32,929 bases of DNA from a virus, in IMG/VR virus record IMGVR_UViG_3300036770_002793, positions 1 to 32,929 of that record; one strand, written 5' to 3'. Below the pieces are notes generated by a model that saw only the letters and a list, made by a program, of their open reading frames with translations, ran no database searches and was not told where the DNA came from. This document shows positions 1 through 32,929 of this stretch, piece after piece. The position numbers and the translations under genes are program-made. Within the stretch, counting starts at the first letter, position 1; each line of letters opens with the position of its first letter.

Positions 1-143
1 TTTGCGACGGGTTCTTCGGTGACGAGGTACCCGGCGTTTTCTAATTGCTTGGCGGTATGGTTCGGAACCATAACGAATGAACCCGCAAGAATCACGCGTT
101 CGTTCATTACTTGCCAATCCTTGGCTAACTGAATTTTGATCAT
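1..143 (-). CDS. 5' part of the 57-aa head-tail region protein (truncated at contig end)
   Basis: The ATG is at 141-143 and the frame runs off the left end of the contig. It encodes the first 47 residues of the protein found complete at 32724-32897, with Glu in place of Asp just before EPVAK. It is not a second gene in a circular genome but the redundant copy. It overlaps the DUF3168 stop by 4 nt. Confidence 0.9.
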   Translation of the reverse strand, partial: MIKIQLAKDWQVMNERVILAGSFVMVPNHTAKQLENAGYLVTEEPVA

Positions 144-175
144 AATCGAATGATTCTAAAGGTTAAGTCAACTTG
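1..175. repeat. Left copy of imperfect terminal redundancy
   Basis: Bases 1-175 match 32755-32929 at 173 of 175 positions. The mismatches are position 15 (T versus G at 32769) and position 48 (C versus T at 32802). The repeat lies inside coding sequence shared by the 57-residue gene and the DUF3168 gene. It therefore looks like the overlap of a circular or circularly permuted genome rather than a physical end with its own function. Confidence 0.95.
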
Positions 176-529
176 CTTGGCGAAGTAACGTTCATCGTCC
201 GAAAACAAATCCCTTTCGCCTTCAAATTTACAACTTTGAACGGCAACGTCCAAAACAATTTCGCGCATTCGTACGAATGCCGAACGCACGTATTCGATAC
301 CATTTGCGGTGTCGGAATAGTTCGTCGAAATTAACGTGATGCGTACGTCGACCTCGTCAATGTGCGAATCCGCGTCTTTCGATCGTGACGGCGTGTTATT
401 TATCACCTCGTAAACGGCAAACGGCGCCGTTTGCGATTGTGCGCCAACGGACGGGAACACACGACCAGCGAACAACGAATTCAAATTCGTGTCGGTCGTG
501 AACTTGGATTTGATTACTTTACCAATCAT
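140..529 (-). CDS. DUF3168-type tail completion/terminator protein
   Basis: This 129-residue protein begins MIGKVIKSKF and contains a segment like SLFAGRVFPSVGAQSQTAPF followed by Y.vI.n.p..s. That pattern is typical of the DUF3168 / gp17-like family, which caps the tail and joins it to the head in HK97-like siphoviruses. Position supports this: it directly follows the HK97 gp10-like gene (ATGA overlap at 526-529) and precedes the major tail protein by one small gene. The C-terminal 12 codons are duplicated at 32894-32929 by the terminal redundancy. The family call rests on pattern recognition and synteny. Confidence 0.8.
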   Translation of the reverse strand: MIGKVIKSKFTTDTNLNSLFAGRVFPSVGAQSQTAPFAVYEVINNTPSRSKDADSHIDEVDVRITLISTNYSDTANGIEYVRSAFVRMREIVLDVAVQSCKFEGERDLFSDDERYFAKQVDLTFRIIRL

Positions 530-1074
530 TTCACCACGTTGTTGAATTCACGTTCGAGGTACGCCTTTGCGTTGGCGGTGAATTGCGCCAATACCAATGG
601 CATCGTTCGCGATTTGGCGCGATCAGCGAATCCGCGGTTTGAACCGGAATAGTTGCCCGATTTGATGTTCCCGTAATTGATGAAGTGTGCGAACCAACCG
701 CCTTTTTCGGGGTCTTTGAACGCACCCTTCACGCGTGGGCCGACCCAGTATGCGGAAAACAAACGGGCGGGGCCGTTGGTTTTTGATTTTCCAATACCAA
801 TGGAACGTTTCAATGTTCCCGGTTCGATTTCCGCATACAATCCGCCATTGCGGTAAACTTTGATCGTTTCGGTTGAATTGGTGATTTCGGAACGCATCGC
901 ATCGCGCGTTAGGCGCATTGCGTTGCGTTGTAGTGCGCCCAAATCGCGGGCGTCGATATTCTTTGCGTATTGCGATAGTTCGTTCAATACACGCGAAATT
1001 TCGCGGTTCAATTCCGCACCATCGATACCAATGCCAGCGGTGTCGCCACCTTTATGAACGTACGTGCGTGCCAT
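526..1074 (-). CDS. HK97 gp10-family head-tail joining protein
   Basis: This 182-residue protein has a helical N-terminal half (NREISRVLNELSQYAKNIDA). It is followed by a basic, glycine-rich segment (LKRSIGIGKSK) and a W.aHF.nyG stretch, as seen in HK97 gp10-like and minor-capsid/tail completion proteins. The family assembles at the neck and helps attach tails to filled heads. The start overlaps the stop of the adaptor gene (TGATG at 1072-1076) and the stop overlaps the DUF3168 start by 4 nt, so translation is coupled on both sides. Confidence 0.8.
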   Translation of the reverse strand: MARTYVHKGGDTAGIGIDGAELNREISRVLNELSQYAKNIDARDLGALQRNAMRLTRDAMRSEITNSTETIKVYRNGGLYAEIEPGTLKRSIGIGKSKTNGPARLFSAYWVGPRVKGAFKDPEKGGWFAHFINYGNIKSGNYSGSNRGFADRAKSRTMPLVLAQFTANAKAYLEREFNNVVK

Positions 1075-1391
1075 CAGTCAGACAATTTGGTATGGATTCG
1101 CAACGTGTTTTTGCGGTCGTCGCCCGAAATAATTGATTCGATCATATAGGTGTTCCCGCGGTAAACGACGCGCATACGTTCGTTTAAACCCGCGCGGTAA
1201 CGGATCAAAAACTCAACCATCCGCGTGGCGACAATTTGGTTTGATTGTTCCCCTTCGGCGCCGCGTTTTTCTTCGACCTTCGCCCATACAACGGCCAACG
1301 TCGAAAACGATTGGACGCGTTGTCCAAACGTATCAACGGATTCGGTCACGTTTTGAATCGTGATGCGTTGGTCGAAATCGCCCGGATTCAT
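1074..1391 (-). CDS. Phage head-tail adaptor (joining) protein
   Basis: The chosen start gives 105 residues beginning MNPGDFDQRITIQNVTES. This is the standard opening of SPP1 gp16 / head-tail joining proteins (PGxxxxRIxIQ). A W.kveek.GaE.....rmVe pattern follows, as usual for the family. The start at 1391 overlaps the stop of the connector gene as TAATG, and a longer in-frame start upstream would lie inside that gene. The protein forms a ring at the neck. Confidence 0.88.
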   Translation of the reverse strand: MNPGDFDQRITIQNVTESVDTFGQRVQSFSTLAVVWAKVEEKRGAEGEQSNQIVATRMVEFLIRYRAGLNERMRVVYRGNTYMIESIISGDDRKNTLRIHTKLSD

Positions 1392-1972
1392 TAGAACGAA
1401 AATACGCGGTATGGATTCCAAAGGTATTCCGCGGCCGTCGGCAGACGTTTCACCGAATCGGTGCGGTTTTCGTACATATCGCCGATAATCAGCAACATTC
1501 CGTGTTTCAACGGCGCGGGTACGGACGCGGCGTCGGCATATCCCGCAACGTAGCGAATGAACACCGCGTTGATGGTTTCGTATGTTCCGAACCAACCATT
1601 GTCGGGTGAAATGCGTGCGGGTTGTGAAATCAAATCGGTTTTGTAATCAGCGGCGTTCGCCGTGATCGTCGTTTCGTTGCCGTCGATGTATTTCACATAC
1701 GTGATTGATTGAACTGGCGAACGCGACAAATGGATTTCGTCTTTATAAGTTCCCGTGTATTGCGGGAAATCGTCGAAGTATTCTTCGAACGTGGTCGGCA
1801 TCAACGCCAACCGCGTGTATGATTCGCACAATTGACGCGCGGCCGCGATGAAAATCGCCAGCGTCGCGTCGTCATCCGAATGGTCAACGCGCAAAAATTC
1901 CTTTACCTCGGCCAATGTTAATGGTTCCGACGCGGGCGGCGTGACAACTTGAATGGTTTTTTGTGCGTTCAT
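1391..1972 (-). CDS. Head-tail connector protein (gp6-like)
   Basis: This 193-residue protein has the opening PASEPLTLAEVKEFLRVD. It continues with a DDA.L...i.aAR.lcE.yt segment, typical of gp6-like DNA-packaging / head-tail connectors that dock below the portal. The C-terminal V.APLKHGMLLIIGDMYENR stretch also fits the family. It starts at an A-rich ATG three bases after the upstream small gene ends and is coupled to the adaptor through TAATG. Confidence 0.88.
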   Translation of the reverse strand: MNAQKTIQVVTPPASEPLTLAEVKEFLRVDHSDDDATLAIFIAAARQLCESYTRLALMPTTFEEYFDDFPQYTGTYKDEIHLSRSPVQSITYVKYIDGNETTITANAADYKTDLISQPARISPDNGWFGTYETINAVFIRYVAGYADAASVPAPLKHGMLLIIGDMYENRTDSVKRLPTAAEYLWNPYRVFSF

Positions 1973-1975
1973 TTT

Positions 1976-2161
1976 TTAGCGCTTTTGTGCTTTTGCTTTT
2001 GGAACGGCGCGTTCAGCACGTTCGGCGGCGGGCTTGGCCACAATTTCGGCCAAACCCGCGCCAACGTACTCCATCGCCACCTCGGCGGCAAGGGTATGCA
2101 CCTCGCCAGAGCGAAATGCGAACCCGTTACCAACCGCGGTTTTAATGAATCGAATTTCCAT
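1976..2161 (-). CDS. Small head protein after the major capsid gene, 61 aa
   Basis: The start at 2161 (MEIRFIKTAVGNG) was chosen because it lies four bases after the capsid stop; the longer frame would run back into the capsid gene. The protein has a short beta-like domain (residues about 1-40) and an alanine/lysine-rich C-terminal tail (AERAERAVPKAKAQKR). I do not recognise a family. Its location between capsid and connector suggests a head accessory or decoration role. It resembles the 57-residue protein next to the major tail gene in size and layout. Confidence 0.75.
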   Translation of the reverse strand: MEIRFIKTAVGNGFAFRSGEVHTLAAEVAMEYVGAGLAEIVAKPAAERAERAVPKAKAQKR

Positions 2162-2165
2162 TCGA

Positions 2166-3362
2166 TTAGGCCATTGTAATGTATTTGATGGCGTTTCCAT
2201 TGATGGCACCAGCGTCAGAACGCTTGTACGCAATGAATCCAACCAACAAGGCGTCAGCGTAACGCTCGTTCAAGCGAAGCATTTGAACACCACCAGCGTT
2301 GCGAACTACGTACTTGCTGAAGTCAGCGGCAACCAATGGCTTGTTTGCAGTTGCAATCGCGGCCATATCGTTGTTCACGTAGAAAGGCACACCGAATACG
2401 CGGTCGGGTTCGCCAGCGGCCATACCCGGGATAAACACGGGGAAGTCGTTAGATGAACCAACACCAAGTTTGCGGATAGCGGCGGCAGTTGAATCGGCAC
2501 CCATAAGAGCGAACGAAGCAGAGTTGCGGTACGATTTGTCAACGCTATGAATGAGCGTCAAGATTTCGTCGGCCGTGATAGCGCTTGCGCTTGCGGCGGT
2601 AAGGGCGCTTGAACCAGCGGTGATCAAACCAGTTGGCTGGCTTGAACCAGTACCCGTGGTGAAGTGCGCGTTTTGGCCACGTGCGATGCGCGTGCCAAGG
2701 GCTTCAACCAAGAATGCGTCGAGGTCAAAAGCGGCGTCTTGCAACAATTGGTAAGAAACCTTAACGATTTTAGACGAGTACGTGTACGCGCCGAGGTTAA
2801 GGGCGGCAAACGTCATATCGCTAACAACGTCGGCAGAACCTTCGCTCAAGATAGCACCAACAACGCTCGTATCGTCAACCTTTGGATAAGGCAACGTGGC
2901 GCCGCTTTGGGTGTTCAGCACTTGGGCAAGACGCTCAACCTCACCGGTGAACTTGCTTGCAACGTCAAGGGCGTACGAGAAATCTTCCGGAACCAAGTAA
3001 CCACCAGCAGATGCGGGCGTGGTCAATTGGGGATCGGTACCGCGTTGCTCAACGATTGAACGCTCCTCGGCGTTCAGACCGCCAAGGCCGTGGCGAAGGT
3101 ATTTAGAAAACGCCTCACGCTTGGTGATTTCTTTTTGCTCGGCACGTGCCTCGCGACCAGCGGCGATTTCTTTTTTCATTTGCTCGGCACGCTCGATTTT
3201 CTCGACGCTCTCGCCAAGGGCGCGTACGTCGTTTTCGATTGCGTCGAACTTTTGGTTTTCTTCGGCGTTCAGCGAACGGCCTTCGGTTTGTGCGGCGGCA
3301 ACGATATGATTCATTTCGTTAACCAACGCGGCGCGTTTTTCGCGCAGTTGAATTGAGTTCAT
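2166..3362 (-). CDS. Major capsid protein, HK97 fold (gp5-like)
   Basis: This 398-residue protein has an N-terminal charged, coiled-coil region (residues about 1-100) that corresponds to the delta/scaffold domain removed by the maturation protease. It is followed by TTPASAGGYLVPEDFS, the usual start of the mature HK97 shell protein. The E-loop/P-domain region includes VSYQLLQDAAFDLDAFL and TGTGSSQPTGLI, and the A-domain includes GVPFYVNNDM. The protease gene lies immediately upstream (stop three bases before this start). An A-rich stretch precedes the ATG, as expected for strong initiation in Bacteroidota. Confidence 0.96.
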   Translation of the reverse strand: MNSIQLREKRAALVNEMNHIVAAAQTEGRSLNAEENQKFDAIENDVRALGESVEKIERAEQMKKEIAAGREARAEQKEITKREAFSKYLRHGLGGLNAEERSIVEQRGTDPQLTTPASAGGYLVPEDFSYALDVASKFTGEVERLAQVLNTQSGATLPYPKVDDTSVVGAILSEGSADVVSDMTFAALNLGAYTYSSKIVKVSYQLLQDAAFDLDAFLVEALGTRIARGQNAHFTTGTGSSQPTGLITAGSSALTAASASAITADEILTLIHSVDKSYRNSASFALMGADSTAAAIRKLGVGSSNDFPVFIPGMAAGEPDRVFGVPFYVNNDMAAIATANKPLVAADFSKYVVRNAGGVQMLRLNERYADALLVGFIAYKRSDAGAINGNAIKYITMA

Positions 3363-3365
3363 TTT

Positions 3366-4877
3366 TTAGGAATGAAGGTTAATAATTCGTAAGATAAAAG
3401 AGCGCAAATTCGGCCGTTCGACCTCGTTCACGTTTTCGATAATGTTTTTGGCGGCAAGTTCCACATTTATATCAGTTATCAACTCGGCGTCCGTGTCCAG
3501 CGCACGCGAAACCAGTTTCGACGTAGCGGCGGGGTACGCGGGTATAACAACGGGTGCAACGTCAATCAAACGCGACACCTTGGTGATGGTGCGAATGTTT
3601 TGTTTGCCTTTGACCTCCCATTTGTCGGATTCGATCATAAATGCGAACGACGATTGGTTGACGTCGCCGCGCTTCATCAGTTCGACCAAATCGTTGGCGT
3701 ACGACGTGTTCGGTAGGTCGATTTCATATCCCAAACCAACCTCGTCAACAAAAATGCGTAGCGTTCCCGAAGACACGCGTCCGAGCAGATAGTTCCAATC
3801 GTGGTTGTAGAATCCACGAACGTCGTCGTTCATAACGGAATCGAACGCACCCGGTGCGATGTATTCAATGAACCCGCCTAAATCCTCGGACGGCGAATTG
3901 AATACGGCGGCATACCCGCGAATCGTGTTGCCCGTCACGTCGGCGCGTTGCGTCGTGATACGGCGTTCCATCACGGGAACGTTGTTTCGAACGTCGGCGT
4001 CGTACTTTTCAAGCGTTGAGAATCGGTGAACGACGTTCAACGGCGGTTGTTGTTCGACGTAGGCGGCCAAATCGGCGTCGTATTCGTAAATGCGGATTTT
4101 CGCGGCGGGGTCGTCTTCGGTTGCGTTTACAACGAACCCCGAATCGGCCTCTAATTCGCCTTCTACGGCGATTTCAATGACCCGACCATAGGCGAACCCA
4201 TTTGACGTATTCCAACGCACGAAATCGCCCAATTCGAGTTCACCCGGCATTGCGCGGCTGGCAACCAACACGCCAACGCCACCTATTTCAGCGATCACGT
4301 CGACGTTGTCGTCGTAGTGACGCACGATACCAAGTTCGTTCACCTTTTCAATCTTTTTTTCGTTTGATCCCGTAGCGTAAACGTACGATTCGGGAATGTC
4401 GTGTTCGGCCGCGAACGTCAACAACTCGTCGTCGTCTTCGCGCGCGGAAATTATGTAGATTTCGGAACCATCGTTTTGTTCCTTTTGCAATAGTTCGAGG
4501 CCCTTCATCGTTGTGAGCGTGCCGTCGTAATCAAACGACACACGCTCGCCAGCGGCGCGCTTGTATTCCTCGGACGTTTTGTAGATTTCCGATGCCCATT
4601 CGAGCATTTCATCACCACCCCACGCGGCGTACATTACCGACCCGCAAATTTCTTTTCCTTCGGAATCGATGAATTCGCCTTGGTCGTAAACCTTGGCGCG
4701 GGATAAAAACGAATAAATGCGGGGCAGACGTTCAACCGATACCTCGTCGCGGTCGGCCAATATGCGGGCGGTTTCCCAACCAACGGCGGTTCCGCACTCC
4801 GAATCGTATTCGGCGCGGTGATCCAACGCACGTTGTGCGTTGTCCGTTGCGGCTTGGGGATAGTCAGACCACGGCAT
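3366..4877 (-). CDS. Multidomain prohead maturation protease with HAD-phosphatase-like insert
   Basis: This 503-residue protein has four visible parts. Residues 1-105 form a small domain (YAAWGGDEMLEWA). Residues 111-205 look like a HAD hydrolase, with FDYDGT (D116, D118), IISAR (S144), NEKK (K174/K175) and HYDDN (D189/D190). Residues 210-290 form a short beta-rich domain containing VNATEDDPAA. Residues 303-455 form the capsid protease (S78/U35 type), with GYAAVFNSPSEDLGG, NHDWNYLLGR (H359), QSSFAF (S409/S410) and VVIPAYPA. HK97 proteases are normally about 200 residues, so more than half of this protein is extra. The protease part should cleave the capsid delta domain. The role of the phosphatase part is unknown. 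Confidence 0.88.
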   Translation of the reverse strand: MPWSDYPQAATDNAQRALDHRAEYDSECGTAVGWETARILADRDEVSVERLPRIYSFLSRAKVYDQGEFIDSEGKEICGSVMYAAWGGDEMLEWASEIYKTSEEYKRAAGERVSFDYDGTLTTMKGLELLQKEQNDGSEIYIISAREDDDELLTFAAEHDIPESYVYATGSNEKKIEKVNELGIVRHYDDNVDVIAEIGGVGVLVASRAMPGELELGDFVRWNTSNGFAYGRVIEIAVEGELEADSGFVVNATEDDPAAKIRIYEYDADLAAYVEQQPPLNVVHRFSTLEKYDADVRNNVPVMERRITTQRADVTGNTIRGYAAVFNSPSEDLGGFIEYIAPGAFDSVMNDDVRGFYNHDWNYLLGRVSSGTLRIFVDEVGLGYEIDLPNTSYANDLVELMKRGDVNQSSFAFMIESDKWEVKGKQNIRTITKVSRLIDVAPVVIPAYPAATSKLVSRALDTDAELITDINVELAAKNIIENVNEVERPNLRSFILRIINLHS

Positions 4878-4880
4878 AAC

Positions 4881-6086
4881 TTAAATTCCTTCGTCGGTTC
4901 CGGCGTTGACCATATTCAATGGCTGGAGGTACACGTCGCCACCTTCAACGTCGCCGAGGTTTTCTTTTTTGCGAATGTCGTTCACCGACAACCAACCCCA
5001 TTGGCGACCGACGGCGTACGCGTCGTATCGTGATTTAATGTCACCGCGAAGCAAACCTTCGAGGTTGAACTGAACGAACAATTGTGATTCCGTACCAAAC
5101 AACTTGGTCGTGAATTCTTGTTCCCAACGAACCGCCCACGGGCGGATCGTGTTGCGGACGAATTGAATACCTTGTTCCTCGATATTGGCACGCGTTGACG
5201 ATTGCGACAAATCGCCCAGCATATGCGGGGGAATCAAAAACCAGCGTGCGACCTCTTGCGTTTGGAACTGGCGCGTTTGTAGAAATTGCGCTTGGTCGGG
5301 CGGAATCGTCACTTTCTCGATTCGCATACCTTCTTCGAGGATTGCGGTTTTGTGCGAGTTGCCCAAACCGCCGTACGAATTGGCCCACGATGAACGCAAA
5401 CGGGTGTATGCTTCGTCGGACAATTTGCCGGGGTGCGTTAACACGCCACCGACGTTTGCGCCGTTGCCAAAGAATTCGGCGCCGAACTGATTTGCCGCCA
5501 AACCAATTCCAAAGGTTTCTCGGGCGGCCTTAATGGGTGACAAACCGACAACGCCGTCGAACGACAATCCGCAAACGTGGATCATTTCGAAATCGGCGTA
5601 AACCTCTTTTTTATCGATGTGGTAGAATTTCTCGCTATCCACGACCTTCACCTCAACACGCAAGGGGTGAATCGGAACCAATTTGGTTGGGCGTCCGGTT
5701 CCGTCGCGTTCGATGAATGCGTATGCGTTGCCGTGAAGGCATAGGTGCGCCATCATCGTTTCGCGAAACACCATTGACGTCATCATCGCGTTCGGGTGAC
5801 GAAGCAACGCATCGATTGGGTTGTTCGTCACCAGTACGGGTGATTCGTCCTCGATGGTGTAAACGTTCCACGGAAGTGAACCGATGGTTTCCGATAAAAT
5901 GCGAACTGACGCCCAAACCGCGGAAAATGTCATCGCGGATTTTTCGTTGACCGAAACACCCGTTTTCGAACGATCGTCCGAGAACAACCATTCGGCGGGT
6001 TTGGCCAACGACGTCGACGGGTTGTTCGGTGACGCGCGGAACAAACCGCGAACGCGGTCGAGGAATGTGTTTTGTGATTCGGCCAT
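4881..6086 (-). CDS. Portal protein, HK97 type
   Basis: This 401-residue protein shows the classic family segments: TFSAVWASVRILSETIGSLP near residue 60, LCLHGNAYAFIERDGTGRP, VVGLSPIKAARETFGIG, and the stem/crown region IPPHMLGDLSQSSTRANIEEQ. The length is normal. It forms the dodecameric DNA channel at the head vertex. It starts at an ATG 63 bases from the 92-nt hairpin element and is the first gene of the head operon. No clear promoter of the TAnnTTTG class is visible immediately upstream. Confidence 0.95.
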   Translation of the reverse strand: MAESQNTFLDRVRGLFRASPNNPSTSLAKPAEWLFSDDRSKTGVSVNEKSAMTFSAVWASVRILSETIGSLPWNVYTIEDESPVLVTNNPIDALLRHPNAMMTSMVFRETMMAHLCLHGNAYAFIERDGTGRPTKLVPIHPLRVEVKVVDSEKFYHIDKKEVYADFEMIHVCGLSFDGVVGLSPIKAARETFGIGLAANQFGAEFFGNGANVGGVLTHPGKLSDEAYTRLRSSWANSYGGLGNSHKTAILEEGMRIEKVTIPPDQAQFLQTRQFQTQEVARWFLIPPHMLGDLSQSSTRANIEEQGIQFVRNTIRPWAVRWEQEFTTKLFGTESQLFVQFNLEGLLRGDIKSRYDAYAVGRQWGWLSVNDIRKKENLGDVEGGDVYLQPLNMVNAGTDEGI

Positions 6087-6148
6087 TGTATGGGTTTCCC
6101 GTGCGAATGTACAAACTAATTCCCAACCAATGATAGGAATTGACCGAA

Positions 6149-6240
6149 AAAAGTTATTGACACGCGTTGTTGATTTTATATTTATTTATATATCCCTTTA
6201 GGGATATATAAATAAATATAAAATAAACGGCGCATCAATA
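6149..6240. repeat. 92-nt imperfect palindrome, copy 1
   Basis: A perfect 25-bp inverted repeat (6173-6197 with 6200-6224, centre CCCTTTAGGG) is extended by further pairing: GCG/CGC, and the outer TATTGA with TCAATA after a small internal loop. The AT-rich arms could extrude as a cruciform or fold in RNA. It matches 20155-20246 at 90 of 92 positions. The only two differences, 6180 and 6217, pair with each other in the stem (A-T here, T-A in the other copy). Candidate roles are replication origin, operator or transcript-processing site. Sequence alone does not decide. Confidence 0.95.
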
Positions 6241-6258
6241 TGTTCAATAATAACTTGT

Positions 6259-6299
6259 CAACAATTGCAGATTTTGCAACAATTGACCAAAATCAATTG
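6259..6299. promoter_or_regulatory. Direct CAACAATTG boxes beside hairpin copy 1
   Basis: CAACAATTG occurs at 6259-6267 and 6277-6285, 18 bp apart. A third CAATTG lies at 6294-6299. The boxes lie immediately to the right of the hairpin in non-coding DNA. They could be protein-binding sites or iterons. There is no equivalent cluster at copy 2. Confidence 0.4.
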
Positions 6300-6309
6300 G
6301 TTTGGCGTG

Positions 6310-6591
6310 TCACAATTCACGCTCGTACGCAATGATAAGGTGAATGTAGTACCCCATCAAATCGTAAATCGTGTCGATGGTATCGTCGTTCACGCCAACG
6401 GCCGCAATGCGGGACAACTTGTCGTCGATGCGTCCGCAAATGGATTCAACAGACGACGCCTTCGAGAAAACCCGCACCGGGTTTTGTAATGAATCGCCGT
6501 ACGTGGTGTTTTTTGACAATACCAAATCTTCGAGTTTCTCAATGATGGCTTGGATTTGGTCATTCGTGTTCGCTGATGTGTCGGTTCGCAT
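6310..6591 (-). CDS. Nmad1/DUF1599-like nucleotide-modification-associated protein
   Basis: This 93-residue protein contains EKLEDLVLSKNTTYGDSLQNP, then RIDDKLSRI and DTIYDLMGYYIHLIIAY. This arrangement (KN..YGDS, R..DKLsRi, DT..DL.GY) is characteristic of the DUF1599 family, which has been named nucleotide modification associated domain 1 from its association with modified-base gene neighbourhoods. I chose the start at 6591 because it is preceded by an A-rich stretch; an upstream ATG at 6618 is also possible. The gene overlaps the preceding 69-residue gene by about 32 nt and is the last gene of the packaging cluster. Confidence 0.7.
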   Translation of the reverse strand: MRTDTSANTNDQIQAIIEKLEDLVLSKNTTYGDSLQNPVRVFSKASSVESICGRIDDKLSRIAAVGVNDDTIDTIYDLMGYYIHLIIAYEREL

Positions 6592-6769
6592 TTTTGATTG
6601 AGTTTTGGAATGATTCATATCGGGAAAAACGGCGGCGTCCGTAAATCGAAACGTGCATCGATTCGACCGCCTCGTACGCCACAATCTTTGGCGTACCCTC
6701 GTCCGTGTAAAGGTTAAACAATCGCTTGAAGGAATCAAGCGTAGCGCATTGGTTTTCAAATGTTTGCAT
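6560..6769 (-). CDS. Small conserved phage protein, 69 aa
   Basis: No function recognised. The sequence contains FKRLFNLYTDEGTPKIVAYE and an aromatic/arginine-rich stretch IYGRRRFSRYESF. This type of small protein is seen near packaging genes in phages of Bacteroidota. Its start shares TAATG with the terL stop, so it is coupled to the large terminase. It overlaps the next gene out of frame by about 32 nt. Confidence 0.7.
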   Translation of the reverse strand: MQTFENQCATLDSFKRLFNLYTDEGTPKIVAYEAVESMHVSIYGRRRFSRYESFQNSIKNANRHISEHE

Positions 6770-8337
6770 TATAAATAACGTATACCAGTTGTTTCGTAAA
6801 CGGACGATGTGTCCCCACCCGACCGCGTGGCGGTCATATATTCACCGACCGCCATTGCCAGCGCCACAACGCCGTCGATTTTGTCGCCCGATTTGTTCTT
6901 TACAAACTTGACGTTCATCGCCTCGTCCATCTTCGTTTGCACGTTCGAAACCATCCAGCGAAGCATCGCGTTTCCGCCGTGGTGAAGTAATTTTTTCTTT
7001 ACCATTATTTCGATTTCCCGAATTGGTTGGGTCATTGATGCGAAACCTTGGCCGAACGGATCCATATCCAATCCCGCCTCGCCCAATTTCTGAACCAATG
7101 CAGACGAGTTCCACCGGTCAAAGGCAATCGAACGAATGTCGAACATTTCGCGAAGTTTAAGTATTTCTTTAAATAACACGTCATAATCGGTTGAGTTTCC
7201 TTCGGTAACAATCAACTCACCACGCGAAACGAACTGGTCGTACGACGCCCCCGTTCGACCGCGGCGTTGTTCGACGGCGGCGGCGGAAACGAAAAACCGC
7301 GTGACGACCTTCACCTCGCCGTCGTCCATCGGGAACACCAACACGAACGCGGTCACGTCGGACACCGACGCCAAATCCAAACCGCCATAGCACGGAACAC
7401 CGCGCAGTTCATCCAGCACAACGTCGCCCGCCGACGCCATCCAATCGGTATCGGTCAGCCATCCGTCGAACGCCGAAATCCATTGGTTGAGGTGCAATTG
7501 CTTGAACGCAATTTCCGACGTCGGCAATATGCGCGCCTCGGCCGCCATCTTTTCGAAATAGTCCAACCGAACCGACACACCGAGGTTCGGGTTTGCGACC
7601 GCCCACGTGTCGGGCGAAAACGGGTCGGCATCCATCGGCGCCTCGTAAATAACGGGCAAAAACGTTCGGTCGTCAATGGCACCCGTCAGCACGCGTTTGC
7701 CGTATTCGTACAATTCACGACACAACCCACCGCGGTCGATTCCCGCCGTGCTAATGCCCAAAATCAATGGTTGGGAACGTGCGCCCGTCGAGGTCGTCAA
7801 AACCTCCCACAACTCACGATTCGGTGCCGAATGCAATTCATCGTACAACACCGCCGACGCGTTGAATCCGTGCTTTGTCGATGCGTCCGCGGAAATCGCC
7901 TTAATGAACGAATTTGAATTGTTCAGCACGATCGAGTTTCGGTAAATTTTGCATTTGCCCCGCAATAGTTCGTTGTTCTGAACCATTTGCTTTTGCACCT
8001 CGAAAATGGCGTTCGCTTGTTCGCGGTCGGCCGCGGCGACGTAGATTTCCGCACCGGGTTCGTTGTCGCCGAATAGCAGATACAAACCGATCGCGGCAAT
8101 GAGGTTCGATTTGCCGTTTTTACGCGGTAGAAACACGAATGACGTGCGGTACTGGCGTAACCCATCCGAACCAATGGTTCCGAACAATTGTTCGATGTAC
8201 GTGCGTTGCCATTGTTCCAATAGGAACGGCTTGTTCGCCAAATCGCCCTTCACGTGCGTGCATAGGCGTTCAATAAAGTTCACCGCCCGCGCCGCACGTG
8301 CGGGGTCAAGTGTTGGTTTGGTTTTACGTTTGGCCAT
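6769..8337 (-). CDS. terL: Terminase large subunit
   Basis: This 522-residue protein contains the ATPase motor and packaging nuclease. The Walker A-like segment is PRKNGKS (residues 71-77) and Walker B with catalytic Glu is VLYDELH (163-169). The nuclease half begins PCYGGLDLASVSDVTAF (D321, D327), and a C-terminal acidic motif IDGVVALAMAVG follows. Length and motif order match the Terminase_1 (HK97/P27-like) class, which usually goes with cos packaging. It is coupled to terS through TAATG at 8335-8339. Confidence 0.96.
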   Translation of the reverse strand: MAKRKTKPTLDPARAARAVNFIERLCTHVKGDLANKPFLLEQWQRTYIEQLFGTIGSDGLRQYRTSFVFLPRKNGKSNLIAAIGLYLLFGDNEPGAEIYVAAADREQANAIFEVQKQMVQNNELLRGKCKIYRNSIVLNNSNSFIKAISADASTKHGFNASAVLYDELHSAPNRELWEVLTTSTGARSQPLILGISTAGIDRGGLCRELYEYGKRVLTGAIDDRTFLPVIYEAPMDADPFSPDTWAVANPNLGVSVRLDYFEKMAAEARILPTSEIAFKQLHLNQWISAFDGWLTDTDWMASAGDVVLDELRGVPCYGGLDLASVSDVTAFVLVFPMDDGEVKVVTRFFVSAAAVEQRRGRTGASYDQFVSRGELIVTEGNSTDYDVLFKEILKLREMFDIRSIAFDRWNSSALVQKLGEAGLDMDPFGQGFASMTQPIREIEIMVKKKLLHHGGNAMLRWMVSNVQTKMDEAMNVKFVKNKSGDKIDGVVALAMAVGEYMTATRSGGDTSSVYETTGIRYL

Positions 8338-8792
8338 TATAAAAGTAAATCGTCAATGTCTTGAACCTCGTCTTTGGCGTCAATTTTTGCGCGGCTACTC
8401 GGTGTCAATCCGAATTCCGGTATAATTTTTTTCAACCGATCCCACGCGTTGTTCATCATCGCCAGTTCGGGACGTGGGCGCCACATAGTATCGCCCGTGT
8501 TGGTCGTCGTGGCGTACGTTGGGCCGTCGCGGCGAATGACCTCGCGCGCGGCGATGTAGTCCTCCCACGCATCACTGAACATTTGCAACGCGAACGTGTC
8601 GATTTCCGATACCACACCAATGTTCGTGAGGCGTCCCGCGATGAACTCGTACGCGTCGCGCGAAATGTCGCCAACGGACGCTCGCGGCGTGGGCGACCCC
8701 AGCGGTAAGGTCATTTTGTTTGCGTGTCGGTCGTCGCGGTACGTTCCGCTGGCCTTTAGCATTTCAGTTGGTTTGCGTTTTCTGCCGGGCAT
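8337..8792 (-). CDS. terS: Terminase small subunit, P27 family
   Basis: This 151-residue protein has the standard P27 opening MPGRKRKPTEMLKASGTYR and later FALQMFSDAWEDYIAAREVI and a C-terminal F.L.PSSRAKI segment. The start at 8792 was chosen because it reproduces the family N-terminus and lies two bases after the upstream stop. A longer frame starting at 8843 would overlap the upstream gene by 50 nt. It recognises viral DNA and regulates TerL. Confidence 0.92.
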   Translation of the reverse strand: MPGRKRKPTEMLKASGTYRDDRHANKMTLPLGSPTPRASVGDISRDAYEFIAGRLTNIGVVSEIDTFALQMFSDAWEDYIAAREVIRRDGPTYATTTNTGDTMWRPRPELAMMNNAWDRLKKIIPEFGLTPSSRAKIDAKDEVQDIDDLLL

Positions 8793-8793
8793 A

Positions 8794-9951
8794 TTAAAAT
8801 AATGATATTTGATTTTGTGCAACTTCTTTCCACGCGTCCGCATTGAACACGATCACGTCGGTCGAATCGGTTGATGGGGTGCCGATAAATTCAGTTGAAT
8901 AGAATTTTTTTGACGATTTCATTCCCCACATATTACCCGCCGACCATTTTTCCAATTGTTCTTCGGTATACTGAACCAACGATTTGCTGGTGCCGCGCCA
9001 TTCGTTTGGTGACGAAACCAATTTTTCGCCCAAACCGGGGTTGGTTGTTTTGATGTACATACGCATTCCTTCAGCAACGTATAACGACGAAACGTAATTC
9101 AAAAAACGGAACCCAACGCCCAACCCTTGGAAATCGGGCAACACAACCAATCGCGAAACACGAAACGCGTTTTTCAATGACCCGTGCGGGAACGGCAATA
9201 TACCAATGAATGCGACGGGTTTGTCGTTCCACGTAGCGCAAAAACATTTCGCCGCTTTATTCAATTCCTCGGTCAAATAATGATGTTGTTTGAATACGTC
9301 CCAAGTTTCATATCGGCATCGAAATACCTCCAATTCAATTTGCGGTCGACGCCGAAGGCAATCGCGTATTTCTACGCGCCCCTTGGTTGGTGAATAAACC
9401 CAGTCGGGTTGCAGCCATTCCATAATATCGAAATGACACGATGCAAGCACGATGCGTTTATTCGTTCGACGAATGAATTTTGCGATTGAATTGCTCATCG
9501 CTTTGGCGACGTCGCGGTCGACGACCGACGTGAATTCGTCAATCAACACAACGTCGCCGTCGTTTGCCGAACCAATCAACCACGCCATTCGTGCGCGGTC
9601 TTGTTCGCCGTTTGACAACGTATGGAACGGACGCAACCACGACGGCACCGACGCCAAACCCATCGACGACAAAATGTTCGCCGCTTGTTCGGGTGTGGTG
9701 AAATCGAAATTCGAAATCAATGGTTTGGATCCGTCGAACGTCGGCGTTTTGATTTCGCCGAACGTGCGAAGCAACGTTGATTTGCCAGTTCCCGACCCGC
9801 CGTAAATCACGCCGATGTTCCATTGGTCGGGCAAATACAAATTGTTCGCCACGCGCGTCACCGATTCGGCCGCATTTTGAATGTCAAATGCTTCAACCAC
9901 GTAATCAACGTATTCGTCGCGTTCAATTTTTGATTTTAATACAATATCCAT
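8794..9951 (-). CDS. ABC-class ATPase fused to GNAT acetyltransferase (COG2401-like)
   Basis: This 385-residue protein has two domains. Residues about 25-200 form an ABC-class ATPase: Walker A GGSGTGKST (51-59), signature LSNGEQ (112-117), Walker B DVVLIDE with E139, D-loop SVVD, and switch His173 in ASCHFD. Residues about 205-330 form a GNAT fold with the acetyl-CoA motif QGLGVG (275-280) after SRLVVLPDF. No membrane segments or transporter partner are present, so it is not a classical transporter. The order recalls COG2401, an ATPase fused to a predicted acetyltransferase. Mu Mom, a DNA-modifying enzyme, is also GNAT-like. It is the first gene of the packaging cluster and lies two bases before terS. 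DNA modification is my inference. Confidence 0.85.
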   Translation of the reverse strand: MDIVLKSKIERDEYVDYVVEAFDIQNAAESVTRVANNLYLPDQWNIGVIYGGSGTGKSTLLRTFGEIKTPTFDGSKPLISNFDFTTPEQAANILSSMGLASVPSWLRPFHTLSNGEQDRARMAWLIGSANDGDVVLIDEFTSVVDRDVAKAMSNSIAKFIRRTNKRIVLASCHFDIMEWLQPDWVYSPTKGRVEIRDCLRRRPQIELEVFRCRYETWDVFKQHHYLTEELNKAAKCFCATWNDKPVAFIGILPFPHGSLKNAFRVSRLVVLPDFQGLGVGFRFLNYVSSLYVAEGMRMYIKTTNPGLGEKLVSSPNEWRGTSKSLVQYTEEQLEKWSAGNMWGMKSSKKFYSTEFIGTPSTDSTDVIVFNADAWKEVAQNQISLF

Positions 9952-10067
9952 TTTTTGCTATTTGGAATGATTCCACACAAACGACCCCTACAAATTGACA
10001 CCGCGTGTTTCGGGTTGGGGCGTCGATGAATCTACGTTTTGTTTTTTTGATTTAGACCCCCCCCTCC
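9952..10067. other. Intergenic region upstream of the ABC-GNAT/terminase cluster
   Basis: This 116-bp non-coding stretch contains ATTGACACCGCGT at 9994-10006, resembling the flank of the two hairpin elements. It also has a run of eight C at 10057-10064 followed by TCCC. No convincing TAnnTTTG promoter or stem-loop terminator is visible. Its position just upstream of terminase makes it a candidate cos or packaging-start region. Confidence 0.5.
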
Positions 10068-10559
10068 CTATGCGTACGTGAACAACTCGCCATCAATTTT
10101 GCGGCAATACTTGAACAAGTGTGTGGTGTAATTTTCATCACCTTTGTGCATTTTTATTTCGTCACGATGCGTCATTGGTACGTGATACAATTTTCCGTCG
10201 TACCATCCGAACACGCGCGTTTCCCATTCAATACAATCGTTCGACACCTCGACGATTTCACCGCGTTGTGGTTTGTAATCGATGTTTTCGGCGGGATCGT
10301 GGTTGAGGAACTCCCGCGCAATATCACCACCCAACAACGCGTCGGCCGCGGCGATGTACGCGTCGTGATCGGCGTCAACGTCGTGATTGACGTCACCGCC
10401 TTCGTTGTCAATACATACGTTGACGTAATCAAACCCAGCGGCGCGCATTGCGCGCTGGAATAGTTCGACGGCCTCGGCGGCGTTGACGTCGGAATGGTCG
10501 ACCTCGACGGACACGCGTTGATCGTAATGCTCGATCGTGATTCGGAATGGTTGGTTCAT
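10068..10559 (-). CDS. Hypothetical acidic protein, 163 aa
   Basis: No family recognised. The N-terminal part (RITIEHYDQRVSVEVDHSDV) looks like a small alpha/beta domain. The middle is very Asp/His-rich (DVNHDVDADHDAY), and the C-terminal part (GEIVEVSNDCIEWETRVFGW, then KLYHV) looks like a small beta barrel. It is the last gene of the accessory chain and ends with TAG just before a G-rich run on the coding strand. Its ATG overlaps the stop of the preceding mini-gene (ATGA). Confidence 0.75.
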   Translation of the reverse strand: MNQPFRITIEHYDQRVSVEVDHSDVNAAEAVELFQRAMRAAGFDYVNVCIDNEGGDVNHDVDADHDAYIAAADALLGGDIAREFLNHDPAENIDYKPQRGEIVEVSNDCIEWETRVFGWYDGKLYHVPMTHRDEIKMHKGDENYTTHLFKYCRKIDGELFTYA

Positions 10560-10687
10560 TTGTGGTTGGTTTTAATTGTTCTTATACATTTTGTGCAGTA
10601 AGCATATGTTCCATTTTCACTGACTTTGATTTGTGGTTGGGGGACTTTGCATTCGCACATATCGTTGCTTGGTTCTTCCTCTTTCAT
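10556..10687 (-). CDS. Mini zinc-ribbon-like protein, 43 aa
   Basis: This short frame starts at 10687 and encodes a 43-residue protein with four cysteines in two pairs, C11-E-C13 and C31-T-K-C34, the spacing of a small zinc ribbon. The last residues are TNHK, a variant of the TNEK tail shared by neighbouring genes. It has ATGA overlaps on both sides, which strongly supports real translation. Its role is unknown. Confidence 0.7.
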   Translation of the reverse strand: MKEEEPSNDMCECKVPQPQIKVSENGTYAYCTKCIRTIKTNHK

Positions 10688-10866
10688 TTCTCGTTGGTGT
10701 TTAATTCTTTAGCCAGTATAATTACAACGTTTATTGTAGTAAAAATAATTGCATAAACAAACCTTGCTGACTCGGTCCATTCGCTTGGATTCATATTCCA
10801 ATTAACAAATGCAATCAAAAGGTATTGGAATACCATTAGTGCTAAAAATGTAAGTACGTGTTTCAT
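10684..10866 (-). CDS. Small two-helix membrane protein, 60 aa
   Basis: It has two hydrophobic segments (residues about 4-22, VLTFLALMVFQYLLIAFV; and about 36-52, FVYAIIFTTINVVIILA) separated by a polar loop. It ends in TNEK. It lies in the AT-rich accessory chain with 4-nt overlaps on both sides. No function recognised. It is not near the lysis genes, so holin is not my first guess. Confidence 0.75.
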   Translation of the reverse strand: MKHVLTFLALMVFQYLLIAFVNWNMNPSEWTESARFVYAIIFTTINVVIILAKELNTNEK

Positions 10867-11081
10867 TTCTCGTTGGTTTTAAAGGTTTCATAGTAGTATT
10901 CATCGTTAAGGTCTATGCTATGGACACCATCAGACCATCCCGCATCATAAGCATCCATAATCTGCTCCTTCTCCATTTCTTTGGCTTGCTCAAATAAACC
11001 AACTGTTTGCATAATCTGTTCGTGCGTTAATATCGTGTCTTCTAACGCTTGTTGTAACCAATCTACTGCTGTCTGTTTCAT
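10863..11081 (-). CDS. MKQTAV-family small protein A, 72 aa
   Basis: This is one of three related proteins in this block that open MKQTAVDWL, contain a central AKEMEKEQI helix and end with ETFKTNEK. It is mostly helical and strongly charged. Such proteins recur in phages of Bacteroidota, but no function is known to me. The ATG overlaps the previous stop, and the last 15 nt form the conserved junction that starts the next gene. Confidence 0.8.
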   Translation of the reverse strand: MKQTAVDWLQQALEDTILTHEQIMQTVGLFEQAKEMEKEQIMDAYDAGWSDGVHSIDLNDEYYYETFKTNEK

Positions 11082-11269
11082 TTGTCGTAGGTTTTATAGC
11101 AGTAGTCGTAGAAATCTAATTCACTTTTAGATTCTACATATTTAGGGTACCAATTTTCAAGAACCGTTATATATACACTATTCGGTGTACACATAGTTCC
11201 CGTTGGGTTTTGATCTCGGTAGAGTTTATCTGCAATAGATATCAACTCTTGATGTGTTTGTGTTTTCAT
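11078..11269 (-). CDS. Hypothetical small protein, 63 aa
   Basis: No family recognised. It opens MKTQTHQELISIADKLY and has an aromatic-rich C-terminal half (ENWYPKYVES, FYDYCYKTY). It ends TYDK, a diverged form of the TNEK tail, with two base changes in the junction. It sits between two MKQTAV paralogues and is coupled on both sides through ATGA. Confidence 0.75.
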   Translation of the reverse strand: MKTQTHQELISIADKLYRDQNPTGTMCTPNSVYITVLENWYPKYVESKSELDFYDYCYKTYDK

Positions 11270-11490
11270 TTCTCGTTGGTTTTAAAGGTTTCGTTGTAGT
11301 ATCGCTCTGACGCTTCTTTAAGAATATCTCCACGTTTTGGACTTGCTTCAATATAGGTATTAAGAATCTGATGCATCTCCATATCTTTGGCTTGGATTAT
11401 TTCGTATTTGTGTTCTAAATAAAAACTTAGTCCGTAATCCCCTTTTTTAGATAATTCTTGGACTAACCAATCTACTGCTGTCTGTTTCAT
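11266..11490 (-). CDS. MKQTAV-family small protein B, 74 aa
   Basis: This is the second member of the MKQTAV family (MKQTAVDWLVQELSKKGDYG), with the central helix AKDMEMHQILNTY and the tail ETFKTNEK. The N-terminus, the C-terminus and the DNA of the junction are almost identical to paralogue A, while the centre has diverged. This indicates duplication followed by change, or recombination at the ends. Confidence 0.8.
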   Translation of the reverse strand: MKQTAVDWLVQELSKKGDYGLSFYLEHKYEIIQAKDMEMHQILNTYIEASPKRGDILKEASERYYNETFKTNEK

Positions 11491-11693
11491 TTCTCGTTGG
11501 TGTTAAAGGTTTCGTTGTAGTATTGTTCTGCTTCATCCTCAAAACCTTGTTGAAGTTCTCCTAATATGAAAGCATCAATAATCTGCTCCTTCTCCATTTC
11601 TTTGGCTTTTTCTAATTTAATTTTCCAATAAGGGACTTTCCAATCTATTACTGGCATTTCATTAGCCAACCACTCTACTGCTGTCTGTTTCAT
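11487..11693 (-). CDS. MKQTAV-family small protein C, 68 aa
   Basis: This is the third member (MKQTAVEWLANEMPVIDW), with AKEMEKEQIIDAF in the middle and ETFNTNEK at the end. It follows the HNH nuclease gene through an ATGA overlap whose junction carries one base change. Function unknown. The three copies within about 830 bp are the clearest paralogue group in this genome. Confidence 0.8.
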   Translation of the reverse strand: MKQTAVEWLANEMPVIDWKVPYWKIKLEKAKEMEKEQIIDAFILGELQQGFEDEAEQYYNETFNTNEK

Positions 11694-11995
11694 TTCTCGT
11701 TCGTTTTATTATGCGCCTCACGCCCCGATTTGGCGTTGTGGCACGGGTGACACATTGTTTGAAGGTTTGCCCATTCCAATGCTTTGGTTGGGTCATCGTT
11801 CACGCGAACGATGTGGTCGACGACGGCACCGACGCGACCGCATAGCACGCACGTTGGATTCTCGCGGATAAACATTCCACGCAGTTTGCGCCACGGCGAC
11901 GACTGGTAGAACGTTGAGTTGGCGTTGCGGCGTCCTTTGTCGAACCCCGATCCCGTCAACCACGGGCGTTGTTTGCGTTGCGGTAGGTTAGGCAT
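11690..11995 (-). CDS. HNH endonuclease
   Basis: This 101-residue protein has WRKLRGMFIRENP, then C49-V-L-C52 and C82-H-P-C85 as structural zinc ligands. The HNH residues are H61 (VDHIV), N77 (EWANLQ) and H86 (CHNAKS). Free-standing HNH proteins of this type work with HK97-like terminases at cos sites. Here the gene lies about 2.9 kb upstream of terS inside the accessory chain. The ATG at 11993-11995 shares TGATG with the upstream stop; a TTG three bases earlier is less likely. The gene is GC-richer than its MKQTAV neighbours but still ends in TNEK. Confidence 0.92.
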   Translation of the reverse strand: MPNLPQRKQRPWLTGSGFDKGRRNANSTFYQSSPWRKLRGMFIRENPTCVLCGRVGAVVDHIVRVNDDPTKALEWANLQTMCHPCHNAKSGREAHNKTNEK

Positions 11996-12222
11996 CAAAG
12001 TCGGTGTTGCATTAACGTCAAGAATGATTCAACGGCATCGCGTTCGGCCTTCGTGTCGAACTGGTCGAGGTTGTATGTGACCTCATCAATTAAGGTTTGT
12101 TTTTTATTTTCGGCGATGTCGCGTTCCATTTGCAATTGTTTCGTCAAATGTTGAATTTTATATTCGTACGATTCCACGCGCAGTTCAAGCAGTTCGTGCA
12201 GTTCTTTAGTTGTGAGTTTCAT
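11995..12222 (-). CDS. Coiled-coil small protein, 75 aa
   Basis: It is almost entirely helical and charged (MKLTTKELHELLELRVESYE, IQHLTKQLQMERDIAENKK), predicting a coiled coil over residues about 5-50. No family recognised. Its start uses a variant of the accessory junction (two changes). Its own end lacks the TNEK tail because the next gene overlaps it through TGATG instead. Confidence 0.75.
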   Translation of the reverse strand: MKLTTKELHELLELRVESYEYKIQHLTKQLQMERDIAENKKQTLIDEVTYNLDQFDTKAERDAVESFLTLMQHRL

Positions 12223-12362
12223 TTTTCGTTGATTTCAGTTGTTAAGTATTCCTTAAATACCGACAAAGCGTGAGCGTACGCAAGCCGCACTTCAGTTGTC
12301 ATAGCATCTTGCGCGTATTTTGTAATGCGCTTTTCTATTTGTAGATATTCTTCGTTTGTCAT
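12219..12362 (-). CDS. Hypothetical small protein, 47 aa
   Basis: The frame from the ATG at 12360-12362 encodes MTNEEYLQIEKRITKYAQDA, a further helical stretch (VRLAYAHALSVFKEYLTTE) and the tail INEK, a variant of TNEK. ATGA overlaps exist at both ends. The perfect fit between two coupled genes is the main evidence that it is real. Function unknown. Confidence 0.7.
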   Translation of the reverse strand: MTNEEYLQIEKRITKYAQDAMTTEVRLAYAHALSVFKEYLTTEINEK

Positions 12363-12628
12363 TTCTCGTTGGTGTTAAACATTTCATTCCAGACTAAATT
12401 AGAATCATTTAAATCTCCGTAATTTAAGTAGCTTATGTTATCTCCGAAACCAATAAATGTATCTTTCTCTACTTCAAGCATTGATTCTGATAATTTAATG
12501 GCTGTTTCTAAACCGATTTTCACACCTCTCCAATAAGTGTCATTACCTACCTCAATTGAATGTTCTTTGACCACTTTATCTAACTGTTCTGTTAGATTAT
12601 CAATCAATTCTTGCATTGGTGTTTTCAT
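12359..12628 (-). CDS. Hypothetical small protein, 89 aa
   Basis: It opens MKTPMQELIDNLTEQLDKVV and has a central TYWRGVKIGLETAIKLSESM helix and the tail EMFNTNEK. The last eleven codons carry the same junction DNA as the MKQTAV paralogues, although the body looks different. It may be a distant relative. AT-rich composition matches the 10.6-11.7 kb block. It has ATGA overlaps at both ends. Confidence 0.8.
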   Translation of the reverse strand: MKTPMQELIDNLTEQLDKVVKEHSIEVGNDTYWRGVKIGLETAIKLSESMLEVEKDTFIGFGDNISYLNYGDLNDSNLVWNEMFNTNEK

Positions 12629-12924
12629 TTTGTTTCAATTAGTTGGTAGTGTGTTCCCTCGTTGCCATTAGTGCCGATAATATCCATTCGGCGGTTGAGT
12701 TCGTCCTCGGCCGACGCCCAATCGAACGTGTCGTATTTGTATTCCGAACCAATGGTGTGGACGCACGACAACGCTTTGGTGCGGTCGTCGACCCGACGCG
12801 GCGTGACCGCCGCTTGGTCGTCGTCCGCCAGTCGTTGCAATGCGCGTTCGACGGCGGGTTTGTTTGCGCGGTGTACGTTGCCGACAAACGACAACCATTC
12901 GATGAATCCTTTACGCGTGTTCAT
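12625..12924 (-). CDS. Hypothetical protein, 99 aa
   Basis: The start at 12924 (MNTRKGFIEWLSFVGNVHRA) was chosen because a longer frame would run through the whole preceding gene. The protein is basic at the N-terminus and acidic in the C-terminal third (DWASAEDELNRRM). No family recognised. It overlaps the preceding gene by 14 nt and ends LIETK in an ATGA overlap, where the accessory junction consensus is lost. Confidence 0.65.
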   Translation of the reverse strand: MNTRKGFIEWLSFVGNVHRANKPAVERALQRLADDDQAAVTPRRVDDRTKALSCVHTIGSEYKYDTFDWASAEDELNRRMDIIGTNGNEGTHYQLIETK

Positions 12925-13150
12925 TGCACGTTTCGTTGTTGGTTTTGTTGTTGCGGCAACCGCATACGACGCATTTCGGATCGGGCGTGAACGTGTCCAA
13001 TTGTTGTTGAAGGGCGCGAACGAGCGTGAATTTGAATTGCATTTTCGCGCGTATAACCAAACGTGCGGCGGCACGCCAGTTGTCGCCGACAAGGTATCGG
13101 CGGTGCAAACGCACGATGGCGTTTTCGAACGGGGTGAGTAATGGGTTCAT
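12911..13150 (-). CDS. Small protein with C-terminal cysteine cluster, 79 aa
   Basis: A helical basic body (ENAIVRLHRRYLVGDNWRAA, LVRALQQQLDTF) is followed by C60-V-V-C63-G-C65 and C75 with H78, a possible small zinc-binding knob. No family recognised. Its start overlaps the stop of the previous mini-gene (ATGA at 13147-13150). Confidence 0.7.
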   Translation of the reverse strand: MNPLLTPFENAIVRLHRRYLVGDNWRAAARLVIRAKMQFKFTLVRALQQQLDTFTPDPKCVVCGCRNNKTNNETCNEHA

Positions 13151-13302
13151 CGGATCAGTTGTTTAATGGTTGGAATGTCGATGGTTCCGTATTTGGCGTG
13201 GAACTTTAGCAACACGCGTTCCGCGTCGTAAAACGCCGCCTCCGACGTTGGGTACGTGTACGCCGACCAAGCGGCGGTCAATTCGGTGATTTCGGTTTTC
13301 AT
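13147..13302 (-). CDS. Hypothetical mini-protein, 51 aa (a)
   Basis: The ATG at 13300-13302 opens MKTEITELTAAWSAYTYPTS and continues through AAFYDAERVLLKFHAKYG. ATGA overlaps with both neighbours support it. It is probably a small helical protein. Function unknown. Confidence 0.7.
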   Translation of the reverse strand: MKTEITELTAAWSAYTYPTSEAAFYDAERVLLKFHAKYGTIDIPTIKQLIR

Positions 13303-13454
13303 ACGGCGCGGAATGCTTCGTTCAACTTTTTGCGTGCGTTCAACACGTTGACGAGGTCGATTCCTTCCGTACCGCCAGCGTAGTCGATAAGGTTCAGCAA
13401 CGTGCGCGCTTGCGCCATTGTGAGTTCAACTTTGATTGTGGGTGCTTGTTTCAT
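13299..13454 (-). CDS. Hypothetical mini-protein, 51 aa (b)
   Basis: The ATG at 13452-13454 encodes MKQAPTIKVELTMAQARTLL and continues to LVNVLNARKKLNEAFRAV. It is the first gene after the terminator at 13470-13491, so it must be transcribed by read-through or from its own unseen promoter. The stretch before its ATG (AACACCCAAACGAAAATGA) resembles the accessory junction although no gene ends there. Function unknown. Confidence 0.7.
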   Translation of the reverse strand: MKQAPTIKVELTMAQARTLLNLIDYAGGTEGIDLVNVLNARKKLNEAFRAV

Positions 13455-13469
13455 TTTCGTTTGGGTGTT

Positions 13470-13494
13470 AAAAGAGGCGCCCGAAGGCGCCCCG
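13470..13494 (-). terminator. Rho-independent terminator with cUUCGg loop
   Basis: On the minus strand GGCGCC-TTCG-GGCGCC is followed by TCTTTTAA. The stem is 13476-13481 with 13486-13491, with an extra-stable UUCG tetraloop closed by C-G. It stands six bases after the end of the 84-residue gene and closes that transcript. Confidence 0.85.
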
Positions 13495-13500
13495 TTTGGT

Positions 13501-13755
13501 TTAGTTGAATTCGATGTAATCGGACGATGTCTTGGGCCAAAGCGTTGAGCTGATTTTATTCATCGCCTCCAATACCGCTTCTTTTTGCTCATCGGTAAGG
13601 GCGGCCAAAGCGCGGCCTTTGATTGAAGGGTCGCATTCAAAATCTGCGATGGTTGATTCGATGGCGCATTCAACGGCGGCATTCATAATCGCGCGAGCAA
13701 TTTCAGTTGCAGTTGCGTTGCGGTCTTTGTCTTCGTTGTAGAGTGCAGTTTTCAT
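13501..13755 (-). CDS. Hypothetical protein in its own transcription unit, 84 aa
   Basis: It opens MKTALYNEDKDRNATATEIA and is largely helical and acidic (AIMNAAVECAIESTIADFEC, LTDEQKEAVLEAMNKI). No family recognised. It is the only gene here framed by both a good promoter (13786-13815) and a strong terminator (13470-13494), so it can be expressed alone and probably strongly. Small, strongly expressed single-gene units in phages often encode host-takeover or inhibitor proteins. That reading is inference. Confidence 0.8.
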   Translation of the reverse strand: MKTALYNEDKDRNATATEIARAIMNAAVECAIESTIADFECDPSIKGRALAALTDEQKEAVLEAMNKISSTLWPKTSSDYIEFN

Positions 13756-13785
13756 TTCGTTTGTTGTTTTTGTTGTTTCTTATGT

Positions 13786-13815
13786 CAAATATACAACAAA
13801 TTGTTAAACCCGCAA
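13786..13815 (-). promoter_or_regulatory. Bacteroidota-type promoter for the 84-aa gene
   Basis: On the minus strand TTG (13813-13815), a 19-bp spacer and TATATTTG (13786-13793) match the primary sigma consensus of Bacteroidota (TTG-N19-TAnnTTTG). The start codon lies 31 bases beyond the -7 box. Confidence 0.8.
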
Positions 13816-13860
13816 CACCCGAACACGAATTTCAACCAATGTACCAAAAATGTATATACT

Positions 13861-14169
13861 TTAACCGATTTTCAATGGTTTGCCGCCCATATACGGCGCA
13901 AGTCGGTGAATGCGGCATTCCCGAACCTTCGTGAACGTACACGCCGCCTCGTCGATTTCGATTGCGTTGTACACCATCGCCGACCGGTTGGCGGCGCGAA
14001 TGTGCGGAATCTTCGTTGGGTCTTTGATCGTGACAACCTCACCAACTGGTAGGGCCATCAATCGTTCAATGATTTTCGCAACCAACTTGTCGTCGTCGGC
14101 GGGGTCGTCCAATATCCACCCCAACCCAGCGGCGACGATTTGTTCGCGTGTAAGGCCGTTCAGTATCAT
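13861..14169 (-). CDS. Hypothetical protein, 102 aa
   Basis: No family recognised. The N-terminal helix contains LTREQIVAAGLGWILDD, followed by a mixed region (VGEVVTIKDPTKIPHIRAAN) and a basic C-terminus. It is coupled to the preceding nuclease gene by ATGA at 14166-14169 and is the last gene of the replication operon before the 13786-13815 promoter. Function unknown. Confidence 0.75.
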   Translation of the reverse strand: MILNGLTREQIVAAGLGWILDDPADDDKLVAKIIERLMALPVGEVVTIKDPTKIPHIRAANRSAMVYNAIEIDEAACTFTKVRECRIHRLAPYMGGKPLKIG

Positions 14170-14612
14170 TTGACGACCTTCATATCGGACACGGGCAAAA
14201 ACGCGTTGTATCGTTCTACAATGCCGCCGTATATGTTCGCTTGCGTTGTGGTGCGGTTCACGTCGAAGGCGAACAACAAATCGCCTTTGTCGTTTGCAAT
14301 CCGAAACACGACGATGTTTTCCGATTTACGCAAGTACGCCACCAATATGAATGGCACACCCAGCACGCGGGCCGCGTGACACCCGTCGGTGATTTTCTCG
14401 TACGTTAAAAGGAACGAACCCATTTTGTTGAGTTCATCCAACGAAAGGTCGCGGCATTTGAATTCGTAAACGAACAACATATCGCCCTCGGCGTTTGATA
14501 TGATGCCGTCCATTCGGGCGTATTCGGTCGTCTTTTGAACCCGCCACCCGTAAAGGTCGCCGAGCATTATCATTGCGTCCGTTTCGCATTGGAACGTTTC
14601 GGATCGTGTCAT
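14166..14612 (-). CDS. Putative PD-(D/E)XK nuclease-like protein
   Basis: The start at 14612 gives 148 residues. The core pattern is R-M-D35-G-I-I, then FVYE50-F-K52, which fits the D...ExK active site of the PD-(D/E)XK fold, here probably a small resolvase or recombination nuclease. The chosen ATG begins one base after the primase stop; the longer frame from 14636 overlaps that gene. Family assignment rests on the motif only. Confidence 0.7.
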   Translation of the reverse strand: MTRSETFQCETDAMIMLGDLYGWRVQKTTEYARMDGIISNAEGDMLFVYEFKCRDLSLDELNKMGSFLLTYEKITDGCHAARVLGVPFILVAYLRKSENIVVFRIANDKGDLLFAFDVNRTTTQANIYGGIVERYNAFLPVSDMKVVK

Positions 14613-14613
14613 T

Positions 14614-16587
14614 TTAAAAGGGTGCATCGATTTCATCGTTTGTTTCGTTAAATTGTGCGCGTTGCGGGCGTCCCGCGGTTAGTGTTATGATTCCTTGGTC
14701 GAGCATTAGGTTGAACGCCTTTGTCGCCTCTTTTGTCTTTGCGGATTCCGTGTCACGAATGAACGGCACGATTTCCGTTTTCATCTTGCCGTCAATCTTT
14801 CGGGCAATACGCTGAAGGTCGTCGGGCGTCCATACGCGGTCAAGTTCGTAAAAATCCGATTCTTCGTGTTCGCCAATCGTGATTGTGTCGTCGTTGTTGA
14901 CGCGCATCGTCAACGTTGGGAATTCGATGTTCCGCGTGTATTCGGGCGTAATGGTTGACGCCGACGCATCGTGTTCGTTCTTGGCCACGCCGACGACGGA
15001 TTCGGCCTTCTGAACCAAATATGCGCCAAGGTGACCCTTTGCGTTTTTGTCGTTCTTGTTTTCGTGCAGAATCGCCACCATCATACAATTATAATCGGTC
15101 GTCCATTTCAACAACCGCGATGCGATTTCGGTCGCTTCTTCTTCGTCGTTCACGCCCTTCGATGCGAGGTCAACGATGCCGTCGATTATGACCAAACCAA
15201 TGTTCGGGATTCGGGATAGGGCGAATTCCACGAACGCCAGTCGTTCGCGGTTGCGTTCCAACCCGCGGAATTTAAAATACTTTAATCGGTCGTGGTTTTG
15301 GTTCGGATCCAAACCCGCCATTGTAAGAATCCGCTTTTTACCCTTCGCCGCGTGATAGTCGCCTTGTTCCGTATCGATGTACAACACCACGCGGTCGCCG
15401 ATGTACCCACGCAACGCCTCGGCGACGACGCCGTCGGCAAGGGCCGCGGCGGCAACGGCCGACACGAAATACGATTTGCGGGATTTGGCTTTGCCTTGTA
15501 TTAGAACAAAGTTGCCCAACGAACCCAATACGAACGATTCCACGCCCGTGAACACGTCGACGGCGACGGGCGGGCGTTCAACTGGTATGGTCGAATCCAC
15601 CTCCAACGACAACAACGTCGCCATCATTTCGTCTTCAGTCAGTTCGTCCGCAATCGTTGGTTCGGGTTTGTCTTCGATCGTGTACGTTGCGCCGTAACCG
15701 CGGGCGCGCAATTGTTGGTATGCGGAATCAAAGTCTCCGTTGCATTCCAACACCACGAAGCATTGAAACGCATCGTACGGGCGTTCGGCGTCGAACTGCG
15801 TTGACGTCGTCCACGGCCAAAACAAACCCGTGTCGTTGAATATGACGCCCGACGTTTTCGCGTCCGTATCACCGGGGCGTTTCAAATATGTATATTTTGC
15901 ATTTCGCCCGACCACGCGCCACCCGTTGCCCTCGAGGATTTCCAACGCCGTGTGCGTGTTTCTAAATTCACCCCACGGGGTTTTGTCGTCGGCGTCGGCG
16001 GCGACCTTTTGCGCCGTGGCACGTGACACAACCTCAATGGTTTTTGTCACCGACCGCGCACAACGGAACAACACGTCGCGCTCGGCGGGCGTGATGCGCT
16101 GAACCATCGTGATTTTTGATGCCATACGATAGCCCGGTGACGGGAACACCACGATTTGACCGCCCGTACCGCGTGTTTCGAACGTTGTTTCACCCGCGAG
16201 ATTTCGAGCTAATTTTTGGTTTCCCTCGACCGCGTCGCATTTATAAATCCAATGCTGGCCACCCGACCGCGTGTGTTGAATCGTCATTTTATCGCGCAGA
16301 CCGGGCGCGGCCTCGTCAAGCATCGCGGTGAACTCGGTCAGTTCGTCGCCGTCAAAGTGCTTGGCGTCGATGTCCAATACCTCCAATCCATCGTAACCGC
16401 ACACGATGCCGATGGAATCCGTTTCATTGAACATTTGTTCGGTGTCGGCCCAACTGATGGGTTCCGAACCAAGGCGTTGCCAATTCTTAACCGCGGGGCG
16501 CTTTTCACCGCGTACCAATGGTACGGGGCTAAATCCCGCGGCGAGGTACCGACGCGCGATGTCCGCGATGTCGTGTTTCGAGGTCAT
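14614..16587 (-). CDS. Primase-polymerase / RecA-like helicase fusion
   Basis: This 657-residue replication protein starts at 16587. The N-terminal primase-polymerase domain (archaeo-eukaryotic type) has GFSPVPLVRGEKRPAVKNW, catalytic D72-I-D74, GGQHWIY (H112) and ETRGTGGQIVVFPSPGY. A linker domain follows (about 200-300, NGWRVVG...FNDTGLFWPW). The RecA-like ATPase has a Walker A variant GKAKSRKS (365-372), DTEQ (405-408), Walker B GLVIIDG (D469) and ILHENK. It should prime and unwind at the phage fork. No polymerase is encoded nearby, so extension is likely by the host enzyme. Its start lies 59 nt inside the preceding gene. Confidence 0.92.
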   Translation of the reverse strand: MTSKHDIADIARRYLAAGFSPVPLVRGEKRPAVKNWQRLGSEPISWADTEQMFNETDSIGIVCGYDGLEVLDIDAKHFDGDELTEFTAMLDEAAPGLRDKMTIQHTRSGGQHWIYKCDAVEGNQKLARNLAGETTFETRGTGGQIVVFPSPGYRMASKITMVQRITPAERDVLFRCARSVTKTIEVVSRATAQKVAADADDKTPWGEFRNTHTALEILEGNGWRVVGRNAKYTYLKRPGDTDAKTSGVIFNDTGLFWPWTTSTQFDAERPYDAFQCFVVLECNGDFDSAYQQLRARGYGATYTIEDKPEPTIADELTEDEMMATLLSLEVDSTIPVERPPVAVDVFTGVESFVLGSLGNFVLIQGKAKSRKSYFVSAVAAAALADGVVAEALRGYIGDRVVLYIDTEQGDYHAAKGKKRILTMAGLDPNQNHDRLKYFKFRGLERNRERLAFVEFALSRIPNIGLVIIDGIVDLASKGVNDEEEATEIASRLLKWTTDYNCMMVAILHENKNDKNAKGHLGAYLVQKAESVVGVAKNEHDASASTITPEYTRNIEFPTLTMRVNNDDTITIGEHEESDFYELDRVWTPDDLQRIARKIDGKMKTEIVPFIRDTESAKTKEATKAFNLMLDQGIITLTAGRPQRAQFNETNDEIDAPF

Positions 16588-16969
16588 TCCAGTTTTCAAG
16601 TTTGTTTGTTTCGTTTTGGTGTATTCTAAATGTCTTTTGTCCGTGTGTGTCTTCGGGGCGAAGGAACCGCCACGCCGACAACGTGCCGTCGTATAGGGCG
16701 AAAAAATCAACGTCTTCGTCCGTGTACCGCCCCTTCGATTCGGAACCTTTGCCGAGGTTCCATTTTGATTTGCCGTTGTAATCGACGAACGTCGATTTCA
16801 CTTGTATCGTTTGAATGATGTTCCGTTTCGAAATGATGAAATCAATAGATGCGGAATCACCAATCGGTCGGAACACGTCAAACCCTTGGCGCATAGCGTC
16901 GGCGACAAATTGCGCTTCGGCCCATTCGCCGTTGCGCTTATCCGAGCGCCGCGGCGATTTTTCCAGCAT
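16529..16969 (-). CDS. PD-(D/E)XK nuclease, group I intron-associated type
   Basis: This 146-residue protein has GEWAEAQFVADAMRQGFDVF, then SIDFII (D43) and TIQVKST (Q56-V-K58). These are the helix-D-QxK elements of the PD-(D/E)XK enzymes related to intron-associated endonucleases. No intron is visible around it, so it is a free-standing gene. It could be a homing-type or a general DNA-processing nuclease. It overlaps both neighbours out of frame, by 32 nt upstream and 59 nt downstream. Confidence 0.78.
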   Translation of the reverse strand: MLEKSPRRSDKRNGEWAEAQFVADAMRQGFDVFRPIGDSASIDFIISKRNIIQTIQVKSTFVDYNGKSKWNLGKGSESKGRYTDEDVDFFALYDGTLSAWRFLRPEDTHGQKTFRIHQNETNKLENWNDLETRHRGHRASVPRRGI

Positions 16970-17369
16970 AGTCGGTGTATGTTTTCGCGATGAAATAAAA
17001 ACCGCCCGCGTTGGTGATTTCCACTTCGACCTCTTTTTGGTGCGGTGACTGGCGGTCGGTTCCGATTTTTACCTCGATGCCGACGAATCGTCCGCCGACC
17101 ACACCAATGATATCGGGTATTCCCTTTCGGGTGACGCCCGCACGATATATACCTTTTTTGCCGTCATACGTGGCGCCGTTGTTGATTCGGTATGCCGCAC
17201 CACCCCACACGTGAACGAGGTCGTAAATGATCGCGTTGGTAAGTCCATTTGCCGTCGTGTCACTAAACGTCGGTTTCGGAACCGCCGAGGCGGGAATATG
17301 GGCATATTTCGTCGCGTTCACCCGTGTGGCGAATTGGCGCAGTTCCGGCAAGGTACGTGGTAAGGGCAT
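16938..17369 (-). CDS. VRR-NUC domain nuclease
   Basis: This 143-residue protein has the VRR-NUC core in order: GVTRKGIPDIIG with D86, GRFVGIEVKIG with E99-V-K101, and SPHQKEVEVEI with Q111. These nucleases occur alone in phages and act on branched or flap DNA during replication. The annotated ATG at 17369 gives a 107-nt out-of-frame overlap with the preceding 85-residue gene, so a later non-ATG start is possible. The core domain begins near residue 35. Confidence 0.88.
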   Translation of the reverse strand: MPLPRTLPELRQFATRVNATKYAHIPASAVPKPTFSDTTANGLTNAIIYDLVHVWGGAAYRINNGATYDGKKGIYRAGVTRKGIPDIIGVVGGRFVGIEVKIGTDRQSPHQKEVEVEITNAGGFYFIAKTYTDYAGKIAAALG

Positions 17370-17520
17370 AATTTGGTAAGTTCATTTCGCAAAATGCGAC
17401 CATAATTTCGATGTCGTCGCACAACCCGACCAATTCGTCGGATTGCCAACGCTCGGCCAGCGACCGCGCATTTTGCGCGAACTCAGCAACGCGGTTCAGT
17501 CGTTCGGTAACGTCAGCCAT
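17263..17520 (-). CDS. Hypothetical helical protein, 85 aa
   Basis: The start at 17520 (MADVTERLNRVAEFAQNARS) was chosen because a longer frame would lie inside the nuclease gene. Residues 1-55 look helical (ELVGLCDDIEIMVAFCEMNL). The tail (IRHTGERDEICPYSRLGG) is encoded by DNA that also encodes the N-terminus of the VRR-NUC protein. No family recognised. Because of the long overlap, only the first 50 residues are well supported. Confidence 0.55.
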   Translation of the reverse strand: MADVTERLNRVAEFAQNARSLAERWQSDELVGLCDDIEIMVAFCEMNLPNYALTTYLAGTAPIRHTGERDEICPYSRLGGSETDV

Positions 17521-18230
17521 TTCGGCGGCATTAAAACGTTGATGTCGTTGTCGTATGTCGCGGGCATTCCGTCCCATTGTTTGAATCGCTCGGTAATTTG
17601 TATGAGTTCAAATATACCCAATTCAATCGATGTTTTGTCCATTAAATAAACCATCACGTTGTGCGGGCGTGCGGCCTCGACGCCGACAAAGTAGAACTCG
17701 TCCAAACCAGTTGCCTTGCAGTACAACGCCGCTTGCCAATGGTATTTATTCCCGAACACCCAACGTTGAAATTCACGTGGTGAAACGTCTTGCGTGGTTT
17801 TTAGGTCGGCCACGAACGTATCGCCGACAAGGTCGACGAACCCGCGGAACGGCAGTCCGTTGAACTTAAATTCCACACCTTGTTCGACGGCCGTTTTGCG
17901 TGAGAACAATTCGACCGCGGCGGGGTGTTGATGCAATGCCGCCGCCATATTTTCGATCACCTCGAATTCGGAATCTTTGAGGATTTCACGTTCGCCCGCG
18001 GCGGATTCAACTTCCTTCCACGCCAGCGTGCCGCGACGAATGTCGGGTGCGACGAGGTAACGGGATTCGAATTCGTCGGGTTCCAAAACAAACGTGTGGA
18101 CGGCACTACCGCGGGTCATTGCGGCGGTCGTTTCCTTTTGTTTGTTTTTGTACGCGAGGAAATGGTTTGGCGATTTCGCGAATTCTTTGATTGACGAAAA
18201 CGAAAGCGGCAAGTAGGGCGACCGCTTCAT
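17496..18230 (-). CDS. Exo8/RecB-type PD-(D/E)XK exonuclease-like protein
   Basis: This 244-residue protein has the order typical of RecE/Cas4-like exonucleases: LSFSSIKEFAKSPNHFLAY at the N-terminus, RGSAVHTFVLEPDEF (H45), FRGFVDLV (D133), VADLKTT (D142-L-K144) and YHWQAALY (Q166, Y170). It likely resects DNA ends for recombination-dependent replication together with the gp2.5-like protein encoded upstream. No separate Beta/RecT annealase is visible. Its start overlaps the small membrane protein gene by ATGA. Confidence 0.88.
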   Translation of the reverse strand: MKRSPYLPLSFSSIKEFAKSPNHFLAYKNKQKETTAAMTRGSAVHTFVLEPDEFESRYLVAPDIRRGTLAWKEVESAAGEREILKDSEFEVIENMAAALHQHPAAVELFSRKTAVEQGVEFKFNGLPFRGFVDLVGDTFVADLKTTQDVSPREFQRWVFGNKYHWQAALYCKATGLDEFYFVGVEAARPHNVMVYLMDKTSIELGIFELIQITERFKQWDGMPATYDNDINVLMPPKWLTLPND

Positions 18231-18409
18231 TTCTTTTTGCGGTTAACGATGGACAATATGCCCAGCCCAACCAACAAGAATGCGATTTGGAAAATGATAG
18301 GTGAGAACACCCAAAACCACGACCACGAAATGTGGCCCGTCAATTTCAATGCGATGAATAGTAGCGTCAACAATGCGTTGAAACTGATTCCGGTTGATTT
18401 CGTTTTCAT
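18227..18409 (-). CDS. Small membrane protein, Fragile-X-F-like, 60 aa
   Basis: It has two membrane segments (residues about 9-25, FNALLTLLFIALKLTG; and about 31-54, WFWVFSPIIFQIAFLLVGLG) and a basic end RKKK. LLFIALKLTG followed by I.WSW.WV.SPI is the signature of small phage proteins annotated as transmembrane Fragile-X-F proteins. Their role is unknown. It is coupled on both sides by 4-nt overlaps. Confidence 0.8.
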   Translation of the reverse strand: MKTKSTGISFNALLTLLFIALKLTGHISWSWFWVFSPIIFQIAFLLVGLGILSIVNRKKK

Positions 18410-18549
18410 TTTGTTTTATTTATGCTGATCAACATTGTGGCGAACGTGAACGACGCGACGATGTAGCGCGTGTCGTTGTCGGCGAATACGGCAACGGACG
18501 GCGTGAGGAAAAAGGCATCCTCGTTGCGCCAAGTGAATTCGATTGTCAT
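18406..18549 (-). CDS. Hypothetical mini-protein, 47 aa
   Basis: The ATG at 18547-18549 encodes MTIEFTWRNEDAFFLTPSVA and continues to DTRYIVASFTFATMLISINK. It sits exactly between two genes with ATGA overlaps at both ends, which is the main support. It is probably beta-rich. Function unknown. Confidence 0.65.
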   Translation of the reverse strand: MTIEFTWRNEDAFFLTPSVAVFADNDTRYIVASFTFATMLISINKTK

Positions 18550-18821
18550 AAGTTTTTGTTCTTAAAGAGTTCGCTCACCATTTCCAACAATTGCTCGATC
18601 GTGTAGTCGGTGCTTTCAACCTTCGTTGCGTATTTCCAAGGTGTAATAGAAAATTTTTCACCCCTATCGTATTCAAATTCGTCAGCCACATCAACGCAAA
18701 TAAACGGGCACTTGGCTCCTTCGATGTATTCGAGGAAAATTCGTTTTACGTTTCTTGCGGTAATGTCTGAATCGTGGATCCATACCAAGTCGCCGCGCTT
18801 TAGGTTTTGATTGTTTTTCAT
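18546..18821 (-). CDS. Hypothetical protein, 91 aa
   Basis: The N-terminal part (LKRGDLVWIHDSDITARNVK) and middle (PFICVDVADEFEYDRGEKFS) suggest a small beta barrel of the kind seen in many phage hypothetical proteins, with a helical C-terminus (IEQLLEMVSELFK). No function recognised. It is preceded by an A-rich initiation region and coupled to both neighbours. Confidence 0.78.
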   Translation of the reverse strand: MKNNQNLKRGDLVWIHDSDITARNVKRIFLEYIEGAKCPFICVDVADEFEYDRGEKFSITPWKYATKVESTDYTIEQLLEMVSELFKNKNL

Positions 18822-19246
18822 TTTGTTTCCTTTTGTAAATTTTTAAGCAACATTTGTAAACGCGCAATTTCGCGTTGTAGGTATTCCGCATCTTGTGTGC
18901 GTGAATGGTATTCGACGTCCTCGCAAAACATTTTGTAATTCCGAACGTACGCGGGGTCGACGTGGCGTAGTGTATTGCCCACCATTGCGTGCGCTTCGTT
19001 GTGAATCATCAACTGGTGATGAATCGACGAATGGTTGCGGGCGACCAATGAACCGGTTTGCATTTGCGACAAACCGATTTCCCAGTACGCATACGCCACG
19101 ACCATACGACGCAATTCGTTGATGTTGGCCATTCGCGACGTGCGTTTGATAACGCCCGCCGGTAGGCCGGCCCAGTCCTCGGCGAACTGAACCAACCATT
19201 CGGCAAACATTAAACGATCGGCGACGTTAGAACGGGAAATTTTCAT
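18818..19246 (-). CDS. DnaA domain IV-like DNA-binding protein
   Basis: This 142-residue protein contains MVVAYAYWEIGLSQMQTGSL followed by VARNHSSIHH (residues 68-77). This corresponds to the RDHSTV signature helix-turn-helix that DnaA uses to bind its boxes. There is no AAA+ domain, so it cannot act as a full initiator. The C-terminal part is a coiled coil (DAEYLQREIARLQMLLKNLQ). It may bind a phage origin or act as a regulator. It lies directly after the ssDNA-binding gene (20-nt overlap), which supports a replication role. Confidence 0.8.
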   Translation of the reverse strand: MKISRSNVADRLMFAEWLVQFAEDWAGLPAGVIKRTSRMANINELRRMVVAYAYWEIGLSQMQTGSLVARNHSSIHHQLMIHNEAHAMVGNTLRHVDPAYVRNYKMFCEDVEYHSRTQDAEYLQREIARLQMLLKNLQKETK

Positions 19247-19742
19247 CCTCGGTTGCGTTCACGGGTTCGTTGTTAAACGTTGGTGCGGTAGGTACCACGC
19301 CATCAAAAAAGTCGGACGGCGTACCGCCACCCTCGCCACGTTCGGCGAGCGTTAGAACGATAACGTCGTTCACCCATACCGACAAACCTTTTTTGCCGTT
19401 GTATTCGTACGCTTTGACGATGCAATTCACCTTCAACGTTGATCCGTTGTTGATGTAATCGTCGAACGTCGCTTTGTGCGTGTCGAACACGTTGGGCGGG
19501 TTGTTGGCTTTGATGCGAACGGCGGGAACCTCGTATTTGGGCTTTCCGTCCACACCTTTGATTTGAACGAACTTGTATGCGCCAAGCGCTTCAAGTTGCG
19601 CCACGGACGCTTCGTCCAGCATCAAATCGCATTGGTATTTACCGGCCATTTTGTTTGGTCCGGATTTGGGCGTCAGTTGCGCCCATTGGGCGGTGCCGGC
19701 AAGAATGACGCGGACACCTTTTTGGAAATCGGGTTTGTTCAT
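19227..19742 (-). CDS. gp2.5-like ssDNA-binding protein
   Basis: This 171-residue protein resembles the phage family related to T7 gp2.5 (DUF2815 type). It has an OB-like start (GVRVILAGTAQWAQLTPKSG), KYQCDLMLDE, VPAVRIKANNPPNVFD and LKVNCIVKAYEYNGKKG. The acidic tip EDENFPF with terminal Phe is the hallmark of ssDNA-binding proteins that recruit partners. It is the first gene of the replication operon, behind the promoter at 19774-19804. Confidence 0.85.
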   Translation of the reverse strand: MNKPDFQKGVRVILAGTAQWAQLTPKSGPNKMAGKYQCDLMLDEASVAQLEALGAYKFVQIKGVDGKPKYEVPAVRIKANNPPNVFDTHKATFDDYINNGSTLKVNCIVKAYEYNGKKGLSVWVNDVIVLTLAERGEGGGTPSDFFDGVVPTAPTFNNEPVNATEDENFPF

Positions 19743-19773
19743 AATTAAAGTGCGTTTGTTTGTTTACGCTTGA

Positions 19774-19804
19774 CAAACGTACAACGCTTTTATCAACAAA
19801 ACAA
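19774..19804 (-). promoter_or_regulatory. Promoter of the replication operon
   Basis: On the minus strand TTG (19802-19804), a 20-bp spacer and TACGTTTG (19774-19781) match the Bacteroidota promoter type. It lies 32 bases before the ssDNA-binding gene and downstream of a terminator, so it drives the operon from 19742 towards 13861. Confidence 0.75.
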
Positions 19805-19833
19805 ACAACGGGTTTGAAAAATTATTAACAAAG

Positions 19834-19860
19834 AAAAACCCCGCCGTATCACGGGCGGGG
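19834..19860 (-). terminator. Terminator after the 59-aa membrane protein
   Basis: On the minus strand, the 7-bp GC-rich stem CCCCGCC / GGCGGGG (19839-19845 with 19854-19860) with an 8-nt loop is followed by TTTTTCTTT. It separates the membrane-protein transcript from the replication operon. Confidence 0.85.
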
Positions 19861-19902
19861 TCGGTTCGGGGCTTCGGAATTTAAGAAACAAACAAACAAA
19901 CG

Positions 19903-20082
19903 TCAGCCCCTACGCTCGTAATTGTTAAAGTTTGTATGCGCGGACGCACCCCATACCAAACCAAAGAGGCCGAGTATGATTGTCCACGTCATTGATTCGT
20001 GCGATACGGCGGCGAATGTAAAAATGAGGGACACGCCCAATTGAATCATTGCTTTGCCGAGGTAGGTTTCTTTATTTTCCAT
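19903..20082 (-). CDS. Small two-helix membrane protein, 59 aa
   Basis: The start at 20082 (MENKETYLGKAMIQLG) was chosen because the -7 box of the promoter lies at 20106-20113; the longer frame begins upstream of the promoter. Two membrane segments are visible (LGVSLIFTFAAV and WTIILGLFGLVWGAS). It has its own promoter and terminator, so it is probably among the first proteins made. Function unknown. Confidence 0.7.
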   Translation of the reverse strand: MENKETYLGKAMIQLGVSLIFTFAAVSHESMTWTIILGLFGLVWGASAHTNFNNYERRG

Positions 20083-20105
20083 TTGACGTTTGTTTTTGTT
20101 CGGGG

Positions 20106-20137
20106 CAAACATACGACACAAATTCATTCCAAACCAA
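20106..20137 (-). promoter_or_regulatory. Promoter beside hairpin copy 2
   Basis: On the minus strand TATGTTTG (20106-20113) fits TAnnTTTG, with a TTTG box 21 bp upstream ending at 20137. It lies directly downstream of the 92-nt hairpin and before the 59-residue membrane protein. Confidence 0.6.
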
Positions 20138-20154
20138 ATGGATTGTTTAACGTC

Positions 20155-20246
20155 AAAAGTTATTGACACGCGTTGTTGATTTTATTTTTATTTATATATC
20201 CCTTTAGGGATATATAAATAAAAATAAAATAAACGGCGCATCAATA
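20155..20246. repeat. 92-nt imperfect palindrome, copy 2
   Basis: This is the second copy of the hairpin element, with perfect arms 20179-20203 and 20206-20230. It lies between the terminator that closes the late/lysis operon (20296-20316) and the promoter of the early region (20106-20137). The compensating base pair is 20186/20223 (T-A instead of A-T). The conserved outer flanks (ATTGACACGCGT and GGCGCATCAATA) show that the element is longer than the perfect stem. Confidence 0.95.
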
Positions 20247-20295
20247 CGAACCAAATAATTAAACAAAAACATTTCAACAAACTTGGTTTGGCCAT

Positions 20296-20316
20296 AAAAA
20301 AACCCGCCAAAGCGGG
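20296..20316 (-). terminator. Terminator of the late/lysis operon
   Basis: On the minus strand CCCGC-TTTG-GCGGG (20303-20316) is followed by seven T (20296-20302). This is a textbook intrinsic terminator 27 bases after the spanin stop. Confidence 0.9.
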
Positions 20317-20342
20317 AAATGAAATTGCGCCAAATGCGGAAA

Positions 20343-20762
20343 TCAATACCGACGTCGCCAACTGGTAACGGCGAACACGATTCCGAATATGGCCACGACC
20401 AATCCCAACCAAGTACCGAACTCACGGCGACCGAAAAACGACCGACGTTGGACAACTTGTGGAATTTCGCGTATAACGTCGATTCGTATGGTGTCGGGTA
20501 GGCACGTACCCTCAACCATCAAAGTGTCGTAGGAACGCACCAAACGCACCCGTACGCGGTCGTTTTCAATCGTGATGGTATCAACGTCGTTCATCACGAT
20601 CGTGTCGGTGATTTTTCGTTCCTTCGTCACGACGATGGTGTCGAACCGAACCGGTTGCGCCCGAACAAGTGTCGGGTCGATTGCAATCGCACGTTTTAGG
20701 TGCCAGTCCGCACCACACGACGCGACAACCATCGCGAGGGGAATCAATAGCCAACGAGCCAT
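20343..20762 (-). CDS. Putative unimolecular spanin (u-spanin)
   Basis: This 139-residue protein has a short hydrophobic start with lipobox VASC (Cys16), predicting an outer-membrane lipoprotein. A periplasmic stretch rich in beta pattern follows (DTIVMNDVDTITIENDRVRV). It ends with a membrane helix (TWLGLVVAIFGIVFAVTSW, residues about 117-135) and RRRY. Lipoprotein at one end and inner-membrane helix at the other define u-spanins such as T1 gp11, which fuse the two membranes in the last step of lysis. It overlaps the endolysin gene by 19 nt, which supports the call. Confidence 0.82.
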   Translation of the reverse strand: MARWLLIPLAMVVASCGADWHLKRAIAIDPTLVRAQPVRFDTIVVTKERKITDTIVMNDVDTITIENDRVRVRLVRSYDTLMVEGTCLPDTIRIDVIREIPQVVQRRSFFGRREFGTWLGLVVAIFGIVFAVTSWRRRY

Positions 20763-21160
20763 CCGAATTTTTGTTTTACATTAAACGACGGACACGCCTT
20801 CGCGGCGTATTCGTTGTGGCCGTGCAACGTCAGCGGGCCGTACTGGTCGCGAAGGTGCTTCACCAAATTAACGAACGCCGTTTGTTGGGCGTCGTTCATC
20901 GTGTCTTTTGCTTTGCCACCCGCGTCCGTTCCACCGACGTACACCACACCAATTGTATCGGCGTTGTGTCCGCTGACGTGGGCGCCCGCCTTTGCGACGT
21001 CACGTCCAGCGTGAACCGAACCATCGAGGTAAATCACGTAATGGTAACCAATGTCCGACCAACCACGTTTTTTGTGCCACGACCGAATCGTGTCAACGTC
21101 AACGTGACGTCCGTCGGGCGTTGCCGTGCAATGCAGAATAATTCGGGTCAGTTTACGCAT
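20744..21160 (-). CDS. Endolysin, N-acetylmuramoyl-L-alanine amidase (T7 lysozyme type)
   Basis: This 138-residue amidase_2 domain protein has zinc ligands H10 (IILHCTA), H115 and C123 (HGHNEYAAKACPSF), and catalytic Tyr39 (IGYHYVIYLDG) and Lys121. The spacing matches T7 lysozyme. There is no signal peptide, so it needs a holin. It cleaves the bond between muramic acid and the peptide. It lies between the small membrane proteins and the spanin. Confidence 0.93.
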   Translation of the reverse strand: MRKLTRIILHCTATPDGRHVDVDTIRSWHKKRGWSDIGYHYVIYLDGSVHAGRDVAKAGAHVSGHNADTIGVVYVGGTDAGGKAKDTMNDAQQTAFVNLVKHLRDQYGPLTLHGHNEYAAKACPSFNVKQKFGWLVGY

Positions 21161-21174
21161 AAATACGGATCACG

Positions 21175-21303
21175 TTAAACGCGACCTTGGCCGCGGTATT
21201 GTTTTACCTTGTTTCCGTGCTTGACGGATTTGGCGTGCTTGCGCCGCTTGCGTGATTTCGAAACGTACGACGTTGCCGTCGCACCCTTAACTTTTGCCGC
21301 CAT
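21175..21303 (-). CDS. Short highly basic peptide, 42 aa
   Basis: The ATG at 21301-21303 opens MAAKVKGATATSYVSKSRKR, and the peptide ends KVKQYRGQGRV. It is about one third Lys/Arg with several His and has no membrane segment. Similar basic mini-proteins ending in YRGQGR occur in phages of Bacteroidota, with no known role. DNA or RNA binding is plausible. It overlaps the preceding membrane protein gene by 17 nt. Confidence 0.65.
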   Translation of the reverse strand: MAAKVKGATATSYVSKSRKRRKHAKSVKHGNKVKQYRGQGRV

Positions 21304-21466
21304 CGTCTTTGGGGTCTTTGAGGAATAACATAGCGAATCCGCCCGTGATAAACACGCCGACCTCGGTCAACGTCGATTTGCCGAACCAAACGAATACAAA
21401 CGAAACAACCATCACCAGCAAACCGATGATGGTTGTTTTCGGGTTGCGAAATAATCGGTCGATCAT
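21287..21466 (-). CDS. Holin-like small membrane protein, 59 aa
   Basis: The start at 21466 gives a protein with two membrane helices (residues about 12-30, TIIGLLVMVVSFVFVWFG; and 36-51, VGVFITGGFAMLFL) and a charged tail (KDPKDDGGKS). Size, topology and position just before the endolysin fit a class II holin. It shares an ATGA overlap with the other membrane protein, so the pair may act as holin and antiholin. Confidence 0.65.
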   Translation of the reverse strand: MIDRLFRNPKTTIIGLLVMVVSFVFVWFGKSTLTEVGVFITGGFAMLFLKDPKDDGGKS

Positions 21467-21651
21467 TGCTTGTCCTTTTTGCGTAGTTCGTGCCGGTATT
21501 TGATATCGAGGTATGCTTTGTAAATAAGCATCGACGACAATACCAATGCGAACACCGACGCAAGCGCCGACAAAATCGGGTTGATTTCCAACGTCAACCA
21601 CGACGCGATCGTGGAACCCCACGCCAAACCAGTTTGCTCGCCCCGTGTCAT
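21463..21651 (-). CDS. Small membrane protein in lysis cassette, 62 aa
   Basis: It has a hydrophobic stretch over residues about 25-45 (ILSALASVFALVLSSMLIY), preceded by a weaker one (LAWGSTIASWLTL) and followed by a strongly basic tail (KYRHELRKKDKQ). It is a candidate holin or antiholin by size, charge and position. Which of the two neighbouring membrane proteins makes the lesion cannot be told from sequence. Confidence 0.65.
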   Translation of the reverse strand: MTRGEQTGLAWGSTIASWLTLEINPILSALASVFALVLSSMLIYKAYLDIKYRHELRKKDKQ

Positions 21652-21654
21652 TGT

Positions 21655-21891
21655 TTACTGCTCTCTCGGCGTGAACTCGCCCGTTTCAATGTCAACCGAC
21701 CCGTCGCCGTGTTCGGCGCTGATGGCCTCGATGGTTTCGTTCACCTTTTTTTCGCATTCAGCGTACGCGTTCAGCAATACCGCTTTGCGTAATTCCATCA
21801 ACGCAATCATTCCGAGTTCGGCTTGGATTTTGTCCATTTCGCCTTTGTTGGTTTTGATTGATTCGATGTGTTGTTCGTTTACTTTAGCCAT
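21655..21891 (-). CDS. Coiled-coil small protein, 78 aa
   Basis: The start at 21891 (MAKVNEQHIESIKTNKGEMD) was chosen over an upstream TTG. It is helical and charged through residue 60, then acidic (EHGDGSVDIETGEFTPREQ). No family recognised. It lies between virion-associated and lysis genes and overlaps the preceding gene by 8 nt. Confidence 0.7.
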   Translation of the reverse strand: MAKVNEQHIESIKTNKGEMDKIQAELGMIALMELRKAVLLNAYAECEKKVNETIEAISAEHGDGSVDIETGEFTPREQ

Positions 21892-22222
21892 TGGTGCCAA
21901 TTGTTAGCGTGATTGATTTCGGATTGATTTGGTCGTCGATTTGCGCGTCAACGTTCGCTTCCATTTCCGAAACGCGCTCGGCGCCCATTGCGGCGACGAC
22001 CCAACCAGTAACGATTTCGTTCGTCAGTTCGTTTTCGGGAATAAATTGTTCGATGCCTTCGGTCGGTACGATTTGCGTTCCGATAATTGTGGCGGTGTAG
22101 GTTTTGCCGTCGACCTCGCGGTTGCCCGTGAAGCGCCAATGTACGTTGTACACGACGTCGGTCAATTCGCCCATCGTTGGATAGCAATCAATGGTGCGGC
22201 AGTCCCAAATGAAATTAGTCAT
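21884..22222 (-). CDS. Phage protein downstream of fibre, 112 aa
   Basis: It opens MTNFIWDCRTIDCYPTMGEL, followed by VVYNVHWRFTGNREVDGKTY and a helical C-terminal half (LTNEIVTGWVVAAMGAERVS). Proteins with the IW...D...........V..VHWR pattern are common next to tail-fibre genes. A fibre-assembly or virion role is likely but unproven. Coupled to the preceding mini-gene by ATGA. Confidence 0.75.
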   Translation of the reverse strand: MTNFIWDCRTIDCYPTMGELTDVVYNVHWRFTGNREVDGKTYTATIIGTQIVPTEGIEQFIPENELTNEIVTGWVVAAMGAERVSEMEANVDAQIDDQINPKSITLTIGTNG

Positions 22223-22344
22223 TTTTGTGGTTTTTGGGTTGGTACAAATATACGTGCATTTTTCAAATTTTCGAACGTGATGGTGACGATTTTGCCACCA
22301 TCGCGTTCAATCTTTGCTTTAAGTTCGGGCGTTAGTTTTTTCAT
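22219..22344 (-). CDS. Mini-protein after the fibre gene, 41 aa
   Basis: The ATG at 22342-22344 shares TAATG with the fibre stop and opens MKKLTPELKAKIERDGGKIV. The ATGA overlap with the next gene supports translation. It is basic and has no recognised family. Confidence 0.65.
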   Translation of the reverse strand: MKKLTPELKAKIERDGGKIVTITFENLKNARIFVPTQKPQK

Positions 22345-25300
22345 TATGCGGTGACGTTGTAACCGGGGAACACATAATCCGTACCATCAACGTTGATGCG
22401 CAACCAAATGTCGGGCTTGCCCAATATGATTTCTTGTGCGCCCGATTCGCCGTAAACATAGTTTAAACTGGAATCAAAATAGTTCACTTGCGGCGCGTTG
22501 TCGGCGGCATCGATTCGAACGTCGCCCGCGACGTGCAGTAAATGCGACGGCGCGGTTGTGCCGATACCAACGTTGCCCGCCGATGTGATTCGCATACGTT
22601 CAACGGGTGCGGAATCGGTGTTCAATGATCGCGTGGAAAAATACATTCCACCGGGCCATCCCGATACGCCGTCTTGATATGCGGTTATGCGCGTTGATGG
22701 ATTCGTTCCCGCGTTGAAATGGTTGATGGCCAAATGCGTGACGCCTTGAACCGACCCCGAATCGCCCGCGGTATTGCCGACGCGAAGCACGTCAACGGCG
22801 TTGGTGTCCGACGCCACTTGCAGTTTGGTAACGGGCGAGGTAGTGCCGATGCCGGTGTTTCCGTTGTCAAAATTTACGCAAAATCTTGTCGCTCCAGCAT
22901 TATGGTCGTAAACCCTAAATTGTCTGTTGCTACCTCCCGAACCATATCCGTGAATAATTGTGTGGTATTCGGGGTCTGCGGCATACGTACTCAATCCCCA
23001 ATTTGGGTCGCTCATTGAATACGTCCTAAATCTTGCACCTATTGATGGTACGGCATTTAATCCAAACGATGACGTAGAAAAAATATCTCCATCAACGTGA
23101 AGTTTAGTAGCGGGCGACGTCGTACCAATACCGACGTTGCCCGACGGATCAATACGCATTGATTCAGTCGATGATGCACCTCGGCGGAAAACTAATGAAC
23201 CAGCGCCAGCGGTTCCGCTTAAATTGACGTTTATATATAAATCTGCGCCATTTTGTTGGAATTGTGCATACGACGTAGAATTGGCGATTCCAATCAGCGA
23301 ATTTGATGCATCGTAAACGCCGAGTTTTCCGTATCCGCTATTCGTCGTACCAATTGCGACGTTTCCGCCTACGGCAATTCGCATCGCTTCGGAAGCATTT
23401 GGCGCAAACAAAATCGGGTGCGACGAGTTCGTTGCGATGTAAAGTCCACCGGAATTTGTATCAATGGCGGCAACACTACTGTTCCCGTCGTACATACGAA
23501 TGGTTCGGCCAACTGAATCAGCGCGAAGCGTAATCGCTGGGCCATTGATGTTCGATGCGTCAAAGTATGCCTTTGACCCACCCGTATCAATTGGAATGCT
23601 TGTGGTTGTGGCGTCGTTGGTCAAAAATGCCCCCGAACGAGTTACGCCAGCGACGTCAAGTTTCGTTCCCGGATCCGTCGTACCAATACCGACGTTTCCG
23701 TTGTCTTTGATTCGCATACGCTCCGACGGCGCAGACCATCCACCCGAACCATCGTTGGTAAAGAACGCCAAATGTGCTTGCGCATATGAATATATTCCAC
23801 CGCTTTGAAGCATTGCGATTTTCGCACCTTGCGCCAGTCCATAGTGCTTGTAAAAAATGAATTGCGACAACGTTTGATTGTTCGTGGTCGATTCGATGGC
23901 GATCGTTGACGTGATGGAAATCGTCGGCGTGGATTGCGCCACCTCTAAAATAGATTGCGGCGCGGTTGTTCCGATGCCGACGTTGCCCGATGTGTCCATC
24001 GTTAGATTTACGCTTCCGTCAATACCAAGTTTTATTGGTTGACCATACGACGTGATAAACAACGGACGCGTTGAACTTTCAATTCTATTGTTGATTGTAT
24101 CCCAGTAACCGATTGCCATATTCGGCAACGCTATTCGGTAGTCAACATTCAATTGATCACTCACGCGCGCGGTACCACTTACGTCAAGTTTGTATCCCGG
24201 CGCCGTCGTACCAATACCGACGTTGCCGCTGGCGGTGATTGTTACACGCTCACCATTTTGTGAATCAGTGAACGATAAACGCCCGTCGGCCGCTTCGCGA
24301 CCAAGTTCCCAGTAATACGATGAATTGTATGACAATCGCAAATGGTCGCCATTGGTGCTTGTGATGTCAAGTTTTGCCGACGGCGCAGTTGTACCAATGC
24401 CGACGTTTGCACCTTCATTTTGAAGAATCAAATTCAAAGGCACAGACGGGTTGTCTTGTGCATAACCTTGAATGGCGATGTTTGACGGACTAACATTAGA
24501 AAATTTAACGGCGGCAACTGACCAAGCGTCTTCGAATCTTGCGATTGCAGTATTGTATGCACCAGTCGCAGTTGATACGTGCAAACGCGACGTAGGCGCA
24601 GTCGTACCAATACCGACGTTGCCGGCATTCGTGATACGCATACGTTCCGTTCCGTCCGGATTAAATCGAATATCTATACCACTTAAATATAGCGGAATCC
24701 AACCGGTAGTTCTATTGTATGCTTGAACAACACCTTGCGTTCCATCAAAACCGAGTTCGAGGTTTCCACCAGCGGTTCCAGTTGCAAATCCATTAAGAGT
24801 TAAACCATTAGCCCTTGCGTTTCCATTTACGTCAAGTTTGTATGCTGGCGACGTCGTACCAATACCAAGTCGACCTTGTTCGTCAAGCGTCATAGTTACT
24901 CCGGCAGACACCCCATAATGGTGTGTCGCAAAGTTCAAACGTTGGCTATAATTTCCACCAAGCGTTGTCGATTCAATTGAAATACCCGCGATAAATTGGT
25001 TCGCAAAGGTGTTGTTTGCATATCCAATGTATTTGGTTCCGGCTTCGTTGTAATTCCCAAGCCTTATATTTCCGGCAATGTCAAGTTTTTCATAAGGGTT
25101 TGTCGTACCGATTCCGACGTTGCCGCCCGAAGTAATGTACATTCGAATACTTGCACCAGTTTCGAATGTCATATTATCGGCAAACAAAAACAACCCTTTG
25201 TATACCGAATTTGTGCGGTCGTATGAACCTATGTATGACGTATTTGAATTGTAATTTAATTCCAAACCAGCGTTGGCGGTTGGCCAATCGCCGCCGGTTA

Positions 25301-28300
25301 TTTTAGCGGCGCCCCCAAGTTGAAGTTTCGCCGCCGGCGTCGCCGTACCAATACCAACGTTGGTTCCGTTGTCAAACACCAACGAATCACCCAACGCCGA
25401 ACCCGACGTCCACTTTGATAAATAGTTCGTCGTTCCGCCGCCCGTGATGGTTCCGCCCGACGACGGCGACGTGTTCTCGATTGTGAAGTTCGGATAAGTA
25501 CCCGTAATGGCGATACCCGTCGACGCCGTCAGCGCCACCACTTGATCGGGTGCGGTATTCTCAATCGTAAAATTGGGGTAAGTACCGGTGACGCCGATTG
25601 CAGTCGACGCGGTCAGCGCAACCACTTGATCGGGTGCGGTGTTCTCAATCGTGAAGTTGGGGTAAGTACCCGTTACACCGATTGCAGTCGACGCGGTCAG
25701 CGCAACCACTTGATCGGGCGCGGTGTTCTCAATCGTGAAGTTGGGGTAAGTACCCGTAATACCAACGCCAGTCGATGCCGTCAGCGCAACCACTTGATCG
25801 GGCGCGGTGTTCTCAATCGTGAAGTTGGGGTAAGTACCCGTAATACCAACGCCAGTCGATGCCGTCAGCGCAACCACTTGGTCGGGTGCCGCGTTCGTGA
25901 TAACGCCCGTCGTGTTGTTGTACGTGATGCCCGTACCCGCCGACAACGCCGCACGCGCGCGGGCGTTGGTGAAGTAAAGGTTTGACGTCCCTTCGCCGAT
26001 GTTATCGGTCGTCAGCACGACAACGCCCGTTTGCCCGTTCACCGACGTAACCGGTGCCGTGTCGTAATCCGTCCACGACGCGGTGATGGTTCCGCCGTCG
26101 CCTTGCGTTAGCGTCAACGTTTTCGTCGTCGTTCCCGCAACGGCCGCCGATACGATGCGGTCGTTGTACGCCGTGTCCCATTGTCCCGTTTGCGTGGTCG
26201 TGACAATCACGCGGCCAGCGTCCAACGAAAACACACCCGTCGTGTTGTTGTACGATATGCCGTCGATGGTTTCGGAAATGGCCGCACGTGAACGCGCGTC
26301 GGTGTAGTAAAGGTTTGTCCCCTCACCAATGTTCGTGGTCGTGCCCGCTACGTTTTCCCACCGCGACGTCGTGGTGTTGTACTGAAGCAAATCGTTGTCG
26401 GCGACCGACGTTATTTGCACGTCGGACGCGTCAGAAACGCGTGTGCCGATTTCCGTACGAACGGCCAAAACGCCCGACGTTGAATCCGAACGAACGACAA
26501 ACGCCACCGCCAGTTTGAGGTTCGGCGCCGATGGTTCGGTCGTAGTTAATCCACCCGCAACGGCGGGGTTGCACCACAACACCGCACCTTCGGTGTAAGC
26601 AGACGTATTCAGTTGGCGAATCTTGCCAAACGTGGTCACGTAACCCTCGCCGCCGTCGACGATGTTTTCCGCCGCAATGCCCAAAAGGAATCGTGCGGGA
26701 ACCGAACCATCCGCGATCATTGGTGCGGCCAAAATGCGTCCCGATGCGCCAAGCGTTCCCGCGGCGCGAACGGCGGTACCCTTTGTGATGGTCGAACCGG
26801 TTTGGTTTTTAACGTACCAAAATTCTTCTTGACCAACTTGCATTACGACGTTTGAGTTCAAACCGACGTCGATGGTGCCGTCGTCTTGCGACCACACGAT
26901 TTGCCCTTGCACGGGCGTGGTGTTGTACGTGGTGTCCAACTGCACGTACTCGCCCGTAAGCGGACCCGTCGACGTCACCGACCCCGTGATGTTCACGTTG
27001 TTGTTGAACTGCGAAACGCCGTCGACGTCCAAACCAGCATCCAACGTGACGTCGCCCGTGACGTTCAACGTTCCGTTTACGCGTGCGCCGGTTGGGTTGG
27101 CCGTTGAACCAAGTTGTTGAAACGGCCCCATTTTTTGTTCGTCAACGTTGACGACCATACCGCCCACGCGGCCGACCTCCAGCACGCCGTCGATGTTCAC
27201 GTCGTTGTCGGCCCCGCCGTCGGTTAATACCGAAATTGGTGTTCTAATGTCGTCCAACGGCGACGCAACGCCCGATTGGTATGCAATCATAAACCATTCG
27301 GCCGACCAACGATCGTTTTGTGCGATGAACGAACCCGAATTGTTTAGGTAATAACCGCCATCGAAAATCAACCGACGAAGTAATGGCGAAATGTTTTGGA
27401 TTTCACCGGAGAATCGGCGTATTGGTGCGGAATGCAACCCGACCATTTCCGCAACCAATAAGTTCAGTATTTGATTGCCCGACCCCGTAGACCCGCGACG
27501 GAATGACACACCCGAAACCCACGATGTGCCGTTGTAAACCGACAAATCGCCCGTTTGAAACAAACCATTTGAAATGCGGGTCGTTCCCAACGACAATTCA
27601 ATTTTTGAATCAACGTTGGCGTTGGTGTTTTGCGCGCGGTAGGTGATTGACGTCGATTCATCGCGTGAATCGTCCAAACGCGCAACGATGAACGTCACCG
27701 ACCACGTGTCGGTTTGGTGCGGTTCCAAAACGTATGTCGTCCCGTCAACTGGATTGATGTTCGTGTAATGTTCCGCCGTAATACGCAACGTTCCCGAGGT
27801 TGGCAATTTTGCCGTCGTGATAACTGGCGACGGATTGTACGACAATTCACCGAATACGACCTTTGCGAACGGCGTGTGGTAGTAGTAATACCCCGCGGTC
27901 GTCGACCACGCGGCGTTTCCGTAAATACTATTCGCGGCGAATCCGTTGAACGCGCGGTTGTAGTAATAATACAACCCCGGCGTTGTGGCGGATTCGATGC
28001 GAATTTGCATACGCCATACCACCGCAATGTTTCCGTCGTTCGTTGTCGCACCCGTTGACGACGTGATATTGTAGTTGTGCGGGCCGTAGAATTTCAATTG
28101 CGTGGACGTCGACGCACCAATGATGCCCAGCGTTTTCGTCGGTGCCGTCGAACGGAACGTGTACGGCGCCGATTGTGAATTGAATTTGTCGCGTGCATAT
28201 TCAACCGATACCGAACCAACGGCGGGCAAATACGTGAATTGGCCGCCCGCCAATCGCGCGGCATTTGTGGTTTGGTCAATCGTCACGTCGTCGTTCACCG

Positions 28301-29111
28301 ACGCCGTCGACAACCTCGTGATCGTTTTGTCGTACGTCGACACGTATCGCGTTGCCCCCGCGCGGTTCACGTATTGTTCGAATACCCAACGTCCGTTCGA
28401 TTGGTAAAAGCGGGCGCCGTACGTGATTGCCAGTTCGTTGATTACGTCGTATGCTCGCGAATAAATCGTTGCGCCGTTGTCGTCCTCGGATTCAAAAACA
28501 CGCGTATCAATGGCGTGTTCCTCTAACGTGTCTTTTGTCGTGGAATACGTTTGCGAGGACGTTTCCCACCAATCGACCGACGTTTCCAAAAAAACGTCGC
28601 CAGCGTCCCACAAATCGTCCGTATCAATGAATGCAATGCAGTTTCCGATTACGTTTGTGACCTTGGTCAACCCGTTGGCCATAATGTTAGAACCAACGTA
28701 ATCAATGTTCGCCAATCGTCCGATTCCGTCGGCGGCGGTCATTTGATAAACGTATGGTTGTGATTCGTCTTCAATGGTTACGAGGTCTTGCAGTACCCAA
28801 CCAAACCAATACGGGTCGTACGATGTGCCGTTGTATTTGTACACGGCGATTTTGAACCGATTTTCTTGGAACGTTTTTAACGTGTTGATAAACGTTTCAA
28901 ACGTCGCATTTGCTGAATACGCGCCGAACGACAATTTCGACCCTACAATGGGCGAAACGACGTCGTCGGTTTCACCTTCGTACGTAAGTTCGAAACCTTT
29001 TGAATCAATGTTAAATTCCGTCGCAACCGCCAACCAATTGGCGTCGTGAATTTCGATTTTGTATTGGTTTCCGTTGTCGGATTTGAATTCAGAATAAAGA
29101 CGAATTGCCAT
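22344..29111 (-). CDS. Giant tail-tip / tail-fibre protein, 2255 aa
   Basis: This is the largest gene, directly after the tape measure. Residues 1 to about 650 form a tail-tip domain with a conserved opening (MAIRLYSEFKSDNGNQYKIE). A middle part includes EEFWYVKNQTGSTITKGTAV near residue 765. NLYYTDARSRAAIS-type repeats follow, then five tandem 28-residue repeats (PDQVVALTAST unit, about 1075-1215). About twelve repeats of the NVGIGTTxPxxKLDV type run to about residue 2190. The C-terminus (TDYVFPGYNVTA) shows no intramolecular chaperone. Distal tail, tip and receptor-binding functions seem to be on one chain, since no separate Dit or Tal gene is present. Confidence 0.88.
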   Translation of the reverse strand: MAIRLYSEFKSDNGNQYKIEIHDANWLAVATEFNIDSKGFELTYEGETDDVVSPIVGSKLSFGAYSANATFETFINTLKTFQENRFKIAVYKYNGTSYDPYWFGWVLQDLVTIEDESQPYVYQMTAADGIGRLANIDYVGSNIMANGLTKVTNVIGNCIAFIDTDDLWDAGDVFLETSVDWWETSSQTYSTTKDTLEEHAIDTRVFESEDDNGATIYSRAYDVINELAITYGARFYQSNGRWVFEQYVNRAGATRYVSTYDKTITRLSTASVNDDVTIDQTTNAARLAGGQFTYLPAVGSVSVEYARDKFNSQSAPYTFRSTAPTKTLGIIGASTSTQLKFYGPHNYNITSSTGATTNDGNIAVVWRMQIRIESATTPGLYYYYNRAFNGFAANSIYGNAAWSTTAGYYYYHTPFAKVVFGELSYNPSPVITTAKLPTSGTLRITAEHYTNINPVDGTTYVLEPHQTDTWSVTFIVARLDDSRDESTSITYRAQNTNANVDSKIELSLGTTRISNGLFQTGDLSVYNGTSWVSGVSFRRGSTGSGNQILNLLVAEMVGLHSAPIRRFSGEIQNISPLLRRLIFDGGYYLNNSGSFIAQNDRWSAEWFMIAYQSGVASPLDDIRTPISVLTDGGADNDVNIDGVLEVGRVGGMVVNVDEQKMGPFQQLGSTANPTGARVNGTLNVTGDVTLDAGLDVDGVSQFNNNVNITGSVTSTGPLTGEYVQLDTTYNTTPVQGQIVWSQDDGTIDVGLNSNVVMQVGQEEFWYVKNQTGSTITKGTAVRAAGTLGASGRILAAPMIADGSVPARFLLGIAAENIVDGGEGYVTTFGKIRQLNTSAYTEGAVLWCNPAVAGGLTTTEPSAPNLKLAVAFVVRSDSTSGVLAVRTEIGTRVSDASDVQITSVADNDLLQYNTTTSRWENVAGTTTNIGEGTNLYYTDARSRAAISETIDGISYNNTTGVFSLDAGRVIVTTTQTGQWDTAYNDRIVSAAVAGTTTKTLTLTQGDGGTITASWTDYDTAPVTSVNGQTGVVVLTTDNIGEGTSNLYFTNARARAALSAGTGITYNNTTGVITNAAPDQVVALTASTGVGITGTYPNFTIENTAPDQVVALTASTGVGITGTYPNFTIENTAPDQVVALTASTAIGVTGTYPNFTIENTAPDQVVALTASTAIGVTGTYPNFTIENTAPDQVVALTASTGIAITGTYPNFTIENTSPSSGGTITGGGTTNYLSKWTSGSALGDSLVFDNGTNVGIGTATPAAKLQLGGAAKITGGDWPTANAGLELNYNSNTSYIGSYDRTNSVYKGLFLFADNMTFETGASIRMYITSGGNVGIGTTNPYEKLDIAGNIRLGNYNEAGTKYIGYANNTFANQFIAGISIESTTLGGNYSQRLNFATHHYGVSAGVTMTLDEQGRLGIGTTSPAYKLDVNGNARANGLTLNGFATGTAGGNLELGFDGTQGVVQAYNRTTGWIPLYLSGIDIRFNPDGTERMRITNAGNVGIGTTAPTSRLHVSTATGAYNTAIARFEDAWSVAAVKFSNVSPSNIAIQGYAQDNPSVPLNLILQNEGANVGIGTTAPSAKLDITSTNGDHLRLSYNSSYYWELGREAADGRLSFTDSQNGERVTITASGNVGIGTTAPGYKLDVSGTARVSDQLNVDYRIALPNMAIGYWDTINNRIESSTRPLFITSYGQPIKLGIDGSVNLTMDTSGNVGIGTTAPQSILEVAQSTPTISITSTIAIESTTNNQTLSQFIFYKHYGLAQGAKIAMLQSGGIYSYAQAHLAFFTNDGSGGWSAPSERMRIKDNGNVGIGTTDPGTKLDVAGVTRSGAFLTNDATTTSIPIDTGGSKAYFDASNINGPAITLRADSVGRTIRMYDGNSSVAAIDTNSGGLYIATNSSHPILFAPNASEAMRIAVGGNVAIGTTNSGYGKLGVYDASNSLIGIANSTSYAQFQQNGADLYINVNLSGTAGAGSLVFRRGASSTESMRIDPSGNVGIGTTSPATKLHVDGDIFSTSSFGLNAVPSIGARFRTYSMSDPNWGLSTYAADPEYHTIIHGYGSGGSNRQFRVYDHNAGATRFCVNFDNGNTGIGTTSPVTKLQVASDTNAVDVLRVGNTAGDSGSVQGVTHLAINHFNAGTNPSTRITAYQDGVSGWPGGMYFSTRSLNTDSAPVERMRITSAGNVGIGTTAPSHLLHVAGDVRIDAADNAPQVNYFDSSLNYVYGESGAQEIILGKPDIWLRINVDGTDYVFPGYNVTA
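22555..25370. repeat. Dispersed NVGIGTT-coding repeats in the fibre gene
   Basis: About twelve copies of a short phrase (coding-strand equivalent of GTACCAATACCGACGTTGCC) are spaced irregularly, 150-400 bp apart. Each encodes GNVGIGTTxP followed by a KLDV-like strand. The intervening segments differ in sequence and base composition. Confidence 0.9.
25457..25890. repeat. Five tandem 84-nt repeats inside the fibre gene
   Basis: The phrase CTTGATCGGG (CTTGGTCGGG in the last copy) recurs at 25541, 25625, 25709, 25793 and 25877, exactly 84 bp apart. It encodes a 28-residue unit with core PDQVVALTAST and TGTYPNFTIENT. Because 84 is a multiple of three, copy number can change without frameshift. 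Confidence 0.95.
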
Positions 29112-29124
29112 TGTTTTTGTTTAG

Positions 29125-31587
29125 TTAAAATCCACGATACCGCGAGCGTTCGCGCGATGCGCGTTCGTTTGCAATCAAAATGTCGGAACCTTGAATACGT
29201 CCCGTCACGACAACGTTTTGTCCGCCGAAACCGCCGCCCATCATACCTTCGAGCTTGTCCAACGGAATGACGGCCTCGGGGCCGCGTCCCTCACCAATCA
29301 TTGCGAGGGTTGGTCCGGTTGCGATACCACCTTCGGCGAGCATTGGTACGTTTCCGCCGATTGAATCGGCCTTTTTCGCCATCGACGTTCGGATTCCCGC
29401 GGCCAACGCGACCAACGCAATACCGCCCGCGATTGCAACGGCGGGGTTCAACGTTTTGAGCGCGGTTTTGATACCAAGCAACGCGATACCGGTTTGAATC
29501 GCCATTTCACCAACTTGTTGAAGCAGACCCGCCAACGACAACAATGCGAATTGTCCGAAGTTTTTGAACCCGTCACCGCCAGCGATTGCCGAACCAATCA
29601 TTTCACCGATCCCGATTGCGAACGACGTCGCGGCGCTTTGGATTGCCGACGAAATGTTTGTACTCATTTCTTTGGCGGCCATCGACAATTTCGCAAAGTT
29701 TTTCGGCAGTTCCTCAAACACTACGGGGTCGGCCAAATCTTCGGGATCGATTGGTTCCATTTCCGGGAGGAACTGAATATCCTTTTTCAGTTTCGCGTCC
29801 GTTTCGCCCGCCATTGCGCGTTCGAATTGACCACGCAACTTGGCTTGGTTTTCCAGCACTTGATTGAATGCCTCGTATTTTTTGCGGGCCTTTTCTACCT
29901 CTTCGGCTTCTTGTTTAGTCGCTTCGGCGGCACGTTCTGCGGCGGCCGCGGCGGCGGCGTCAGCGGCCGCTTTATCAAGTTGTTCTTTTTTAGCGGCCGA
30001 AGTTTTGTCGGCGAACATTTGCGACACGTCAAGCGCCGCTTGTGTTTCCTTCGACAATTCTTTGACGGCCGCTTGTGGTTCGGATCCAAACGCGGCGCCC
30101 AAATCCCTTTTAACCTCTTTCGCAACTTGCGAAATGGATTTGAGTTTCGGTACGGCCTCCATTTCCAGTTTTTCGAACAACTGGATTTTGATGGAATCCA
30201 TACCAAGTGTTTCGGCGATTGCGTTGAATACGCCGATCCATTTGTTCAAATAATCAATGGATAAATTCACGAACATTTTGACGGCATTCAACGCCATCGC
30301 CTTGAACGCCTCGAAATTGTACCCGACGTAAATCGCAATCGCACCCAATGCCGCCATTGCGGCAATAACCAAACCGATTGGGCCGATTAACATTTTCAAA
30401 CCTTGCAATGCGATGAACCGCAACGCCATACCAATTTTGGTGAGGTACGGCAACATTGCAATGAAATTCCGTTGAAGCAATCCGAACGTGAACAACAACG
30501 GCCCGATGGCGGCAACCAATCCCGCGATTGCGACGGCCACTACTTTGACCGGGCCGGGCATTTCGTTCAACGTTTGCAATGCCGACGTCAGCGCCTTAAC
30601 AAACGGAACCAATGCAACGGCGATTATTTCACCGACGGAAATCATTAGTCCCTCGAATGCGGATTGCAGACCCTTGAACGCACCTTGTGCGGTCGCGCCC
30701 ATCGTTTCGGCCATCGATTTTGCGGCGCCGTCGGCATTCTTGAACGATTGCGTCAACGGGTCGATTTGCGCGGCACCTTTGGTCAATACCAACAATGCCG
30801 ATTGCGCGGTACGGCCGACCTCCTCGTTCGCGTCCGAAAACGTGATGCCCGACGCCGACAATTGCTTTAATTTTTCCGCCAATGGTTGTGATCCCGTAGC
30901 GAGGTCGCCAATGATTTTCCGTAATGCGGTACCGGCCATCGAACCTTTGATGCCCGCGTTCGACAATACGGCGAGCATTGCGGACGTTTCTTCGAGCGAT
31001 AAACCGGCGGCCGACGCAACTGGCCCAACGTATTTCATCGAATCGGCAAACGTCGACAAATCCAATGCAGATTTGTTGAACGATTCCGCCATAACGTCGG
31101 CAACGTGGGTCGTGTCGGCGGCATCCAAACCAAACGCACGGATCGTGGCGCCCGCAATTTCAGCTGAACGCGCCAAGTCCTCGCCCGACGCTTGCGCTAA
31201 ATACAACGTGGCCTCGGTTACCTTTTCAATTTCGGCGGCCGAGAAACCCAAACGTGCGAATTCGGTTTGCAACGCGCCAACCTCTTTGGCGGTGAATATC
31301 GTCGTTCCGCCCAACAATTTGGCATTGTCCGACAACCGCTTGAGTTCCTCGGCAGACGCACCCGAAACGGCCTTCAATTCGGCCATTTGTTGCTCGAACG
31401 CTTGGAACGTATTAACGGCAACGGCACCCAACGCGGTTATGGGTGCCGTCAATTGCATCGTCAGTTTTTTGCCCGTCGCTTGCATTTGCCGACCAGCGCG
31501 GTCGAGCGCACGTTCCGCCTTATTCAACCCCGTAACCAACGGGGCGATATTGGCAAAAAAACTTAAGTTTATACTGGATAGATTCAT
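29125..31587 (-). CDS. Tail tape measure protein (TP901 family)
   Basis: This 820-residue protein has a coiled-coil N-terminus (LNKAERALDRAGRQMQATGK) and the phage-tail tape-measure core (AVSGASAEELKRLSDNAKLL, LGGTTIFTAKEVGALQTEFA, YVGPVASAAGLSLEETSAML, GIKGSMAGTALRKIIGDLAT). Hydrophobic helices lie around residues 340-440, and a C-terminal coiled coil with small hydrophobic domains follows. The length sets tail length, roughly 120 nm at the usual 0.15 nm per residue. It starts in an ATGA overlap with the GT chaperone frame. Confidence 0.95.
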   Translation of the reverse strand: MNLSSINLSFFANIAPLVTGLNKAERALDRAGRQMQATGKKLTMQLTAPITALGAVAVNTFQAFEQQMAELKAVSGASAEELKRLSDNAKLLGGTTIFTAKEVGALQTEFARLGFSAAEIEKVTEATLYLAQASGEDLARSAEIAGATIRAFGLDAADTTHVADVMAESFNKSALDLSTFADSMKYVGPVASAAGLSLEETSAMLAVLSNAGIKGSMAGTALRKIIGDLATGSQPLAEKLKQLSASGITFSDANEEVGRTAQSALLVLTKGAAQIDPLTQSFKNADGAAKSMAETMGATAQGAFKGLQSAFEGLMISVGEIIAVALVPFVKALTSALQTLNEMPGPVKVVAVAIAGLVAAIGPLLFTFGLLQRNFIAMLPYLTKIGMALRFIALQGLKMLIGPIGLVIAAMAALGAIAIYVGYNFEAFKAMALNAVKMFVNLSIDYLNKWIGVFNAIAETLGMDSIKIQLFEKLEMEAVPKLKSISQVAKEVKRDLGAAFGSEPQAAVKELSKETQAALDVSQMFADKTSAAKKEQLDKAAADAAAAAAAERAAEATKQEAEEVEKARKKYEAFNQVLENQAKLRGQFERAMAGETDAKLKKDIQFLPEMEPIDPEDLADPVVFEELPKNFAKLSMAAKEMSTNISSAIQSAATSFAIGIGEMIGSAIAGGDGFKNFGQFALLSLAGLLQQVGEMAIQTGIALLGIKTALKTLNPAVAIAGGIALVALAAGIRTSMAKKADSIGGNVPMLAEGGIATGPTLAMIGEGRGPEAVIPLDKLEGMMGGGFGGQNVVVTGRIQGSDILIANERASRERSRYRGF

Positions 31588-32245
31588 TTCGAACCGAACT
31601 TTTGATTGTGTGCCGCAATTACCTCACCACGTGACCACACGCGCTTCGGGCCTTGCCGTTTATTTTCCCACGGGAACTTGATAAGTTCCGTCGGCTTCAA
31701 TCGCTTTTTCGTGTGTGGGGCGATTGTCACCGACGCCACCCACCGCGCTCGTTCCCAGTCCGCGCGGTATTGTTGTTCGAGTTTTTCCGAATAACCCCGC
31801 GACGTGTTAGCAAACTCGCGCGGGGTCATATCGTAAAATTTTGACGGCGACAAACCTATTTGACCAAACGCATACGCCTCTAATGAATCCCACGTGGGTA
31901 GTTCAAACGCGGCGTTGCCGTCAATGCTTTGGCCGTCTATTTTTTTTCCGTTTCCGGGGCGAATTGTCGACCGAAAATGTCGAATGCCTTTTCAAGAATC
32001 GTGGCGTCCTCGTCGAGTAAATCGGCGACGTCGTCAACCTCCATTTTGAACGGCATTTTTTCTTTGCGTGCGCCGTCTTTAAATCCACACCAAACCAATG
32101 TGATGGCTTGGTCAAGGGTTATATCGTTTTGCAACGACGTCAGCGCCGCCAGCGGCATTCCCGTTGCGCGTGAGAATTCACGCAATGCGTTGAACCCGAA
32201 TCGTACGGGAAAACGCTTTTTGTTTGTTTCGATGTATTCAACCAT
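31584..32245 (-). CDS. Tail assembly chaperone, frameshifted long form (GT-like)
   Basis: A -1 slip on A-AAA-AAA at 31940-31946 joins the 102-residue G part to an open frame running to 31584. The T part adds about 118 residues, beginning IDGQSIDGNAAFELPTWDSL and including SPSKFYDMTPREFANTS, for about 220 residues in total. No ATG opens the T frame before MTPREF, and the frame is open back to the slip site, as in lambda G/GT. The T end overlaps the tape-measure start by ATGA. Confidence 0.85.
31937..32245 (-). CDS. Tail assembly chaperone, short form (G-like)
   Basis: This 102-residue protein (MVEYIETNKKRFPVRFGFNA, then REFSRATGMPLAAL) has the compact N-terminal domain of tail assembly chaperones. 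It binds the tape measure during tail assembly and is absent from mature virions. It terminates at TAG immediately after an A8 run, the site of the predicted frameshift. The major tail protein terminator stands just upstream. Confidence 0.88.
   Translation of the reverse strand: MVEYIETNKKRFPVRFGFNALREFSRATGMPLAALTSLQNDITLDQAITLVWCGFKDGARKEKMPFKMEVDDVADLLDEDATILEKAFDIFGRQFAPETEKK
31940..31946 (-). other. -1 ribosomal frameshift site (A AAA AAA)
   Basis: On the minus strand the G frame reads GAA AAA AAA TAG. The heptamer A-AAA-AAA lets both tRNAs slip back one base to continue ATA GAC. It lies directly at the stop codon of the short chaperone. Confidence 0.85.
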
Positions 32246-32253
32246 AAGAAAGG

Positions 32254-32278
32254 AAAAAAAGGGGTCGAAATCGACCCC
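32254..32278 (-). terminator. Terminator between major tail protein and chaperone
   Basis: On the minus strand GGGGTCGA-TT-TCGACCCC (32261-32278) is followed by seven T (32254-32260). It lies nine bases after the major tail stop. Partial termination here would make tail-tube protein far more abundant than chaperone and tape measure. Confidence 0.9.
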
Positions 32279-32286
32279 CGTTAGTT

Positions 32287-32721
32287 TTAGGCGTTAGCGG
32301 CCTCGGTCAACGCTCCAGTTCCTTCGAAAGAAAACGAGAACGTGGTGTTGTCTTCCATTCCCGCCTCTTGATCAAGCGAGGTAATGAATCCACGACCCGA
32401 GTACACCTTTTCACCGCTTGCAACTGAACCAAACTTGACGTAAAGGTTCGTGCGGCCGTTAAGGTATCCGTAAAGGTCGGAAAATCCGTCGGCACCCGTA
32501 AGTGAGTACACAACCAATCCGTCGCCCGACAATGACCAAGATTTTTGGCCTTCGAGCAGTTCACGCCATCCAGCGGAATCTTTGGTTGATGTGTCGCGGG
32601 TTTCCATTGAAATTGACAACGAGGCGTTGGTCATACGTCCAACCTCGTCATAAGTAGTGCCGTCCGTGCTGAACTGAATCAATACGTCCGTCGCATTCAT
32701 AATAGCGGTAGATGCGGGCAT
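32287..32721 (-). CDS. Major tail (tube) protein
   Basis: This 144-residue protein (MPASTAIMNATDVLIQFSTD) contains SLSISMETRDTSTKDSAGWR followed by LLEGQKSWSLSGDGLVVY and a C-terminal FITSLDQEAGMEDNTTFSFS. This is the TP901-1-like major tail protein pattern. It polymerises into the tail tube. The gene is preceded by the 57-residue gene and followed by a strong terminator, consistent with high expression. Confidence 0.93.
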   Translation of the reverse strand: MPASTAIMNATDVLIQFSTDGTTYDEVGRMTNASLSISMETRDTSTKDSAGWRELLEGQKSWSLSGDGLVVYSLTGADGFSDLYGYLNGRTNLYVKFGSVASGEKVYSGRGFITSLDQEAGMEDNTTFSFSFEGTGALTEAANA

Positions 32722-32723
32722 TG

Positions 32724-32897
32724 TTATTGTTTTTTAGGGGTTTTGTTTTCGGGTTTTGCGACGGGTTCGTCGGTGACGAGGTACCCGGCGTTTTCTAATT
32801 GTTTGGCGGTATGGTTCGGAACCATAACGAATGAACCCGCAAGAATCACGCGTTCGTTCATTACTTGCCAATCCTTGGCTAACTGAATTTTGATCAT
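32724..32897 (-). CDS. Small head-tail region protein, 57 aa (complete copy)
   Basis: No function recognised. It begins MIKIQLAKDWQV, has a hydrophobic and glycine-containing centre, and ends in a lysine/proline-rich tail (KPENKTPKKQ). Its ATG sits in an ATGA overlap with the stop of the DUF3168 gene, and it ends just before the major tail protein. That placement suggests a structural or assembly role at the head-tail joint. Its size and layout (short beta-rich start, a G...A..L..G segment, charged tail) resemble the 61-residue protein just after the capsid gene. This copy is complete because the gene crosses the circular junction. The left-end copy is truncated and differs by E/D at one residue and by one synonymous change. 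Confidence 0.75.
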   Translation of the reverse strand: MIKIQLAKDWQVMNERVILAGSFVMVPNHTAKQLENAGYLVTDEPVAKPENKTPKKQ

Positions 32898-32929
32898 AAT
32901 CGAATGATTCTAAAGGTTAAGTCAACTTG
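32755..32929. repeat. Right copy of imperfect terminal redundancy
   Basis: This is the counterpart of bases 1-175, at an offset of 32754. Joining the two ends restores an uninterrupted head-to-tail gene order (DUF3168, 57-residue protein, major tail protein). This supports circular closure and a unit length of about 32754 bp. Confidence 0.95.
32894..32929 (-). CDS. 3' fragment of the DUF3168 gene (duplicate of 140-175)
   Basis: The last eleven codons and stop of the tail-completion gene appear here because of the terminal redundancy. This is not an independent gene. Confidence 0.9.
   Translation of the reverse strand, partial: QVDLTFRIIRL

Follow-up and report, generated by a model that had tools for sequence, protein, structure and literature searches.

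The viral contig considered here (IMG/VR record IMGVR_UViG_3300036770_002793, 32,929 nt; this whole stretch is called the window) carries several small genes of different kinds that end in the same residues, TNEK, encoded by DNA which also opens the following gene. The question raised by this locus is what holds the junction constant: the protein tail, the translation of the next gene, or the exchange of the genes that it joins.

Junction element and genes of the array

The 15-mer ACCAACGAGAAATGA is found on the minus strand in five exact copies at 10684, 10863, 11266, 11487 and 12359, and in near copies with two changes at 10556, 11078 and 12219 and one change at 11690, each where a preliminary description had placed it. 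With up to three mismatches the 32.9 kb window holds these nine sites and no further copy (shuffled sequences: mean 1.95, maximum 6). The ATG was said to open the next gene, and an ATGA stop/start overlap is indeed present at 9/9 copies between 10556 and 12628. The 15-nt junction is real, but the conserved unit is longer: approximately 28 nt (AAACCTTTAACACCAACGAGAAATGAAA) that extend from roughly -22 to +5 relative to the ATG and are far better conserved than the sequence around other gene starts of these loci. Similarly, TNEK plus stop, attributed to the junction in general, is encoded at only six of the nine junctions (gene ends at 10684, 10863, 11266, 11487, 11690 and 12359), and the variant tails are TNHK at 10556, TYDK at 11078 and INEK at 12219. 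The proposed array of mini-genes consists of cassettes joined by the motif, but is interrupted: no motif precedes the HNH gene (11690-11995), which begins at a TGATG overlap, or the first array gene (start 12628). As RNA the consensus folds at 0 kcal/mol, without stable structure or hairpin, and an Rfam search returned nothing.

Table 1. Array features and candidate recombination genes in the window
Feature	Position	Strand	Basis or remark
Cassette gene, MKTPMQ family, 89 aa	12359..12628	-	ORF; C-terminus FNTNEK
Junction element	12357..12384	-	before gene 12219-12362; 15-mer exact
Cassette gene, 47 aa	12219..12362	-	ORF
Junction element	12217..12244	-	before gene 11995-12222; 2 changes in 15-mer; upstream tail INEK
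Cassette gene, 75 aa	11995..12222	-	ORF; C-terminus without TNEK
HNH endonuclease gene	11690..11995	-	PF01844 6.6e-8; phrog_589 2e-25
Junction element	11688..11715	-	between HNH gene and MKQTAVEWL gene 11487-11693; 1 change
Cassette gene, MKQTAV family, 68 aa	11487..11693	-	ORF
Intragenic conserved DNA block (QAKEMEKEQ)	11581..11608	-	in gene 11487-11693; second seam
Junction element	11485..11512	-	before MKQTAVDWL gene 11266-11490; exact match to 23-nt consensus
Cassette gene, MKQTAV family, 74 aa	11266..11490	-	ORF
Junction element	11264..11291	-	before gene 11078-11269; 15-mer exact
Cassette gene, 63 aa	11078..11269	-	ORF
Junction element	11076..11103	-	before MKQTAVDWL gene 10863-11081; 2 changes
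Cassette gene, MKQTAV family, 72 aa	10863..11081	-	ORF + AF2 model
QAKEMEKEQ-type block	10960-10988	-	in gene 10863-11081
Junction element	10861..10888	-	before membrane-protein gene 10684-10866; 15-mer exact
Cassette gene, predicted membrane protein, 60 aa	10684..10866	-	ORF
Junction element	10682..10709	-	before gene 10556-10687; 15-mer exact
Cassette gene, four-cysteine (zinc-ribbon-like) protein, 43 aa	10556..10687	-	ORF
Junction element	10554..10581	-	before gene 10068-10559; last array junction; 2 changes
RecE/exonuclease VIII-type exonuclease, candidate recombination partner	17496..18230	-	phrog_412 5.7e-51; PF12684 2.4e-27
Gp2.5-like ssDNA-binding/annealing protein, candidate recombination partner	19227..19742	-	phrog_112 3.9e-10

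Apart from HNH, no cassette received a function from Pfam, PHROGs or PADLOC. The MKTPMQ gene shares a 50-aa stretch at 76% identity with locus L030 and is about 40% identical over its full length in L075; the two genes that follow it (12219-12362 and 11995-12222) have no relative among the fetched loci. Among the fetched loci only two, both related to the lineage of the window itself, have a relative of the HNH gene, and the C-terminal NKTNEK is absent from the L099 ortholog; on this comparison the HNH gene is a gene of the lineage, with its end joined to the junction element. The AF2 model of the MKQTAV protein at 10863-11081 has three helices and a low-confidence tail (mean pLDDT 75). The gene at 11078-11269 recurs at 97-98% amino acid identity in phages of unrelated backbone (L054/L215, L010, L059, L100), and the membrane-protein gene at 98% in G002, with 204 nt at 97.5%. 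The four-cysteine gene has relatives in 23 loci (best 91-93% amino acid identity) and is common, at 93-95% nucleotide identity, to a Flavobacterium elemo-like phage (G003) and a Nonlabens P12024-like phage (G014), both assigned by homology.

Conservation of the element as DNA

Searching other phages for the 15-mer had been suggested, and the element is present in considerably more than 100 IMG/VR contigs, with up to 17 copies per genome. A start codon accompanies 502 sites at no more than 5 of 23 mismatches, a level at which the reversed control gave none, and 94% of 443 sites have an ORF of at least 30 codons downstream of the motif. Isolated 15-mer hits whose frames were short or missing (e.g. 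L019, L022, L069, L110 and L118) were regarded as chance. All loci are metagenome-derived viral contigs, and as they were picked by the motif, exchange rates cannot be estimated. A host search of GTDB genomes with proteins and a 21-nt pattern found nothing; among cultured phages neither the cassette proteins nor a 49-nt query of motif plus gene had a match, and no cultured motif-bearing phage was found. The hosts of the window phage and its exchange partners are inferred and are probably Flavobacteriia (Flavobacteria).

TNEK could be a functional C-terminal tag (for degradation, localisation or partner binding) selected at the protein level, given that it is common to six window genes of different kinds and is in frame at 255/452 sites. 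Such a tag should show conserved amino acids with free codons, and this was not met: in 103/117 FNTNEK-stop tails the codons are identical, where about 1% is expected, so that the refuting case of TNEK kept with other codons did not materialize. Synonymous and nonsynonymous changes stand at 45:140 where TNEK is coding and at 24:74 and 13:54 where it is not, the synonymous share being the same in both situations, and conservation of the motif is just as strong where TNEK is out of frame. Another motif frame is used by 87 of the 452 upstream genes, which stop at the TAA inside the motif. With the tail also low-confidence in the AF2 model and missing from the HNH ortholog, the protein-tag reading was rejected on codon identity, two-frame stops, equal synonymous share and that tail-less ortholog, and next to nothing speaks for retaining it. 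The element is conserved as DNA; the suggestion that TNEK is a by-product is upheld by the invariant codons, the second reading frame with its TAA stop and the tail-less ortholog.

Exchange at the seams

The motif had also been proposed as a seam for homologous exchange of gene cassettes. Upstream DNA is unrelated in 638/700 pairs that share the downstream gene at the motif, and the corresponding count for the other set of flank-sharing pairs is 548/612; for ordinary starts of ORFs in these loci the other side differs in 1045/3395 downstream-sharing and 212/2515 upstream-sharing pairs. Ends of cross-lineage similarity blocks (HSPs) fall in the motif in 61%, versus 9.5% in the control. Cassettes are 87-99% identical in nucleotides across phages with unrelated backbones, and two near relatives of the window, L099 and L137, keep its terminase (84-86%) and have different arrays. 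The seam and HSP-end counts support the proposal, and gene content switches precisely at the seams, as it required.

Crossovers do not fall at a single point but are distributed across some 15 nt of the motif (about -12 to +3), which favours short-homology recombination. Variant bases in the 5' part of the motif follow the upstream gene and those in the 3' part the downstream gene, with the exchange in between. As read from these comparisons, exact seams, exchange across unrelated phages and crossovers within the element are shown.

Because the repeat is short and the loci are all metagenome-derived viral contigs, the swaps might be chimeras of metagenome assembly. Against this, 49 gene pairs recur in at least 2 metagenomes, and 7 downstream genes have at least 2 alternative upstream partners, each confirmed in at least 2 metagenomes; moreover, reading frames are intact and motif variants follow their own gene. 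The recurrence of alternative junctions in independent metagenomes led to rejection of the chimera reading, which is barely credible.

One-gene cassettes with a conserved boundary in one orientation, and an HNH gene inside the array of the window, could also point to a site-specific recombinase or nuclease that recognises the motif and moves cassettes in an integron- or homing-like manner, HNH being a candidate. Tyrosine integrase (PF00589) and serine resolvase (PF00239) were, however, found in 0/30 motif records with positive controls, crossovers extend over ~15 nt, the element has no stable hairpin, and the HNH relatives are confined to two fetched loci of the window's lineage. Such a mover is considered very improbable.

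Homologous exchange would find candidate enzymes in the phages themselves (Table 1). A RecE-type exonuclease is present in 29/42 motif records and was not seen in the other 13, some of which are fragments; the control comprised five chance-hit contigs only, without a general RecE frequency in such phages as baseline. The PHROG 112 annealing protein was identified in the window alone, and hits to the RecT profile stayed below threshold except in one chance-hit contig that has no real array. For Redbeta the shortest segment that pairs efficiently is 23-27 bp (PMC3945230), and the length of the junction element agrees with this. The recombination enzymes are inferred; their activity is without measurement, and no event was observed.

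The motif might instead be kept only as a translation-initiation or coupling signal, the swaps arising by illegitimate recombination and selection for signal-preserving products. It sits at the ATG, the frequent downstream ORFs of 30 codons or more suit such a signal, and its RNA is unstructured; in F. johnsoniae initiation is favoured by low RNA structure and by A's at -3 and -6 (PMC6847099). At these two positions the motif carries G (-3) and C (-6) instead, which weakens a role in translation. In addition, conservation from -22 to +5 goes far beyond other start contexts of the same loci, genes adjoining the array start without the motif, and variant bases follow the 5' or 3' gene as crossing over in shared copies predicts. 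A role in initiation, inferred from position alone and without reporter data, remains plausible; as the sole reason for conservation it is unlikely.

A further argument against translation alone comes from the block in the middle of the MKQTAV genes, which is a seam and not a start site. N- and C-terminal halves are swapped there, and by comparison of family members intragenic mosaics are shown.

Proposed mechanism and known systems

The reading that we regard as probable is that of a one-gene cassette array in which the 23-28 bp junction serves both as short homology for exchange and as gene punctuation. In a phage of probable Flavobacteriia, each element would end one gene and start the next, and recombination inside it, between copies carried by different phages or by a single genome, would allow whole genes to be swapped, gained or lost between co-infecting phages of unrelated backbone. 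The likeliest machinery would be the phage RecE-type exonuclease with single-strand annealing, possibly with help from the host. Since the element, itself unstructured, carries TAA in one frame, TGA in a second and the next ATG, a swap would yield a properly ended and started gene, translated probably by coupling across the ATGA overlap; TNEK at the end of the upstream protein would be a by-product of one reading frame. The MKQTAV mid-block would act likewise, exchanging protein halves. About as likely as not is a broader proposal, in which unrelated Flavobacteriia phages share a mobile mini-gene reservoir through a universal stop-start seam under selection, and the second seam, inside the commonest family, would generate small proteins combinatorially by interchange of N- and C-halves, the phage equivalent of variable-region shuffling.

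Clean exchange of small accessory genes between phages is an old question. The motif offers a handle with which swapped mini-genes, possibly for host takeover or anti-defence, can be pulled from metagenomes.

The array had been called undescribed, which holds for this element in the literature searched; the general idea has precedents in SAS, PeSL and lambdoid boundary sequences. SAS/ESAS of cluster K mycobacteriophages are 13 bp, non-palindromic and in one orientation at the starts of non-structural genes, and SAS (GGGATAGGAGCCC) includes a Shine-Dalgarno core 3-7 bp before the start (PMC3203893, PMC12699233). Like SAS, the junction element is a short conserved repeat in one orientation at gene starts (SAS sometimes including the upstream stop), common to genes of different families and absent from the host genome, and the criterion of one orientation at non-structural starts is met. 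It differs in having no GGGATAGGAGCCC or Shine-Dalgarno core, in including the ATG and the upstream stop, in encoding a tail and in being the breakpoint of exchange between unrelated phages.

PeSL of T4-like phages, small repeated elements reported to mediate gene shuffling between related phages (Arbiol 2010, Comeau 2014, via PMC4503421), carry a promoter and a stem-loop terminator. The shuffling is similar; the junction element has no stem-loop, the terminator criterion failing at 0 kcal/mol, and is the stop/start junction of overlapping genes. As to an early promoter, the Bacteroidota -7 element (TANNTTTG) was not seen in the consensus, by eye only. Lambdoid boundary sequences are also short and conserved, and have been put forward as sites of homologous recombination between modules (Susskind and Botstein 1978, Clark 2001, via PMC3029335). 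They border functional modules, whereas the junction element separates single small genes with up to 17 copies per genome. A short conserved sequence at borders where homology stops is present, and the linkage pattern fits homologous recombination within it, a pattern in sequence without experiment. For the majority of mosaic joints no boundary sequence can be found (PMC3029335). In these arrays the joint can be seen and recurs hundreds of times, with crossovers mappable to single bases, which makes the choice between homologous and illegitimate recombination directly testable.

Integron cassettes are also mostly single genes with a conserved boundary and one reading direction, but the junction arrays meet neither integron criterion, having no tyrosine recombinase (0/30 records) and no structured attC-like site, and their crossovers are not at one point. 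Phage domain mosaicism (PMC10684548) resembles the present case in that recombination swaps protein parts; here genes and half-genes of very small proteins are exchanged at recognisable DNA blocks, and the MKQTAV family provides a natural set of half-protein combinations.

Junction element and its distribution

The window contains nine copies of the 15-mer ACCAACGAGAAATGA, five exact and four that differ at one or two positions. All are on the minus strand, and no further copy was found elsewhere in the window at three mismatches. As claimed in the preliminary description, the copies join the stop of one small gene to the start of the next; every one is an ATGA overlap. For the proteins of these single-gene cassettes no known function was found, the HNH nuclease being the sole exception, and most of those in the window have relatives in other viral contigs. 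Some cassettes (in loci L049, L097, L212 and similar) end before or at the motif start, so that in these the element becomes a short leader 5' of the gene that follows. Coordinates are summarized in the table.

Features of the window and of compared loci
Feature	Record	Position	Remark
ATPase-GNAT fusion	window	8794-9951	ABC-type ATPase + GNAT acetyltransferase domains; adjoins terminase genes
Cassette array	window	10556-12628	minus strand
MKQTAV family genes	window	11487-11693, 11266-11490, 10863-11081	together span 10863-11693
Non-array similarity to G003	window	near 21.7-22.2 kb	
Tail/fibre protein	window	22344-29111	2255 aa; repeats APDQVVALTASTG..., GIGTT.P
Repeated stretch	window	about 50-130, about 32804-32886	
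RecE-type exonuclease gene	L212 (G014)	3099-3869	directly before array
Cassette array	L212 (G014)	3886-6964	
Cassette ending before or at motif start	L212	5221-5403	
MKQTAV genes with mosaic halves	L212, L067, L137	5851-6057, 7561-7767, 4038-4259	

A scan of IMG/VR with the 15-mer matched at least 120 rows; many contigs carry 2-5 copies, and whole records up to 17, in tight one-strand arrays. When the sites were aligned, the element proved longer, AAACCTTTAACACCAACGAGAAATGAAA, spanning -22 to +5 relative to the ATG. In the fetched loci 502 start-codon sites lie within five of 23 mismatches, and none in reversed sequences at that level. With the pattern used, GTDB species genomes gave no match to the element, and none turned up in the cultured phages searched. 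Known hosts of phages related to the carriers are Flavobacterium, Cellulophaga and Nonlabens, and the other genes of the motif loci show no Shine-Dalgarno signal; the carriers' own hosts are therefore inferred to be probably Flavobacteriia. A conserved gene pair (..TIEITNEK / MSIITVHKFIN..; L003, L073, L076, L090, L119) has the 15-mer at its joint without an array, possibly by coincidence or old capture.

Because the element combines stop codons in two frames with the ATG of the following gene, all in unstructured RNA, it suits any inserted gene as a point of stop and restart; inserted genes would probably be translated by coupling at the joint, translation itself being inferred. A-3 and A-6 stimulate initiation in F. 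johnsoniae (PMC6847099). The element has neither, and initiation strength alone is therefore no obvious reason for its conservation.

Of the fetched loci only L173 has a relative of the ATPase-GNAT fusion (35%). A stretch near the start of the record recurs near its end, so this may be an almost complete genome whose ends overlap.

Exchange of genes at the seam

The window was compared at the nucleotide level with five other phage records, and similarity was almost confined to the array. Identity was 97.5% over 204 nt with G002 and 93% with G014, and with G003 it was 95% and 87%. G003 and G014 have cassettes in common at 98-99% without backbone similarity. In G003 the terminase and portal are those of elemo-type Flavobacterium phages. 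G014 differs in its portal and carries a gene resembling one found in the Nonlabens P12024 phages; the window terminase represents a third kind. Loci L099 and L137 encode terminases 84-86% identical to that of the window, yet their arrays at the corresponding position differ from that of the window. Outside the array, only short parts of the tail/fibre protein and a stretch near 21.7-22.2 kb resemble G003.

The proposal that gene content changes exactly at the seams was borne out. Among pairs of distinct motif sites, 638 of 700 with the same downstream gene had unrelated upstream DNA, and 548 of 612 with the same upstream gene had unrelated downstream DNA, versus 1045/3395 and 212/2515, respectively, at other ORF starts in the same loci. 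Identity reaches the background level at about -22 and, in the other direction, at about +6. In an independent comparison, 61% of the blocks shared by different lineages (blastn, at least 92% identity over at least 100 nt) terminate within the motif, compared with 9.5% for shifted positions. Assembly chimeras are ruled out as the source of the swaps, as alternative joints of one gene reappear in independent metagenomes.

The commonest cassette family (MKQTAV...QAKEMEKEQ...YYNETFNTNEK) contains a conserved 29-nt block mid-gene, which maps to the long central helix in an AF2 model. Among 69 distinct genes the flanks of this block comprise 33 N-halves and 33 C-halves, which occur in 57 pairings, and similarity blocks end there at about twice the chance rate (123 vs 58); these small proteins are thus recombined by halves. 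The mosaics show one N-half joined to several C-halves, and likewise one C-half joined to several N-halves. MKQTAV-type C-halves are sometimes found on MKTPMQ/MKTAIQ genes too.

Conservation of DNA and the TNEK tail

A scan took in all synonymous ways of encoding FNTNEK-stop; of the 117 distinct sites, 103 had identical codons, where codon usage predicted about 1%. The in-frame tail ending at TGA accounts for 255 of 452 sites; at 87 the upstream gene stops at TAA within the motif in another frame, and at most of the remainder it stops before the motif or is not clear. Mean motif identity (0.89, 0.91, 0.87) and the ratio of synonymous to nonsynonymous changes (45:140, 13:54, 24:74) are alike in the three upstream-stop classes. 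The HNH protein ends in NKTNEK in the window but in GREAHTK in L099, a close relative with the ortholog. Nearly invariant codons, the second frame, the equal synonymous share and this tail-less ortholog contradict a protein-level tag. Together with the low confidence of the tail in an AF2 model of an MKQTAV protein, they identify TNEK as a by-product of conservation at the DNA level, in agreement with the preliminary description.

Probable exchange mechanism and known systems

Bases that vary within the motif track the upstream cassette as far as about -13 and, from about +3 onward, the downstream one; those between are weakly linked to both. Judged from these sequences, crossovers appear distributed across about 15 nt, a pattern that homologous exchange within the element predicts and cutting at a fixed position does not. 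Minimal efficient pairing segments are 23-27 bp for Redbeta and 31-34 bp for RecA (PMC3945230); the element length fits the former and is below the latter. Candidate enzymes of such exchange encoded in the window are a nuclease of the exonuclease VIII/RecE type and an annealing protein resembling Gp2.5. The RecE-type nuclease is present in 29 of 42 motif records and in 0 of 5 chance-hit contigs, and neither a tyrosine nor a serine recombinase turned up in the 30 motif records searched. Since the annealing partner was not recognized in motif records other than the window, the enzyme assignment remains an inference. In G008 and G021, as in G014, the exonuclease gene lies close to the array by coordinates.

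In the open-licence literature no report was found of a single stop/start seam exchanged gene by gene across unrelated phages; within that literature, short boundary or start repeats are known. Start-associated sequences of cluster K mycobacteriophages (PMC3203893) are nearest to the element in position and distribution. As far as the cited accounts describe them, PeSLs of T4-like phages (as cited in PMC4503421) are nearest in proposed role and lambdoid boundary sequences (as cited in PMC3029335) in mechanism, and the element differs from all three in sequence and anatomy.
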